Origin: Steroidobacter agaridevorans | GTDB lineage: Bacteria > Pseudomonadota > Gammaproteobacteria > Steroidobacterales > Steroidobacteraceae | Reading direction: 5' to 3' | Assembly: GCF_009932555.1 (NCBI RefSeq) | Contig: NZ_BLJO01000001.1 | Coordinates: 1,107,691 to 1,171,690, forward strand | DNA: 64,000 nucleotides | Shown here: positions 1-64,000 of the stretch, in pieces | Numbering within the stretch: the first letter of the stretch is position 1 | How the letters are laid out: each line of letters opens with the position of its first letter | The notes under the pieces: generated by a model | Database searches by the model: none | What the model saw: the letters and a program-made list of their open reading frames with translations, nothing else | What the model was told of the DNA's origin: nothing | Made by a program: the position numbers and the translations under genes

Positions 1-1651
1 CCAGCTTGCGCTGCATGGCTTCGACGGCGCGCAGCACCTCTGGATCCTGGAAGCCGTTGTCCTTGCCCAGATCGACGTAGAGCGACACGCGCGCCGAGCC
101 CGCCATCTCTTCATCGAGCAACTTGATGCTGCGATAGAAATTTGACTCCTTCGGATATTGGTCATAGCTGGTGTAGTCGACTTTGACGTGGAACGCGCCG
201 TAGATGCAGACCGCAAGAACCACGGAGAACAAAGCGACGAACGTTCGCGGACGCTTCTCCACCACGGGCAGCACCTTGTCGAGGCGCTTCTGCAGCGCCA
301 GCGCAACGTTCGGCATGAGTCGCTGCATGACCGCGCTCGCCTTCTTCACCTTCGGCACCGGCGCCCACAGATCGAGCAGCACCGGCAGCAGGTAGAGCGT
401 CAGGAACAACGCCACGACCACGCCCGTCGCCGACATGATGGAGAAATGTTTGATCGGCACGAGATTGGTGAACAACAGCGACAACATGCCCGCCATCGCC
501 GTGATGGCCGTCAGCAAGCAGGCGACGCCGGCCTTCTCATAGGCCATGCGCACCGCGGCCTTGAAGTCGTGCCCTTCGTTACGGAAGAACAGATATCCAG
601 AAATGATGTGCACCACGTCCGCCATGCCCATGGTCAGGATCAGCAGAATGGTCAGCGTGACGAACGGGGTGGCGGCCAGGCCTGCGAGGCCGGCGATGCC
701 CAGTGTCCAGATCGTGCTCAGGATGACGATCAGGAACGACCAGACCACCGCCGACAGGGAACGAAACACCAGCAGCAGCGACACCAGCATGATCGTCAGC
801 GCCGCCAGATACAGCACGGCCACTTCCTTGCCCATTTCCAGCTGATGTTCGGACTCGATGGTGCTGCCGACCTTGTAGTACTCCAGGTGCTCGGCAAACT
901 GGGGCTTTTCGAGGATGACTTTGAGCGCAGCGTTCAACGCCAGGTAATCCGCGGTATCGGTCGGCTTGAATCGCGGCGGCCCTTTCTTTTCGGTGCTGGC
1001 GGCGGCAGCGATTTCCTGCGCCATGTCGATGCTCATGCCCGAGGCGGGCTTCTCGTCCGAGTCCAGCGGAATGGCGCCGAAATCCGTCTTTATGTAGATC
1101 GCCGCATACTGCATGTCCTTGGAAAAGAACTTCAGCGGGAAGTCGCGCTGTGATAGCGCCCGGCGCCGGATGTCTTCGAGCGCGGCGCGGTCGGTCGGCA
1201 CCGTGTTGCCCACCAGGCCGCTGGACAGGAGAATGTCGTCCTTGACGGTCAGGATGAAAGCATTGATCAGGCAGTCCACATCCACGATGTGATCGAGCGC
1301 CGACACCTCGCCTTCTTTCAGATGCTTGTGGTAGTTCAGCAGCTCTTCGCGTATGCCCTGCACGGCTTGCAGCGACTGGGCGGAGAATACATCGCCGTCC
1401 TTGGCCTTGTAGACGATGACGACGCCGTCCTCGCTGCCGAACTGCTCGTGAAATTCGTTGTAGGCGATGAATGAGGCGTCGTCCTGCTCGAACCAGCGCT
1501 CCAGCGTGAAGTCGAACTTCAGCTGCGTCAGTCCATAGCAAAAGACGGCCGTCGCGAGCGCAAAGAACGTCAGCACCAGCAGCTTGCGACGCTGCAGCCG
1601 CTCCGGCACATGAGTGATGTGCTCGGCAATCGCTTGCAATACTCTCTTCAT
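1..1651 (-). CDS. RND/MMPL-family exporter, N-terminal part (runs off left edge)
   Basis: Reading from the ATG at 1651, 550 codons are open to the window edge, so the C-terminus is missing. Visible topology fits the RND superfamily MMPL/HpnN type: a first membrane segment near residues 22-42, a large periplasmic loop to about 275, and a cluster of membrane segments at about 276-430. That cluster has a small-residue-rich sterol-sensing-like core with an MGMADVVHI stretch. A seventh segment lies near 470-490, then the second periplasmic loop begins. An AGGA ribosome site at 1657-1660 precedes the start. The gene lies 60 bp after the PKS-5 stop, with a small hairpin in the gap. Proteins of this family move hydrophobic molecules (hopanoids, sterols, lipids, polyketides) using the proton gradient. 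Export of the cluster product is an inference from position. Substrate is unknown. Confidence 0.88.
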   Translation of the reverse strand, partial: MKRVLQAIAEHITHVPERLQRRKLLVLTFFALATAVFCYGLTQLKFDFTLERWFEQDDASFIAYNEFHEQFGSEDGVVIVYKAKDGDVFSAQSLQAVQGIREELLNYHKHLKEGEVSALDHIVDVDCLINAFILTVKDDILLSSGLVGNTVPTDRAALEDIRRRALSQRDFPLKFFSKDMQYAAIYIKTDFGAIPLDSDEKPASGMSIDMAQEIAAAASTEKKGPPRFKPTDTADYLALNAALKVILEKPQFAEHLEYYKVGSTIESEHQLEMGKEVAVLYLAALTIMLVSLLLVFRSLSAVVWSFLIVILSTIWTLGIAGLAGLAATPFVTLTILLILTMGMADVVHIISGYLFFRNEGHDFKAAVRMAYEKAGVACLLTAITAMAGMLSLLFTNLVPIKHFSIMSATGVVVALFLTLYLLPVLLDLWAPVPKVKKASAVMQRLMPNVALALQKRLDKVLPVVEKRPRTFVALFSVVLAVCIYGAFHVKVDYTSYDQYPKESNFYRSIKLLDEEMAGSARVSLYVDLGKDNGFQDPEVLRAVEAMQRKL

Positions 1652-1673
1652 GGCGGTCCTACATTGAATGAGG

Positions 1674-1693
1674 GCCCGCAATGGCTTGCGGGC
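1674..1693 (-). repeat. Perfect 7-bp-stem hairpin between PKS-5 and exporter
   Basis: Arms 1674-1680 (GCCCGCA) and 1687-1693 (TGCGGGC) are exact reverse complements with a 6-nt loop. It lies just after the PKS-5 stop and before the exporter start. No T-run follows on the minus strand, so it is not a convincing intrinsic terminator. It could stabilise the upstream mRNA end or partly attenuate exporter transcription. Confidence 0.4.
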
Positions 1694-1711
1694 ACGGAAC
1701 GGAGCGAACGA

Positions 1712-4700
1712 TCAGACGCTCAGCGGAACGCTGGCGGGAGTGAACTTGAAAGAGCGAACGCTGAAGTTGCCGATCTTCACCAGCACCAGGCCGTGCTCGT
1801 TCGTGATCTGCAGATTGAACTTCCTGACTTCGGCATTGCCTTGCGATTCCGATCCCGCGGCCTCGACGTGCACGTAGCACGCTGGCGCCGTGGATCGCAG
1901 GATCTGCATTTCCTCGATAGCGAATGGCAGGTACGGGACCGAGGCTTCTACGCGACCGATCAAGCCGGACACTGTCTGTAGCGCGCCATCGACGATGCTC
2001 GGATGAAGTACGTACTCGTCCAGATCGGTCGCGAGTTCGTCCGGCAGACGCAGCCTCGACAATGCGAACGAGTCCCCGATGTACAGCTCCTGGACGGTGC
2101 GGAATGAAGGCCCGTAGCTCAGACCGGATTTCTCGACCTGGTCGTAGTAGCTCGCGCCGTCCATGCGCTTCGAACACTGCTTCTTGAGCGCTTCGATGGG
2201 CAGATGGGCGTCGATCATTGCCGGCTCGGCGGCGTCGGCCTCGAACTGGACGACGCCTTCCGCATGCACCACCTTTTCGTTGTTCTCATCGAACGACGTG
2301 ATGGTGTACTGCGCCTCGCCGTCGCCAGCCTGGAACGCGGTCTGAACCAGCTGCGACTCCGTCGAGAACACCAGCGGCTGGACCCACACCACATCCTTGA
2401 TGCCCGTCACTCGGGCTGAGGCGGCGATCGAACCCGCGGCTCGAGCGATCTCCAGATAGCCCGCACCGGGAAAGATCATTTCCTCGTTGACTTTGTGATC
2501 CCGCGCATAGAACTCGGTTGCGGACAGCAGCGAGCTGAAGCTCACCTCTTTCAACGTGGACGAGTTGTGCGAAACCAGCGGATGCAGGCCGGTCTCGTTG
2601 GCCGCAATGGCACGCGGCAGGTGTCGTGCGGACTGCGTGACCCAGTAACGCTCCTTCGCGAACGGATAAGTCGGCAAGGAGACGCGTCTCGGCAACTCGC
2701 TGAGATACAGCCGTTCCCAGTCGATCTCTTCACCGGCGGTCCACGCCTTTGCCAAGGATTCGAGATCCAGACCGGCGACCGTCGACGTCTTTCTATTTGC
2801 TCGACCTGGTGCCACTGTGCCTCGATATGCACCTGCCGATGCGTTATCTCTCAGCCCCTGCTTCAGCTCCGCCACATTCGCGACGATCAGCGCCAACCGT
2901 TCGGTCATCGCCTCCCGGCCCACCTGCAAGGTGAAGGACAGCGACGCCAGATCGATATCGGCGGTCGTGTCGAGGTGCTCGAGCAGCTGCTTCGCAGCCA
3001 CCGCCAGGCGATCCGGAGTCTTCGCGGACAGGACGACGAGATACGGGCCCGTGGCTTGCACTCGATCTGCGGCGACCCGCGCCGGATGCTCTTCGAGCAC
3101 CACGCAAGCGTTCACGCCCCCAGCGCCGAAGGAGTTGATGATTGCCCGTCGCGGATGATCGGTCGAAGCCGGCCACGGCGACAGCTCCCGCTGCAAGTAA
3201 CAAGGCGATGCTTCGAAATCGATATTCGGATTGATCTCGTCCGAATGAATGCTGGGCGCGAGCTGCCGATGCTTCATCTGCAGCAGGATCTTCGTGACGC
3301 CCGCGATTCCCGCCGCCGCCTCAGAGTGGCCCAGATTGGACTTCGCCGAGCCCACCGGACAGAACTGACGCTTGTCCGTGTGCTTTCGGAATGCCTGTGC
3401 CACGGCGGCGATCTCGAGGCTGTCGCCCAGCTGCGTCCCGGTTCCATGTCCCTCGATGTAACCGATCGACTCGGGATGGATGCGCGCCTTCTCCAGCGCA
3501 CGGCCGATCACACTGGCCTGTGAGTTCGGGTTCGGGGCGGAGTAGCCGTTGGAGCGACCGCTGTGATCGTAAGCACTGCCCGCAACGACTGCGTAAACGT
3601 GATCGCCATCTCTGAGCGCATCGCTCAGCGGCTTGAGCACCAGCGTGCCGACCGCTTCGCCGGGAACGAACCCGTCGTCGCCTGCGCCGTAGCTGCGGCA
3701 TCTGCCTTCGAGCGCGAGCATGCGCCGATCGCACAGTGAATGATATTTGGTGGGGTGAAGGTACAGATTCACTCCGCCGGCGATGGCGACCCGGCACTCG
3801 CGATTGCGCAGGCTTTCGCACGCGAGGTGGATCGCAACGAGAGAGGACGAGCACGCCGTGTCGATGGGCATGCTGGGCCCCTGAAAGTCGAAGAAATAGG
3901 AAACACGGTTCGCGATGGACCACGGCAGCGCGCTGGCCGAAGCAACGTTGCCCTTGCCCCACTCGTCCGCCGCCAGCAACTGATACGAATTGGTCGTGAC
4001 GCCGACGAACACGCCCACGTCCGCACTCTTCGCTTTCGGGAAGCGCTTCTTCAGGCTGTCCCGCGTGTACCCGGCATCTTCCAGCGCGGCCCACACCGAG
4101 CTCAGGAACAGTCGTTCCTGCGGATCGATGACTCTGGCCTCGGCCGGCGGAATGTTGAAGAACGGCGCGTCGAACTTGTCGACGTCGGCGAGAAACGCGC
4201 CGGACTTGCAGTAGATTTTTCCTTCAGCGGCCTTGGCCGGATCGCTGTCGTAGAGCGCCTCGGCGTCCCAGCGATCGGCCGGCACCGCGCCAACCAAATC
4301 CGAGCCATCGCGCAGATGTCGCCAGTAGTCCTCGAGGCCGTTGCAGCCGGGGTAGTAGCCGTGCACACCGATGATGGCGATCTGCTCGTTCGTGCTCGCT
4401 GCAGGCAGAGCCACTTGCGACGCCGTCTCGACCGTCGACAGCTCGGCCGGAAGCGCTGCAGGCTGAGCCGTTGGCGATACAGGCGCGACGGCCAATGGCT
4501 CGGCCGGAGCGCTGCTGGCCGCCGTCGAGCCAAGCAGCTTCGACAATGCACCTGCGGCCTCGCTGGCCAGATATTCGGCCAACTCCTCGACGTTCTCTCG
4601 CTCATAGAACAGCGTCTTCGGCAACTCGCCCAGATCGCGGGCAAGCGCAGCGTTCAACCTTCCCACCACCACCGAATCGATGCCGAACGCGTCGAAGCGC

Positions 4701-7700
4701 TCCAGCGGATCGACCTGCTCGGCGGACAGCTTGATCTCAGCACCAATGAGTCGCTGCAGGTACTCCCGCGCTTGCGGCAGGAGATCGGCGGTGTTGGTCG
4801 CATGCACGACCGGATTTGTTGGTTCGCGGACTGTCGCTTTCGTGAGCTGGGCGCCGATCTTGGCCGCATCTCCGTAGAGCGCCACGGCTCGCGGGAGTTC
4901 GGTGCGCAAGATATCGTCCCACAGCTGAAGACCATCCTCGGTCGTCAGCGGACTGAGCCCGGTCTGTGCCTCCGTGCGCTCCAGGTCACCTTGCGACAAG
5001 GTCATGCCGCCTTCCGCCCAGAATGGCCAATTGATCGACAGCGTCCGACCTGAGCGTTCGAGAATGCTCCGCAGCTCCTCTCTGTGCTCGGCAAACGCAT
5101 CCATGAAGTTGTTGCCGTACGCGTAGTCGCTCTGACCTGCATTGCCCCAGGTCGCTGCGACGGATGAGAACGTCACGAACAGATCGAGCGACTCTGCGCT
5201 GGTTGCCAGGTCGAGATTTACCGTGCCCAGCACCTTGGCGCTCAGCACCGTGTTCGTCTCTTCACGCGTCTTCTTGAGAATGAACGCGTCCCGATTCACT
5301 CCAGCGGCGTGAATGACGCCATGGACTGCGCCGAAGCGCTCCTTCGTTGACTGCACCGCGCGAGTAACGTCATCCAAGTTGGCAACATCGGCCTGCACAT
5401 ACGCGATGTCCGGCTGATGAGCTTGAAGACGGCGCAGCTTGTTCGCCTGTGCAGCGGTGAGCGGCGAGCGTCCGAGCAGAACGAGCCGTGCGCCGAAGCG
5501 CTTGGCAAGGTACTCACTGAATATGTAGCCGAGCCCGCCCAGCCCGCCCGCGACGATGTAGACACCGCGCTGCTTCAGCGGCAGCTCGTTCGAGAGAGCT
5601 TGGGTCGAATTGTGGGGAACGACCTCTTCGATGCGCCGAATATAGCGACGCGAACCGTCCTGATTCTGCTGATAGCTGATCGAGGTTGCAGACCAGTTCT
5701 GTTCTTGCAGTTCATCGAGCACGAGCCGTGCGGTTTCTACCGCATTGCTCGCGCCGGTCCGAATGTTCACGGCCTTGCCACGGTACCTGGGATTCTCCAG
5801 CGTCAGCGTCTTGAAGAACCCCGCCAGTGCGGCGTTCTGTGCGGACGGTATGCCCGACTCACCTGCGTGCACCGATACGATGCTCACCGGCGAGTGCTGT
5901 TTGTTTGCGAGTAGCGCTTTGCACAGATCGAAGATCGAATGGAAGCCGTTAACGCCCGCTGTGGTGAGGTTGTTTAGCACCTGCGCAGGTAGCTGGTTGC
6001 GAGAGCTCAGTGTCTCCGCGAGCTGAGAGAACTGCGCGCTGCGTTCTGAATCGAGCGTGAAGACATTCGCCCCTGTCTCTTTAAACGACGCGCCTGGCTG
6101 CAAGCGGACGAGCGCCAGCTTCGCGTCGACCGGAAGTTGTCCTTTCAGCGCTAGAAATAACTCGTCCGAGGTGTCCAGCAGCAAGGTGGGGCCGGAGAGT
6201 CGCTCAGCTCGCTCGGACTGCGACAACGCTTCAACTTTCCAGCGTGGCGCGTAGATCAAGCGCTGCTTCTCTGCGGCGAATGTCGGCCCGAACGCGGCCA
6301 TGCTGGCGGACGTCCTGGTGGCAGCGGCCACATTCGGCCAATAGCGATCCTTGGCAAATGGATACGTCGGCAGGCCGATGCGACGCGGCGCCTTGCTTCC
6401 TGCATAGAGCTTGCGCCAGTCGACGTCCAATCCCTTGACCCACAGATCCAGCAGGCTGCTGAACTTGCTGTTCTCCAGCCACCGGCCAATCGTGGCCTGC
6501 AAATCGGAATCGGCACTGAAGACCGCGAGCGCATCCCTGTCGCGGCCTGCTTGGCCGCGGTACAGCTGCTCCACGCTCCTCTCGCCCGACGTAAAGGCAC
6601 GCAGCTTTTCCACCAACTCGGCCACTGAGCCAGCCACAACACCCAAGCGTTCCTTGAATGTTTCTCTACCCACTTGCAGCGTATAGGCCACCGCGGCGAG
6701 ATCGACCTCTTCCGCGCGGAGCAGGAAATCCAAGAGATCCTTCGCCTTCTGCTCCAGCTGCGCCGCAGTCCGAGCAGACAGCAGAATCGCAACCTCTCTA
6801 GCGACCGGCGGTGCCTGAACGCTCTTCACCGGCGACACATACTCTTCCAAGACCAAGTGCGCATTGGTGCCGCTAAACCCGAACGAGCTCACACCGGCTC
6901 GCAACCGCGCACCCAGCGGCGCATTCCACGCCTGCTGCTCTCGACACACATAGAACGGCGAGCTCTGGAAATCGAACAACGTGTTCTCGGTCGTCAGATT
7001 CAAGCTGGGCGCCAGCGAACGGTGCCGCATCGACAACAGCACCTTCTGCACCCCCGCGACACCCGCAGCGCCAGACGTATGCCCGATGTTTGTTTTCACC
7101 GAGCCCAGCGCACAGAAATTCTTCTTCGCCGTCTTCTCGCCAAACACCGTCGCCAGCGCTTCCAGCTCGATGGGATCGCCCAGTTTCGTGCCGGTGCCAT
7201 GCGTCTCGACGTAGCTGATCGTCTCCGGATCGATCTGGTACCTCGCGTACAGATCGCGCTCAAGTTCGATCTGGCTGCTGACGCTCGGTGCGGTGATGCC
7301 GTTGGTCTTGCCATCCTGATTGATGGCCGAGCCGAGGATGACGCCGTGAATGAAATCGCCATCCGCTTCCGCATCTTCCAGACGCTTCAAAACGACGGCC
7401 CCAACGCCCTCGCCCGGCACGAACCCGTCCGCGGAGTCGTCGAACGTCTTGCATTGGCCGTCTTTCGACAACATTCCCAACTGACACATCGCCAGGTAAG
7501 AATCGGGCGTCAGATAGAGCGTGACACCGCCGGCCAGCGCCATATCGATCTCGCGATTCAACAGCGCCTGGCAAGCCAGATGGATGGACACGAGCGACGA
7601 CGAACACGCCGTGTCGATCGGAATCGCCGGCCCCTTCAGATTCAAGTGATATGCGATACGCGCGGCGCCGATGGCATAGCTCGTTCCGGTGGCGGCGGCG

Positions 7701-10700
7701 TTAATGGAGCTGTCCTGGGCGAGCAGCAACGAGTATTCGTTGCTCATGATGCCGAGATAGACCCCGCACTTCACATTGCTGAGCGAGGTATTCGAGTAGC
7801 CCGCGTCCTCGAACGCTCGATAGGCTTCCTGCATGAACAAGCGGTGCTGTGGATCCATGGCCTGCGCCTCGGCAGGCGAGATCTGGAAGAACAGCGGATC
7901 GAAGCAATCCACGTCGTCGAGCAGGCCGAGCCACTTGCAATACACCTTGCCCGGCCTGGTGGGATCGGCGTCGAAGTAGTCGCTCACGCGCCAGCGCGAG
8001 CTGGGAATTTCGACGATGGAGTTTTTCCCTCGAGCCAGGTTGTCCCAGTACCGATCGAGGTTGTCCGCTTGCGGATATCGGCCCGACATGCCGACGATGG
8101 CGATTTTTCCCGACGCCGGCGTGACCGTTTGCTTCGGGACGACAGGCTCGGGTGTTTGAACGACGACCTGCTCGCGACTCACGGTCGCTACAGACGTTGC
8201 GACCGATGTCGTGCGCTTCACGGCAATGCTGGCCGCCGGCACGGACGCTGACTTCTTTACCGCGGCAGGTTTCGCAGCCGGCTTGGAAACCGGTTTGGCG
8301 GCAGCTCCCTGCTGCGCCAATTCCTTCGCGACGAAGGACGCCAGCTCCTTGATGTTCGGATAGTCGTACACGCGAGTGGCGGCGAGCGACAGGCCATAGT
8401 GTTTGTTGATGACCTTCACCCACTCGACGCCGACGATGGAGTCCAGGCCCAGATCGACAAACGACTTCTCGCTGTCGATATCGGCCACGTCCATGTACAG
8501 CGCTTCGGCTAGCGTGGCGCTCAGTTTCCGCTGCAATTCGGTCAGGGACGGCAGCACAGCCGGGGTATCCACGGATGCCGCGTCGTCTGCAAACGCTGCG
8601 TCGTCAGCCGACACAGTCTCGATGACTTCGATCTCCTCGACGACCTCGCTCTCTTCGATGACCTCGACCTGCTCAACCGCACCGAGCTGCTCGGGCCGCC
8701 CCGTTTGATCGATCTGCTGGACCTGCTCAACCGTCGCAGCCTGCGCGCTCGCTTGGCCGGCATCGATGTCCTGCAACCCGATCAGCGCCACCGCCTTTGG
8801 TTTGCTCGCTGTCCCCGTAGCGCCGCCGGCCGGCGCGCTGTCCAACTGAATCGACTTCGGCTTCGTCACGGCAACCACTGGCGGAGCTGTTACGACTGCC
8901 GCCGCAGCAGACTGCAAGGCACTCTTCACAACCTGCCCCACCGTCTCGACCCAATATTTCTCCCTGGCGAACGGATACGTCGGCAAGCTCACTCGACGCG
9001 GCGGCGTGTCATAAAGCTTGCGCCAGTTCAGCTCCAAACCCTTCACCCACACGTCCAGCAACTTGGGCAGATTCCTGCGAGCCATCCACTTGTCGACGGT
9101 CTCCTGAAAATCGGGATCCTCGCTGAAGCCAGACAGCGTTTCCTTGTGGTCCTTGATCCTCGCCTCGCACATTCCTTCGATGTCGGCACCGACGATGTCC
9201 GCACTCGCGACATACGCTTCCAATTTCTCGGCCAGTTGCGCGACCGAGTCGACGATGAAACCAACGCGTATCTCCATCGCCTCTCTGCCGGCCTGCAGCG
9301 TGTACGCAATGCCGGGCAGATCAATCGTCCCTTCCGACTCGCGCGCACGAACGAAATCGAGCAAGTCACGGGCACGTTGCTTGAGCTGATCCGGCGTTCT
9401 CGCAGAGAGCGGAACGATCACCGGCCCACGCAGCAACGCCGCGCGAGCAGACGGCACATACTCTTCGACCACCACATGCGCATTCGATCCACCGGCGCCA
9501 AAGGAAGAAATTCCCGCGATCCGCGGAACCGGCTCGCCCTCGCACACCGGCGGCTCCCACGCTCGTAACGCTTGATTGACGACGAATGGCGTGCGATCGA
9601 AGTCGATGTGCGGATTCAGGCGTGCCGAATGCAAGGAAGGAACGAGCTGTCGATACTGCATTTGCAGCAGCACTTTCGTGACACCGGCGATACCGGCGGC
9701 GGACTCACAATGGCCGATGTTCGATTTCGCCGATCCGACCGCGCAGGCGGGGCGCGATTCGTTCTGCGACCTCTCGCGACTCAGCTCATCGAACGCCTTG
9801 CTCAACGCCGCGATTTCGATGGGATCGCCGAGTTTCGTACCCGTGCCATGAGCCTCAATGTATGAGACATGGCGCGGTTCGGTGTTCGAGGCCGTCAATG
9901 CCTGGCGAATCACGCTCGCCTGGGCTTGCGGATTCGGCACCGTATAGCCATTGGTCTTGCCGCCGTGATTCAAGGCGCTGCCGCGGATGATGCCGTAGAT
10001 GTGATCGCCATCTCGCTCCGCATCGGCCAGACGCTTCAGCACTACGGCGCCAACACCCTCGCCCGGAATATAACCATCGCCGCCCTCCCCGAAGCTCTGG
10101 CAATGGCCGTCGCTGGAGATGAACTGCCCAGCGCTGAGCATCAGATATTTGCTCGGATGAATGCTGACATTCACGCCGCCCGCAATCGCCAGGTCCGTGC
10201 GGCCTTGCTTCAAATCCTGGCAAGCAAGGTGGATGGCCGTCAGCGAGGACGAGCACATCGTATCCAACGACATGCTGGGCCCGTGAAAATTCATCACCGA
10301 GGAGACGCGATTGGCGATCCCGGCCAGACTGCCCGACAAGTTATATTCACCGTACATCACACCGACGTAGACGCCGACCTGGCCGGGCAGCCCGTGTGTG
10401 TGCGGCACTTGCATCGAGGCACGTGTATAGCCCGCGTCCTCGACAGCCATCCACGCATGCTGAAGGAACAAGCGCTCCTGCGGATCCATGAGCCGCGCTT
10501 CACGCGGCGAGATGCCAAAGAACAAGGGATCGAACTCGTCGACGCCTGCGATGAACCCGCCCCACTTGCTGTAGTGATAACCATGCTTGGTGCGATCCTC
10601 CGTGTAGTATTCGCGCCAGCTCCAGCGCTGCTCGGGCACTTCGGTAATGCAGTCCTTGCCGTCACGCAGGTTGCGCCAGTATGCGTCGACGTCGATGGAC

Positions 10701-13471
10701 TCGGGATATCGTCCACTCAAGCCCACGATGGCAATCGGGCCGTTCTCCGGCGCGAGAGGCGCAGCTGCGTTCACCCGCTGCTCTTCACGACGGAATCGCC
10801 GTGCCTTCCTCGACTTCTCTCTTCGCGAGTTCGCGGCGGGGACAGGCTTGGTCGCCTGCACCTTCGTTACGCGCTGCTCGATTTTGCTGTCGGTGCTCTC
10901 AGCTGCGAACAGCATCGCCAACTTGTCCGCATGGCACTCGATGAGGTGTCGCGCGAGATCACGCACGCTGCGATATTCGAAGAACAACGTCTTGGGCAAC
11001 GAGCCGAACGTGAGCTCGAGCTGATTGGTCAAGCTCATCGCCACGATGGAATCGATGCCGTACTGATCCAGCGGCGCGGCGGGATCGATCTTCTGCGCCG
11101 GCAGCTTCAGCACGACCGAGAACTGTTTGCGCAAGAAGCTCTGCGTCTTATCGACCAGACTGCTGGAATCCACTGCCACGGGCAGATCAACAACGTTGCG
11201 CTCGACGACTTCGATGGAGACCTGCGGCTCGGCGAGGAAGGCGCGATGAATGCGCTCCACATCGCCCTCCACGACCAGCACCTGGTTGCGCTGTAACTTC
11301 AGGCAGTCCTGGAACGCACGAAGTCCCGTCTGCGTCTGCATCGGATGCATGCCGGTCGAGCGCTGCAAGGCTTGCAGATGCTGCGGGTCGATGGTCATCC
11401 CACCGTCCCGCCACAGCGGCCAATTGATCGAGAGCGTCTGGCCATGCCGCGCGTTCGCGGCCACCAGCTGATTGCGATGAGCGGCGAACTGATCCATGAA
11501 ACCGTTGGCCGCGGCGTAGTCCGCCTGGCCAGGATTGCCGTGAACCGCCGCACCGCCCGAGAACAGCACCAGGAAATCCAGGTTGATGTCCTGAGTGGCG
11601 GCGTCGAGATTGACTGTGCCTGTGACCTTCGGCTCCAGCACGCGCGCGAAGGCCTCCGGCGTTTTCTTCAGGATGAATGCGTCAGCGATCATTCCCGCAC
11701 TGTGAATGATCCCATCGACGCGACCGAACTCCCGCAGGATCGAGGCAAACAGACCTTTGACTTGATGCAGATCGCTGAGGTCCAGCTGGCGATAGAGCGC
11801 CCGAGTAGACAGCCGACGCAACGTTTCCTGAGTTGCGTCGCTCGCCGCAGAGCGCCCCGTCAGAATGACCTTGGCATCCGTCGTCTGCGCCAGGATCTCT
11901 CGTGCGAACACCATTCCCAGGCCGCCGAGCCCCCCAGTGATCACGTAGACACCGCGATCCTTGAATGTGAGCGACGGCGCATCTGGCGACTCAACTGCTC
12001 GCCAGCGCAGCACCTGTGGCCTGCCATCGTCAAACTTGACGATCGCCTGATGCGGCAACGAGCGCGCCTCTCGCAGCTGCCTCGCCAGTTCGGCGGAAGA
12101 CACCGCAGGTGTCGTCACGACGATCTGACCGAGCAGGTTCGGATTCTCTTGCGTCGCTGTCTTCAGCATGCCGGACAGGCCGGCGAAGATGAGGTCGGAC
12201 TGCGCGATAACGATCTGCACATGCACGCGGTCTTTCAAACCTTGCAACAGCGAGCGCAGACTATCGAAGCATGCGAGCGCTGCTTCGGTGTAACGCCCCG
12301 CCAGCGATTGCTGAGCGCTCTTCCACTCGCGACAGGAAGATCGATGGTCAGACTTGCCGAGCTCGCCTTCGAGCTGCGCCGCCGTCACACCCGGAATGTC
12401 ACAGAGGATGACGTGGAGCTGAGCAGACCGATCGTCGGCCTCCGTCGCACTCGCTGCCTGCCACTCCGGCACAGCGAGCACACAAGCCGTCTTGACGTCC
12501 GCACTCAACACGCGCGACGAGAAGCCACGCATGCTGACGCACACGTTCCCTTCACGGTCGCATAGATCGATATCCAGCTTCGCAACAGCATCCGCAGGCT
12601 GGCTACCCGGCGCGAAGCGAGCCCACGCAAACATCTCGTGCTGACATCCGGAGAAGACTTGCAAGGATTCCAGTGCGAATGGCACCGGCGGCTGACCAGA
12701 CGGCTGAGTCAGATCGACGAACAGGCCCGAGGCGGCCTGGAGCACGCTATCCATGACGCTCGGATGCAGCACATATTCATCGCGCGAGTCCTGCACCGCT
12801 TCTGGCAGGAAAATCTCCACGAGCTGCTGCCGCTCGCCCTGATGGATCGCCCGAATGCCTTGCTGCGCGGGACCGAGGTCGATGCCGATCCCGGCAATCG
12901 CAGAATAGATATTCTCCGCATCCACGCGGCCTCGAGTCATTTGTGCCCGAAGACCCTCGATGTCACATCGCGGCGGCCTCGCGCCATCGGTCAGTAGCGC
13001 CTGGCCTTGGCAATGAATGACCTCATCGGACTCGGCCTCGCTATAGATTTCAAAATCGACTTGTTCCTGACTGCCGGCCGCATCGACGGACAGCGCCAGA
13101 GACACGTCCTTCCTGTCCTCCACGACCACGGGCTGCGCCCAGATCACATTGCGAAGCTCGAGCGTCGGGTCCGCCCGCTCCGGCAGGGCATCCGCCATCG
13201 CGGCACGAATCATTTCCAGATAAGCCACAGCGGGCAGCACCTTGTTCCCGTGCACGCGGTGATCGCGCAGGAAGAACTCCGAGCCGCTGAAGCTGCACGC
13301 ATAGCTCTGCTGGGCAAGATCGGAGGTGTTCCTATGCAGCAGCGGATGAAGCACCGCTGTGCCGGCCGCGCCGGAACGGCCGGAGAACTGATTGATCAGC
13401 GCCAGAGCATGCCCCTTCGACAGGCGCTTGCTCTTCAACTCGCCGACCACGTATTCGATGAAATCGATCAT
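1712..13471 (-). CDS. PKS-5: trans-AT polyketide synthase, dd-DH-KR-ACP / KS-ACPbeta / KS-KR-ACP / KS-DH
   Basis: 3919 aa. Order: helical docking segment 1-30; DH 40-322 (H71, D241 present); KR 330-745; ACP S808; KS1 911-1338 (C1073 in DTMCSSS, H1208); a long linker with an acidic Val/Glu/Ile-rich stretch at 1595-1635; ACP S1678 with the beta-branch Trp at 1684; KS2 1788-2212 (C1956); KR 2400-2875 (S2770, Y2783); ACP S2933; KS3 3029-3462 (C3207); DH 3628-3910 (H3659, D3828). It starts with DH and so completes the KS-terminated last module of PKS-4. It ends after a DH with no ACP, so another subunit must supply the rest. The first KR has Gly639 where the catalytic Ser is expected, so its activity is doubtful. 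No AT or TE is present. The ATG at 13471 is 82 bp after the PKS-4 stop and has only a weak ribosome site. Confidence 0.95.
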   Translation of the reverse strand: MIDFIEYVVGELKSKRLSKGHALALINQFSGRSGAAGTAVLHPLLHRNTSDLAQQSYACSFSGSEFFLRDHRVHGNKVLPAVAYLEMIRAAMADALPERADPTLELRNVIWAQPVVVEDRKDVSLALSVDAAGSQEQVDFEIYSEAESDEVIHCQGQALLTDGARPPRCDIEGLRAQMTRGRVDAENIYSAIAGIGIDLGPAQQGIRAIHQGERQQLVEIFLPEAVQDSRDEYVLHPSVMDSVLQAASGLFVDLTQPSGQPPVPFALESLQVFSGCQHEMFAWARFAPGSQPADAVAKLDIDLCDREGNVCVSMRGFSSRVLSADVKTACVLAVPEWQAASATEADDRSAQLHVILCDIPGVTAAQLEGELGKSDHRSSCREWKSAQQSLAGRYTEAALACFDSLRSLLQGLKDRVHVQIVIAQSDLIFAGLSGMLKTATQENPNLLGQIVVTTPAVSSAELARQLREARSLPHQAIVKFDDGRPQVLRWRAVESPDAPSLTFKDRGVYVITGGLGGLGMVFAREILAQTTDAKVILTGRSAASDATQETLRRLSTRALYRQLDLSDLHQVKGLFASILREFGRVDGIIHSAGMIADAFILKKTPEAFARVLEPKVTGTVNLDAATQDINLDFLVLFSGGAAVHGNPGQADYAAANGFMDQFAAHRNQLVAANARHGQTLSINWPLWRDGGMTIDPQHLQALQRSTGMHPMQTQTGLRAFQDCLKLQRNQVLVVEGDVERIHRAFLAEPQVSIEVVERNVVDLPVAVDSSSLVDKTQSFLRKQFSVVLKLPAQKIDPAAPLDQYGIDSIVAMSLTNQLELTFGSLPKTLFFEYRSVRDLARHLIECHADKLAMLFAAESTDSKIEQRVTKVQATKPVPAANSRREKSRKARRFRREEQRVNAAAPLAPENGPIAIVGLSGRYPESIDVDAYWRNLRDGKDCITEVPEQRWSWREYYTEDRTKHGYHYSKWGGFIAGVDEFDPLFFGISPREARLMDPQERLFLQHAWMAVEDAGYTRASMQVPHTHGLPGQVGVYVGVMYGEYNLSGSLAGIANRVSSVMNFHGPSMSLDTMCSSSLTAIHLACQDLKQGRTDLAIAGGVNVSIHPSKYLMLSAGQFISSDGHCQSFGEGGDGYIPGEGVGAVVLKRLADAERDGDHIYGIIRGSALNHGGKTNGYTVPNPQAQASVIRQALTASNTEPRHVSYIEAHGTGTKLGDPIEIAALSKAFDELSRERSQNESRPACAVGSAKSNIGHCESAAGIAGVTKVLLQMQYRQLVPSLHSARLNPHIDFDRTPFVVNQALRAWEPPVCEGEPVPRIAGISSFGAGGSNAHVVVEEYVPSARAALLRGPVIVPLSARTPDQLKQRARDLLDFVRARESEGTIDLPGIAYTLQAGREAMEIRVGFIVDSVAQLAEKLEAYVASADIVGADIEGMCEARIKDHKETLSGFSEDPDFQETVDKWMARRNLPKLLDVWVKGLELNWRKLYDTPPRRVSLPTYPFAREKYWVETVGQVVKSALQSAAAAVVTAPPVVAVTKPKSIQLDSAPAGGATGTASKPKAVALIGLQDIDAGQASAQAATVEQVQQIDQTGRPEQLGAVEQVEVIEESEVVEEIEVIETVSADDAAFADDAASVDTPAVLPSLTELQRKLSATLAEALYMDVADIDSEKSFVDLGLDSIVGVEWVKVINKHYGLSLAATRVYDYPNIKELASFVAKELAQQGAAAKPVSKPAAKPAAVKKSASVPAASIAVKRTTSVATSVATVSREQVVVQTPEPVVPKQTVTPASGKIAIVGMSGRYPQADNLDRYWDNLARGKNSIVEIPSSRWRVSDYFDADPTRPGKVYCKWLGLLDDVDCFDPLFFQISPAEAQAMDPQHRLFMQEAYRAFEDAGYSNTSLSNVKCGVYLGIMSNEYSLLLAQDSSINAAATGTSYAIGAARIAYHLNLKGPAIPIDTACSSSLVSIHLACQALLNREIDMALAGGVTLYLTPDSYLAMCQLGMLSKDGQCKTFDDSADGFVPGEGVGAVVLKRLEDAEADGDFIHGVILGSAINQDGKTNGITAPSVSSQIELERDLYARYQIDPETISYVETHGTGTKLGDPIELEALATVFGEKTAKKNFCALGSVKTNIGHTSGAAGVAGVQKVLLSMRHRSLAPSLNLTTENTLFDFQSSPFYVCREQQAWNAPLGARLRAGVSSFGFSGTNAHLVLEEYVSPVKSVQAPPVAREVAILLSARTAAQLEQKAKDLLDFLLRAEEVDLAAVAYTLQVGRETFKERLGVVAGSVAELVEKLRAFTSGERSVEQLYRGQAGRDRDALAVFSADSDLQATIGRWLENSKFSSLLDLWVKGLDVDWRKLYAGSKAPRRIGLPTYPFAKDRYWPNVAAATRTSASMAAFGPTFAAEKQRLIYAPRWKVEALSQSERAERLSGPTLLLDTSDELFLALKGQLPVDAKLALVRLQPGASFKETGANVFTLDSERSAQFSQLAETLSSRNQLPAQVLNNLTTAGVNGFHSIFDLCKALLANKQHSPVSIVSVHAGESGIPSAQNAALAGFFKTLTLENPRYRGKAVNIRTGASNAVETARLVLDELQEQNWSATSISYQQNQDGSRRYIRRIEEVVPHNSTQALSNELPLKQRGVYIVAGGLGGLGYIFSEYLAKRFGARLVLLGRSPLTAAQANKLRRLQAHQPDIAYVQADVANLDDVTRAVQSTKERFGAVHGVIHAAGVNRDAFILKKTREETNTVLSAKVLGTVNLDLATSAESLDLFVTFSSVAATWGNAGQSDYAYGNNFMDAFAEHREELRSILERSGRTLSINWPFWAEGGMTLSQGDLERTEAQTGLSPLTTEDGLQLWDDILRTELPRAVALYGDAAKIGAQLTKATVREPTNPVVHATNTADLLPQAREYLQRLIGAEIKLSAEQVDPLERFDAFGIDSVVVGRLNAALARDLGELPKTLFYERENVEELAEYLASEAAGALSKLLGSTAASSAPAEPLAVAPVSPTAQPAALPAELSTVETASQVALPAASTNEQIAIIGVHGYYPGCNGLEDYWRHLRDGSDLVGAVPADRWDAEALYDSDPAKAAEGKIYCKSGAFLADVDKFDAPFFNIPPAEARVIDPQERLFLSSVWAALEDAGYTRDSLKKRFPKAKSADVGVFVGVTTNSYQLLAADEWGKGNVASASALPWSIANRVSYFFDFQGPSMPIDTACSSSLVAIHLACESLRNRECRVAIAGGVNLYLHPTKYHSLCDRRMLALEGRCRSYGAGDDGFVPGEAVGTLVLKPLSDALRDGDHVYAVVAGSAYDHSGRSNGYSAPNPNSQASVIGRALEKARIHPESIGYIEGHGTGTQLGDSLEIAAVAQAFRKHTDKRQFCPVGSAKSNLGHSEAAAGIAGVTKILLQMKHRQLAPSIHSDEINPNIDFEASPCYLQRELSPWPASTDHPRRAIINSFGAGGVNACVVLEEHPARVAADRVQATGPYLVVLSAKTPDRLAVAAKQLLEHLDTTADIDLASLSFTLQVGREAMTERLALIVANVAELKQGLRDNASAGAYRGTVAPGRANRKTSTVAGLDLESLAKAWTAGEEIDWERLYLSELPRRVSLPTYPFAKERYWVTQSARHLPRAIAANETGLHPLVSHNSSTLKEVSFSSLLSATEFYARDHKVNEEMIFPGAGYLEIARAAGSIAASARVTGIKDVVWVQPLVFSTESQLVQTAFQAGDGEAQYTITSFDENNEKVVHAEGVVQFEADAAEPAMIDAHLPIEALKKQCSKRMDGASYYDQVEKSGLSYGPSFRTVQELYIGDSFALSRLRLPDELATDLDEYVLHPSIVDGALQTVSGLIGRVEASVPYLPFAIEEMQILRSTAPACYVHVEAAGSESQGNAEVRKFNLQITNEHGLVLVKIGNFSVRSFKFTPASVPLSV
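1742..4387 (-). other. PKS-5 C-terminal KS-DH (incomplete module)
   Basis: KS3 has Cys3207, His3342 and the second His in NLGHSEA, but its C-terminal NAH motif reads NAC. The DH keeps H3659 and D3828, while the motif Gly is Glu (HxxxExxxxP). There is no ACP and no obvious docking tail after it. Confidence 0.7.
4556..8110 (-). other. PKS-5 module: KS-KR-ACP
   Basis: KS2 has Cys1956, His2091 and the GFSGTNAH end motif seen in all three KS domains that follow a beta-branch ACP here. The KR has GGLGGLG, Ser2770, Tyr2783 and Asn2787, so it should be active. ACP Ser is 2933. Predicted outcome is a beta-hydroxy intermediate. Confidence 0.8.
8312..10741 (-). other. PKS-5 module: KS-ACP with beta-branching ACP and no processing domains
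   Basis: KS1 (Cys1073) is followed only by its flanking linker, a repetitive acidic linker (bases 8567-8689) and one ACP with GLDSIVGVEW, Trp at Ser+6. This Trp flags ACPs that receive a beta-branch from an HMG-synthase cassette. With no KR, DH or ECH in cis the beta-keto group would be free for that chemistry, with dehydration and decarboxylation enzymes acting in trans. Confidence 0.75.
10928..13471 (-). other. PKS-5 domains: docking-DH-KR-ACP (second half of a split module)
   Basis: The N-terminal approximately 30 residues are helical with a KRLSKGHALALI core, typical of four-helix-bundle docking elements of split trans-AT modules. The DH has HxxxGxxxxP (H71, G75, P80) and HPxxxD (D241). 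The KR has a GGLGGLG cofactor loop and Tyr652 but Gly639 at the catalytic Ser position. If the KR is dead the module would yield a beta-keto product despite a complete DH. Confidence 0.75.
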
Positions 13472-13501
13472 TGGGCTGACTCTTCGTGCGATATCAGGCG
13501 C

Positions 13502-13525
13502 GACGCCGCCGGCTCCCGGCGCGTC
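13502..13525 (-). repeat. GC-rich hairpin in the PKS-4/PKS-5 gap
   Basis: Arms 13502-13512 and 13516-13525 pair over 10 bp with one bulged C (13506) and a 3-nt loop. It occupies the middle of the 82-bp gap. There is no downstream T-run on the minus strand, so mRNA processing or attenuation is more likely than full termination. Confidence 0.4.
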
Positions 13526-13553
13526 ATGGGGAGGAAGATCAGTCGATCTGGCT

Positions 13554-16500
13554 TCAGACCATCAGCTTCAGCAGCTGCACGCCGGCGTGGGCGTCGATCG
13601 AGTCGTCATCGATGCGGTCGATGATGTCCTCGATGCTCTGTGACGGAAGGTTTGAGGAAGTCGTCGCAGCCGGGTCCGACATGCCGGCCCAGTATCTTTC
13701 TTTAGCGAACGGATACCCGGGCAAACTCATACGCCTGGGCTTGGCGTCGCCCCAGAGCAGCGCCCAGTCCACCGCGTGGCCTTGCAGCCACGATTCGAGC
13801 TGCTTGCCGAGGTTGTCCGTGCCTCGAACATCGCTTTCACCCGCGAGCCAGGCGCGGAGCTTGTCGCTCAGTTGATCGAGCGAGCGGACGACAAACCCAA
13901 CGCGCTCCACCATAGCCTCGCGCCCTGCTTGCAGAGTCCAGGCCAGGGACGCCAGCTCGATCGTTTGGTCGGCGGACTCGATGAACTCCAGCAGGTCGCG
14001 CCCCTTCTGTTGCAACTGTTCCGGCGTCTTGGCCGATAACGGCACGATGACGGTGCGGTTGGCATGGTTGGCCTCCTGGCGAGCCGCCGGTGAGTATTCC
14101 TGCACCACCATGTGAACGTTCGTGCCGCTGTGGCCGAAGGAGTTGATGGCCGCCGTTCGAACTTCGCCCGCTGGTTGCCAGGGCGTGCGCTCGGTGACGA
14201 CGTAGAACGGCGAGTGCTCGAATTCGATGAGTGGGTTGAGTGTCTTGAAGTTGAGCAGCTTCGGCAGTTGCCGGTGCTGCATCGACAACAGCACCTTGAT
14301 CAAACCCGTGACGCCGGCCGCCGCAGCAGTGTGTCCTACGTGAGATTTCGCGCTGCCGACCGCGCAATAGTTTTGCTTGCCCGTGTAGTGCTTGAACGCC
14401 CTTACCAGCGCATTCGTCTCCACCGGATCGCCGAGCTTGGTGCCGGTGCCATGCGCTTCGACATAGCTGATGCGCTCCGGATCGATCTTGAATTTCTCGT
14501 AGACGCTGCGGATCAGCTGCTCCTGCGCGGCGCCGTTCGGAGCGGTAATGCCGTTGCTCGCTCCGTCCTGATTGATGCCCGAGCCTTTGATCACGCCGTA
14601 GATGTGATCGCCGGCGGCAATGGCGTCGTCCAGGCGTTTCAGCATCACCATGGCCACGCCTTCGGAAATGATGGTGCCATCGCCCGCTGCGTCGAAGGTG
14701 AAACACCGCCCGCTGGGCGACAACATCTCGATTTCGTCCAGACGGATCTGCGTCGTCTGGTCCATGCACGCGTGCACACCGCCCGCGAGCACCACATCCG
14801 TCTCCCGGTTCCTCAAGCTCTCGCAGCCGAGGTGAATTGCCACACCCGAAGAGGAACAACCCGTGTTGACGACGAACGCGGGGCCGTTGAAGTTCAGCAC
14901 ATAGGACAGTCGCGAGGCGATGATCGCTTCCGACAGGCCCGTGAAGGTATGGCCTCGATATCCCGTGGGCTCCGAACCGACGAATACGCCGGTTTGCGTG
15001 CCCGCCAGCGCCCGCGGGTTATAGCCGGCGTCCTCGATGGCGTTCCAGCTCTCCTGCATCACGAGTCGCTGATGCGGATTCATGGACTCCGCTTCGTTCG
15101 GCGAAATGTTGAAGAACAAGGGATCGAAACAATCGCGCTCTGCGAGCACGCCGCCCCATTTGCAACGGGTCTTGCCCTTCTGCTTCTTCGGGCTGTAGTT
15201 CGACTGATCCAGATATCGGGCGGACAGCTCGTCGACGCCATCGACGCCGGAGACCAGGTTGTTCCAGAACTCCCGCACGTTCTCGGCTTTCGGGAAGCGG
15301 CCCGACATGCCTACGACGGCGATGTCTGCGCTCACGGCAGGCGCCCGGCTCTCGACTCGCTTCGACTGGCGCTTCGTCTTGACGGTAATTGCTTGCGTCG
15401 GCACGGGAGCTGGCGTTGCAGTTGGCGCGCTATTCGGCGGCGATCTCAACTGTGTCTCGATCTGATCTCCGTACGCCGCCAGAACGTGTTTGCTCAGCCG
15501 CTCCAGGGACGGATACTCGAAGATGATCGCCGTGTTCAGCGAGATCCGCAGCGTGTCGTTCAGCTGCTTGACGAAGTTGACGCCGAGGATGGAATCGATG
15601 CCGTAGTCGGAGAATGCGATCTCGGCGCCGATGCTCGCGGCCGGAACCTTCAGCGTCTTCGACAGGCAACCGAGAATCGCGTCTCGAACATGCGCACTGC
15701 TCGATACCGCTGGCGCGCGCTCGACTGCCACTGTGCTTGTTGACAACGGGTTGCTCGCTCGCCGCGGGATGGGCGCCGGCGCTTTGGCAACCACCTGCGG
15801 AGGCACGACACTTTCCACTCTCTGCCGGATGAGTCCGTTACTGCGCGCGACGATGACCTGATTGCCAAGCACATGCGCCTGCTCCACCGGAAACTGCACC
15901 GAGCAGAATCCTTCTTCTTCGAGCACGCGCTTCCAGCTCTGTGGATACAGCCCCGGACAGCCGGGAATACGCAGCTCTGGATCCTGGAACAACCACCAGC
16001 CATCCAGCAGCGCGACCGTCAGATGAGGTGACAGGGATTTGTCGCTGATCTCATTGAGCAAAAGGAAGCCATTGTTACGAAGCGCCGCCTTGGCATTGCG
16101 CAACGTCTGTCGAATGTCTCGCGTGGCGTGCAGGACGTTCGTTGCAATCACGACATCGTACGTGCCGACATCGATGCCCTGAGGCTCGATGGGCTGTTCG
16201 ATATCCAGTCGTCGGCAGACGATATACGGATTGCCCGGGACATAGTTTTCCTCGGCATGCAGGAAGAACGCCTTGGACAAATCCGTGTAGCAGTACTCCT
16301 CGACGGCATGCTGGAACGGCTTCAGCTTGGCGAACACCATCGCCGACGTTCCGCCGGTGCCCGCACCGATCTCGAGGATTCGCAACCGCGTGCTTGGATC
16401 GGCCTGCAGGCGCTGCTGCAGACATGCCAGCACGGCGTCACCCACGACTTCGTTGTACGTGTCCGCGATCGCATTTTCCTTGTAGAGCGCAGCCACCTTC

Positions 16501-19500
16501 TCGGGAGACGAGTTCGGGAAGATGACATCCGTCGCCGAAACATTTCCATTCAGGATTTCGGGCAGGCTGACCAGGCAATCGGTGACCAGCGCAGTGAGCG
16601 CCTTCGAATACGCGTCACCGGCATACGCATGTCGTCGTGTCTGCCATTCGTGCCATTTCGCCTTCGCTTCCCTGGCATCCCAACGGACGATGACATCGTC
16701 GCGCAGCTCGATGAACTGCCGCTTGGCCAGCATGCGCAGGCTTTCGTTGACCCATGGAATGTACTTGTCGAGGATCCGGCAGCGCCGATGCAGCTCCGCG
16801 ACGCTCGACGGCACTCGCGCCGGCAGGCTGTGATCCGACGCCTCGACCAGACGATTCAGCTGGTAGAACAGCAGCTGACTGAACCAATCGTCGAGGTCGC
16901 TGCGCTCCTGAGCGCGTATCAGGGTCGCGATGCGCCCGCTGGGAGGGTCGATCTGCAGATCCGTCACTGGCGGCGCGAGCGGCGCGTCCGCGGCCAACGT
17001 CACGATCTCCTCCGAGTTGCAGTTGATCAGCGGCTGCACCTCTTCCGAGACTCGCATGCACAAGACCTGGCGAATCCTGCCCTGCTGCAGCTCGCCGACG
17101 AACCGCTCGAAGCAGGCGAATCCTTCTTCGTCGCTGAGCGAGCCCACGTTCTTCGCGCGCACGTCCTGGTGGACTTCCATGCGTTCCCTGACGAAAGCTC
17201 GCCACGCGCCCCAGTTGATGGTGCCGACCGGAACTTTCGTCGTGCCCTGAATGGATCGCGTGAAGCTGTCGGCTGCGCTGATGCCTGCGGCGTAGGCCGC
17301 AACCGTCATTGCGCCCGAGAAGGAGTAAGCCTGTCCGGAAGAGAAATACACCATGAAGTCCAGCGACTCGTCGCTCAACGCAGCGTGGAACACGCGGCTT
17401 CCCTGCGTCTTGATGCCGACGACGGACTCGAACTGAGCCTCCGAGATCAGATCGATGGAGTTGTCGATGCCGAACACCATGCCCGAGAAGATCGCGCCGT
17501 TCAGTGCCGAATAACGATTCTTGATGGTGGCAACGGCCTGACGCATCGAATCCAGGCTCAGCACGTCCGCCTGCAGATAGCTCAGCTTGCTGCCGAACTC
17601 CGCGAACGCTTGCAGTGCCGAGCGCACTTTCGGCGAGTCGGCATCGCTTCGGCCCAACCAGACCACGGTAGCCCCATACTTCTGGATGAGATTGCGCGTG
17701 ATGATGCGACCGACGATGCCCGTGCCGCCCACAATGAGATAGACGCCCTTCTGTTTGATCGCCGTTGGCGCGGGCTGGCCCCAGTTCAACTTGAAGAACG
17801 AGCCACGATAACGCTTGCCTGCCTGGAGCTTGAACACCTCGCCCCGGTCAGAGGACGGCTCGCGACCGATCACGGTGAGCAACTGCTCGGCATTGCTGGG
17901 ATCGCGCAGATCGTCCGCCGACAGATCGAGGTTTCGCACTCGGAACTGATAGTTGCCTTGGGCCAAGGAATAGCCCAAGCCCGATGCGCCCGCTCCGGCC
18001 CCCGCATTGGCTGCGCCGCTCAGCGAGTGGTTGTCGACCGTGAGGATGTAGGTGTCGACCTTGTCACTGACCTTCTGGCTGTGTTTGAGGAACTTCACCA
18101 GCCGTAACAGCTGGCCTTCCGCATCTTCCTCGACCGAGGAATGCTTGGCCTGCTCGCTCGCGGCCAGGAAGTACAGCGCGTCGACCTTCCGAACGCCTTG
18201 CAACGCCGTCTCGAATGCTCGCGAGTCCCGCACTCCGCAGCGCCACTCGTTCTGTGACAACTGCGCAGTAGTTTCCGCCAACCGAATCAGCACGACGTTC
18301 GCCTGCTGATTGCGCTGGCGAATGACCTCTTCAAATCCGTAGGAACCGTCGCGGCAGACGATAAGGACCGTCTGATGTGCCAGGGTCAAGTTCGGCAGCG
18401 AATCCCGGCACTCTTCCCAGCGATACAGATAGCTGATGCCATCCCACTTCGATTCGTTCGGGGCGACGACGGTGCTGCCCGGCGCCGTCCATCGCACGCC
18501 TCGCATCAGGACGCAGGCATTTCCGGCGTCGTCACAGAGGTCGACATCCAATGCCCGGTCGTCATCCGATGCGTATCGGATCAACGCATACATCCGGTCG
18601 GCGCAGGCCGAAGCGACAGTGAACGACTCGACGGAAGCCGGCAAACGCGAGCCCGCGTCGGCGCCAAGGAACATCGTGCACGCTTGCCATGCGCCTTCGA
18701 GCAAGCATGGATGCAGCACGTAGTCTCGAGCGTCACATTCCGGCGCGATTTCGATTCGCGCCAAGAGGGAGCCGTCGCCACGGAAGACTTCTTTCAGCCC
18801 TTGGAGCGAAGCGGGCTGCAGCTCATCTCGCGTCATCCGGCCCATCGCGGCCGCAAGGTCGAGCTGCTCCGCCTGGACATTCGCAACCAGATCCGCACGG
18901 CCGCGCGCATGAACCACTTCAGTCTGGATCTCGAATTCGATCCCGTCGTCATTGGCCTCGAGGTTGAGGGTGACGTCGGTCGGTTCAGTCACGAACAATG
19001 GCTGGTCCCATTCCATGCCGGTAATGGAGAGCGCCGCCGGCACGCCATGATCTGACGTGGCGTGCACGATCGCCGCGCGAGCCATCTCCACGAGAGACAA
19101 GGCTGGAAACGCCTTCGTGTCGTCGAGGAAGAACTCGTTGCCATTGAAGCTCGATCGATATCGCTGCTGGCTGAGCAACGACGCATTCCTGTGCACCAAC
19201 GGATGGATCCGATCGTCATCGATCTGAGAGTCCGCGACCGCGGCGCTGTCGATCCAGAAGCGATCCTTGGCGAAGGGATAGCCCGGCAACTCGATCCGGC
19301 GCGGCTTCGCCTCGCCGTACAGCTGCTTCCAATCCAGCGTCAGGCCCTTCGACCACCACTCCGCCAGCTTGGCGAGCTTGCGCTCTCGCAGCCACTTGCC
19401 AACCATGGTCGTGCGGACATCGTCGTCCTGGGCGAACAGCAGCATCTCTTCCTTGTTCCGTTGCGCCTGACCGTGGAATGTCCCGGCGATGCCGGAATCG

Positions 19501-22500
19501 TCCGCGACGTACGCTTCCAGCTTGGCGATCAATTCGTCGAGTGAACCGGCCAGGAACACCACGCGATCGGCCATTGAATCGCGGGCCACTTGCAGCGTAT
19601 AGGCCACGTCGGCCAGACGCATCGTTTCGCCCCGCTTGCGCAGAGCCCTCAGCAGATCGTCGGCTTTCTGTCGCAGCTGAGTTTCATTCCTTGCTGACAA
19701 AGGCACAATGAACTTCTCACCCTGTGGCCAGACCGGGGCGTCGAGATCGCCCTGCGAAGACGCCACATGCTCTGCAATCACGAGGTGAGCGTTAGTGCCG
19801 CTGAACCCGAACGAGCTGACAGCCGCGCGACGCTGGCCCCGATCGGCAACATTCCAATCAGCCAGGCTGGCGTTGACGTAGAACGGAGTGCCGGCCAGAT
19901 CGATGTGCTCGTTACATTGTGAGAAGTTCGCAGCAGGCGGCAACTGACGATGCCTCATCGCCAGCAACAGCTTCGCGACACCCGCCACACCAGCGGCGGT
20001 CAGGCAATGGCCAATGTTGCTCTTCACCGAGCCGAGCGCGCAGTAGTCCTGTCGAGCGGTGAATGGCTTGAACGCCGCCTTCAAGCCCGCGACCTCGATC
20101 GGATCGCCGAGCTTCGTGCCGGTGCCGTGCGCCTCGATCAGCTGAATGCCCGCCGGATCGATCTCGAAGCGCTCGTAGATGGACTGCAGCAGACGCGCCT
20201 GGCTGTCCTCGTTCGGCGCGGTGATGCCGTTGGTCTTGCCGTCCTGATTCACGCCCCAGCCTTCGATCACGCCGAGAATGCGGTCACCGTCGCGCTCGGC
20301 ATCGACCAGACGCTTCAGCACCACGACGCCGACGCCCTCGCCAATCACGAAGCCATTGGCGCGCTGATCGAAGGTGAAACAGCGACCGTCGCTCGAGAGC
20401 ATGCCGGCTTGCGAAGTCATGACGTGCATCGACGGACCCGACATCACATAGACGCCGCCGGCCAATGCCAGATCGCTCGTCCCGAAGCTCAAGCTGTCGC
20501 ACGCTTCCGCTATCGCCACCAGCGAGGATGAGCACGCCGTGTCGATGGAAATGCAGGGGCCGCGGAGATTCAAGAAATAGGCGATGCGAGCCGCCAGGAT
20601 CGATGTCGCCGCGCCGGTAAAATCCTGTGCGCCCAGTGGGTTCTTACGAGGTAACTGATGATAATCGCCGGCCGCGCAGCCGACGAAGACGCCACAGCGA
20701 CTGCCTGATAGCGATTGCGAGTCATAACCCGCGTTCTCTATACCGTGCCAGCACGCTTGCAGGAACACGCGCTGCTGCGGATCCATGCATTCCGCTTCGG
20801 TCGGCGAGATGTTGAAGAACAGCGGGTCGAACGCGTCGTAATCTTCCAGCGCACCTAGCCACTTGCTGTAGGTCTTGCCAGCCGCCGCCTCGCCCGCTTG
20901 GTAGTAATCGTCCAGGCGCCAACGCTGGTTCGACACTTCGCTGATGCAATCGCGGCCCGCGGCGATGTTTTCCCAGAACTGGTCGAGATCGTTGGCCTTG
21001 GGGAACTGGCCTGCCATGCCGATCACGGCGATGCGCTGAGCCGCGGACGCATCCCGTGCAATTACGCTTGAACGCAGACGCGCCGGTTCACGATTCAATC
21101 GCGATACGAGCTCGCGGCGTGCGACTTTCGATGGTGCGGCCGTGGTTCGTGCAGGCTGAACTGTCGGCGCTGGCATCGGACCGGAAGGTGGCGCCATCCT
21201 GCCGGCTTCCTGCATCACGAACCGACTGAGCTCCGCCAGCGTCGGATAGCTGTAAACCTTGGTCGCTTCGATGCTCGTGCCATAGCGATCGTTGATCTTG
21301 CGGATCCAGGTCACGCCCGTGATCGAATCCAAGCCAAGGTCGGTAAATTGCACGCCTTCGTCGATGCCATGGGCCTGCATGTGCAGCTCATGCGCGAGCA
21401 GGCTCCTGAGCGCTTCGATCACGTCGCGAAGGTTCGTGCCTTCGTTGGCCGTCGATTGAGTTGCGTCGGCGCGAGTTGTCGTCACGGCCGGTGCATTCGA
21501 GAACTTCGTCTCGATCTGCGCCAGGGTGTCGTCCTGGCCAACGAACGTCTGCTCATGCATCTGCACTTCGCGTCGATAGACATCCTCGCGCACCTGGCGG
21601 AGGGAATGCGTCCACTGACGTTTCAGAGCTTTCAGTTGGTCTCTGGGATGCTTGGCAATGCTTCTGGCTAGTTCGATGGCGGCCGACAAAACGTCCCGCC
21701 GCGGCATGACTGCAGCCTGTAGCCCACGATCCCGCAGCTCATGACCGGCGATCTCGCGTGCCGTGAGCAGCGTTTCGCGTGCGAGATCGTGGCCGATCTT
21801 TCGAGGGAATACTAACGTCGCGCCCGCGCCCGGTGTGAAGCCATAACCCATGTAGGGGCTGTGAAAGCGGCTCTCTTCGCCGAGCACGACCAGATCGGCA
21901 AACATGCCCAAGGACCAGCCTGCGCCGATGGCATGCCCTTGCATGGCCGCGATCACCGGCAGAGAACAGTTCAAGGCAATCTCGTAGATGCGCTCGTCGG
22001 TGAACTGCGCCTTGCCCTGCTGGATCGACAGCAATGTTTCCTTGGTGCCGCCCGCCGCGAAGTACGTGTCATAGCCGGTGAGCACGACCACTTTGCAGGT
22101 CGGCGTGTGCTCGACGTACGCAAAGGCCTGCTTCACGGCACTGAGCAACGATTCGGAGAACAGATTCTTCGTCTGTCGATCGTGCATGGTGATCACAGCG
22201 ACGCCGTCGGCTTCGTTGGCCACGGTCACTGCATCGGATTGAGGAGCCTTCGGCGCGGAGGTCGGAGCCGCCTCCAACGGCAGAATCTCGGGAGCGTGCT
22301 CGGCGACGGACACGCACGACGCTTTCCAGGCTTCGATAGTCTCGCGCGGCCACTCAGTCCAGAACTCGGCCAAGCGCAACGCCTGCGGAATGACTTCCGA
22401 TGCTTCGGCCACGGTCAGCGCACCCATTCGAGCACGCAGGTCGGCTCCTTTGTAGCTGCGGCCCGTCAGGCAAGCTTCCTGACCCAGCGCTGGCCCAAGT

Positions 22501-25500
22501 CGGCTCACGGACCGAGACGCGACTTCGCGAGCCAGCGCTGGATCGGCCCAAGGACCATTTGCGCGGTAGCGTCCCTGTGTTTGATACACACAGGCATCGC
22601 TCCACAATCCCAACAACCATGCAGCGCCCTCGGCGTCGCCTGTGAAAGCCGTGATCACGGGCGCCTTGCAGCCCTGTACCAGTCGGCGCAGCTCCAACGT
22701 GGCGTCCGCATCGACGGTCTCACTCGAAGGCAGGAAGCCCGACTGAGCGCTCGTCAGCACGATGGCGCGGTGGCCGGAGAATTGCTCGATCTGCTCGAAC
22801 AGCGTGGCCAGGTCGGCAATCAGCTGTTTGATACTGACGGCGTTCGACTCGATCTGGACGACAGCAACGTTCTCCGTCGACCCCTCGAGCGAAATGTGTG
22901 CGGCCGGCGAGACGATCTTGGTGCGAGTTCGAGGATCCAGTCCGCCCTGCACTTCCGTCGGACTCGCCACCGTCAGCGCATCGACGAGCGGCACGAGTTC
23001 GCGCGCCAGATGTTCCTTCAGCAAGCGCAGCGACGTTTGGGACTTCTGCGCAAGGTCGGTCGCAAGCTCCATTGCCTTGGCGTCGACTTGTGCAGCCGGC
23101 ACGATCGCGCATGTCCAACCCTTCTTCAGCAGTTGCTCGCCGGTCCAGGGACCCGTTCGGTACAACAGCTCATCCGCCTGCACTTCACCGAAGCGCTCGG
23201 CGAAGAAGCGTCTTTCACTCTCGCTCGGGAAGAGTCCCAGCCGCGGGCTCGTGAACTCGTAACGCCCCTCTTTGCTGCCGACCATCAGGTCACAGACGCT
23301 GGCGAGCAAGAAGCCGCTGCCGCAGGCACCTTCCTGCATGACTGCAATTACGGGGAACGGGAACGATGCGATCTCGCTGAACAGGCGGCGCTCGACCGCT
23401 TGGTTGCAGGTGGCCCTGTCGCCGGGCCAGAAGTCGTCCCTGCCTTTGATCAGCAGCACCTTGAGAGAGGCTTCCCGCCGCGCGACGCGCAAGGCATTGA
23501 GTAGTGGCTCGACGGCGGTTGCCGGCTCAGCACCGGGTGCCGGCGCGATTTCAATGGAGAACACGCCGTTGCTCACATCGAAAAGCTTCACGAACGAGCT
23601 CGTCGCCTGTGCAGAACCGGGCGAAGCCAAGTCGAGAAGAGTTACGGCCGCTCGCGGCGTGGACTCGCTCGCCTGCAGCTCATCGGTGGCTGCTAATGTG
23701 ACTTTTCTGGCCTTGGCCGCAACGGGAGCATCGACGGACGCAGCCGGCTGAACTCCAAGTGGAATCTCCCTGGGCTCGGAGGGCGCTGTCGGAGCGGGCA
23801 CTACGAAGGCGGCATTCTCCGCGACTTCGTACTGTAATCCGCGAACCTGCAGGCATACATCGCCCTGCTCGCTGCACACGTCGATGTCGACGCCGGTTGA
23901 CGCCGCCGCGCGAATCCATATCAGCGCAGTGTCGGGACACTCGACCAGCAGGCGCGCACAACCCATGGACAGCAAAGAGATGCTTTCCCCCGCGAAGTCT
24001 GTCACGCACCCGGCGACGATCTTCAGCAGTTCCGGGCGCAAGGCGTAGCGGCCCTTCTCGTCGGCACTGGATGCATCGAGACGAACAGTCGCAAGCAGCT
24101 GCCCCTCTCCTTCATAGCAACTGACCACGCCGGTTCGCAGCGGCTGCGACCGCGCGCGCATCGCCGACATAAGCTGCACCGTATCGACACGCTCTCGTGT
24201 CTGCGCGCGGGTGTAGGCCGCAAGACTCTGACAATGCACGACGCCATCGCCACTCACGATCTCGACATCGATGCTGTCATTGTCACGCGCCTGCAGGACG
24301 ACGCGAACGGCCTGCTCTACAGTCAGAACGATCGGCCGACCCCACGCGATGTCGCGCAGTTCGAGAATGTCCGACGGCAATCGGCCCGACGATGCAAGCC
24401 CAATTGCAACGCGCGTCATCTCCAGCGCCATCCACTCAGGCAGCAGCGATCGACCGGTTGCCTCATCGCGTTCCAGGAACGACTCCGTCCCAGTGAAGCT
24501 GGATGTATAGCTCTGCTGCTCGAGTGTCGAAGTGTTCTTGTGAACCAAAGGATGCAATAGCGCCGTCGTTCGACTCGGCACGGTCGCAACAGGCGTCGGC
24601 AGTGCAAGCCAGTAGCGCTCTTTGGCAAACGGATAACCTGGCAAGCTCATGAGCCGCGGCGTCGCGCCGTCCTCGTAGAACTTCTGCCAGCTCACCTCCA
24701 CGCCGTTGACCCAGGACTCGACGAGCTTCGACAGCTTGGCGTCAGCAATCCATTGATCGACGACCTTTCGGAAATCGGCATCGGCAGTGAGCACCGACAA
24801 GGGCGTGTTGTGGCGTCCGATCTGGCCACGATACAGGCCGTCGACTGCAACCTGCCCTGCGAGAAACTGCTGCAGCTGGTCGGTCAGCTGTTCGACCGAG
24901 CCCGTCACCAGGCCCAAGCGCTCATCCAGCGCTTCGCGTCCCACCTGCAGCGTATATGCCAGAGACGTCAGATCGAGCGCATCCGCTTGCGTGCCAATGA
25001 AAGTCAGCAGATCTCGCGCCTTCTGCTCGAGCTGCGCCGTCGTCTTTGCCGACAAAGGAACGACGACCAGCTCGGCGCCGCGGACAGCAGCGACCGATCT
25101 GGACCGATACTCTTCGACGATCACGTGCGCATTCGAGCCGCCTGCTCCGAATGACGAGATACCCGCGATACGCGGCACGCGCTGGCCGTCGACTTCCGGG
25201 CACTCCCAATCGCGCAGCGACTGATTCACCACGAACGGTGTGCTGTTGAAATCGATGTGCGGATTGAGCTTGCTGGAGTGAAGCGAGGGCGCGATGAGCT
25301 GATGCTTCATCTGCAGCAGCACTTTGGTCAGGCCCGCGATACCGGCGGCCGACTCGCAGTGACCGATATTCGATTTCGCCGAGCCGATCAGACAAGTGCC
25401 CATCGCCACTTCGGCCGCTTGCGAATCGCCGCGCAGGGCATTGCTCAGCGCCGTGATTTCGATCGGATCGCCGAGCTTCGTACCGGTGCCGTGTGCCTCG

Positions 25501-28208
25501 ATATAACTGATGTGTCTTGGATCCAGATCGGCATCTGCCAATGCCTGGCGGATCACGTCGCTCTGCGCCTGCGGATTCGGCACGGTATAACCATGGGTCT
25601 TGCCACCATGATTCAGCGCGGAACCACGGATGACGCCATAGATGACGTTGCCATCCCGCTCGGCTTCCGAAAGCCGCTTCAGGACGACGACGCCGACGCC
25701 TTCACCCGGAATGTAACCATCGCCGCCTTCGCCAAAGCTCTGGCAGTGACCGTCGCTGGAAATGAACTGGCCGGCGCTCAGCAACAGATACTTGTTCGGA
25801 TGGATGCTGACGTTCACACCCCCCGCAATCGCCAGTTGCGTCCGACCCTGCCGCAAGTCTTGGCACGCAAGGTGAATGGCCGTCAGCGACGAGGAGCACA
25901 TGGTGTCGAGTGTCATGCTCGGACCATGCAGGTTCAAAAAGTACGAGACGCGATTGGCAATGCTCGCAAAGCTGCTGGAGACCGCCATGCGTTGACCTTG
26001 CACGCTGGCCTCGGCGCCAAACAGCTGATATTCGCTATGCATCGCGCCGGCATACACGCCCACTCGATCGTTTGGCAGGCTGCCGCGCGTGTAACCCGCA
26101 TCCTCGATCGCGAGCCACGCATGCTGCAGGAACAGGCGCTCCTGCGGGTCGATGCTCTTCGCCTCCTTCGGAGAAATATTGAAGAACAGCGGATCGAACT
26201 CGTCGACGCCCGCGATGAACCCGCCCCACTTGCTGAAGTGGCGTCCGGTCTGCGTGCGGTCTTCGCTGAAGTAATCCCGCCAATCCCAACGATCCCTGGG
26301 AACCTCGACGATGCAGTCCTTGCCGTCGCGGAGATTGCGCCAATAGGTGTCCAGATCCGGCGCCTCCGGATAGCGACCGCTCAACCCGACGATCGCAATG
26401 GGTTCGGCGCTGTCGGTCGAGCTGAAGTCGCTACGGCGCCGCCGGGCAGCGACCTTCTGCGTCGGTGCGGGGGTGACTGGCGCCACCTGTCGCTGGCTCG
26501 GTGCTCGCGGCGCGGCCTTCCCCACCGCCGCTGGAGAGAACAACACATCCAGCGCTGGCGCGTGGGCCCGAACGAAGTACTCGGCGAGCGCCTGCACATT
26601 CTGATATTCGAACAGCAGCGTCTTCGACAGCGGCCCGAAGGTTCGTTCCAGGCTGTTGATGAGACTCACGGCCAAGATGGAATCGATGCCATACCGCTCC
26701 AGACCCGCGCGCGGATCGATGTTATGAGCAGGCAGCTTCAACACCGTCGAGAACTGCTTGCGCAGATAATCCCGAGTCTTTTCCAGCAGGTCGCCGGCCT
26801 CCTTTGTCGCCGGTTCGCTTGGCGCAGGTTCAATCGTCGCGGGCTGAGTCTGCAGGGTCCGGCTGGCGAGCACGCGATGCAGTTGCGCCAACTCGCCTTC
26901 CATCACGAGCATCTGATCGTGATTCGACTGCAAGCATCGATACAGCGCCTGAATGCCGGTGGCGGTCTGCATGGGTTGGATGCCGCTCGAGCTGCGCAAC
27001 GATTCCAGCGTCCGCTGGTCGAGCGTCATGCCGCCTTCCGACCAGAACGGCCAGTTGATGGACAACGTTCGGCCCGATCGCTCGCCGGCCGCAACGGCTC
27101 GATTTCGGTCAGCGGCGAATCGATCCATGAACCCGTTCGCCGCCGCGTAATCGGCTTGCCCGGCGTTGCCCATGACCGCGGCGATCGACGAGAACAGCAC
27201 CAGGAAATCCAGCTCAACATTCCGGCTCGCCGCATCCAGGTTGAATGTGCCGGTGACCTTGGACGCCAGCACTTCGCGAAACTCCGCGGAGGTCTTCTTC
27301 AGGATGAAGTTGTCCGCAATCATGCCTGCGCTGTGAATGATGCCGTTGAGCTGCCCGTGCTCTTCAACGATCGCGGAGATCAGCTGCTCGACCTGCGTCA
27401 GGTCGCTCACATCGACGCAACGATATTCCACACGGCCCGGTGTTGCCGCGTCGGGTGCGGAACGACCCGCGAGGATGACTTTGGCGCTGGTCGTTTGCTG
27501 AAGGATCTCGCGAGTAACGATCTGGCCCAGGCCTCCCCAGCCGCCCGTGATCAAGTAGACGCCGTGGTCCTTGAATGCGATCGGCGCGTCGCCCTCGCTC
27601 GACGGCAGCGGACTCCAGGCTTGAACGTGCCGGAGACCGTTCCGATATCTGACGACCGCATCCGCTTCTCGCTGAAGCTTCTGCGCCAGGTCAGCGGTCG
27701 TGATGCCGGCCGGCACCAGAATGCATTGACCGACCACGCTGGGATTTTCCAGCATGGCAGTCTTGAGCAGCGCGAACAGTCCCATGAACACGCTTTGCCC
27801 GCCAGCGTCCGGCACCACGAGGCGCACGAGCACTTTCCTTTTCGGCTTGCCGCGCAGGATGCTCTGTATCGCCTCGAAGCAAGCGACGGCATAGTCACTG
27901 TAGCGCTCCGCGATAGTGGCGCCCTCGGACCGCAATGACTGGCCACGACCATTAGTCACAAGCGTTGCCAAGGCCGTGGCATCCACACCGGGCAGCTCAC
28001 ATAGCAGCACGAGCTGTTCGGAGTCTGTCGACTCGTTCGAGATCTCATCCGCGCTCGCTTGCCACTGCGGGCTCGCAAGCACGACGCCGACGCTCTGTTG
28101 TTGCCGCTTGAGCGTCGCGATGATCTCCAGGGCCGCTGTCTTGGACAGCTTGCCCGTGGACAGATCCTGATAAATCTGTTGCAACTGTTGTTTCATCCGC
28201 GTTTCCAT
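13554..28208 (-). CDS. PKS-4: trans-AT polyketide synthase, dd-KR-ACP / KS-psiDH-ECH-psiECH-ECH-ACPbeta / KS-psiDH-KR-MT-ACP / KS-dd
   Basis: 4884 aa. Order: docking helix 5-36; KR 62-450 (S341, Y354, intact); ACP S510; KS1 602-1035 (C771, H906); degenerate DH 1217-1465 (Glu1249 for the catalytic His, Lys1396 for the Asp); three crotonase units at about 1540-1745, 1775-1965 and 1998-2235; beta-branch ACP S2295/W2301; KS2 2391-2815 (C2559, H2694); degenerate DH 3001-3245; KR 3258-3730 (Y3639, Ile at the usual Asn); C-methyltransferase 3772-4125 (EIGAGTGG); ACP S4206; KS3 4294-4705 (C4451 in NTGCSSS, H4586, H4626); C-terminal docking tail 4857-4884. It begins with KR because the DH of that module is at the end of PKS-3, only 8 bp upstream. 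An in-frame ATG at 28196 is an alternative start; neither has a strong ribosome site. Confidence 0.95.
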   Translation of the reverse strand: METRMKQQLQQIYQDLSTGKLSKTAALEIIATLKRQQQSVGVVLASPQWQASADEISNESTDSEQLVLLCELPGVDATALATLVTNGRGQSLRSEGATIAERYSDYAVACFEAIQSILRGKPKRKVLVRLVVPDAGGQSVFMGLFALLKTAMLENPSVVGQCILVPAGITTADLAQKLQREADAVVRYRNGLRHVQAWSPLPSSEGDAPIAFKDHGVYLITGGWGGLGQIVTREILQQTTSAKVILAGRSAPDAATPGRVEYRCVDVSDLTQVEQLISAIVEEHGQLNGIIHSAGMIADNFILKKTSAEFREVLASKVTGTFNLDAASRNVELDFLVLFSSIAAVMGNAGQADYAAANGFMDRFAADRNRAVAAGERSGRTLSINWPFWSEGGMTLDQRTLESLRSSSGIQPMQTATGIQALYRCLQSNHDQMLVMEGELAQLHRVLASRTLQTQPATIEPAPSEPATKEAGDLLEKTRDYLRKQFSTVLKLPAHNIDPRAGLERYGIDSILAVSLINSLERTFGPLSKTLLFEYQNVQALAEYFVRAHAPALDVLFSPAAVGKAAPRAPSQRQVAPVTPAPTQKVAARRRRSDFSSTDSAEPIAIVGLSGRYPEAPDLDTYWRNLRDGKDCIVEVPRDRWDWRDYFSEDRTQTGRHFSKWGGFIAGVDEFDPLFFNISPKEAKSIDPQERLFLQHAWLAIEDAGYTRGSLPNDRVGVYAGAMHSEYQLFGAEASVQGQRMAVSSSFASIANRVSYFLNLHGPSMTLDTMCSSSLTAIHLACQDLRQGRTQLAIAGGVNVSIHPNKYLLLSAGQFISSDGHCQSFGEGGDGYIPGEGVGVVVLKRLSEAERDGNVIYGVIRGSALNHGGKTHGYTVPNPQAQSDVIRQALADADLDPRHISYIEAHGTGTKLGDPIEITALSNALRGDSQAAEVAMGTCLIGSAKSNIGHCESAAGIAGLTKVLLQMKHQLIAPSLHSSKLNPHIDFNSTPFVVNQSLRDWECPEVDGQRVPRIAGISSFGAGGSNAHVIVEEYRSRSVAAVRGAELVVVPLSAKTTAQLEQKARDLLTFIGTQADALDLTSLAYTLQVGREALDERLGLVTGSVEQLTDQLQQFLAGQVAVDGLYRGQIGRHNTPLSVLTADADFRKVVDQWIADAKLSKLVESWVNGVEVSWQKFYEDGATPRLMSLPGYPFAKERYWLALPTPVATVPSRTTALLHPLVHKNTSTLEQQSYTSSFTGTESFLERDEATGRSLLPEWMALEMTRVAIGLASSGRLPSDILELRDIAWGRPIVLTVEQAVRVVLQARDNDSIDVEIVSGDGVVHCQSLAAYTRAQTRERVDTVQLMSAMRARSQPLRTGVVSCYEGEGQLLATVRLDASSADEKGRYALRPELLKIVAGCVTDFAGESISLLSMGCARLLVECPDTALIWIRAAASTGVDIDVCSEQGDVCLQVRGLQYEVAENAAFVVPAPTAPSEPREIPLGVQPAASVDAPVAAKARKVTLAATDELQASESTPRAAVTLLDLASPGSAQATSSFVKLFDVSNGVFSIEIAPAPGAEPATAVEPLLNALRVARREASLKVLLIKGRDDFWPGDRATCNQAVERRLFSEIASFPFPVIAVMQEGACGSGFLLASVCDLMVGSKEGRYEFTSPRLGLFPSESERRFFAERFGEVQADELLYRTGPWTGEQLLKKGWTCAIVPAAQVDAKAMELATDLAQKSQTSLRLLKEHLARELVPLVDALTVASPTEVQGGLDPRTRTKIVSPAAHISLEGSTENVAVVQIESNAVSIKQLIADLATLFEQIEQFSGHRAIVLTSAQSGFLPSSETVDADATLELRRLVQGCKAPVITAFTGDAEGAAWLLGLWSDACVYQTQGRYRANGPWADPALAREVASRSVSRLGPALGQEACLTGRSYKGADLRARMGALTVAEASEVIPQALRLAEFWTEWPRETIEAWKASCVSVAEHAPEILPLEAAPTSAPKAPQSDAVTVANEADGVAVITMHDRQTKNLFSESLLSAVKQAFAYVEHTPTCKVVVLTGYDTYFAAGGTKETLLSIQQGKAQFTDERIYEIALNCSLPVIAAMQGHAIGAGWSLGMFADLVVLGEESRFHSPYMGYGFTPGAGATLVFPRKIGHDLARETLLTAREIAGHELRDRGLQAAVMPRRDVLSAAIELARSIAKHPRDQLKALKRQWTHSLRQVREDVYRREVQMHEQTFVGQDDTLAQIETKFSNAPAVTTTRADATQSTANEGTNLRDVIEALRSLLAHELHMQAHGIDEGVQFTDLGLDSITGVTWIRKINDRYGTSIEATKVYSYPTLAELSRFVMQEAGRMAPPSGPMPAPTVQPARTTAAPSKVARRELVSRLNREPARLRSSVIARDASAAQRIAVIGMAGQFPKANDLDQFWENIAAGRDCISEVSNQRWRLDDYYQAGEAAAGKTYSKWLGALEDYDAFDPLFFNISPTEAECMDPQQRVFLQACWHGIENAGYDSQSLSGSRCGVFVGCAAGDYHQLPRKNPLGAQDFTGAATSILAARIAYFLNLRGPCISIDTACSSSLVAIAEACDSLSFGTSDLALAGGVYVMSGPSMHVMTSQAGMLSSDGRCFTFDQRANGFVIGEGVGVVVLKRLVDAERDGDRILGVIEGWGVNQDGKTNGITAPNEDSQARLLQSIYERFEIDPAGIQLIEAHGTGTKLGDPIEVAGLKAAFKPFTARQDYCALGSVKSNIGHCLTAAGVAGVAKLLLAMRHRQLPPAANFSQCNEHIDLAGTPFYVNASLADWNVADRGQRRAAVSSFGFSGTNAHLVIAEHVASSQGDLDAPVWPQGEKFIVPLSARNETQLRQKADDLLRALRKRGETMRLADVAYTLQVARDSMADRVVFLAGSLDELIAKLEAYVADDSGIAGTFHGQAQRNKEEMLLFAQDDDVRTTMVGKWLRERKLAKLAEWWSKGLTLDWKQLYGEAKPRRIELPGYPFAKDRFWIDSAAVADSQIDDDRIHPLVHRNASLLSQQRYRSSFNGNEFFLDDTKAFPALSLVEMARAAIVHATSDHGVPAALSITGMEWDQPLFVTEPTDVTLNLEANDDGIEFEIQTEVVHARGRADLVANVQAEQLDLAAAMGRMTRDELQPASLQGLKEVFRGDGSLLARIEIAPECDARDYVLHPCLLEGAWQACTMFLGADAGSRLPASVESFTVASACADRMYALIRYASDDDRALDVDLCDDAGNACVLMRGVRWTAPGSTVVAPNESKWDGISYLYRWEECRDSLPNLTLAHQTVLIVCRDGSYGFEEVIRQRNQQANVVLIRLAETTAQLSQNEWRCGVRDSRAFETALQGVRKVDALYFLAASEQAKHSSVEEDAEGQLLRLVKFLKHSQKVSDKVDTYILTVDNHSLSGAANAGAGAGASGLGYSLAQGNYQFRVRNLDLSADDLRDPSNAEQLLTVIGREPSSDRGEVFKLQAGKRYRGSFFKLNWGQPAPTAIKQKGVYLIVGGTGIVGRIITRNLIQKYGATVVWLGRSDADSPKVRSALQAFAEFGSKLSYLQADVLSLDSMRQAVATIKNRYSALNGAIFSGMVFGIDNSIDLISEAQFESVVGIKTQGSRVFHAALSDESLDFMVYFSSGQAYSFSGAMTVAAYAAGISAADSFTRSIQGTTKVPVGTINWGAWRAFVRERMEVHQDVRAKNVGSLSDEEGFACFERFVGELQQGRIRQVLCMRVSEEVQPLINCNSEEIVTLAADAPLAPPVTDLQIDPPSGRIATLIRAQERSDLDDWFSQLLFYQLNRLVEASDHSLPARVPSSVAELHRRCRILDKYIPWVNESLRMLAKRQFIELRDDVIVRWDAREAKAKWHEWQTRRHAYAGDAYSKALTALVTDCLVSLPEILNGNVSATDVIFPNSSPEKVAALYKENAIADTYNEVVGDAVLACLQQRLQADPSTRLRILEIGAGTGGTSAMVFAKLKPFQHAVEEYCYTDLSKAFFLHAEENYVPGNPYIVCRRLDIEQPIEPQGIDVGTYDVVIATNVLHATRDIRQTLRNAKAALRNNGFLLLNEISDKSLSPHLTVALLDGWWLFQDPELRIPGCPGLYPQSWKRVLEEEGFCSVQFPVEQAHVLGNQVIVARSNGLIRQRVESVVPPQVVAKAPAPIPRRASNPLSTSTVAVERAPAVSSSAHVRDAILGCLSKTLKVPAASIGAEIAFSDYGIDSILGVNFVKQLNDTLRISLNTAIIFEYPSLERLSKHVLAAYGDQIETQLRSPPNSAPTATPAPVPTQAITVKTKRQSKRVESRAPAVSADIAVVGMSGRFPKAENVREFWNNLVSGVDGVDELSARYLDQSNYSPKKQKGKTRCKWGGVLAERDCFDPLFFNISPNEAESMNPHQRLVMQESWNAIEDAGYNPRALAGTQTGVFVGSEPTGYRGHTFTGLSEAIIASRLSYVLNFNGPAFVVNTGCSSSGVAIHLGCESLRNRETDVVLAGGVHACMDQTTQIRLDEIEMLSPSGRCFTFDAAGDGTIISEGVAMVMLKRLDDAIAAGDHIYGVIKGSGINQDGASNGITAPNGAAQEQLIRSVYEKFKIDPERISYVEAHGTGTKLGDPVETNALVRAFKHYTGKQNYCAVGSAKSHVGHTAAAAGVTGLIKVLLSMQHRQLPKLLNFKTLNPLIEFEHSPFYVVTERTPWQPAGEVRTAAINSFGHSGTNVHMVVQEYSPAARQEANHANRTVIVPLSAKTPEQLQQKGRDLLEFIESADQTIELASLAWTLQAGREAMVERVGFVVRSLDQLSDKLRAWLAGESDVRGTDNLGKQLESWLQGHAVDWALLWGDAKPRRMSLPGYPFAKERYWAGMSDPAATTSSNLPSQSIEDIIDRIDDDSIDAHAGVQLLKLMV
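13557..15329 (-). other. PKS-4 C-terminal KS with docking tail
   Basis: KS3 has NTGCSSS around Cys4451 and GHSGTNVH at its C-terminal end, both unlike the other KS domains here. The linker ends in the usual YPFAKERYW. The tail at 4857-4884 (IEDIIDRIDDDS then a hydrophobic helix) is an acidic docking-type sequence. The cognate DH-KR-ACP is at the start of PKS-5. Confidence 0.75.
15465..21038 (-). other. PKS-4 module: KS-psiDH-KR-MT-ACP
   Basis: KS2 has the GFSGTNAH end motif. The DH lacks the His motif (sequence around 3029-3036 reads DDTKAFPA) and has Glu3171 for Asp. The KR has GGTGIVG and Tyr3639, but a two-residue longer loop between the Ser pair and Tyr, and Ile3643 for Asn. MT motif I is EIGAGTGG. 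Expected product is an alpha-methyl beta-hydroxy (or beta-keto, if the KR is impaired) thioester. Confidence 0.75.
21204..26405 (-). other. PKS-4 beta-branch module: KS-psiDH-ECH-psiECH-ECH-ACP(Trp)
   Basis: The KS is complete (C771). The DH fold has lost both catalytic residues. The crotonase triplet spans bases 23591-21504. The third unit has the GYDTYF.AGGT and MQGHAIGAGW oxyanion loops and the YGFTPGAGAT stretch of PksI-like (ECH2, decarboxylating) enzymes. The middle unit has lost these glycines. The first is intermediate. The ACP carries the Ser+6 Trp of beta-branching carriers. The arrangement is paralogous to the PKS-3 module at 36313-31169. Confidence 0.85.
26559..28196 (-). other. 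PKS-4 docking-KR-ACP (second half of split module begun in PKS-3)
   Basis: The N-terminal helix with the QDLSTGKLSKTAALEI pattern matches the class of docking sequences found at DH//KR breaks. It pairs logically with the acidic tail of PKS-3. The KR has GGWGGLG, S341, Y354 and N358, so the completed KS-DH//KR-ACP module should give an alpha,beta-unsaturated thioester. Confidence 0.75.
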
Positions 28209-28216
28209 TCGCTCGC

Positions 28217-31200
28217 TCAGCCCAGCTCCGCCGCGTCGTCCGCGGACACTTCACCGCTCATGATTCGTTCGAGCAGCCGGCCATAGAACGCGCTGTCGAA
28301 ACTCACCGAGCTCTCCGCCACTCGCGCGGAGAAGCCTTCCATCTGCACGCAAACATTGCCGTGCCGATCGCAGATGTCGATGTCGAGCCGGATCACTTTG
28401 TCGTCACGGCGGCTGCCCGGCGAACAACGCAGCCAGGCGAACATCTCGTCCGTGCAGGCAGCGAACACTCGCAGCGATGCAAGGGCAAAAGGCACCAGCG
28501 GCTCGCCCGGGGGCCGGTCGAAATCGACGATCAATCCCGCCGATGCCTGCAAGGCCGAGTCCATCAAGGACGGATGCAACTGAAAGTCCGTGCTGCCTTG
28601 GCGCACACTGTCCGGCAGCCGCAACTGGGCCAGCAGCTGGTCTTTGCCGAGATACAGCGAGGTGATGCCGCGATGAGCTGGGCCGTACTGCAGCCCCATC
28701 CCATCGAACATTTCATAGAGCGCCGCCGACTCCACCGCGCGCTGGTCCATCTGCGCTTTGAGCTGCGCGACATCCATTCGCGGCATCGACGACGCATGCC
28801 GGTAGGCCGCGAAGCCCTGGCAGTGAACGCTCTTACCGGTCGCATCCTCACTGGAGATTTCGTAGTTGACGTTGTCATCCGCGTCGTTGCGCGACAGAGC
28901 AATACTCACTTCCCTGGGCTCGGTCACGACCACCGGCTTCAACCAGACGAACTCGCTGATCTCCAACACGGGTGATTTCGGTTGCGCTGGCGCCGCGTGC
29001 TGAAGGGCCGCACGAACCATTTCCAGATACGCGACGCCGGGCAGTACCTTCTGCACACCGCGGCCGCCGAGCTTGACGCGGTGATCTCGCAGGAAGAATT
29101 CCGTGCCGCTGAACTTGGACCGATATTTCTGTCCGGTGAAATCCGAAGCGTTCGTGTGCAACAAGGGATGCAGGCTCGCTGGCGTCGCAACGTTCTGCGT
29201 CGCCTGCGACGACTCGATCCAGTAGCGCTGTTTCGCAAATGGATACAGTGGCAGCCGGATACGCTTCGGCTTCGAATCGCCATGGAGCTTGCGCCAGTCG
29301 ATATCCAGGCCCTTGCTCCACAGACCCAACAGCTTGCCGAGCTGCCGCTGCGCGATGCATCGATCGACGATCGCATCCTTCATGTCGGCATCCTGGGCAA
29401 AGAGGCTCAAGGTTTCCTTGGCGTCCTGCATCTGGCCGCGGTACATGCCGTCGCTCTCACGCGCGCCGCTCAGGAACGCATCGAGTTTTTCGACCAGCTG
29501 CATTGTGGAGCTCACGAGCAAGCCCAGTCGCTCTTCCATCGCTTCTCTGCCCACTTGCAGCGTATAAGCCAGTTCCCCCAGATCGACGGGATCTTCGGCG
29601 TTACGAATGAAGTCCAGCAGCTCCCGAGCCTTTTGCTCGAGCTGCTCCGGCGTACGCGCCGACAGCGGAACGATCACGCCATTGCCGTCGGGGCGCGCTT
29701 GCCGTGCATCCTCTCGAGTCACGGGTTCCGCAACGACGATATGAGCATTCGTGCCGCTGAAACCGAATGCACTGATGGCCGCACGTCGTCGCTCGGTCTC
29801 GGCCACGTCCCAGGACTGCAATCGATCGTTGACATAGAACGGACTGTCGGCGAGACCGATGTGCTCGTTCAGCCGGTCGAAATTGACGGTCGGCGGCAGT
29901 TGCCGATGCTGTAGGGCGAGCACCAGCTTGATGAAGCCCGCGATACCGGCGGCCGCGAGACAGTGGCCGACGTTGCTCTTGACCGAGCCCAGCGCGCAGT
30001 AGCTCTTCTTCTGTGTGTACTTGCCGAAGGAGCCTTTGAGCCCCTCGACCTCGATGGGATCGCCCAGCTTCGTGCCGGTGCCATGAGCTTCGATCAGCTG
30101 AATGCCCGCGGGATCGATTTGATACTTGTCGTAGACATCCTGTTGCAGCCGTGTCTGCGATTCGGGATTGGGCGCGGTGATGCCATTCGTCTTGCCATCC
30201 TGATTGACGCCCCAGCCCTGGATCACTCCGTAGATCGTGTCGCCGTCGCGCTCCGCATCGGCAAGTCGCTTCAGCATCACGACACCGACCGCTTCGCCCG
30301 GTACAAAGCCGTTGGCGCGCTGATCGAAAGTAAAGCAGCGTCCGTCTGGCGAGAGCATTCCCGCCTGCGCGGTCTTGATGTGCATCTCGGGCGTCGACAT
30401 CAGTGCGACGCCGCCGGCCAGCGCTACATCGCTGTTGCCCATCGCCAGGCTATCGCACGCCTGTGCCAACGCCACCAGCGACGATGAGCACGCGGTGTCG
30501 ACAGACACGCACGGGCCGCGCAGATTCAGAAGATAAGAGATGCGTGCGGCGAGAATCGAGTTGGCACCGCCAGTGAATCCCTGCGCAGAAAAACGCAGGT
30601 CCGGGGACAACTGGCGATAGTCGCTCCCCGTGCACCCGACAAAGACGCCGCACTTGCTGCCCGACAATGACTTCGCGTCATAGCCGGCGTCTTCGATGCT
30701 GTGCCAGCACGACTGCAGGAACAGCCGCTGTTCCGGATCCATGCACTCCGCTTCGATGGGCGAAATGTTGAAGAACAAGGGATCGAACAGATCGTATTCG
30801 TCGAGGGCTCCCATCCACTGGCAGTTGGTCTTGCCAGCGACGACGCTCTCGCTGTAGTAGGCATCCATGTCCCAACGCTTCGCCGGAACGCGTGTAATGC
30901 AGTTCTTGCCTTCGGCGATGTTGTGCCAGAACTCTTGCAGATTCCGGGCCTGCGGGAACTGGCCCGCCATGCCGACCACCGCGATGGGCTGCGACAACGA
31001 AGCCTCGGCCGTCCGCGTCGCTAGTTTCGCTGGCGTTCGGTTGCGCCAGGAAACGAGCTTTCGACTGGTGAGCCGGGCCGCGCTGGTATAGGGAGCCTTT
31101 GATTTCTGCGGTGGCGCGACCGGAGCGATGATCGGAGCGCTCACCGCCGGTGGCGGCGGCAGATGTTTGTCCGTCTCTTCTTTGATGTGCCTGGCAAGCT

Positions 31201-34200
31201 GCGTCAGGGTCGGATAGCTGTACACCTTGGTCGCCAGCATCGACATCTTGTAATTCTCATTGATCTTGCGCACCCAGGTCACGGCGGCAATCGAATCCAT
31301 GCCCAGGTCGATGAACTGCACGTCCTCGTCGACGTCGCTCTCCTGCATGTGCAGCTCTTGCGCCAGCAGCTGCTTGAGCTTCGCCGTGATCGCAGGCAAC
31401 GGATTGGCCTCAGTGCGTGCGACCGTGACGCTCGGGGGCGCAACCGTCACACTAGACTCGCCTTCAGCGGCGCCGATCTGCAGGAAGTTGCGTTGGATCT
31501 GCTCCATCGCCACCGACTGACCCACGAACGTCTGGTCGTGCATCGCCAGTTCCCGCCGATAGGTCTCGTCGACGACAGCGAGCACGGATCGAGTCAGTTT
31601 CTGTTTGAACCGCACCAGCCGGCTGCGTGGCATCTGCGCGATCTGCTTCGCCAATGCCATTGCGGTCGGCAGCACCTCGCCCCGAGACGACACGGGGAGT
31701 AACAACCCGCGGTCCCGCAACTGTGTGCCGGTATAGGGCCGTGCGGTGAGCAAGCTTTCATTCGCCAGGTCGACACCGAGCTGCCGCGGCAAGATCAGCG
31801 TCGCGCCGGCACCCGGCGTGAATCCGTAGTCCATGTATGGGCTCACGTAACGGCTTTGCTCGCTCATGACGACGAAGTCGGCAAACATACCGAGCGTCCA
31901 GCCGCCGCCGAGGCCGTGTCCTTGCATGGCCGCGATCACCGGCACTTCGCATTCCATGGCGAGCTGGTAGATCCTGGCGTCGGTGAATTTTTCCTTGCCT
32001 TCTTGAATCGCCAGCAGACTTTCCTGCGTGCCACCGCATGCAAAGTAGCTGTCGTAGCCGGTCAGGATCACGGCTTTGTAGGCCGAGCTCGTCTTGATGT
32101 GCGCGAACACCTCCTCGACGCCTTCGACGAAGGCCTTGGAGAACATGTTCTTCGCCTGGCGATCCTCCATCCTGATGACCAGGATGCCTTCGGGATGCGC
32201 GACGGCAGATATCACTTCCGATTCGAGCGCGACCGGAGTCGGTGTGACAGGTAGCGAAGCCGGGGCGTTGGTCCCGAGCTCGATCTCTGCCCGACCGGAT
32301 GACACGCTCGACAATCGGTCCCGAAGCATCGCAGCCATGTGCCGCTTCCACGAGCCGATGGCATCGATACGCAGCGAAGACCACTCGCCAGCCAGCCGCA
32401 GCGCCGCCGGCAACACCTGATCGTGCTCGCAGACACTCAGCGCACCGACACGTCGCTGCAATTCGGCGCCCGTGTATTCCGCGCCCGTCAGCAACAACTC
32501 CTTGCCGAAATAGTCGCCGAGGCGCACGGGAAAGATCGCCGCGGCTTCATCGGCCATTGCAAACTCGCCGCCCGCGTCGACCAGCGAATAGCGACCCTCG
32601 TTGTTGTAGAAACATGCATCGAAGAACTGACTGATCAGCCACGCAAAGCCGCGGGCGTTCCGGCTCAACGCACCGATCACCGGCACCTTGGCTTCGACTA
32701 TCAGCCGCCACAGATTTCTGGCTGCCTCCGCCGACGCGACGGTCGCCGGGAAGAATTCCGGGCAGTCGCTCGCCAGGACGATGACCTTGTGGCAAGACGC
32801 CGCACTGACCTTCGCAAACACATCCCGCAAGTCACGAAACAAGTCATCGCACGACTGCTGAGAGTCCCGAATACGGATGAGAAGCACGTTGCCCGCATGA
32901 CTCTCCAGCTGCAGATCGCTCGAAGGCGAAGTGATTCGCGCAGTGAAACCCGCCTCATTCAGCGGGCGCTCCGCGGTCGACCGTTCCCCTTGATCGACGG
33001 CAAGGTGCCTGACCTGCTCGAGCAAGCGGCGTGACAAGTGCTGCTTCAGCAGGTGCAATGCCTGTTGGGACTTCGAAGACAGCGTCTGCGCCAATTCCAG
33101 CGCGTAGCTTTCGACTTCCGTCTGCGGGACGATCGGACAAGTCCAGCTTTTGTCACGCAACTCCTTGCCGGTTGCAATGAGCGACACATACAGAAGGTCG
33201 TGCGCGCGGGCCTCGCCAAAACGGTCGTTGAAGAGCGCCGCGTGCTGGGCCGTCGGATAGAAGTCGTCGCTCAGCTGGGTATAGCCATAGCGTGCTTCTT
33301 CGCCGCAGATCATGAAGTCGCCAAGCGCTCCCACCAGGAGCCCCGCTCCGGTCGCGTCGCCGCGCATGGCTGCGATGACCGGGCAAGGAAAGGCAACAAT
33401 CGCGTTGAACAGCCCTTGCCCAACGGCCTCGTTGTACTGCGCGCGGCTGCCACGCAGGAAACAACGCTCTGTGCCGTTGATGATCAGAGCTTTCAGATCG
33501 GCCGCTTGCCTGGCCGTGGCCAGCGCCTGAATCAATTTCTCGATCACGTCGGCCGAGAGCGTGTTGCCGTCGGAAGTCGCGATGCGAATGGAATAAACGC
33601 CGCTGCCGTGCTCGAGCAAACTGACAGGCGGGGATCCTGCAACTTCAGCCGGCGCGGCCAATGAGATGCCCGTGGCTTTCTTGCGCTCGACCGGAGCGGC
33701 TTCCGGCGAGTGCAGCTCGCCCAGCACGACGGATTGGGTAACAGTCGGGAGCATTGCGATTTCCTTCGGCTTCGGCGCACTGGCCGTCACAGCAGTAGGG
33801 ACCGGTAAAGAAGTCAGTGGCGGCTCGGTCGGATAGCTGATTCCGCGCATCTGAACGCAGACACGTCCTTGCGTATCGCAGAGATCGACATCGACGCGAG
33901 CACTGTCCGAGAAGCGAATCCAGGCCACCATTTCCGTTTCGCACTTACGAAGCATGCGCAGGGATTGCAGCTCGAGCGGCAAGCGCGGTGAGGTCGCCGT
34001 TGACTTCGTGCCGTCGATCAGGCCACGAACGGCCGACAGGGCATCGTCGATCAAGCTCGGATGCAGGCCGAATTCGCCCACTTCCGACGTTAGGCGGAGT
34101 TGCACGAGGCGTTGTCTGTCGATCGCCTGGTTTCGGAGGCGCTCGATATCGAGCTGGATCGGTCCCGAGTCTTGCTCGAATACAGCGCTTCCCTGGCAAT

Positions 34201-37200
34201 GAATGACTTCCTCGCCAGCCTCGCTGTAAATCTCGAAATCGACTCCGCCCGTCGCACTGGCACGCAGTGCCACACTGATCGATCGTGTTTCGTTGACTTC
34301 GATCGGCTCCGCCCAGACAACCTCTCGCAACTCGAGCACGTCTGATTCCGATCGCGCCGGCGACGCGTGCTCAACGGCGGCTCGCGCCATCTCCAGATAA
34401 ACGCCAGCAGGCAAGGTTCGCTGGACGAGGAAAGACTCGCGACCAGTAAACGTCGAGCTGTATCGTTGCTGCCCGAGTTCCGATGTATTGGTGTGAAGCA
34501 AGGGATGCAGAATCGCTGCCGCCGGTGCGGCTACCGCCCGCGCTTCTGCCGCTCGATCCATCCAGTACCGCTCTTTCGCGAACGGATAAGTGGGCAGACT
34601 GAGGCGCGCTGGCGCGACCTCGCCGTAGAGCTTGCTCCAATCCAGCGCCAGGCCCTTGACCCACAGGTCCAGCAGCCTGGGCAGATCTTTGCTGGCGACG
34701 GCACTGTCGACGATTCGTTGCACCTCATCGTCGTTGCCGAACAGGGCCGCCGCTTCCTTGCGCTTCACCTGCCCTCGCACATCATCGCTGTGCGGCTTGC
34801 CGTCCAGCTGAGATTGCAACTTCGTCGCGAGTTGCTCGACCGAGCTCACGATCAAGCCGAGACGCTCGTCCATGGCCTCGCGACCCGTTTGCAACGTATA
34901 AGCCAGCGCGGGGAGATCGATCGCCTCGGCCGTGCGAACGTAAGTCAGCAGATCTCGCACTTTCTGTTCGAGCTGCTCCACGGTCCTCGCGGACAGCGGC
35001 ACGATCGTCGGCGCTACCGCGCCGGAGCGTCGAAGTTCGTTCGTCGGAATGTATTCCTGGACGATTACATGGGCGTTCGACCCGCCCGCGCCGAAAGAAG
35101 AAACACCGGCGATGCGCGGAATCTCACGCATGACGCCATCCACTTCTCGCTTCGGGCGAGCCCACGGCTGCAAACTGTGTTGCACCCGGAACGGCGTTTG
35201 CTCGAAGTCGATCCGCGAGTTTGTGACTTCAGAGTGCAGCGACGGCACCAATTGCTGATGTTTCAGCTGCAGCAGCACCTTGGTCAGGCCAGCGATGCCG
35301 GCGGCCGACTCGCAGTGACCGATGTTCGATTTCAATGAGCCGATGGCGCAGTACTGCTTGCCGCCAGTCGCGCCGTTGAACGCCCGCGTCAAGCCGGAAA
35401 TCTCGATGGGATCGCCGAGCGCTGTTCCGGTTCCGTGAGCCTCGATGTAACTCACGTGCTCGGGCGCCACTCTGGCGCGCTCCAACGCCAAAGAAACCAG
35501 CGAGGCTTGAGCAATCGGATTGGGAACGGTGTAGCCGTTGGTCTTGCCACCCGCATTGACGGCGCTGCCCTTGATGACCGCGTAGATATGATCGCCATCC
35601 CGCTCTGCCAGGTGCAGCGGCTTCAGCACGACGACGCCCACCCCCTCCGCATCCACGAACCCGTCCGCGTTCTCGCCGAACGATTTGCATTCGCTGCCGC
35701 TCGACAGCATCGTCATCTGCGACAGTTCCATGTAATGGACCGGGTCGATGATCAGATTCACGCCGCCGGCAATGGCGCAATCGCTCGAACCGCTATACAG
35801 ACTTTCCAGGGCCAGGTGAACGGCGGTCAGCGACGACGAGCACGCCGTATCGACCGCCATCGACGGGCCCTGAAAGTTGAAGACGTAGGAAACCCGGTTA
35901 GCGATCGAATAGTGCGCGGGCTGCGGGATGTAGCGCGCATTCATCGCACCAGCAAACACACCGATCTTCTCGGCCGGGCCCAAAGACTCCGGCGTGTAGC
36001 CGGCATCCTCGATGGCCTGATAGCAGGACTGCAGAAACAAGCGTTCCTGCGGATCCATACGCTTGGCTTCCTTGGGCGCGATCTTGAAGAACAGCGGATC
36101 GAATTCGTCGATGCCATCCAGGAAGCCGCCCCATTTGCTATAGATCTTGCCGGACTTGCCCTTGTCCGCGTCGTAATAGTCTTCCCAGCGCCAGCGCTCG
36201 CGCGGGATTTCGGTCACGCAGCTCCGGCCGTTCGCCAGATGCGACCAGAATTCCTTCAGATCGCTGGAGCGCGGATAGCGCCCGCTCAAGCCGACGATGG
36301 CAACATCGAACACCGCTGATGTTGCGCCAGGAACCGGCGTCGGCTGTTCGGGCTCCTTCTTCGCACCTTTCGAAGGAGAGCTTGGTATAGGACGAGAACG
36401 CTCCTGCGCAGCCGACGCGTTGACGATTGGAGGCGCTTGCGGAGCCGGAGCAGCCGACGCCGCGATCGGCAGAACATTGCGCAACTCTTCCTTTCTGTTC
36501 TGAAGCAAATAATCGACCAGGCCTGCGACCGTCTGCACTTCGAAGAACAAGGTGCTCGAGATGCCCGGGAAGACCTTGCGCAGCTGATAGTTGAGCTGGC
36601 CGATCAGGATGGAATCGAGGCCATACTCAGCGAACGGTCGACGCGCCTCGATCTCCTGCGGCTGCATCCGCAGCACCGACGCGATCACCTGCTGAAAGTG
36701 AGCAATGCCGGCAGTGCGCATGGACGTTTCAGAGCTGACAGGCGCGGCTTGAGCAGGCGCCGGCTTGGCCGGAGCCGCGACCGCCTCGCTGTTATCCAGA
36801 ACGATTGGCGAGCGCTGGTCGAGATGCTGCCGCACCCATCCATCACTGCGCGCCGCGACGATCTGCTGCCCGAAGCGATGCGCATTCTGCGCTGGGAAAG
36901 TGACGGTGCCGAAGCCCTCTTCCATCAGCACAGCGCGCCATTTCTCGGGAGACAATCCAGGGCTGCCGGGCAAGCGCAGCGCCGAGTCTTCGTGCAACCA
37001 CCATCCCTCCAGCAAGCCGAAGGTCAGGTGACTGAACAGCGACCAGGTGCTGATTTCATTCAGCAGCAGCACCCCGTCCTGCGCGAGAACCGCCTTGGAG
37101 TGACGGACGGTCTGCCGGATATTCGGCGTCGCGTGCAACACGTTGGTCGCGATGACGTAGTCGTAACAACCCAGCTCGATCTTCTGCGAGCCGACGGGCT

Positions 37201-40200
37201 TGGAAACATCGAAGAGCACCGTCGTCAACGCCGGGAAGCCGGGCTGATAGTGCTTCTCCGCGTGCATCAGGAAAGCCCTGGATACGTCGGTGTAGCAGTA
37301 TTCGGCGATTGGCAGGTTGCGCAGCTCCGGCAGGATGCTCGCGGTGGTGCCGCCCGTGCCGGCGCCGATTTCGAGAATGCGGATCTCGCGATCTTTAGCG
37401 TTCTTGGTCCGACGCAGAATATGGGTCAGCAAGGTCTCGCCGAGCGCGGCGTTGAAGTAGTCCGCCACCGCGTTGCCCCCGTAAATGCCTTCCACGAGGT
37501 GCATGGAGGAATTCGGGAACATCACATCGGTCGACGACTGCTTGCCGAGCAGAATATCCGGCAGCGCGCTCAAGCACTCGTCCAGCAGAACCACCTGCGC
37601 GCGCAGATCTGCGTTGCTCTTCCATTGCGATTGCTTCTGCTGCCACTCGGCCCGGACTTCGCTCAACGGCCGCACTTTGCTGGTGGGCATGAGGTCCGCA
37701 GTGAGCCACGCATGCTGGCGCAAGTAGCGGATGCTGCTTTCGAGCCAACGCTCGCGGAAAGAAGTGACACGTCGCTGCGCCGGTAAATCCGCCAGCCGAC
37801 ACACGCCATTCTGAAACAGGCCGACGGAGACCAGGCTCGACATGAGCAGTTCTGCGAGCAACTCGTCCATCATCGGTGTCTGCAAGCCGCCCTCGCGCGC
37901 GGCCGGCTCCTGGCAAGTCACCAGGGTCGGCAACTCTTCGCTGCCAAGATCTTTCTCGGCGCGGGCCTTGCCGAAATGAACCCACTGCTCCGAGTACTCG
38001 ATGCTGTCGGGGCTGCGGCCATCGACGGTCTTGATCAATGCCGCCTGGCTCAGGTCCGAGCTGATCAGCGATTGCAGGAACGGCATGCCTTCGCGCGGCT
38101 CGATGGAGCCGATGCCGATGCGCTCCATGCTCTTGCTGTGCGCATCGTCGGCGACGATGCCGACATTGCCCCAGTAGCCCCAGTTCACGATCTTCACCGG
38201 ATACGGGCGCTGCCGTTCCAGGTGCTGCGCGAAGCTGTCTTTGAACGTGCAGCCCGCGGCGTAGTTGGATTGGCCGGGCGAGGTGATGAACGAAAGGATC
38301 GATGAAAAGAACAGCATGAAGTCGAGCGGCTGCTGGCCGAACACGCGGTCCAGGTTCACGCTGATATCGACCTTGGCGGACAAGCCGGCGCGGAACCGGC
38401 TCTCCTCCATGTGCTGCACGCTCTTATCCTGCAGGACGATGGCCGAATGCACGACCCCGTCAACGGCCGGATACGTTTGCAGGATGGTGTCCAGCGCCCG
38501 CTGTAATGCGTCCGGATCGGTAGCGTCCGCTCTTACATAGAGCGGTGCGCGGCCAGTGGGACCTGCGAGCCGAGCCAGCGCGTCGATCTTGCCTTGAGTC
38601 GTGGCATTCAACTCGTCACGACCGATCCAGACCATGCGCGCCTGGAAGTGCTCGATCATGAAGCGGCTCCACACTTCTCCGAGTCCGCCCGCACCGCCGA
38701 TGACGACGTACACGCCCTTCTGCTTGTAGTACACGGGCCGCGATGGCGGCACCGATGGCACCTGCGCGAACGTCTGTTGCAGCCACTCACCGTCGCGATA
38801 GGCGAGCCGGCTGTTGCGTTGGCTGTCGGCGGCGCGTGACAGGCATTCGGCTGCCGTCACGGCTTCCAGCGAATCGACATCCAGCAACGTCACATTCCAG
38901 TGCGGATATTCCTTCGCCAGGCTGCCGACGAAACCCGCGATGGCCGCATGCGTCGGATGGACTGGATCGGACTTGCTCGCTTGCTGCGTGCGACGAGTGA
39001 CGAGCGTCCAGGCGAGCTCCTTGTCTGCATAGCCCAGCTCCAACAATGCCTTCGCGATCCGAAACACCGCCAGCACGCCGACTTCCTGCGCTTCGATCAT
39101 GGAGTCGGCGGGTTCGCACGCTGCATCGGGCGCGATCCACACCAGGTGATCGAAAGAGCAACCCTTGAGCGCTTCCTGCGCCGCCTCGACAGAGGCCGAC
39201 GGAGACAGCTCCAGTGCTTCTACAGTCGTGTGCGTCCGCTGCAACCAGTCGAGATGAGTTGCGTCCGTCCCGAGCAGTAACACCTTGGCCAGATCCGGGA
39301 AAGCGTTCGGCTCGCGCTTCTCGGAGCGCAGCTGGTTCCAGATCGGCACGAAGCATTGCAGATCCGATGTGAGCTTCCTTGGCCGCGGGCCGTCGCCTTT
39401 CACATCGCGCGCCGAGAATCCACGGAACTGCACCTTGACGTTCCCCTGCTCATCGCAGAGATCGATATCGAACTTCTTCACCATATCGCCGGGATTGCTG
39501 CCCGAGGCATAGCGCACCAGGGCGCACATCTTGTCAGTGCAAGGTCCGAAGATGCGCAACGACTCCAGCGCGAACGGCATGGCCGCGCGGCTGGGGACGC
39601 GATCGAGATCTATGCTCAGGCAGATAGCTGCTTGCAGCGCGCCGTCCATCAAGCTCGGATGCAGCTGAAAACCGCGGCCTGCAGCGGACGGCAGAGCGAG
39701 CTCGACGATCAGTTGACGCTCGCTACGATAGAGCGCGGTGATCGAGCGATGAGAGGAACCGTACAGCAGCCCCATCGTCGCCAGCGCATCGTAGACGCGC
39801 GAGGCGTCGACTCGCGCGCCGGCCATCTCGGCTTTCAGCTGCTGCAGATCGAGCTTGGCTGGCATCGGATCGGTGCAGAACAACGCACGCCCGATGCAAT
39901 GAGCCGTCTCCTGCCCGTCGTCCTGGCTCGTGACCTTGTATTCGATCTGATCGTCGCTCTGCGGCGCGAGCTTGATGCTGACCGGCTTCCTGCTGTCGAC
40001 GATCAGCGGCTGCGTCCATTCGACATCGCGCAGCTCGAGCAGAGATGCGTCCGGCCGCCTCGGGAGCGCTCTTTCAACGGCGGCGCGTGCCATTTCCAGA
40101 TACGCGACTGCCGGCAGCACGCGCTCACTGCCGCGTTCACCGAGATTCACGCGATGATCGGCAAGGAAGAACTCTTCGCCACTGAACGTAGAGCTATATC

Positions 40201-43200
40201 CGTGCTGAAACAGCTCCGACGTATTCGCGTGCAACAAGGGATGCAGGATCGCGGAACCGGAGCTGACGCGGGCCGACGCACCGTGAGCCACATCGTCCGT
40301 CACCCAATAGCGATCTTTCGCAAAGGGGTACGTCGGCAAGCTTACTTTCGCACGGGCCGACTTGTGCCCTCTGCGCCAATCGATCTCGATGCCCGAGGTC
40401 CACAACTCAGCGAGCTGCTCGATGTCCCATTCGCGCAGCGCCTCTTCGATGAGCCGCTGCCCGGCCTTGCCCTGCCACACGCGTCCGAGCCCGGCCCCGC
40501 CTGAATCGGCCGCGCCCGACCAAACGTTCACCGGGTTCTCGGCGCCGGCGAGCCAGCTGCTCAGCTTGGCACGCAGATCCGCGGCGTCAGCGACTCTGAT
40601 CGCGAGGCGCGCCTTCATCGACGTGCGACCGACCTGCCAGGTATGGATGGCGTCCGCAAAATTCACATCGGCTGGCGCGCTGTTCAGCCATTGCATCACT
40701 TCGGCTGCATACGCGCGCAGACGCTCATCGTTGGCGGCGGACAGGACAAACAGGTGCTCCTGGTCCGGCGTGTCGATGCCAGTGCCGCTCGAATATTCTG
40801 CGACGACGACATGCGCATTCGCGCCGCCCGAGCCGAAGCTGCTGACGCCCGCGACGCGTCGTTCCGCAGCCCATGGACCGAGACGTTCCTGGACCTGAAA
40901 CGGTGTGCCGTCCAGACGAATCTTGGGATTGAGCCGCGAAAAATTCAGCGACGGCGGCAACTGACCGTTCTGCATGCATAGCACGATCTTCAGCAGGCCC
41001 GCGATACCGGCCGCCGGCTCCAGATGACCGAGGTTGCTCTTCACCGAGCCAATGGCGCAGGCCCTGGCCGCCGACTCGTCGCCATAGGCGGTTTGAATGC
41101 CCTGGATCTCGATGGGATCGCCCAACGACGTGCCCGTGCCGTGCGCCTCGATGTATGTGAGATCACGCGCAGCGATGCCCGCATCTTTCCATGCCGCGCG
41201 CAGCAGCTCGCTCTGCTTCTGCGGGTTGGGAACGGTCAGTCCGCCGGCCAGGCCGCCGTGATTGGTCGCGCTGCCCTTGATCACCGCATGGATGCGATCG
41301 CGATCCTCAACCGCCTGCTTCAGCGGCTTGAGCAACATCATCACCGCGCCTTCGGAGCGCACGTAGCCATTCGCGGTGGCGTCGAATGTCTTGCAGCGGC
41401 CGTCGGCCGCCAGCATTCCCGCTTTGTGATAGGCGATCGACAAGTCGGGATGACAGATGAGGTTTACGCCACCGACGAGCGCCGTCGTGCATTCGCCGGA
41501 GCGCAGCGATTGCACGGCTGAATGCAATGCCACCAGCGATGACGAACACGCGGTGTCGATCAGCAGGCTCGGACCCGAGCAATCGAAGAAATACGAAAGA
41601 CGGTTCGCCAGGATGGCGAGCGAGCTGCCCACGCCATGATGCGCCTGGACTTCCAGCCCCGCCGCTTGGGTCAAGCGGCTGTAATCGCAATTGCTGGCGC
41701 CGACGAACACACCGGTCCTCGTTCCTTGGAGCGCGGCAGGCAACGTGCCGGCGTCCTCCAGACAGGCCCACGCCAGCTGCAACAACATGCGTTGCTGTGG
41801 ATCGGTGACGACAGCTTCCGCGGGTGACATCCGGAAGAAGGCGGCGTCGAAGGCATCTGCATCGCTGACGAATCCGCCCTTGTCGATGCCGGGCATGTCA
41901 CTGCTGTCCGGCCATTGCCCGCGGCTTTCAGGGAACGACCCCACGACCGACCTTGAGCCGACGAGCGTCTGCCACAGCTGATCCGGCGTTTCTATCCCGC
42001 CAGGAAGTTTGCAGGACATGCCGATGATGGCGATATCCGTGTCCAGGCTCTTGGCCTTTCTCGAGCTCGACCCACGGCCATCGGAGTCGTCGTCGTTCTC
42101 CGGGTTCTTGCGCTCGCCGGTGGAATCGAACTTCACCAGCGTCAACAGGCGGTCCGTCACCTTGCGGGTGCTGTTGAACTCGAAGAAGAAGCCCGCCTGC
42201 AGGCGGCAACCGAGCCGCTCTTCGACTTTCAGTTGCAGCTTCAGCAAATCGGCCGAGTCCAGGCCCATCTCCATCAACGGGCGATCGACATGAAACTCGC
42301 GACTGTCGACACCTAGCAGGTCGGTGACACTGTCGTGGATGAATTGCTCGAGCTGCCTGGGCAGCATCGTGACGACGCGATTCGCGACAACGACATCGCC
42401 CTGCTTCGAGCGGGGCTCGCGCCGCCGAATGTCATAGGTCACCAGCACGCCGTGCCCATCGTTCGCGCGGTCTTGCGGCCGGTACCCGGGAACGGATTTG
42501 AGGATGGTGGCGCCATGCGTCTGGTGGAAAGCCAGCACGGCGTCCTGCTCGTTGCCTTGGAGCTGGATATAACGATCCATTGAGTGTGCGCCATTGGCGT
42601 CAAAGTCTTTGCACAGCGTGACGGCGACGACGCGATCGACGCCCGCCACCAGGCCGCACCGCTGCAACATGAACTCCAGCAGCTGATCGCCATAACCGAA
42701 GTTCTGCGCGTCCGGATCGACGTTGATTGCCAGCAACTGAATGTTGGAGCCCGCGTCGTGGTGCAAACGATGCACGTTCGTCGCGTTCGCCTCGTCGAGT
42801 GCGTCAACGTCCGCAATGCGCTGGCTATAGATCACGCCCAGCACACGACCGGTACGCTCCAGCACGAACTGACCTTGGGGATACTTCTGCAGGCGCGCGC
42901 GGATCCGTTGCTTGGGCGTCCGCGTGTGCTGCCAGCAAAGCTTCTCCAGCTCGCACAAACGATCCAGATCGCCTTCTGCCGCGTAGCGCACGAGGTAGTC
43001 GCGCTTGCAGAAGCGTCGCAAGTTGCTGCGGCAAAGACTGTCGATGTTCGGGTAATTTTTGATCGGTTCGTCGCTGAACAGGCCCACGCTCCCGGCGAGG
43101 ACGATGAACGCCTCCGAGCTGATCGGGTAACGATGCGCTAGGTGGTTGAGCGTATCGAGATATTCCTCGCCCGAAAGGTCGGACTGGCGCCGTTCGGCAT

Positions 43201-43384
43201 GAGCGCGCAGCTGCTGCTGCCACTGGCTCAGAACAAACAACGCGTCGCGCCGCGGCCCTGCCCCGTCCAGACAGTGTTCTGCAGGTTCTTTCGCGAGCAC
43301 GGCAACAGTGCGATCGGCGGACTGGGGAGCCTCGACCACGTCCTGATCGGCGAAAGACCGGATATCTAGAATTTGGCTGCTCAT
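28217..43384 (-). CDS. PKS-3: trans-AT polyketide synthase, GNAT-ACP / KS-DH-KR-MT-ACP / KS-psiDH-ECH-psiECH-ECH-ACPbeta / KS-DH-dd
   Basis: 5055 aa. Order: N-terminal extension 1-125, possibly an adaptor region; GNAT 125-325; ACP S377; KS1 449-865 (C613, H748, H787); DH 1047-1330 (H1077, D1247); KR 1345-1800 (S1695, Y1708, Cys for the usual Asn); C-methyltransferase 1838-2185; ACP S2258; KS2 2358-2780 (C2515, H2650); DH remnant 2958-3185 with no catalytic His; crotonase units at about 3255-3465, 3495-3690 and 3725-3960; beta-branch ACP S4031/W4037; KS3 4131-4556 (C4299, H4434); DH 4737-5022 (H4768, D4942); docking tail 5028-5055. Predicted steps: acetyl starter, alpha-methyl enoyl extension, beta-branched extension, then an extension finished by the KR of PKS-4. 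It starts 53 bp after the third START gene. No AT is present, so extender loading is in trans. Confidence 0.95.
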   Translation of the reverse strand: MSSQILDIRSFADQDVVEAPQSADRTVAVLAKEPAEHCLDGAGPRRDALFVLSQWQQQLRAHAERRQSDLSGEEYLDTLNHLAHRYPISSEAFIVLAGSVGLFSDEPIKNYPNIDSLCRSNLRRFCKRDYLVRYAAEGDLDRLCELEKLCWQHTRTPKQRIRARLQKYPQGQFVLERTGRVLGVIYSQRIADVDALDEANATNVHRLHHDAGSNIQLLAINVDPDAQNFGYGDQLLEFMLQRCGLVAGVDRVVAVTLCKDFDANGAHSMDRYIQLQGNEQDAVLAFHQTHGATILKSVPGYRPQDRANDGHGVLVTYDIRRREPRSKQGDVVVANRVVTMLPRQLEQFIHDSVTDLLGVDSREFHVDRPLMEMGLDSADLLKLQLKVEERLGCRLQAGFFFEFNSTRKVTDRLLTLVKFDSTGERKNPENDDDSDGRGSSSRKAKSLDTDIAIIGMSCKLPGGIETPDQLWQTLVGSRSVVGSFPESRGQWPDSSDMPGIDKGGFVSDADAFDAAFFRMSPAEAVVTDPQQRMLLQLAWACLEDAGTLPAALQGTRTGVFVGASNCDYSRLTQAAGLEVQAHHGVGSSLAILANRLSYFFDCSGPSLLIDTACSSSLVALHSAVQSLRSGECTTALVGGVNLICHPDLSIAYHKAGMLAADGRCKTFDATANGYVRSEGAVMMLLKPLKQAVEDRDRIHAVIKGSATNHGGLAGGLTVPNPQKQSELLRAAWKDAGIAARDLTYIEAHGTGTSLGDPIEIQGIQTAYGDESAARACAIGSVKSNLGHLEPAAGIAGLLKIVLCMQNGQLPPSLNFSRLNPKIRLDGTPFQVQERLGPWAAERRVAGVSSFGSGGANAHVVVAEYSSGTGIDTPDQEHLFVLSAANDERLRAYAAEVMQWLNSAPADVNFADAIHTWQVGRTSMKARLAIRVADAADLRAKLSSWLAGAENPVNVWSGAADSGGAGLGRVWQGKAGQRLIEEALREWDIEQLAELWTSGIEIDWRRGHKSARAKVSLPTYPFAKDRYWVTDDVAHGASARVSSGSAILHPLLHANTSELFQHGYSSTFSGEEFFLADHRVNLGERGSERVLPAVAYLEMARAAVERALPRRPDASLLELRDVEWTQPLIVDSRKPVSIKLAPQSDDQIEYKVTSQDDGQETAHCIGRALFCTDPMPAKLDLQQLKAEMAGARVDASRVYDALATMGLLYGSSHRSITALYRSERQLIVELALPSAAGRGFQLHPSLMDGALQAAICLSIDLDRVPSRAAMPFALESLRIFGPCTDKMCALVRYASGSNPGDMVKKFDIDLCDEQGNVKVQFRGFSARDVKGDGPRPRKLTSDLQCFVPIWNQLRSEKREPNAFPDLAKVLLLGTDATHLDWLQRTHTTVEALELSPSASVEAAQEALKGCSFDHLVWIAPDAACEPADSMIEAQEVGVLAVFRIAKALLELGYADKELAWTLVTRRTQQASKSDPVHPTHAAIAGFVGSLAKEYPHWNVTLLDVDSLEAVTAAECLSRAADSQRNSRLAYRDGEWLQQTFAQVPSVPPSRPVYYKQKGVYVVIGGAGGLGEVWSRFMIEHFQARMVWIGRDELNATTQGKIDALARLAGPTGRAPLYVRADATDPDALQRALDTILQTYPAVDGVVHSAIVLQDKSVQHMEESRFRAGLSAKVDISVNLDRVFGQQPLDFMLFFSSILSFITSPGQSNYAAGCTFKDSFAQHLERQRPYPVKIVNWGYWGNVGIVADDAHSKSMERIGIGSIEPREGMPFLQSLISSDLSQAALIKTVDGRSPDSIEYSEQWVHFGKARAEKDLGSEELPTLVTCQEPAAREGGLQTPMMDELLAELLMSSLVSVGLFQNGVCRLADLPAQRRVTSFRERWLESSIRYLRQHAWLTADLMPTSKVRPLSEVRAEWQQKQSQWKSNADLRAQVVLLDECLSALPDILLGKQSSTDVMFPNSSMHLVEGIYGGNAVADYFNAALGETLLTHILRRTKNAKDREIRILEIGAGTGGTTASILPELRNLPIAEYCYTDVSRAFLMHAEKHYQPGFPALTTVLFDVSKPVGSQKIELGCYDYVIATNVLHATPNIRQTVRHSKAVLAQDGVLLLNEISTWSLFSHLTFGLLEGWWLHEDSALRLPGSPGLSPEKWRAVLMEEGFGTVTFPAQNAHRFGQQIVAARSDGWVRQHLDQRSPIVLDNSEAVAAPAKPAPAQAAPVSSETSMRTAGIAHFQQVIASVLRMQPQEIEARRPFAEYGLDSILIGQLNYQLRKVFPGISSTLFFEVQTVAGLVDYLLQNRKEELRNVLPIAASAAPAPQAPPIVNASAAQERSRPIPSSPSKGAKKEPEQPTPVPGATSAVFDVAIVGLSGRYPRSSDLKEFWSHLANGRSCVTEIPRERWRWEDYYDADKGKSGKIYSKWGGFLDGIDEFDPLFFKIAPKEAKRMDPQERLFLQSCYQAIEDAGYTPESLGPAEKIGVFAGAMNARYIPQPAHYSIANRVSYVFNFQGPSMAVDTACSSSLTAVHLALESLYSGSSDCAIAGGVNLIIDPVHYMELSQMTMLSSGSECKSFGENADGFVDAEGVGVVVLKPLHLAERDGDHIYAVIKGSAVNAGGKTNGYTVPNPIAQASLVSLALERARVAPEHVSYIEAHGTGTALGDPIEISGLTRAFNGATGGKQYCAIGSLKSNIGHCESAAGIAGLTKVLLQLKHQQLVPSLHSEVTNSRIDFEQTPFRVQHSLQPWARPKREVDGVMREIPRIAGVSSFGAGGSNAHVIVQEYIPTNELRRSGAVAPTIVPLSARTVEQLEQKVRDLLTYVRTAEAIDLPALAYTLQTGREAMDERLGLIVSSVEQLATKLQSQLDGKPHSDDVRGQVKRKEAAALFGNDDEVQRIVDSAVASKDLPRLLDLWVKGLALDWSKLYGEVAPARLSLPTYPFAKERYWMDRAAEARAVAAPAAAILHPLLHTNTSELGQQRYSSTFTGRESFLVQRTLPAGVYLEMARAAVEHASPARSESDVLELREVVWAEPIEVNETRSISVALRASATGGVDFEIYSEAGEEVIHCQGSAVFEQDSGPIQLDIERLRNQAIDRQRLVQLRLTSEVGEFGLHPSLIDDALSAVRGLIDGTKSTATSPRLPLELQSLRMLRKCETEMVAWIRFSDSARVDVDLCDTQGRVCVQMRGISYPTEPPLTSLPVPTAVTASAPKPKEIAMLPTVTQSVVLGELHSPEAAPVERKKATGISLAAPAEVAGSPPVSLLEHGSGVYSIRIATSDGNTLSADVIEKLIQALATARQAADLKALIINGTERCFLRGSRAQYNEAVGQGLFNAIVAFPCPVIAAMRGDATGAGLLVGALGDFMICGEEARYGYTQLSDDFYPTAQHAALFNDRFGEARAHDLLYVSLIATGKELRDKSWTCPIVPQTEVESYALELAQTLSSKSQQALHLLKQHLSRRLLEQVRHLAVDQGERSTAERPLNEAGFTARITSPSSDLQLESHAGNVLLIRIRDSQQSCDDLFRDLRDVFAKVSAASCHKVIVLASDCPEFFPATVASAEAARNLWRLIVEAKVPVIGALSRNARGFAWLISQFFDACFYNNEGRYSLVDAGGEFAMADEAAAIFPVRLGDYFGKELLLTGAEYTGAELQRRVGALSVCEHDQVLPAALRLAGEWSSLRIDAIGSWKRHMAAMLRDRLSSVSSGRAEIELGTNAPASLPVTPTPVALESEVISAVAHPEGILVIRMEDRQAKNMFSKAFVEGVEEVFAHIKTSSAYKAVILTGYDSYFACGGTQESLLAIQEGKEKFTDARIYQLAMECEVPVIAAMQGHGLGGGWTLGMFADFVVMSEQSRYVSPYMDYGFTPGAGATLILPRQLGVDLANESLLTARPYTGTQLRDRGLLLPVSSRGEVLPTAMALAKQIAQMPRSRLVRFKQKLTRSVLAVVDETYRRELAMHDQTFVGQSVAMEQIQRNFLQIGAAEGESSVTVAPPSVTVARTEANPLPAITAKLKQLLAQELHMQESDVDEDVQFIDLGMDSIAAVTWVRKINENYKMSMLATKVYSYPTLTQLARHIKEETDKHLPPPPAVSAPIIAPVAPPQKSKAPYTSAARLTSRKLVSWRNRTPAKLATRTAEASLSQPIAVVGMAGQFPQARNLQEFWHNIAEGKNCITRVPAKRWDMDAYYSESVVAGKTNCQWMGALDEYDLFDPLFFNISPIEAECMDPEQRLFLQSCWHSIEDAGYDAKSLSGSKCGVFVGCTGSDYRQLSPDLRFSAQGFTGGANSILAARISYLLNLRGPCVSVDTACSSSLVALAQACDSLAMGNSDVALAGGVALMSTPEMHIKTAQAGMLSPDGRCFTFDQRANGFVPGEAVGVVMLKRLADAERDGDTIYGVIQGWGVNQDGKTNGITAPNPESQTRLQQDVYDKYQIDPAGIQLIEAHGTGTKLGDPIEVEGLKGSFGKYTQKKSYCALGSVKSNVGHCLAAAGIAGFIKLVLALQHRQLPPTVNFDRLNEHIGLADSPFYVNDRLQSWDVAETERRRAAISAFGFSGTNAHIVVAEPVTREDARQARPDGNGVIVPLSARTPEQLEQKARELLDFIRNAEDPVDLGELAYTLQVGREAMEERLGLLVSSTMQLVEKLDAFLSGARESDGMYRGQMQDAKETLSLFAQDADMKDAIVDRCIAQRQLGKLLGLWSKGLDIDWRKLHGDSKPKRIRLPLYPFAKQRYWIESSQATQNVATPASLHPLLHTNASDFTGQKYRSKFSGTEFFLRDHRVKLGGRGVQKVLPGVAYLEMVRAALQHAAPAQPKSPVLEISEFVWLKPVVVTEPREVSIALSRNDADDNVNYEISSEDATGKSVHCQGFAAYRHASSMPRMDVAQLKAQMDQRAVESAALYEMFDGMGLQYGPAHRGITSLYLGKDQLLAQLRLPDSVRQGSTDFQLHPSLMDSALQASAGLIVDFDRPPGEPLVPFALASLRVFAACTDEMFAWLRCSPGSRRDDKVIRLDIDICDRHGNVCVQMEGFSARVAESSVSFDSAFYGRLLERIMSGEVSADDAAELG
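28220..30994 (-). other. PKS-3 C-terminal KS-DH with docking tail (first half of split module)
   Basis: KS3 is complete, with the GFSGTNAH end motif. The DH has DHRV with a longer loop to LPG, and HPSLMD. The last 28 residues form a helix ending MSGEVSADDAAELG, typical of docking elements at DH//KR breaks. The KR and ACP are at the start of PKS-4. Confidence 0.8.
31169..36313 (-). other. PKS-3 beta-branch module: KS-psiDH-ECH-psiECH-ECH-ACP(Trp)
   Basis: The DH has collapsed (SFLVQRTLPAG where the His motif should be). The crotonase triplet occupies bases 33622-31505. Unit 1 keeps an FLRGSRAQYNEAV loop and AMRGDATGAG. Unit 2 has lost the oxyanion glycines. Unit 3 has GYDSYFACGGT, MQGHGLGGGW and YGFTPGAGAT. 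The ACP reads GMDSIAAVTW with Trp at Ser+6. Units 1 and 3 are candidates for the dehydration and decarboxylation steps of beta-branching. Confidence 0.85.
36485..42040 (-). other. PKS-3 module: KS-DH-KR-MT-ACP
   Basis: The KS is intact (DTACSSS). The DH has His1077 with a slightly longer loop to the Pro, and HPSLMD at 1242-1247. The KR carries the NYAAGC variant, Tyr1708 with Cys1712 in place of Asn. MT motif I is EIGAGTGG. Predicted product is an alpha-methyl, alpha,beta-unsaturated thioester. It closely resembles the DH-KR-MT-ACP part of PKS-2. Confidence 0.85.
42110..43012 (-). other. PKS-3 GNAT-ACP loading module
   Basis: The GNAT-like fold has Trp151, Thr256, His287 and Arg302. Their spacing fits the Trp/Thr/His/Arg set known from the CurA-type loading domain, which decarboxylates malonyl-thioester to acetyl. 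The ACP follows (MGLDSADLL, Ser377). About 125 residues precede the GNAT domain; PKS-2 lacks them. Confidence 0.8.
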
Positions 43385-43437
43385 CGAGTTTGCTTACTCA
43401 GAGATGTTCGCCGGAGGGATGCGCAGGGCTTGCTGCA

Positions 43438-44211
43438 TCACTTGAATGCGGCCGTGGCAAAAGCACTGGCCGGGGTCTTGGTCGTCACGATCGGCGACGC
43501 GAGCGTGGTCGGCGGCGTCAGCGTCGGCGCCTCGGTTGTGGCGAACAGCACGTTCTCCTGGTCGTACTTCGGCTGGTTGACGATTCTCGGCAGAGACAGC
43601 AATCCGTCGTGCACGAAGCCAGGCGCAAGGAGGTTGTAAACGAAGTACGGCATACCCACGTCCATGTCCTGCATGAAGTCCACTTCGATCTCGCCCTTAC
43701 CCGCCGGCGTGAAGCGCCAGTTGTTGTTCATGTGAGTGACGCGATAGCAGCAGTCGTTGCGCGGCAGCTCATCCGGCATGGCCGTGTACTGAATGAAAAC
43801 GGATTGATCTTGCGTATCCGGCGTGAACTGCGCCTTGAGCAGGAACTCCCGCGGCGCCATCGGATTCGGCAGGTTCACTCGATAGAAATGCACGAAGCTG
43901 CGATCCTGCCGATCCCACGGCTGCACCGTCTGCTCGCTGACGCAGCCCGGATTCCATTCGGCGCAGGACTTCAAATCCCGATCCATCATGCCGGCCACGA
44001 TCCGATTCATCGTGGACTTCATCCGCATGGTCGCCTTGTACTTCATGAAGGTCGAACCGGGCTCCTTCATCTCGTACACCCGCACGCCGTCCTTGTCGGA
44101 GACCAGGCGCCACTGATCCGAGCCCGACATCTTCCAGGTGTAGTGCGCGCCGACCAGCAGCGCAGCAGCAAAGCAGCCGCCGTACAGGGCGACTTTCAGG
44201 AACTTCGGCAT
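43438..44211 (-). CDS. START-3: membrane-anchored START-like lipid-binding protein
   Basis: 257 aa from the ATG at 44211, chosen because AAGGAG lies 7 nt upstream; a longer frame to 44415 has no such site and no family-like sequence. Residues 6-23 form one hydrophobic segment after a basic N-terminus, predicting an inner-membrane anchor with the rest in the periplasm. The soluble part has START/SRPBCC features: SGSDQW at 29-34, DGVRVYE, PGSTFMKYKA, LPNPMAPREFL and a late NNWRFTP segment. It shares an AHxxW-x2-SGS anchor-exit motif with the two START genes at 59849-58413, so the three are paralogues. START domains bind one hydrophobic ligand in a cavity. A role in carrying the polyketide or its lipid partner is inferred. 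The C-terminal approximately 35 residues are Thr/Ala/Pro-rich. A 212-bp gap precedes the gene and PKS-3 follows after 53 bp. Confidence 0.8.
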   Translation of the reverse strand: MPKFLKVALYGGCFAAALLVGAHYTWKMSGSDQWRLVSDKDGVRVYEMKEPGSTFMKYKATMRMKSTMNRIVAGMMDRDLKSCAEWNPGCVSEQTVQPWDRQDRSFVHFYRVNLPNPMAPREFLLKAQFTPDTQDQSVFIQYTAMPDELPRNDCCYRVTHMNNNWRFTPAGKGEIEVDFMQDMDVGMPYFVYNLLAPGFVHDGLLSLPRIVNQPKYDQENVLFATTEAPTLTPPTTLASPIVTTKTPASAFATAAFK

Positions 44212-44218
44212 GGGAGCT

Positions 44219-44224
44219 CTCCTT
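44219..44224 (-). promoter_or_regulatory. Ribosome site deciding the START-3 start
   Basis: AAGGAG with a 7-nt spacer to the ATG at 44211. It supports the shorter 257-residue protein over a 325-codon extended frame. Confidence 0.75.
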
Positions 44225-44254
44225 GAGAGATCGAAGACCAGGAGGACAAAGGAA

Positions 44255-44267
44255 CGAGCCGGGCTCG
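44255..44267. repeat. 13-bp palindrome upstream of START-3
   Basis: CGAGCC-G-GGCTCG is a perfect dyad centred on 44261, 44-56 bp before the START-3 start. It lies in the only gap over 100 bp in the window (44212-44423). It could be an operator or a small hairpin. Otherwise the gap shows only an A/T-rich inverted repeat (44380-44388 with 44406-44414) near the hydroxylase stop and no convincing promoter. Confidence 0.3.
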
Positions 44268-44379
44268 GCCCGTTGACGCATCTACCGCTGGGGAATCGGG
44301 CAGGCTCCGCCCTTTCGATTCGCGTGCGTCGCGCCACTGAAGTGGAATCAAGATAACAAAGCGCGGCGCGGATGATGCC

Positions 44380-44414
44380 TGTTTGTTTTGTCAGGTCGCG
44401 AAGAGAAACAAACA
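44380..44414 (-). repeat. A/T-rich inverted repeat after the hydroxylase stop
   Basis: TGTTTGTTT at 44380-44388 and AAACAAACA at 44406-44414 pair over 9 bp with a 17-nt loop. It begins about 10 nt beyond the stop codon. The weak stem makes it a poor terminator candidate, but it is the only structured element at this end of the longest gap. Confidence 0.25.
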
Positions 44415-44423
44415 AACGAAATG

Positions 44424-45650
44424 TTATTTGTCGCGAGCCGCATCGCCGTCAGTTACATACTTCGTGTACAGCTCGACGAAGCGCCGATATCTCGGCGTAT
44501 CCCACTTGAAGCCGTCGAGCTGCTCATCCAGCTTGATCGCGTGCTGCATTTCCTGGGGCAGGAATCGATATTTCCTGCGCAGCTCCTCGGACAGCTGCGG
44601 CTGATCCAGATTCATGCCGACGCCGTACGGCGTGAGATTGCCATAGTGATGGGTCGAGTGCTGATTGATGTCCTGGAACTCTTTGGGGATGCGCGGGTAC
44701 ACCCCTGGAATGAACTGGTGCCCGTCGATGTCGGACTTCACATCGATGCTGTAGAAGACGAACAGCAGCAGCGGGTTGTAGAAGATCCCGGGGCCGCCCA
44801 GCGTGTAGCGCGCAAACCCTTCCAGAAACCCGTTCCCCGACACGCCGATCAGGCCGCTCGGAATGGCATCGTGATGCGGCCCGTGCAGATAGACGAACTC
44901 GAGCTCCGAGTTGTGCCCCAGCCAGTGGTCGCGATAGAACCAGCGGTTGAGTACTTTCATGAAACTGGCGTGGATCACGAAGTTCGCGAGCAGCGCGATC
45001 GGCAGGAACACCACGGAGTACTGGACGTGCGTGATGACGATGTACCACGGCGCGATCAGGATCACATGCGCCAGCAGACCGGTGAAATAGGCGTGCACGA
45101 TTTCCAGGACGACGCTGGGCTGGCGCTGCAAGGCGACTTTCCAATGGGTCTGCAGCAGAAAGCCGCGTACATGCTCTTTGAGTCGCAGGTGTGAGATCAG
45201 GCTGGCGGTTCTATAGACCGTCAGCGCGATGAAGTGCGTGTAGAACAGGCCAATCGCGATCTTGCGCATCAACTCCGTGTGGTGCGGCCACTCCGGCGTC
45301 AGATAGATCAACACGTTCTCCAACAGGAGCAGCGCCGCGGCAAGGAAGTACGGAATCGTCATGTTCCGCAGCTTGTAGATGAGCATGTAGATGACATCTT
45401 GCGGCCGCTTCACGATGACTGGAGTTCGCAGCTTCCAGCCATGCCGGAGCAGGAACGTGCCGACCAGGCAGACGCACAGCGCCAGGCCGACGATCGACAT
45501 GACGCTCGGCAGCCCGTACACCACGGTGACCAGGCCACCGCACAACGCCAACATCAGGACATAGTCGATGAAGTCATCGCGGCGATACGCCATCCTCGGG
45601 CTGTGCACCCCGTAGAGCTGATGAAACTTCGACGCATCGGCGCTGTTCAT
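44424..45650 (-). CDS. Membrane di-iron hydroxylase/desaturase (fatty-acid hydroxylase superfamily)
   Basis: 408 aa from the ATG at 45650. Several hydrophobic segments (about 29-48, 50-68, 100-117, 130-150, 190-206, 210-230, 286-300) make it an integral membrane protein. Three histidine clusters fit the di-iron site of the fatty-acid hydroxylase/sterol desaturase family: HxxxH at 242/246, HxxHH at 256/259/260, and HxxHH at 331/334/335. The family uses O2 to hydroxylate or desaturate unactivated C-H bonds of lipids. Here the likely substrate is the polyketide or an acyl lipid (inference). The start overlaps the PKS-2 stop as ATGA, so translation is probably coupled. An ATG two codons upstream is badly spaced from the GGAAGGG ribosome site and is rejected. 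The C-terminal 70 residues are soluble and charged. The closest characterised subfamily cannot be told by eye. Confidence 0.8.
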   Translation of the reverse strand: MNSADASKFHQLYGVHSPRMAYRRDDFIDYVLMLALCGGLVTVVYGLPSVMSIVGLALCVCLVGTFLLRHGWKLRTPVIVKRPQDVIYMLIYKLRNMTIPYFLAAALLLLENVLIYLTPEWPHHTELMRKIAIGLFYTHFIALTVYRTASLISHLRLKEHVRGFLLQTHWKVALQRQPSVVLEIVHAYFTGLLAHVILIAPWYIVITHVQYSVVFLPIALLANFVIHASFMKVLNRWFYRDHWLGHNSELEFVYLHGPHHDAIPSGLIGVSGNGFLEGFARYTLGGPGIFYNPLLLFVFYSIDVKSDIDGHQFIPGVYPRIPKEFQDINQHSTHHYGNLTPYGVGMNLDQPQLSEELRRKYRFLPQEMQHAIKLDEQLDGFKWDTPRYRRFVELYTKYVTDGDAARDK

Positions 45651-48600
45651 GTCCATGTCCCTTCCACGTCGGCGGAATCGATCGAGCGGGTGTTGCCGGA
45701 AACATCGCGTGCCGGCTCATACGTGACGCCGCGCATCTGAGCACTGACGTTGCCCTGCGGATCACATAGGTCGATGTCCAATTGAATGTTCATGGGCTCG
45801 GCGTATTCGCCTTGCGAGTAACGCACCCACGCGAACATGCGCTCGCCACAGGCGCCGAGAATGCGCAGGGACTCCAACGCCAGTGGCTGTGACGGTCGCT
45901 GCTCGCCAGGGATGAGATCGAACGCCGCCTGCAAGGCGCCATCCATGACGACGGGATGCAGAACCAGCTCTGCCGTCGGCTTGGGCACGCTGATTTCCGC
46001 AAGCAACTCCCGATCGCCCAGAGAGATCTCCGTCACCGCTTGGTAGGCGGGACCGTAGTGAATGCCAGTCTCCGCCAGGCTGCTATAGAAGCTGCTGGAG
46101 CTGCGCTTGCCCTTCAGCATTCGCGCTTGCAGATGAGCGAGGTCGAGCGGCGTCGGTGCGGCCTCGGCACTGAGCACCGACTGGCCTTGGAGATGAACGG
46201 TATCGCCCTCTTCCTGCTGGCTATAGATTTCATAGTCGAGCTGCTCATCGTCTCGAGCGAACAGCGCCACGTTGATCGGCTGGTTCGCGAGAACGGCGGC
46301 AGCGTCCGCCCAGACGACGTTGAAGAGCTCCAGCCCCGTGGTCGATGGCGACGCCGTGGCGATCTGGATCGCCGCTCGCGCCATTTCCAAGTACACCGCC
46401 GGAGGCGGCGCGACCGGATGATCGGTCAGGAAATCTTCGCTGCCTCTGAAGGTCGCGCTGTAACCGAGATGGCGCACATCCGAAACGTTTCTGTGCAGGA
46501 GGGGATGCAGCTTGGTCTCGACTGCAGGTTTCGTCGGCGCCTCGGTCCGCTCGCGCCAGTAGCGATCCTTGGCGAACGGATACAGCGGCAGGCTGATGCG
46601 TCTCGGCTTCGCATCGCCATACAGCTTGATCCATTCGATGTCGGCGCCCTGAGTCCAGAGGTGCGCAAGACGCGGCAGATCACGGGCCGCAACGGCTTCA
46701 TCGACACCGGTCGGCGCCCTTCCTTGAGTGCGCTTGAATCGTCCGCGATGTGTTCCGTCGCCCGTGTCCCCAGCGACAAACGACGCGAGCCGGGTCGCGA
46801 GCTCATCGATCGAGGCGACCACGAACGCCACCCGCTCTTCCATCGGCTCTCTGCCTACCTGGAGCGTGTACGCCGTTGCGAGCAAGTCGATCGATCGGCT
46901 TGGTGAGCGCAGCAGGTCCAGCAGATCGCACGCCTTGCCGCGCAGCTGGTCGGTGGTCCTCGCAGACAGCGGCACAATGACTGCCTCGGTTGCTGGACTC
47001 ACCGCAGTTGCGTACTCGTGCTCCTGCACGATGATGTGAGCGTTGGCGCCGCCGGCCCCGAACGACGAAACGCCGGCAGTGCGTGCGATCTCTTTGCTGA
47101 CACCGTCGACCTCGCGGCGCGGACGCTGCCACTCTTCCAGCGCCAGCTGAACTCTGAACGGCGTGCGGTCGAACTCGATTTCCGGGTTCGGCACATCGGC
47201 GTGCAGCGAGGGTACGAGCTGCTTGTGCTCCAACTGCAGCAGCACCTTGGTCAGGCCGGCGATGCCCGCCGCCGACTCGCAATGGCCGATGTTCGACTTC
47301 AACGAGCCGATGGCACAGAACTGCTTGTCCCGAGTCGACTGCTCGAACGCCCGAGTGAGGCCGGCAATTTCGATCGGATCGCCCAGCGCGGTGCCCGTGC
47401 CGTGCGCCTCGACATAACTGATATCACTCGCGGCGATGTTTGCACGCCGCAACGCCTTCGATATGACGGCGGATTGAGCTTGCGGATTCGGGACGGTGTA
47501 GCCGTTGGTCTTGCCGCCCGCATTCAGCGCACTGCCCTTGATGACGCCATAGATGTGATCGCCATCCCGCTCGGCCTTGCTCAATGGCTTGAGCACGATG
47601 GCCCCCACACCCTCGGCATCGACGAACCCGTCCGCTTCGTTGCCAAACGACTTGCACTGCTGCCCCGCCGACAACATGGTCAAGGCAGACAGCTCGAGAT
47701 AATGCACCGGATCGATGATCAGATTGACTCCGCCGGCGATGGCACATTCGCTCGAGCCGCTATAGATGCTTTCCAGGGCCAGGTGGATCGCCGTGAGTGA
47801 GGCGGAGCAGGCGGTGTCCACGGCGAGCGACGGGCCTTGAAAGTTCATCACAAAGGACACGCGGTTCGCGATCGAATAGTGCAGCGGCTGCGGCGTGTAC
47901 CGCGAGTTCATCACGCCCACGAACACACCGACCTTGTCGATGTCGCCCAGGCTCGCCGGTGTGTATCCCGCATCTTCGATGGCGTGATAGCAGGACTCCA
48001 GGAACAACCGTTCCTGAGGATCCATGGCCTTGGCTTCCTTGGGCGCAATTTTGAAGAACAGCGGATCGAAGCCGTCGATGCGGTCGAGAAAGCCGCCCCA
48101 CTTCGTATAGATCTTCCCCGCCTTGCCGCGCTCGGCGTCGAAGAATTCCTGCCAGTCCCAGCGGTCCTTGGGAACCTCGGTGACACAGTTGCGGCCGTTC
48201 GCCAGGTTGTTCCAGAACTCGCCCAGGTTGGCCGACTGGGGATAGCGACCTGCGACGCCAATGATTGCGACGTCGAACACCGTGGCAGTCGCCGCAGGCT
48301 TGGGCGTAGCGACTGTCGAAGCTTGCGGGCGAACGCGTCGAGAGAGCCGCGAGGCGTTACGTGTTTCGACGCTGACTTTGGCTTCAGGAGTTGCCGCCTC
48401 ATCGCCGCCTACCAGCGCGATCAGCTCCTCCTTCTTGTTCTCGAGAATGAAGTCGGCGAAGCAGTCGATACTGCGCAACTCAAAGAACAGTGTGCTCGTC
48501 ACGCCCGTGAACGCACGGCGCAGCTGGCTGGTCACGCCAACGACGACGATGGAATCCAGTCCGTACTCGGCAAGTGGGCGGCCAGGCTCCAACTTCGACG

Positions 48601-51600
48601 GCTCCATACGCAGCGCTTTTGCGACGACGCCTTGCAGGTACGCCACTGCCTTGTCGCGCAGAGACCGCCCTGCAGCGGCGCTCGCCGTCGCTGGCGTTCC
48701 AAGCTTCTCGACGGCCGTACCGTCGCTCCTTGTCGCTGGCGTCGCGTGCTTCGCGAGAGCCATACGCTCGCTCGTTGCCTCTGTATTGACTCGCGGCTGC
48801 TCGGCTACTCGCTGCCGGACTTGCCCGTCGCTGCTCGCCACGATGATCTGCTGTCCGAACGCACGGGCCTGCCCGGCGGGAAAAGCAACGCTCCCGAATC
48901 CCTCTTCCTCCAGCACCGTGCCCCAGGTTTCCGGCGCGAGCGCGGGACTGCCGGAGATGCGAAGCGCCACATCTTCGTACAGCCACCATCCATCCAGCAG
49001 ACCGAACGTCAGATGATTGAACAGCGACCACTCGGACATCTCGTTGAGCAGGATGATGCCGTGCTTCTTCAGCAAGCCCTTGGCATTGCGCATCGTCTCC
49101 CGGATATCGGCCGTCGCGTGCAGTACGTTCGTCGCAATGACGAAGTCGTAGTGATTCGCCGTCACAGCCTGCGACGATATCGGCTTGGAGGCATCGAACA
49201 GCGCCGTACGCAACGCAGGGAATCCAGGCCGATAGTGCTCCTCGGCATGTATCAGGAAGGCTTTGGAAAGATCGGTGTAGCAGTACTCCTCGATGCCGCC
49301 ATCGAGCTCGCGCAGCAGCGGCAGGACCGCTTTGGTCGTTCCGCCCGTGCCCGCACCGATCTCCAGAATACGAATCTTGCTCGACGGATCTGCCTGACGC
49401 CGCTGCCGGATGCACGCACACAGCGTTTGTGCCAGCACTGTGTTGTAGTAATCCGAGACCGCATTGCCGGCGTACACGCCTGAGACCAGGCGCAACGAGG
49501 ACTCTGGAAACATCACGTCCGCCGCCTTTCGCGTGCCGGAAAGAATCTCCGGCAGCGCCTGCAAGCAGGCTTTGAGCAGCGCCAGATGCGGCCGTGTATT
49601 CGGGTTCTCTTGCCACGCAGCTTCGTTCGCGGCCCATGATGACCAGAGCTCGTCGATGTTCGCGAGCGACGTGCGTCCTCGACACCTCAGATACTCGACA
49701 CTGGCATCGAGCCATCGACCGAGCAGCGGATCGGGCATCTGCTCATTCTGGAAGGATTCGAGGTTCGCAGCGAGAATCCGTTCGGCCAGATCCATCACAT
49801 CTTGCGCCAGCACGCTCTCTTTCAGCGCCGCCGGCGGCTCGCCCGCGCTGATCTGCTCTCGCAGCGACGGCAGCACATCAGTCACGTGCGTTGAAGCGTA
49901 GCTGATGACTTCCGGCCGGCTGATGCCTTCTACAGCACGGACATCGATGGCCTTCACCAGCGCCAGTTGATTCACGCCCGCACTGACCAACGTTTTCAGC
50001 GCATCCATCGCCTCCGGCGCCTCGATGGAGCCGAAGCCCATCTGCTGCATGCGACGGTTGTAGAACTCGGCCGCGACGATACCGACGTTGCCCCAGAAAC
50101 CCCAGTTCATGATCTTGATCGGATAGCTGCGACGCCGTGCAAGGCTGTGCGCGAAGCTGTCCTTGAAGGTGCAACCGGCGGCGTAATTGGATTGACCGGG
50201 CGCCTTGGTGAACGAGATCAGCGACGAGAAGAACAACATGAAATCGAGGTCCAGGCCGCCGAACACCGCATCCATGTTGACGCTCACGTCGACCTTGGCG
50301 GCGAGACTGCTCCGGAACGTCGCCTCGTCCATGCGCGACAGACTTTGATCCTGCAGGACGATGGCGGAATGCACGACGCCGTGAATCCTGGGATAGATTT
50401 CTCGGATCCGGTCGAACGTCGCTTGCAACGAATCCAGGCGCGTGGCATCTGCGCTGAAATACCGTGGCGCAGGCCCAAGCTGGGCGAGCGACTGCAGCTT
50501 GTCTTCAATCGCGGTGTCGAGCGGTCGCCGGCCGATCCAGACCAACTCGGCCTGGTAGTGCTCGACCATGAAGCGGCTCCACACTTCGCCAATGCCGCCG
50601 GCGCCGCCGATGACGACATAAACACCGCCCTGCCGATACGCCGCTGGCGACTCAGGCAACGCGTCGACACGCGCCAGGCCTTCTACGAACCATTCTCCCT
50701 GACGATGCGCCAGACAATCGCCTTGTTTGTTGGCAGGCAGGGTCAGGCATTGTTCGGCGCCGAGGGACTGCAGGTCGTCGACATCCAACAACTGCAGATT
50801 CCACTCTGGATATTCCTTCGCCAGGCTGCCCACCAAGCCGGAGAGCGCACCGTGGGTCGGCGAGACTCGATCGTTCTTTCTGACGTTCTGTGTGTGGCGA
50901 GTAATGAGCGTCCAATGCAGGCTCCGCTCGGCACGATTCAAATTCACCAACGCCTTGGCGATGCGGAAGACCGTCAATACGCCCTGTTCCTGGCCGGCGA
51001 CGATGTCGTCCTCGCCGTCAGCCCCTAGTACGTCCGGCGCGACCCACACTAGGCGCTCGGTTGCGTGGGGTTCGAGCAATGCCTGGATTGTCTCGATGCT
51101 CGCATTCGCCGAGAGCTGAACGAACTCGGCCTGCGGATATGACTTCTGCAACCAGGCAAGCGGCGCTTCCTGTTCGCCCAACAACAGAATGCTTTCCGGT
51201 GAGTACAGACTTTCGCCAGCTTGCTGTGTGCGCAACCGGCTCCAGATCGGCGCCAGCGAATACAACTGCCCTTTGTCCGCGGTGCTCCCCGAATCTAGCG
51301 CACGAGAAGCGAAGCCGGACATCTGCACGCAGACGTTGCCGAAGCGATCGCACAGGTCGACATCGAACTTGAGCGGATCCGAGCGACGGACCCACGCAAA
51401 CATCTCTGCCGTGCACGGAGCGACGACGCGCAGCGTATCCAACTCGAACGGCAGCAGCGGACCGCCTTCGGACTCTCCAATCAAGGCGAGGCAGCCCTGC
51501 AAGGCGCTGTCCATCAGACTGGGATGCAGCACGTACGACTGACTCGTCGATGCAACGACACCGGGCAGAGTCAACTGTGCGAGCAACTGCCCTTCGCCGA

Positions 51601-54600
51601 GATGAATGCCCGTGATCGCTCGGTGCGCCGGTCCATAGCTGATGCCGCTCTGCGTGAAGCGGGCATAGAGCGCCTCGACATCCAAGGGGCCCAGGCTCAT
51701 CTCAGCTTTGAGGCGCTGAATATCGATGCCCGGGACTGCCTGCCCGTCCACCCATCGAGCCTGGCCCTGGCAATGAATCGCTTCGGCGTCGGCAGACTGG
51801 ACTTCAAAATCGATCCCGGTCGGATCGCTCTCGTTCAGAGATAGAGCGATGGTGACTTCTTTGGACGAAGACACGGCAATCGGCTGCAGCCAGGCCGTGT
51901 GTTGCAATTCCAGAATGCGTCCCGGGGCCTGCTTGGGCGACGCCAGCTCGACCGCAGCGCGCGCCATTTCCAGATAGGCGACGGCCGGCAATACCTTGTT
52001 GCCTCGAACCTGGTGATCGCGCAGGAAAAATTCTTCGCCGGTAAAGGTAGACGTATAGCTTTGCCGATCGAGATTGGATGTATTCGCATGCAATAAAGGA
52101 TGAACTGCAGCCGCAACCGAAGATGCAGAGGGTGCGTCCCACGCTCGCACACCTTCCACGGCGTCGATCCAGTATCGCTCCTTGTTGAATGGGTACGTGG
52201 GCAGCGCTATCCGTCGCGGCCGGTCCGATTCGTAGAGCTTGTCCCACTCTACATCCAATCCCTTGCTCCAGAGTTCCAGCAGCTTGGAGAACTTGCGGCG
52301 CGCCAGCCATCGATCCAGGGTGGCCTGGAAATCTTCATCGCCGCCGAACAGTCGCAATGTTTCTTTGTTGCTTTTCGCCTGGCCTTGATAGACGTCCTCG
52401 ATATCCTGCTCGCCGGCAAGGAACGCCTGCAGCTTGTCCACCAGCTGATCTACCGAGCTCACGAGCATTCCGAGGCGCGCTTCCATCGCCTCCCGCCCCA
52501 CTTGCAGGGTGTAGGCCACGGATCGAAGGTCGAATGCCCCTCGTTCGGCTTGAACGAAAGCCAGCAAGTCCCGCGCTCTTTGTCTCAGCTGTTCCGAAGT
52601 ACCGGCGGACAGCAGGACGGCGTGCGGTTCGTGAGTGTTCGAAGACGTTGCTGGGGCTTGGAACTCCTGCACGATGATGTGCGCATTGGAGCCGCCAGCG
52701 CCGAAAGATGAAATGCCTGCGATGCGTGGAGCTGCCCTTCCGTCTTCGCCGCGGACCTGCCAAGGTGACAGGCTGCGGTTGACCCGGAATGCGCTCTTGT
52801 CGAAATCGATATTCGGATTCAGCTGGGCCGCATGCAGGCTGGGCGCGATGGACTGATGCTTCATCTGCAGCAGCACCTTGGTCAACCCCGCGATGCCGGC
52901 CGCCGACTCGAGGTGTCCGATGTTGGATTTGGCCGAGCCGATCGAACAGGGCCTGGTAGTACCTGCAAACGTCTGCTGCAACCCCGAGATCTCGATCGGA
53001 TCGCCCAGTTCCGTGCCGGTGCCGTGGGCTTCGATGTAGCTGACGTCGTCAGCTTTGATTCCGGCCTTCTCGATCGTGCGGCTGACCAGCTCGGCTTGCG
53101 CTCTCGGGCTCGGCACGGTGTAACCGTTGGCCCTGCCGCCGTGATTGACATGCGTCGCCAGAATGATGCCGTGAATGTTGTCGTTGTCGCGTAGTGCGCT
53201 GGACAAGGACTTCAGCATCACGACGCCGACGCCCTCTCCGGGCACGTAGCCGTTGCCCCCGGCGCCGAAGCTGCGACACAAGCCGTCACGAGACAACATC
53301 TGCTGCGAGCTCAGCCAGGTGTAAGTCGCCGGATGCAGATAGAGGTTGACACCCCCCGCAAAGGCCAGTTCGCAGTCGCCGCGATTGATGTGCTCGCAAG
53401 CTTCGTGAATCGCCGTCAGGGACGACGAGCACATCGTATCGATCGGCAGGCTGGGACCGGTGATGTCGAGGAAATAAGAAACGCGATTTGCGACGGAGCT
53501 GAACGAGGTGCGCGGGAAGAATCCATCGTCGATGGACGCTGCCGGCGTCGCGTACAGCTCGAATCCCGTCTTGGTAATGCCGGCAAAGACGCCGACCTTG
53601 CGCTGGAAGCGATGTTTCAGATCGTTGCGCGTGTAGCCGGCGTTCTCCATCGCCCGCCAGGCTTCCTGCAGGAACAGGCGCTCCTGCGGATCCATGTTCA
53701 GCGCTTCGCGCGGCGAGATGTTGAAGAACAGCGGCTCGAACTGCGCGAACTGTTCTATGAATCCGCCCCATTTGCTGTAGCTCTTGCCTTGTGCAATGGC
53801 CTGCTCCACGTCCGGCACATAGAAGCCGTCGAGCGACCAGCGCTCCGGCGGAATCTCGCTGACGCAGTTGCGGCCGCTCTCGAGGTTCTTCCAGAACTCC
53901 TCGAGTGTCGGGGCCTGCGGGTAGATGCCGCTGATGCCGATGATTGCGATGGGCTCTCGCCGGCACGTGCTCGTCGGCGGAAGCTGCTGTTTCACCGTCG
54001 CGCTTCGGCGCGAGGGAGTCACCGTCCCGACCGCCGTCGAGCCCGTCCACGCGACACAACCTGCCTCATGCGTTTGCACGAGGTGTGCCGTGAGCTCTGC
54101 GAGTGTCTTGTACTCGAAGAACAGTGTTTTCGAGATATCGCCGAAGACCTCGGCGAGCTTGCGATTCATCTGATTGATCAGGATGGAATCGATGCCGTAG
54201 CTCGAGAACGGCTCGTCGGTGTCCACTTTCGCCGCGGGCAGCTTGAGCACTTCGGCGAACAGCTGTTTGATCTTCTTCAGCGTCGCCTCGCGCAGCAAGT
54301 TCGAGCTTGGCGCGACGGATGTCGTGATAGGTGTGCTCGCCGGCTGGATTTTGTTCGCGCGCGCGAGCGTCTGCTTCAACTTTTCTACATCGCCTTCCAA
54401 AACCATCGTTCGCGCCTTTCTCGACAACAGGCTGTCGTGAAACGCGCGCACTCCAGTGGCGGTCTGCATGGGTTCCATGCCCATTGCCTGGCGGAGCGTT
54501 TCCGCACTCTCCGCGTCCATCGCCATTCCGCCTTCCTGCCAAAGCGGCCAATGGATGGACAGCGTGTGGCCGTGTCTTTGTCCGGCATCGACCAGGCGAT

Positions 54601-57600
54601 TTCGATACGCGGCGAACTGATCCATGAACCCATTGGCCGCCGCGTAGTCCGCCTGTCCCACATTGCCCACGGCGCTGCTGAAAGATGAGAACAGCACCAG
54701 GAAGTCGAGCTGCAGGTCCTTGCTCGTTGCGTCCAGGTTGCTAGTGCCAACCACCTTGGGTTCGAGGACTCGCTTGAACTCCTCCGCGGTCTTTTTCAGG
54801 ATGAAGCTGTCCGAAATCATGCCGGCGCAATGGATGATGCCGTCGATGCGCCGATGCTCGTTCGCGACTGCTTCGATGACCGATCGTGTGTGAGTCAGGT
54901 CCGTCAGATCCAACTGCCGATACTCGGGCGCACGTCCACCGCTCTCAGCAGCCAGTCGCGCGAGCTCGTCGAGAGGCCGCCGCCGCTTCTCAGTCAGAGC
55001 GGAACGGCCGGTCAGAACCACTCGGGCTTGCGGGGCGTGACGAAGGATTTCCTTCGCGAACACCCGACCTAATCCGCCCAGCCCGCCGGTGATGAGGTAC
55101 ACGCCGTCGTGCTTGAACGCGAGCAAGGACGGATCTGTCGGACCGACTTCCTGCCAACGCAGGATGTGTCTCTGCCCTTGTGAGTACCTGATGAGCGTAG
55201 CGCTGGATGAGTCCTTCTCACGACGCAGTTGCGCGGCGAGCGCGTCGTAGTTGATCCCAGCTTCCGTGAGGATCATCTGCCCGATGAGGTTTGGATTCTC
55301 GCGCGTGGCCGTGCTGAGCAGCCCGGACAAGCCGGCGAGCAACGCTCCCTGCTGTTGAGGAACGACGACTTGGAGCAACACTCGGCCGCGAGGTTTTTCG
55401 GTGAGTATCCGCTTCACTTCCTCGAAGCATGCCAGAGCGTGGTCGACATAGCGGTTCTCTAGCGACTCTGAATGACATCGCAGATGTAAGCAATGATTCG
55501 ACTGCGTCAACGTCCGAATCTTCTCGGCATCGATTTCCGGCAACTCACACAGCAGTATCCGATGCTCGCTGAATCCAGCACCTCGCGCGTCGTCGTGTAA
55601 CGATGCCGCCTCCCAAACTGGCGCCACCAACAGACGGCCTGATGCAACTGCGTGCTCGTTTGTCTCGATCTCCGGAAGGTCGATCCAGTGGCTCTCTCTC
55701 GCGAACGAATAAGTCGGCACGCTGACGCGTCGTGGCTCGGCCGAGTACAGCTTTTGCCAATCGACATCGGCACCCGACGTCCAAAAAGCGCCGAGCTGGC
55801 CGAGATTGCGCTCCGCAAGTGCTCGCGCGACGAGTTGCAGCCCCTCTTCCTCTTGCCACAAGCGACTGGCGCCGGGATCGCGCGAATTCACCTCGTCCAG
55901 CCACGCATCGGCGGGACAGCTCGATTCGCTCAACCATTGTTGCAACTTGGCACGCAGCTCCGCCGCATCTCCGACCTTGATCGCGAGACGTCGCTTCATG
56001 GCCGTGCGGCCAGCCTGCCAGGTATAGATCGCGTCGCCAAAGCGCTCGCCAAGTTCGTTCGTATCCAGCCAATCGACGATCTTTCTCGCACAGGCGCGGA
56101 GCCGTGTTTCATCGGTTGCCGAGATCACGAACAAATGATCGTCATCCGCGGCGCGAGCAATGTCCTGAGTCTCGGCCACATACTCCTGAACGACACAGTG
56201 TGCGTTCGCACCGCCAGACCCGAAGCTGCTTACGCCTGCCAGTCGGTGTTGATTCGATGGCCAGCCCTGGCGGCGCTCGGCAACGTAGAACGGACTGTCG
56301 TCCAGAGTAATTTTCGGGTTGAGCTTGTCGAACGTCGGCTGTCCTGGCAGCTGCCGATATTTCATCGACAGCACGACCTTCAGGACACCGGCGATTCCCG
56401 CGGCCGATTCCAGATGCCCGAGATTGCTCTTGAGCGAGCCCACCGCGCAGGTCTTGTCGGTGCTGATGCCGGCCAGGCTGGAGTACGCCGTTTGTATGCC
56501 CTGGACTTCGATAGGATCGCCGAGCGACGTGCCCGTCCCGTGAGCCTCGATGTAGCTCAGCTCGCGCGGTGAAATGCCCGCGCTATTCCAAGCCGCAATC
56601 AGCAGCTCCCTCTGCTTCTTCGGATCGGGAACCGTCAGGCCGCCGCTGAGGCCGCCGTGATTGACAGCACTGCCTCTGATGACTGCATGAATGTTGTCCT
56701 GTGCGCGAATGGCCTCGCTCAAAGGCTTGAGCAGCAGCATCACGCCGCCTTCTGCGCGCACATAGCCGTTCGCGCGTGCGTCAAACACTTTGCAGCGGCC
56801 ATCGCGCGCGAGCATGCCGGCCTTGTGATAGGCCACACTCAAGTCCGGATGGCAGATGAAATTGACACCACCGACGAGCGCGCTCTCGCATTCGCCCGCA
56901 TGCAGAGATTGAACGGCAGTGTGAAGCGCCACCAATGATGACGAGCACGCTGTGTCGATCAGCATGCTCGGACCGGACAGGTCGAAGAAATACGAGAGAC
57001 GATTGGCGATGATCGCCAGCGAGCTTCCGGTGGCGTGGTGAGCTTCGGTCTCGACGCCCGCGGTCTGGATCAACCGGCTGTAGTCGCAGTTGCTCGCACC
57101 GACGAACACGCCCGTGCGCGTGCCACGCAGGTGGGCGGGCAACACAGCGGCGTCTTCCAGACACGACCAGGCAAGCTCGAGGAGGATGCGTTGCTGCGGA
57201 TCGGTAATTTGAGCTTCCGCCGGCGATACGCGGAAGAACGACGCGTCGAAGGCATCACCGTCCGACAGGTAACCGCCCTGATCGATTCCCGGATACTCCG
57301 TCGCCGAGGGCCAGTTTCCTCTCGTCTTCGGATAGGAGCCGATGACGCACTCCGCGGCCGCCAACACTTCCCAAAAATCATCGGGCGTTTCGACACCGCC
57401 AGGCAGCCGGCACGACATGCCGACAATCGCAATGTCCTTGGATGATTTCAAAGCCGGCCGTGAGGCTTGCTTCTCGGGGGCCGTTGCCGGCCCCTTGGAG
57501 AAATAGGCAACGACCTTGTCGACGCAGTTGTGCTCGAAGAAAAATCCCGGGCGAAGCGTGCGACCAAACCGCCGCTCCATCTGCAACTGGAGTTGCAACA

Positions 57601-58390
57601 GATCGGCGGAGCTCAGGCCCATCTCCATCAACGGGCGGGCGGTATCGAGGCCCTGCTCGTCGCCGATGACCCGCGCGACTTCGGCTCGCACGAAGCGCTC
57701 GACTTCTTTCTGGTCAAACGCAAAGGCTGCATCCGTCTGATCTGTTGACAGTCGAGCCTGCCGACCGTGGATGTCGTAGGACACCAGCACGCCGTTATGC
57801 TCATTGGCTGCATCTTCGGGCCGGTAGTTCGCGATCGATCCGACGACCGTCGCACCATGCGAGCAATGCAAGGCCAGCACCGGATCCTGCTGATTATCTC
57901 GCCGATGGATGTACTCATCGAACGAGACCCCGTGGGCCGCGTCAAACCGCTTGCACAATGTGACGCCGACCACGCGGTCGACGCGGTCGATCGAGCTGCA
58001 TCGCTGGAGCATGAACTCGAGCAGCTGATCGCCCAGGCTCAGGTTCTGGACCGCAGGATCGACATTGAGTGCCAGTAACTGGACGACCGATCCCGACGCA
58101 TCGTGCAGTTCATGCACGTCCACGGCGCTCCGGCTCGACAAGGCGGCGACGTCTTTGATGCGCTGGCTGTAAACGACGCCGAGAACCTGACCGGATTTCT
58201 CCAGTACGAACTGGCCCTCGGGATAGCGCTGCAAGCGCGCTCGAAGCTGCTGCTCAGAGGTGCGTGTGTGCTGCCAGCACAACTCTTCGAGTTGAATCAG
58301 GCGGGGCAGATCGCTCTCGGCGGCAGGCCGAACGATATAGCCACGCTCGCTCAACTCCGCAGCCGCGGCGACGACGTGCAAGTCATCCAT
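45647..58390 (-). CDS. PKS-2: trans-AT polyketide synthase, GNAT-ACP / KS-KR-ACP / KS-DH-KR-MT-ACP / KS-DH
   Basis: About 4247 aa from the ATG at 58390. Residues: GNAT 13-213; ACP S261; KS1 316-743 (C482, H617, H659); KR 918-1343 (S1236, Y1249); ACP S1402; KS2 1479-1910 (C1654 in DTMCSSS, H1789, H1826); DH 2095-2368 (H2126 in HxxxGxxxxP, D2294); KR 2374-2828 (Y2736, Cys2740 for Asn); C-methyltransferase 2863-3188 (EIGAGTGG); ACP S3280; KS3 3372-3793 (C3528 in DTACSAS, H3663, H3703); DH 3960-4228 (H3991 in a shortened, Gly-less motif; D4150). Predicted product after three modules is an acetyl-primed chain with a hydroxyl, then an alpha-methyl enoyl unit, then an unfinished unit. It ends without KR, ACP or a clear docking tail. 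A TTG two codons upstream was rejected. The gene starts 22 bp after START-2. Confidence 0.95.
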   Translation of the reverse strand: MDDLHVVAAAAELSERGYIVRPAAESDLPRLIQLEELCWQHTRTSEQQLRARLQRYPEGQFVLEKSGQVLGVVYSQRIKDVAALSSRSAVDVHELHDASGSVVQLLALNVDPAVQNLSLGDQLLEFMLQRCSSIDRVDRVVGVTLCKRFDAAHGVSFDEYIHRRDNQQDPVLALHCSHGATVVGSIANYRPEDAANEHNGVLVSYDIHGRQARLSTDQTDAAFAFDQKEVERFVRAEVARVIGDEQGLDTARPLMEMGLSSADLLQLQLQMERRFGRTLRPGFFFEHNCVDKVVAYFSKGPATAPEKQASRPALKSSKDIAIVGMSCRLPGGVETPDDFWEVLAAAECVIGSYPKTRGNWPSATEYPGIDQGGYLSDGDAFDASFFRVSPAEAQITDPQQRILLELAWSCLEDAAVLPAHLRGTRTGVFVGASNCDYSRLIQTAGVETEAHHATGSSLAIIANRLSYFFDLSGPSMLIDTACSSSLVALHTAVQSLHAGECESALVGGVNFICHPDLSVAYHKAGMLARDGRCKVFDARANGYVRAEGGVMLLLKPLSEAIRAQDNIHAVIRGSAVNHGGLSGGLTVPDPKKQRELLIAAWNSAGISPRELSYIEAHGTGTSLGDPIEVQGIQTAYSSLAGISTDKTCAVGSLKSNLGHLESAAGIAGVLKVVLSMKYRQLPGQPTFDKLNPKITLDDSPFYVAERRQGWPSNQHRLAGVSSFGSGGANAHCVVQEYVAETQDIARAADDDHLFVISATDETRLRACARKIVDWLDTNELGERFGDAIYTWQAGRTAMKRRLAIKVGDAAELRAKLQQWLSESSCPADAWLDEVNSRDPGASRLWQEEEGLQLVARALAERNLGQLGAFWTSGADVDWQKLYSAEPRRVSVPTYSFARESHWIDLPEIETNEHAVASGRLLVAPVWEAASLHDDARGAGFSEHRILLCELPEIDAEKIRTLTQSNHCLHLRCHSESLENRYVDHALACFEEVKRILTEKPRGRVLLQVVVPQQQGALLAGLSGLLSTATRENPNLIGQMILTEAGINYDALAAQLRREKDSSSATLIRYSQGQRHILRWQEVGPTDPSLLAFKHDGVYLITGGLGGLGRVFAKEILRHAPQARVVLTGRSALTEKRRRPLDELARLAAESGGRAPEYRQLDLTDLTHTRSVIEAVANEHRRIDGIIHCAGMISDSFILKKTAEEFKRVLEPKVVGTSNLDATSKDLQLDFLVLFSSFSSAVGNVGQADYAAANGFMDQFAAYRNRLVDAGQRHGHTLSIHWPLWQEGGMAMDAESAETLRQAMGMEPMQTATGVRAFHDSLLSRKARTMVLEGDVEKLKQTLARANKIQPASTPITTSVAPSSNLLREATLKKIKQLFAEVLKLPAAKVDTDEPFSSYGIDSILINQMNRKLAEVFGDISKTLFFEYKTLAELTAHLVQTHEAGCVAWTGSTAVGTVTPSRRSATVKQQLPPTSTCRREPIAIIGISGIYPQAPTLEEFWKNLESGRNCVSEIPPERWSLDGFYVPDVEQAIAQGKSYSKWGGFIEQFAQFEPLFFNISPREALNMDPQERLFLQEAWRAMENAGYTRNDLKHRFQRKVGVFAGITKTGFELYATPAASIDDGFFPRTSFSSVANRVSYFLDITGPSLPIDTMCSSSLTAIHEACEHINRGDCELAFAGGVNLYLHPATYTWLSSQQMLSRDGLCRSFGAGGNGYVPGEGVGVVMLKSLSSALRDNDNIHGIILATHVNHGGRANGYTVPSPRAQAELVSRTIEKAGIKADDVSYIEAHGTGTELGDPIEISGLQQTFAGTTRPCSIGSAKSNIGHLESAAGIAGLTKVLLQMKHQSIAPSLHAAQLNPNIDFDKSAFRVNRSLSPWQVRGEDGRAAPRIAGISSFGAGGSNAHIIVQEFQAPATSSNTHEPHAVLLSAGTSEQLRQRARDLLAFVQAERGAFDLRSVAYTLQVGREAMEARLGMLVSSVDQLVDKLQAFLAGEQDIEDVYQGQAKSNKETLRLFGGDEDFQATLDRWLARRKFSKLLELWSKGLDVEWDKLYESDRPRRIALPTYPFNKERYWIDAVEGVRAWDAPSASSVAAAVHPLLHANTSNLDRQSYTSTFTGEEFFLRDHQVRGNKVLPAVAYLEMARAAVELASPKQAPGRILELQHTAWLQPIAVSSSKEVTIALSLNESDPTGIDFEVQSADAEAIHCQGQARWVDGQAVPGIDIQRLKAEMSLGPLDVEALYARFTQSGISYGPAHRAITGIHLGEGQLLAQLTLPGVVASTSQSYVLHPSLMDSALQGCLALIGESEGGPLLPFELDTLRVVAPCTAEMFAWVRRSDPLKFDVDLCDRFGNVCVQMSGFASRALDSGSTADKGQLYSLAPIWSRLRTQQAGESLYSPESILLLGEQEAPLAWLQKSYPQAEFVQLSANASIETIQALLEPHATERLVWVAPDVLGADGEDDIVAGQEQGVLTVFRIAKALVNLNRAERSLHWTLITRHTQNVRKNDRVSPTHGALSGLVGSLAKEYPEWNLQLLDVDDLQSLGAEQCLTLPANKQGDCLAHRQGEWFVEGLARVDALPESPAAYRQGGVYVVIGGAGGIGEVWSRFMVEHYQAELVWIGRRPLDTAIEDKLQSLAQLGPAPRYFSADATRLDSLQATFDRIREIYPRIHGVVHSAIVLQDQSLSRMDEATFRSSLAAKVDVSVNMDAVFGGLDLDFMLFFSSLISFTKAPGQSNYAAGCTFKDSFAHSLARRRSYPIKIMNWGFWGNVGIVAAEFYNRRMQQMGFGSIEAPEAMDALKTLVSAGVNQLALVKAIDVRAVEGISRPEVISYASTHVTDVLPSLREQISAGEPPAALKESVLAQDVMDLAERILAANLESFQNEQMPDPLLGRWLDASVEYLRCRGRTSLANIDELWSSWAANEAAWQENPNTRPHLALLKACLQALPEILSGTRKAADVMFPESSLRLVSGVYAGNAVSDYYNTVLAQTLCACIRQRRQADPSSKIRILEIGAGTGGTTKAVLPLLRELDGGIEEYCYTDLSKAFLIHAEEHYRPGFPALRTALFDASKPISSQAVTANHYDFVIATNVLHATADIRETMRNAKGLLKKHGIILLNEMSEWSLFNHLTFGLLDGWWLYEDVALRISGSPALAPETWGTVLEEEGFGSVAFPAGQARAFGQQIIVASSDGQVRQRVAEQPRVNTEATSERMALAKHATPATRSDGTAVEKLGTPATASAAAGRSLRDKAVAYLQGVVAKALRMEPSKLEPGRPLAEYGLDSIVVVGVTSQLRRAFTGVTSTLFFELRSIDCFADFILENKKEELIALVGGDEAATPEAKVSVETRNASRLSRRVRPQASTVATPKPAATATVFDVAIIGVAGRYPQSANLGEFWNNLANGRNCVTEVPKDRWDWQEFFDAERGKAGKIYTKWGGFLDRIDGFDPLFFKIAPKEAKAMDPQERLFLESCYHAIEDAGYTPASLGDIDKVGVFVGVMNSRYTPQPLHYSIANRVSFVMNFQGPSLAVDTACSASLTAIHLALESIYSGSSECAIAGGVNLIIDPVHYLELSALTMLSAGQQCKSFGNEADGFVDAEGVGAIVLKPLSKAERDGDHIYGVIKGSALNAGGKTNGYTVPNPQAQSAVISKALRRANIAASDISYVEAHGTGTALGDPIEIAGLTRAFEQSTRDKQFCAIGSLKSNIGHCESAAGIAGLTKVLLQLEHKQLVPSLHADVPNPEIEFDRTPFRVQLALEEWQRPRREVDGVSKEIARTAGVSSFGAGGANAHIIVQEHEYATAVSPATEAVIVPLSARTTDQLRGKACDLLDLLRSPSRSIDLLATAYTLQVGREPMEERVAFVVASIDELATRLASFVAGDTGDGTHRGRFKRTQGRAPTGVDEAVAARDLPRLAHLWTQGADIEWIKLYGDAKPRRISLPLYPFAKDRYWRERTEAPTKPAVETKLHPLLHRNVSDVRHLGYSATFRGSEDFLTDHPVAPPPAVYLEMARAAIQIATASPSTTGLELFNVVWADAAAVLANQPINVALFARDDEQLDYEIYSQQEEGDTVHLQGQSVLSAEAAPTPLDLAHLQARMLKGKRSSSSFYSSLAETGIHYGPAYQAVTEISLGDRELLAEISVPKPTAELVLHPVVMDGALQAAFDLIPGEQRPSQPLALESLRILGACGERMFAWVRYSQGEYAEPMNIQLDIDLCDPQGNVSAQMRGVTYEPARDVSGNTRSIDSADVEGTWT
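45659..45665 (-). promoter_or_regulatory. Ribosome site deciding the hydroxylase start
   Basis: GGAAGGG inside the end of PKS-2 with an 8-nt spacer to the ATG at 45650. That ATG overlaps the PKS-2 TGA (ATGA). The ATG at 45656 would leave only 2 nt. Confidence 0.7.
45701..48277 (-). other. PKS-2 C-terminal KS-DH (incomplete module)
   Basis: KS3 has DTACSAS instead of DTACSSS around Cys3528; the catalytic Cys and both His remain. The DH motif reads DHPVAPPPAVYLE, four residues shorter than its relatives and lacking the Gly. Asp4150 is present, so activity is uncertain. No docking tail is recognised. Confidence 0.7.
48422..53956 (-). other. PKS-2 module: KS-DH-KR-MT-ACP
   Basis: KS2 has DTMCSSS, which in this cluster also appears in the KS domains following the KR-ACP units at the starts of PKS-4 and PKS-5. 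The DH has both motifs. The KR carries the NYAAGC variant. The MT has EIGAGTGG. ACP Ser is 3280. Predicted product is an alpha-methyl enoyl thioester. Confidence 0.85.
54062..57445 (-). other. PKS-2 module: KS-KR-ACP
   Basis: KS1 closely resembles KS1 of PKS-3 (both accept the GNAT starter). The structural KR half precedes the catalytic half, which has GGLGGLG, Ser1236, Tyr1249 and Asn1253. ACP is YGIDSILI with Ser1402. Predicted product is a beta-hydroxybutyryl-type thioester. Confidence 0.85.
57497..58354 (-). other. PKS-2 GNAT-ACP loading module
   Basis: GNAT with Trp39, Thr144, His175 and Arg190, matching the PKS-3 copy position for position. The ACP reads MGLSSADLL (Ser261). The domain starts almost at the N-terminus, without the approximately 110-residue extension found in PKS-3. 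The complete residue set suggests an active malonyl-decarboxylating starter domain. Confidence 0.8.
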
Positions 58391-58399
58391 GGTCAACGG

Positions 58400-58405
58400 T
58401 TCCCT
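58400..58405 (-). promoter_or_regulatory. Ribosome site deciding the PKS-2 start
   Basis: AGGGAA with a 9-nt spacer to the ATG at 58390. The upstream TTG at 58396 would leave only 3 nt. Confidence 0.5.
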
Positions 58406-58412
58406 GGAAAGC

Positions 58413-59090
58413 TCACGGCGTCTGAGAGGAGCTGAGCAACACCGGCTTGCCGTTCTTGTAGCGATCCGTTTTCATCACCTCACGCATCGCCTTTATCTGG
58501 CTGCCGATCACCTCGGGCATCGCGAGGTTGGCCAGCACATACGGCAGTCCAAGATCCATCTCCGACACGGACTCCACGTCCACGCCGCCGGTCACCGGCG
58601 TCAGCGTCCAGTTGTTGCTCAGGTGAACGACGCGACGGATATCGCCGGCGCGAGGAATCCTGTTCGGAGCCGCATAGATATTGATGTGGTACTGCTTGGT
58701 TTTCGGGTCTTCGTAGCACTGGTTCAGCAGCACCACTTCGACCTGGCCGAAAGGCTTCGGCAACGTGAGCTTGTAGGTGTCATAGGCGTAGAACAGCGAC
58801 GGCGTCGCGACTTCCTCGATGCGCTTGATGTCCGAGGCGCCGAAGTCCTTGCCGGTGTCGAGATCGGTCAGCATGAACAGCACTTCGGGCAGCTCCGAGT
58901 CGAAGCGCACATTGACCTTGTATTTCATCAGGCGGTAGCCGGGCGACTTCAACGCCGAGATCTTGATGCCGTCCTGATCGCTGACCAGTTTCCATTCGTT
59001 GGAGCCGGAGTTGGTCCACGCGATGTGAGCGCCGAACAGCGCGACCAGCAGGACGCCCAACGAGAGGCAGACGCGTTTGAGCAGTTTCAT
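58413..59090 (-). CDS. START-2: membrane-anchored START-like lipid-binding protein
   Basis: 225 aa. A basic N-terminus and hydrophobic residues 6-24 predict a single inner-membrane anchor with a periplasmic domain. The domain starts with SGSNEW at 28-33, then DGIKISALKSPGYRLMKYK, a PKPFGQVEVVLL strand, and NNWTLTPVTGG before a final helix region, as in START/SRPBCC folds. The length is close to anchor plus one START domain of about 200 residues. It begins 12 bp after START-1 with an AAGGA ribosome site and ends 22 bp before PKS-2, so it is co-transcribed with them. Sequence similarity to START-1 and START-3 is evident throughout, not only at the anchor. Likely role is binding a hydrophobic ligand at the periplasmic face. 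The ligand is unknown. Confidence 0.8.
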   Translation of the reverse strand: MKLLKRVCLSLGVLLVALFGAHIAWTNSGSNEWKLVSDQDGIKISALKSPGYRLMKYKVNVRFDSELPEVLFMLTDLDTGKDFGASDIKRIEEVATPSLFYAYDTYKLTLPKPFGQVEVVLLNQCYEDPKTKQYHINIYAAPNRIPRAGDIRRVVHLSNNWTLTPVTGGVDVESVSEMDLGLPYVLANLAMPEVIGSQIKAMREVMKTDRYKNGKPVLLSSSQTP

Positions 59091-59102
59091 CGGGCAGCTT
59101 CC

Positions 59103-59849
59103 TTAAAGTGACTCTTGCAGACTGGAGGTCAGCGCCTGCGGCGGGCTGCCCGGCTCTTCGACGGAGATGAGCCGCGCCTTCTGATACTTCTCCGTCAGCA
59201 CCAGCTTCTTGTGATAGCTCAAGTCATTGAACAGGTACTCCGGCATGGACAGATTGGCGAGCGGATAAAACAAGCCCATGTCCACGTCCAGCGTGATCTC
59301 CCAATCGATCAAACCATTCGCCAGCGGCGTGAGACGAAAGATGTTGTTCAGATGGGTCACGCGCGAAGTGTTCGGGCTCGGCGGCGTGCGGCCAGGCGCG
59401 GCCTGTACGTTGATCTCGACCTTCTTGGTCGCCGGGTCCTGCGCATAGTTGAGCATTACGACCATTTCCTTGGTGCGAAACGGCGGCGGCATGGGATGCT
59501 TCGCCGAATAGCAGGCCATGAACAGCTTCGGCGTCTCGATGCGCTCGACGACGGTGAAATCCTTGCCGCCGAAGTCATCGGAAGTGGATTCATCCCCGCG
59601 CAACAGGAACACGGCGCTGGTGAGACTGGTCGCCACCTGCATGTCGGCCTTGATCTTCAGCAGCGTGGAGCCCGGCGTTTTCAAGGTGTACACCTTCACG
59701 CCGCCTTCGTCCTTCTTGAGCTCCCACTCATTCGATCCCGAGTACTTCCAGGCGAAATGAGCGATCGTCAATGCGACGGTCAGCGTCACGACGGTGGGCA
59801 GGAAGGCTTTGCGTATCCCCCGACCGATCTTGGCAAATAGAGCTTTCAT
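59103..59849 (-). CDS. START-1: membrane-anchored START-like lipid-binding protein
   Basis: 248 aa. An Arg/Lys-rich N-terminus and hydrophobic residues 17-33 form the anchor, followed by SGSNEW at 37-42. START hallmarks follow: GGVKVYTLKTPGSTLLKIKA, a PMPPPFRTKEMVVM strand matching the P-x-P...R element of START domains, and a late NNIFRLTPL segment with acidic residues after it. A GGAAGGG ribosome site directly precedes the ATG. It lies 48 bp after the GMC oxidoreductase, with a hairpin over that gene's stop. The C-terminus is extended by a Pro/Gln/Ser-rich tail of about 20 residues. It could equally be called an SRPBCC-superfamily protein. Transfer of a lipid or polyketide between membrane and exporter is inferred from the neighbours. 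Confidence 0.8.
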   Translation of the reverse strand: MKALFAKIGRGIRKAFLPTVVTLTVALTIAHFAWKYSGSNEWELKKDEGGVKVYTLKTPGSTLLKIKADMQVATSLTSAVFLLRGDESTSDDFGGKDFTVVERIETPKLFMACYSAKHPMPPPFRTKEMVVMLNYAQDPATKKVEINVQAAPGRTPPSPNTSRVTHLNNIFRLTPLANGLIDWEITLDVDMGLFYPLANLSMPEYLFNDLSYHKKLVLTEKYQKARLISVEEPGSPPQALTSSLQESL

Positions 59850-59889
59850 GGTTCCCTTCCGAATGGAACAGTGCGAATGATCAATGGCT

Positions 59890-59906
59890 AGCCGCTGTCA
59901 GCGGCT
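59890..59906 (-). repeat. Hairpin over the GMC oxidoreductase stop codon
   Basis: AGCCGCT (59890-59896) and AGCGGCT (59900-59906) form a perfect 7-bp stem with a 3-nt loop. The TGA stop (59898-59900) lies in the loop and arm. No T-run follows. It may slow ribosomes or protect the mRNA end rather than terminate. Confidence 0.4.
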
Positions 59907-61223
59907 GCGCATGCGAGCCACGACTTCGAGTCGTCGCGGGGCCCGGGCTGGCGGGACCTGGAGCGAGGCCGTGAGGTGCTTGGCGAGCCGCTTGGCCAGG
60001 CAGATGAGCGTAAACGTCGGCGTGATCATCACGTCCGACATCAGCGAATGATCGCAGACATACAGATTGCCGATATCGGTCTGCATGTTCTCATCGACAT
60101 GCTCTTTGATCCGGATCGTGCCGCCGGGAATGCCCGCCATCAGTTTGGTGCGGAAAATGTTCTTCGCGCCGGCATTCTCCAAGATCTTTACGGCGATCTG
60201 CTCCGCTTCCTGCAGCTTCTGCAGTTCCGCGGGGGGCAATTGCTTGCGGTAGCTGCCATCCTTGCCGACCACGCCGCCCATCGAGTCGTAGATCAGGATT
60301 CCCATCGACAGAATGTTCGAGAAGGAGAAGAGATAGCGCCACCTTAGATTGGCGAGCATCACGAGCTTGAACAACAGCGAGCTCATGGCGCCGTCGCCCA
60401 GCGAGAAGCCCTTGCCGAGCTCGATGTCCTGATTGCCGACGAACGTATCGGTCGCGCCCAGGCCGGGAACGGTGCCGCAGACCATGTACGCCGGTTTACA
60501 GAAGAAGCCGCGATCGCCGATGTTTTTGATTCCGCAGTCGATCAGCAGCTTCGGTGTAACCAGCGCACCGGCGCTCAATACGATTCGCTTGCCCCGCGCC
60601 GTGCAGAGCTTGCTGCGCATGAAGCCTTGCTTATGCTTGTACTCCACGCCAATGGCTCGGCCGCCTTCGACCAGCACTCTGGTGACGGTCGCCTGCGTGA
60701 TCAGAGTGGCGCCAAAGTCGATGGCCTCCTCGACATACGTCTTGGCTTTCCAACGAGCGTCGTACGAGTAGCCGCCCGATGCGCATTTCGATTGATCGAC
60801 CAGCATCAGGTTCTTCTTGAACTTGTAGCCCAGCTCCGCTGCGCTCTTGCGCAAGACGAGGGATTGCGGCGACAGGAACTGATCGGGTAGCTCGGCGATC
60901 GGCAGTTCCCTCTTCGCCTCCGCCACCTCAGCCGAAAGATCGATACCGAGGCTCGCGTAGGTTTCTGCGGTCGGCAGCTTGCAGACGCCGAAGTACAGGC
61001 TGGTCGAGCCACCGACCGTGGCCGCCGTCGCCGCTTTCAAATCGTCGCCGACCGAGTATTCCTTCGTGATCGCAGCCATCGATCCGAACGACTCGCGCAG
61101 CACACTGTCTTGACCCTGCTCGAGGATCAGCACTTTCTTGTTCCGTCGCGTGAGCTCGCGCGCAAGAGTCGCGCCGCAGGTTCCCGACCCCACGACAATG
61201 ACGTCATATTCCCGATCGGACAT
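59898..61223 (-). CDS. GMC-type FAD-dependent oxidoreductase
   Basis: 441 aa from the ATG at 61223. The N-terminus has the dinucleotide-binding motif VVGSGTCGATLA and an acidic ILEQGQ end to the second strand, as in the glucose-methanol-choline oxidoreductase family. A second family feature is the C-terminal NLYVCDHSLM...TPTFTLICLAKRLA block, the equivalent of the usual conserved Asp-x-Ser and Asn-Pro-Thr segment that holds FAD. It is shorter than many GMC enzymes (500-600 aa). Enzymes of this family oxidise alcohols or related groups. Its position between an SDR and lipid-binding proteins suggests it oxidises a hydroxyl of the released product (inference). It follows the SDR by 21 bp. A TTG start at 61235 was rejected because it overlaps the ribosome site. 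Confidence 0.85.
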   Translation of the reverse strand: MSDREYDVIVVGSGTCGATLARELTRRNKKVLILEQGQDSVLRESFGSMAAITKEYSVGDDLKAATAATVGGSTSLYFGVCKLPTAETYASLGIDLSAEVAEAKRELPIAELPDQFLSPQSLVLRKSAAELGYKFKKNLMLVDQSKCASGGYSYDARWKAKTYVEEAIDFGATLITQATVTRVLVEGGRAIGVEYKHKQGFMRSKLCTARGKRIVLSAGALVTPKLLIDCGIKNIGDRGFFCKPAYMVCGTVPGLGATDTFVGNQDIELGKGFSLGDGAMSSLLFKLVMLANLRWRYLFSFSNILSMGILIYDSMGGVVGKDGSYRKQLPPAELQKLQEAEQIAVKILENAGAKNIFRTKLMAGIPGGTIRIKEHVDENMQTDIGNLYVCDHSLMSDVMITPTFTLICLAKRLAKHLTASLQVPPARAPRRLEVVARMRSR

Positions 61224-61229
61224 GTTCGT

Positions 61230-61233
61230 CTCC
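61230..61233 (-). promoter_or_regulatory. Ribosome site deciding the GMC oxidoreductase start
   Basis: GGAG with a 6-nt spacer to the ATG at 61223. The alternative TTG start would have to translate through this site. Confidence 0.75.
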
Positions 61234-61244
61234 AAAGGCAGGGG

Positions 61245-62198
61245 TTACAGGTCTCGGGCCTTGATCCATGCGACGGTGTCGCGCAAGGTTTCGGTCAGCG
61301 GCCGCGGCTGCCAGCCCAGCTCGGCGCGAATCTTCTCGTCGCAGTACATGTACGGCTGGCCGACGAGCTCGACGGGCATGCCCGCTTTCTCGGCCAGTTG
61401 CTTCGCTTCATCGACGGTCAACGTGCGCTCAGGCAGAACCATCTCCGGTTCGATCTCCTTCAGCGCGGTCATCAGGTCGCGAACGTTCGTTCCTGTGACT
61501 AGATAGCGTCCCGAGGCGCGCTTGCTCTCGAACGCACGAATGTGGGCGTCCGCGACGTCACGCACGTCCACGACCGAGAACTGCATCGGCAAGCGGAATG
61601 GGACTTGGTTGTTGATGCATGCGCCGACGTTGATCGTGCTCGGCGTATGTTTGTAGAAGTTCGGACCGAGCACCACGCTGGGACAGAGCGCGACCAGATC
61701 CAGGCCCTGCTCCTGAGCGTAGTCCCACGCGGCCTGCTCGCTTTCGAGCTTGGAACGACAGTACGGATCTGCCGGATCGCTCCAGCTCTGCTCGGTGAGC
61801 GGTTGTTCCTGCGTTCCGCCAAATCCGACGGCAGCGATACTGCTGGTGAAGACGACCCGCTCGACGCCGCAAGCACTGGCAGCCCGCAGTACTGCCTGGC
61901 TACCGGCCGTGTTGTTTGCAACGATGCCCTCGCCGAGGCTCTGCTCATCGTAGTTGTAGAGCGCGGCCACTTGGAAAACGCCGCTGACGCCTTGCATGGC
62001 CTTGGCAATGGCCGCCTCGTTCCTGATGTCGGCCTGGTACAGCTCGATCGGGTAGCCCGCGAATATTTCGGCCGACCTCACCTCATCGGGATTGCGCACG
62101 GTCACGCGAACTTCATAGCCGCGCTCGCTGAGCGCCTTGGCCAAGGTGTTGCCGACATGGCCGTTGCCGCCGGTGACCAGAACTTTTTTAGGCTTCAT
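61245..62198 (-). CDS. Extended SDR, NAD(P)-dependent epimerase/dihydroflavonol-reductase-like
   Basis: 317 aa. N-terminal VLVTGGNGHVGN is the NAD(P)-binding loop of extended short-chain dehydrogenases. The catalytic pair is in DPYCRSKLESE (YxxxK). TSSIAAVGF supplies the Ser. Length and the NPDEVRS segment after strand 2 fit the dihydroflavonol-4-reductase/3-beta-HSD-like group that reduces carbonyls or oxidises alcohols. The ATG lies inside the end of PKS-1 with an 11-bp overlap, so the two are probably made together. A natural substrate would be the aldehyde released by the PKS-1 reductase domain, or a keto group of the chain (inference). The cofactor preference is not clear from sequence. 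Confidence 0.85.
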   Translation of the reverse strand: MKPKKVLVTGGNGHVGNTLAKALSERGYEVRVTVRNPDEVRSAEIFAGYPIELYQADIRNEAAIAKAMQGVSGVFQVAALYNYDEQSLGEGIVANNTAGSQAVLRAASACGVERVVFTSSIAAVGFGGTQEQPLTEQSWSDPADPYCRSKLESEQAAWDYAQEQGLDLVALCPSVVLGPNFYKHTPSTINVGACINNQVPFRLPMQFSVVDVRDVADAHIRAFESKRASGRYLVTGTNVRDLMTALKEIEPEMVLPERTLTVDEAKQLAEKAGMPVELVGQPYMYCDEKIRAELGWQPRPLTETLRDTVAWIKARDL

Positions 62199-64000
62199 TG
62201 ACTTTTCCCAGCAACAATTCTTCCTGAGCGGCGCTCATGCTCACCGCTTTGCCCTTGGCATCCATCTGCGCCCAGCGCCGGTACTCGGAGACTCTTGCCA
62301 TGAAGCCGCAGTCTTCCCGGCTCCAGCGGTCGAAATACGAGTCGATCAACTCACCCCACTCGGGCAGCGACAGCTCCAGTGTCTGCAACGCGCGCCGGAA
62401 GTTGTCTTGAGCGAAGGGGAAGATCACGGAGAAGTACGCATCCATCATCTTACGACTGCGCACCGATCCTTCCGCGTCGCGCAGCACGCACTCCAGCACG
62501 AAGCCGTTCACAGGATTGATGGAATGAATGAACCTGACGAAGTCATAGCATCGTGACAGGTAAGCGGCGCGTGTCACCGGAGTGAATTGCAGCCCGTGGT
62601 GCTGAGCACGTCGATACATGTTCGCGAAGCTGTATGGCTTCAGGTGAGTCGCGTGCAGAATGGCATTCCACAACTCTGGCTGGTCGCCCGTGTTCACGAT
62701 GAGGCGTCCGGCGAAGTCGACGGGCAGCATGTCGAGCACATCGTTCGATACTTTCTCTCTGCATCCGACCGCCAGCCTCATCTGCAGCAGACGATGCACG
62801 ATGTCATCGGTCTGCCCGAGCCCGGTCCTGGTCGAGCCAGACAGCTCGCCGAATCGATAGATGACATAGGGAACACCGCTCTCGGCCGCGCGCCTCAGCA
62901 GCGCTTCCTGTACCCACTTGGACTGGCCATAGCCGCCGTACACCTGCGCGCCGGCGTCGACGAACTCCTCTTTCTCGAAGATCGAGAACTCTTCGCCAAT
63001 CTTCAGCGCGCAGCCGGCGATGCTGGAGACGAACTGGATCAGTTTCAGCCGGTCACTGCTGGCGAGACGGATGATCTCCTTCATGCCGAGCGTGGAATCC
63101 CGGAAGGTCGCGTAACCTTCGATATGGTTCACACGCGCCGAGGCATGCACGATCTGCTGCGCCTCACGGGAACACAGCGTCCAATCCTCCGCTGACAATC
63201 CGAGTTTTGGTTGCCCGATATCACCGCACACCACGGTGATGCGCGACTCGTCGATCTCCAGCTCGAACTTGTCAGCCTGCTTCAGAATGCGCTGTCGTCC
63301 CTGCTCCTTGGTCGCCGCACGCACCAGGCAATAGGCCGTCACATCTGGATCCGCAGCCAGAAATTCGGCAAGGACATGGATGCCAAGAAACCCGGTGGCG
63401 CCGGTGAGAAACAATCGTTGCGCCTTTCCTTGATGCACCGGCACGAGCGTCTTCAGATCGCCGATGGCAAGATCGGCATTCGCATCATGGACGTGCAGAG
63501 GCACGTGAGAGGATGCCGGAGCATTGAACACCGCATTTGACGGCTCGACCTTCCTTCTCAGCGGCACGACCGTGTCGTCCTCATCGACGGTCGATCGCGC
63601 GACTGTCAACTTCTCGAAGGCTGAGCCGTATCGCTGAGCCAGCAAGTCCGCGAACGATCGGATGGTCGTGCACTCGAAGAATACGATCGGAGAGAACTCT
63701 TCGTCGACGCCGAGCTTGATCGACTGGGTGATCTCCGCCATGTCCAACGAGGTGATGCCCGTCTCCATCAGATGACGGCCGTCGTCGATCTCATCGATGC
63801 CGGTGCGCAGTTGATTGGCGATCAGATGCCGGACGAACAGCCGCACCTTGTCGTCGATGCCAAGCTTGAGACTTCCGGCCGGCGGAGACTCGGCGCCGAA
63901 AGAGAAGTGATATTTCTCGGTGCGCTTGATCTTGGCGGCAGGCTCGGCGTCGACAGGCTTCACGGGTGCGTCCGCCTGCTTTGTGAGCCAGTAGCGTTGG
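62188..64000 (-). CDS. PKS-1: polyketide synthase C-terminus, ACP-thioester reductase (partial, 5' end outside window)
   Basis: About 603 codons are visible. The frame is open to the right edge and begins with QRYWLT, the end of the YPFAKxRYW linker that follows KS domains in the other PKS proteins. The gene therefore continues upstream and the GTG at 63963 is not a real start. An ACP follows (METGITSLDM, Ser at visible residue 84), then an NAD(P)H-dependent thioester-reductase domain with LTGATGFLG at about 198-206 and a YGQSK catalytic site (Y357, K361). Such domains release the chain as an aldehyde, or as an alcohol after a second reduction. This is the only chain-release domain in the window. 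The stop overlaps the SDR start by 11 bp. Confidence 0.9.
   Translation of the reverse strand, partial: QRYWLTKQADAPVKPVDAEPAAKIKRTEKYHFSFGAESPPAGSLKLGIDDKVRLFVRHLIANQLRTGIDEIDDGRHLMETGITSLDMAEITQSIKLGVDEEFSPIVFFECTTIRSFADLLAQRYGSAFEKLTVARSTVDEDDTVVPLRRKVEPSNAVFNAPASSHVPLHVHDANADLAIGDLKTLVPVHQGKAQRLFLTGATGFLGIHVLAEFLAADPDVTAYCLVRAATKEQGRQRILKQADKFELEIDESRITVVCGDIGQPKLGLSAEDWTLCSREAQQIVHASARVNHIEGYATFRDSTLGMKEIIRLASSDRLKLIQFVSSIAGCALKIGEEFSIFEKEEFVDAGAQVYGGYGQSKWVQEALLRRAAESGVPYVIYRFGELSGSTRTGLGQTDDIVHRLLQMRLAVGCREKVSNDVLDMLPVDFAGRLIVNTGDQPELWNAILHATHLKPYSFANMYRRAQHHGLQFTPVTRAAYLSRCYDFVRFIHSINPVNGFVLECVLRDAEGSVRSRKMMDAYFSVIFPFAQDNFRRALQTLELSLPEWGELIDSYFDRWSREDCGFMARVSEYRRWAQMDAKGKAVSMSAAQEELLLGKVNEA
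63604..63858 (-). other. PKS-1 terminal ACP
   Basis: Carrier-protein fold with the phosphopantetheine Ser in GITSLDM. Ser+6 is Ile, so this ACP does not carry the beta-branch Trp flag. It presents the finished chain to the adjoining reductase. Confidence 0.8.

Follow-up and report, generated by a model that had tools for sequence, protein, structure and literature searches.

Why should a polyketide synthase module contain three crotonase units in a row? The question is raised by two trans-AT PKS modules in a 64,000-nucleotide stretch of the Steroidobacter agaridevorans genome (the window), in each of which a KS and an inactive DH are followed by three crotonase units and an ACP with the Trp flag. 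Module A lies within the ORF 28217-43384 and module B within the ORF 13554-28208, both on the minus strand, as are the window domains described below. The ECH-ECH-ECH-ACP order proposed in the initial annotation is borne out by three Pfam ECH_1 matches per module, and the starts it assigned to the two arrays, 33622 and 23591, coincide with the unit starts defined by local profiles, which were seeded from these same units. The middle units match ECH_1 weakly (32.1 bits in A, 39.7 bits in B), yet exceed the curated threshold of 27 bits in both modules. The flanking domains, identified by profile matches, were also described correctly: in the DH preceding each triplet the catalytic His column is a gap in module A (33836..34507, Asp column kept) and an Asp in module B (23835..24554, Asp column replaced by Lys), and the ACPs carry the beta-branching Trp in the motifs GMDSIAAVTW (A, 31181..31381) and GLDSITGVTW (B, 21210..21413). 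Thus the original observation is confirmed, with corrections that concern units 1 and 2.

The third unit of each triplet (31463..32212 in A, 21459..22229 in B) is predicted to be an intact ECH2 decarboxylase, scoring 290.7 and 292.7 bits against NCBIfam PRK07110 (cut-off 215). It carries the motifs GGT, GHxxGxGW and YGFTPGAGAT and the His helix, in agreement with the PksI-like loops noticed earlier, and unit 3 of triplet A matches the PksI/CurF ECH2 structures (PDB 4q1g, E 1.8e-68, and 2q35). A Foldseek comparison gave the PksI fold at ~45% identity with the PksI catalytic His present, a result uninformative on the geometry between units. Two inactive units precede this ECH2 in both modules alike. 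Unit 1 (32984..33622 and 22929..23591) matches PRK07110 at 125.7 bits in A, below the cut-off, and 101.3 bits in B; its window copies lack the catalytic His and have a shortened loop, so that the middle unit, dead as annotated, is not the sole non-catalytic one. The strongly degenerate unit 2 (32315..32902 and 22308..22874) gives 65.4 and 67.4 bits. Its reported loss of the oxyanion glycines holds for two of the three loop positions, the equivalent of G568 being retained in both copies. The three loop glycines and the catalytic His occur together in all 66 aligned rows of unit 3, in 2/66 of unit 1 and in none of the 66 of unit 2. By their family matches units 1 and 2 count as degenerate paralogs of ECH2, and judged from these residues both are catalytically dead.

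The triplet is not confined to the window cluster. When 84,980 species genomes were scanned with the triplet as query, the best 80 of 353 loci were kept and the 67 best-scoring were examined; the triplet is present in 59 of these 67 (64 distinct), representing seven phyla, a share biased upward since the loci were the best-scoring ones for that very query. An architecture unique to one cluster is thereby ruled out. Five doublet loci (L103, L105, L107, L013 and L014) have no detected unit 2, and the first unit of all five matches unit 1 best. Single in-cis ECH2 modules exist alongside the two-unit ones, so that the chemistry does not depend on a set of three. In two MAGs (L095 and L099) the triplet is split across two proteins.

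The framing of the array as a fusion of ECH1 and ECH2 enzymes was not upheld, and the related proposal that unit 1 serves as the ECH1 dehydratase in cis, the triplet performing both dehydration and decarboxylation, appears very improbable. It has precedent in the literature: in PMC10006238 a domain of OnnB is regarded as an ECH1 acting in cis, and PMC6855096 reports that ECH1 motifs are kept in putative ECH1 domains of OnnB, NspA, CusA and PedI. The loop glycines of unit 1 are also kept, in 60, 61 and 61 of 66 rows. Against this, PRK07110 (ECH2) is the best NCBIfam match for all six units in the window, for the first unit of five doublets and for two units of L095, whereas the separate ECH1 of the cluster belongs to PRK07112 (402.1 bits). 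A many-row profile of unit 1, in a comparison that included two wrong-strand crotonase rows (L002 and L006), scored four free ECH2s at 134.6-138.6 bits and two ECH1s at 33.7 and 55.8 bits, a comparison of profiles rather than of the ECH1 catalytic residues (Asp68 and Glu137 in PksH). In a tree to which 27 of the 59 triplet loci contributed one triplet apiece, together with the window and L095/L099, the unit-position groups required 9 label changes, compared with a shuffled mean of 66.9, and the two ECH1 rows were placed apart. On these data a fused ECH1 and ECH2 in the window was rejected, as was membership of unit 1 in the PksH/VirD type, and the cluster has its own trans ECH1 and ECH2 genes.

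Alternatively, units 1 and 2 could be functionless leftovers of a tandem duplication that are now drifting. The high divergence of unit 2, its absence from the detected domains of the doublets and a dN/dS that is higher in units 1 and 2 than in unit 3 in 8/8 presumed-ortholog pairs would fit this. However, dN/dS of units 1 and 2 is 0.09-0.43, well below 1 in every pair, from which drift is judged unlikely; the units are present across the seven phyla, and one residue occupies at least 90% of rows in 28/210 columns of unit 1 and 9/194 of unit 2. Both units evolve under purifying selection, and a vestigial origin without function can be given little credence. More serious, if still rather unlikely, is the idea that units 1 and 2 serve as adaptors, offering a binding surface to the ACP or to the trans cassette or shielding the ACP from free ECH2, with no need for a trimer. 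Their conservation despite the predicted loss of catalysis, the modules without detected unit 2 and the published notion of competition between cis and trans ECH2 all accord with it. On the other side, the AlphaFold2 model of the triplet (pLDDT 90.2, pTM 0.92) predicts that the units pack in a fixed manner, and known relatives with the crotonase fold form trimers, homotrimers having been reported for PksH, PksI, VirD and BonH/BonI.

The explanation that we favor, and hold to be reasonably probable, is that the triplet acts as a modular in-cis ECH2 in formation of the beta-branch, with two pseudoenzyme units serving as a covalent scaffold, probably a pseudo-trimer. The KS of the module would deliver a beta-keto chain, on which HMGS and ECH1, acting in trans, would build and then dehydrate an HMG-type branch at the flagged ACP; the branch would then be decarboxylated in cis by unit 3 before the free-standing ECH2 could act. 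The cluster encodes HMGS, ECH1, ECH2, KS and AT genes (in locus L009, HMGS 10712-11974, ECH1 9930-10724 and a stand-alone KS 7673-8920), and a candidate discrete donor ACP (L009:8907-9434) falls just short of the PP-binding cut-off (20.7 vs 20.8 bits). Of the ACPs in the runs that follow unit 3, 100/133 bear the Trp flag, vs 0/70 of those after KR, and the flag is absent from 16/79 ACPs directly following unit 3. At the triplet modules the product would probably be an exo-methylene, the outcome that an in-cis mECH is published to direct. Similarly, PMC9600693 states that a pair of inactive ECHa and ECH2 commonly accompanies exo-methylene; the same paper predicts an endo-methyl from one module with an inactive ECH and ECH2, and therefore the exo-methylene is uncertain. 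A third flagged ACP (8324..8530, GLDSIVGVEW, in the ORF 1712-13471), identified with no ECH found in cis, is likely served by the free-standing trans ECH2, which would yield an endo-methyl.

Within this modular ECH2, units 1 and 2 would be ECH2 copies that lost catalysis and were retained as structural partners, probably standing in for the identical-subunit neighbors of a homotrimeric ECH2, so that a single chain would bear its own pseudo-trimer inside the dimeric PKS. The initial annotation had suggested just such a trimer folded into one polypeptide. Of this, a fused triplet whose non-catalytic units are conserved is upheld, and an assembly of the three units within one chain would agree with the AlphaFold2 model and with the homotrimers of PksH, PksI, VirD and BonH/BonI; but a two-unit relative, built as a contrast, gave a pTM of 0.89, nearly equal to that of the triplet, and therefore this score does not single out the trimer or separate the hypotheses. 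Co-expressed PksH and PksI reportedly formed no heterotrimers. More tentatively, a crotonase pseudo-trimer linked covalently, with a single active site beside two pseudoenzyme subunits, may have evolved once as a way to accommodate a threefold enzyme in the twofold PKS and spread across phyla, its split form (L095, L099) doubling as a joint that docks PKS proteins.

Several known systems resemble these modules in part. In the kalimantacin and leinamycin-family pathways the mECH is likewise an ECH2 within a beta-branching module served by a trans HMGS cassette, and the same holds for the in-cis/in-trans ECH2 pairs of phormidolide, leptolyngbyalide and oocydin, a trans ECH2 competing in some of these systems (PMC12560621, PMC7618002); unlike them, the window triplets have two degenerate ECH2 units ahead of the mECH. 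In LasH and LasO (lasonolide) a truncated ECHa without oxyanion-hole sites directly precedes ECH2 (ECHb), as in the window, but two units are reported there and three are found here (PMC9600693). Assignment of the window modules to this published two-unit type was rejected, as two inactive units, not one, precede ECH2. For the three-unit form, no account was found in the open-access literature among the matches listed; the 'tandem ECH' of PMC9582728 denotes ECH and ER in cis-AT PKSs. The discrete PksI of bacillaene is a homotrimer with an active site in each monomer, in contrast to one active and two dead units in one chain. Art21 ECHQ-TE of aurantinin is, like units 1 and 2, derived from ECH2, lacks the catalytic His and still matters for the PKS, but it is a separate didomain protein rather than an in-module tandem (PMC11425284). 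Aquimarina Aq78 and A. muelleri, for which PMC9323603 lists the cuniculene cluster, carry triplets (L053, L073), which may belong to that cluster.

Thus an inactive ECH ahead of ECH2, which might pass for an oddity of annotation, becomes part of a conserved block of three units whose structural rationale can be tested. The onnamide and pederin starter PKSs (OnnB, PedI) resemble the window cluster in combining a GNAT start with an ECH-bearing beta-branch module, OnnB having two ECH domains, and their first ECH is called ECH1-like in PMC6855096, whereas unit 1 of the window is of the ECH2 family. The first unit of a pederin-like doublet in Methylovulum (L107) is also of ECH2 type, and the possibility is raised that the first ECH units of pederin-like PKSs, where labeled ECH1, are inactive copies of ECH2. 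Finally, the split triplets of the two MAGs provide a natural system for studying both beta-branching and PKS docking.

The three tandem crotonase units (units 1-3, E1-E2-E3) carried by two PKS proteins of this cluster form a real, conserved variant of the module with an in-cis ECH2 (mECH); among the matches listed in the open-access literature searched, no description of a three-unit mECH variant was found. All six units match the ECH2 model PRK07110 in NCBIfam, with 125.7, 65.4 and 290.7 bits for units 1-3 of triplet A and 101.3, 67.4 and 292.7 bits for triplet B, and only unit 3 passes the cut-off of 215 bits; the Pfam ECH_1 scores are 92.8, 32.1 and 169.1 bits and 79.8, 39.7 and 192.1 bits, respectively. 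The free-standing ECH2 of the cluster likewise has PRK07110 as its best model (375.3 bits), and the separate ECH1 gene is assigned to PRK07112 (402.1 bits), so the initial framing of the triplet in terms of ECH1 and ECH2 lacks support. Unit 3 of triplet A retrieves PksI and CurF in a phmmer search of solved structures, in agreement with Foldseek.

The cluster, of the trans-AT PKS type, lies on the minus strand of the window, a part of contig C1 of the 8.0-Mb genome. According to domain strings read with Pfam and local profiles, the minus-strand ORF of triplet A (28217-43384) is GNAT-ACP-KS-DH-KR-MT-ACP-KS-DH*-E1-E2-E3-ACP-KS-DH, that of triplet B (13554-28208) is KR-ACP-KS-DH*-E1-E2-E3-ACP-KS-DH-KR-MT-ACP-KS, where DH* is a dead domain, and a further minus-strand ORF (1712-13471) is DH-KR-ACP-KS-ACP-KS-KR-ACP-KS-DH. 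HMGS, ECH1, ECH2, a free KS, AT and a NusG-like gene adjoin the window from outside (locus L009). A local profile places a GNAT-type loading region and ACP at the start of two PKS proteins (45647-58396 and 28217-43384), of which Pfam at E 0.001 reports GNAT only in the latter; two such starts could reflect either a pair of starter units or a pair of chains. The protein at 62188-63963, in which a stand-alone ACP is joined to a domain resembling thioester reductases (NAD_binding_4), is a possible reductive release enzyme. The 410-aa protein encoded between two PKS genes (44424-45656) has no match in Pfam or NCBIfam.

Catalytic residues were counted in an alignment of 66 triplets (two from the window and 64 fetched) mapped onto unit 3. 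In PksI, His230 is accompanied by Gly66 and Gly108, which form the oxyanion hole (PMC7501309). The His230 equivalent is present in 66 of 66 copies of unit 3, three of unit 1 and none of the unit 2 rows. The loop glycines at columns 526, 568 and 570 (reference, not PksI, numbering) occur in 66, 66 and 66 copies of unit 3 and in 60, 61 and 61 of unit 1. The initial annotation described a middle unit deprived of these glycines, which is mostly right (3, 39 and 25 of 66), but both window copies keep the 568 equivalent. The catalytic His is found in four of 56 DH domains preceding unit 1 (54 fetched and two from the window), in contrast to 29 of 55 preceding KR. In eight presumed-ortholog pairs (two each from Steroidobacteraceae, Fulvivirga, Massilia and Aquimarina), dN/dS falls within 0.09-0.38 in unit 1, 0.13-0.43 in unit 2 and 0.05-0.25 in unit 3, and the linkers span 0.10-1.68; some of the dS values, the highest being 2.63, approach saturation. 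Both unit 1 and unit 2 are constrained, less so than unit 3 in all eight pairs.

The triplet had been proposed to be a crotonase trimer folded into one polypeptide, and ECH1/ECH2 enzymes are described as trimers in three papers (PMC7501309, PMC10006238, PMC12560621). AlphaFold2 on the triplet alignment (717 residues) gives a mean pLDDT of 90.2 and pTM of 0.92, scores at which the relative placement of the three units is predicted confidently. The modelling therefore supports fixed packing but leaves the trimer unproven, since the two-unit relative (doublet) L107 reaches a pTM of 0.89 (pLDDT 87.7; 32-row alignment, of which 29 rows are triplets); a pseudo-trimer is the leading structural hypothesis for the triplet. 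In two gammaproteobacterial MAGs the triplet is naturally split (L095, 2160-4451; L099, 2429-4715): unit 1 stands last in one PKS ORF, before its stop codon, and the next ORF opens with units 2-3, with an ATG lying 123 and 73 bases downstream of that stop, respectively, and preceded in both by a purine-rich GAGGGA-like stretch. A frameshift error does not account for the split in L095, where both ORFs share one frame; those of L099 are in different frames. These loci are near each other in the tree and probably reflect one split event. Their middle unit is less degenerate (151.7 bits to PRK07110 in L095). If the split triplet works like the others, unit 1 of one protein has to come together with units 2-3 of the other.

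In the tree (116 rows; one triplet each from 27 of 59 triplet loci, the window, L095 and L099), rows cluster by unit position and not by organism (nine labels, 9 changes versus a shuffled mean of 66.9). In five doublets, each first unit fits the unit 1 profile best, and each second unit that of unit 3. Support is weak for the deep branches (60/99 for the midpoint split, 85/55 for the group of unit 2 rows); doublets may therefore have lost unit 2 or may predate it. L107 has a pederin-like string (GNAT-ACP-KS-KR-MT-ACP-KS-E-E-ACP), its likeness to PedI resting in part on PMC6855096. That paper states that OnnB, NspA, CusA and PedI retain ECH1 motifs, whereas, in a comparison by description only, the doublet first units are of ECH2 type (PRK07110 is the best match in five of five, some weak, such as 28.4 bits in L014).

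According to PMC7618002 and PMC12560621, an in-cis ECH2 steers the branch towards an exo-methylene and is presumed to be in competition with a trans ECH2. The cluster has two flagged (beta-branching, Trp-containing) ACPs after the triplets, a third (GLDSIVGVEW) with no cis ECH, and a free ECH2. On the simplest reading, both triplet modules would yield exo-methylene groups, and the branch on the third ACP would be processed in trans; an endo-methyl predicted in PMC9600693 from one lasonolide ECHa-ECHb module counts against an exo rule.

A single scan across the genomes of 84,980 species gave 433 matching stretches, of which 353 encode relatives; the best 80 of these gave 67 loci. The triplet lies within one ORF in 59 of them, a share that is not a frequency because the ranking favours triplets; the others are doublets (L103, L105, L107), split triplets (L095, L099) and cut or partial loci (L101, L102, L104). 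The 65 one-ORF instances (64 distinct, L070 being one stretch fetched twice) are preceded by DH (49), directly by KS (8) or by an ORF or contig end (8), and followed by ACP (63) or an end (2). The 59 loci belong to Pseudomonadota (25), Bacteroidota (24), Acidobacteriota (6), and Myxococcota, Verrucomicrobiota, Planctomycetota and Fibrobacterota (one each). In the window's order the triplet is patchy, found at E<=1e-100 in two of 296 sampled genomes, the window's own and G010; G011, placed like G010 in the window's genus (family Steroidobacteraceae), also has it, though outside this listing. Two triplet modules share one PKS ORF in L049, L081, L082 and L085. In G011 (P. agariperforans), unit 2 of the second triplet (L039, 4319-6577) carries an insertion of about 38 residues when this triplet is compared with its ortholog.
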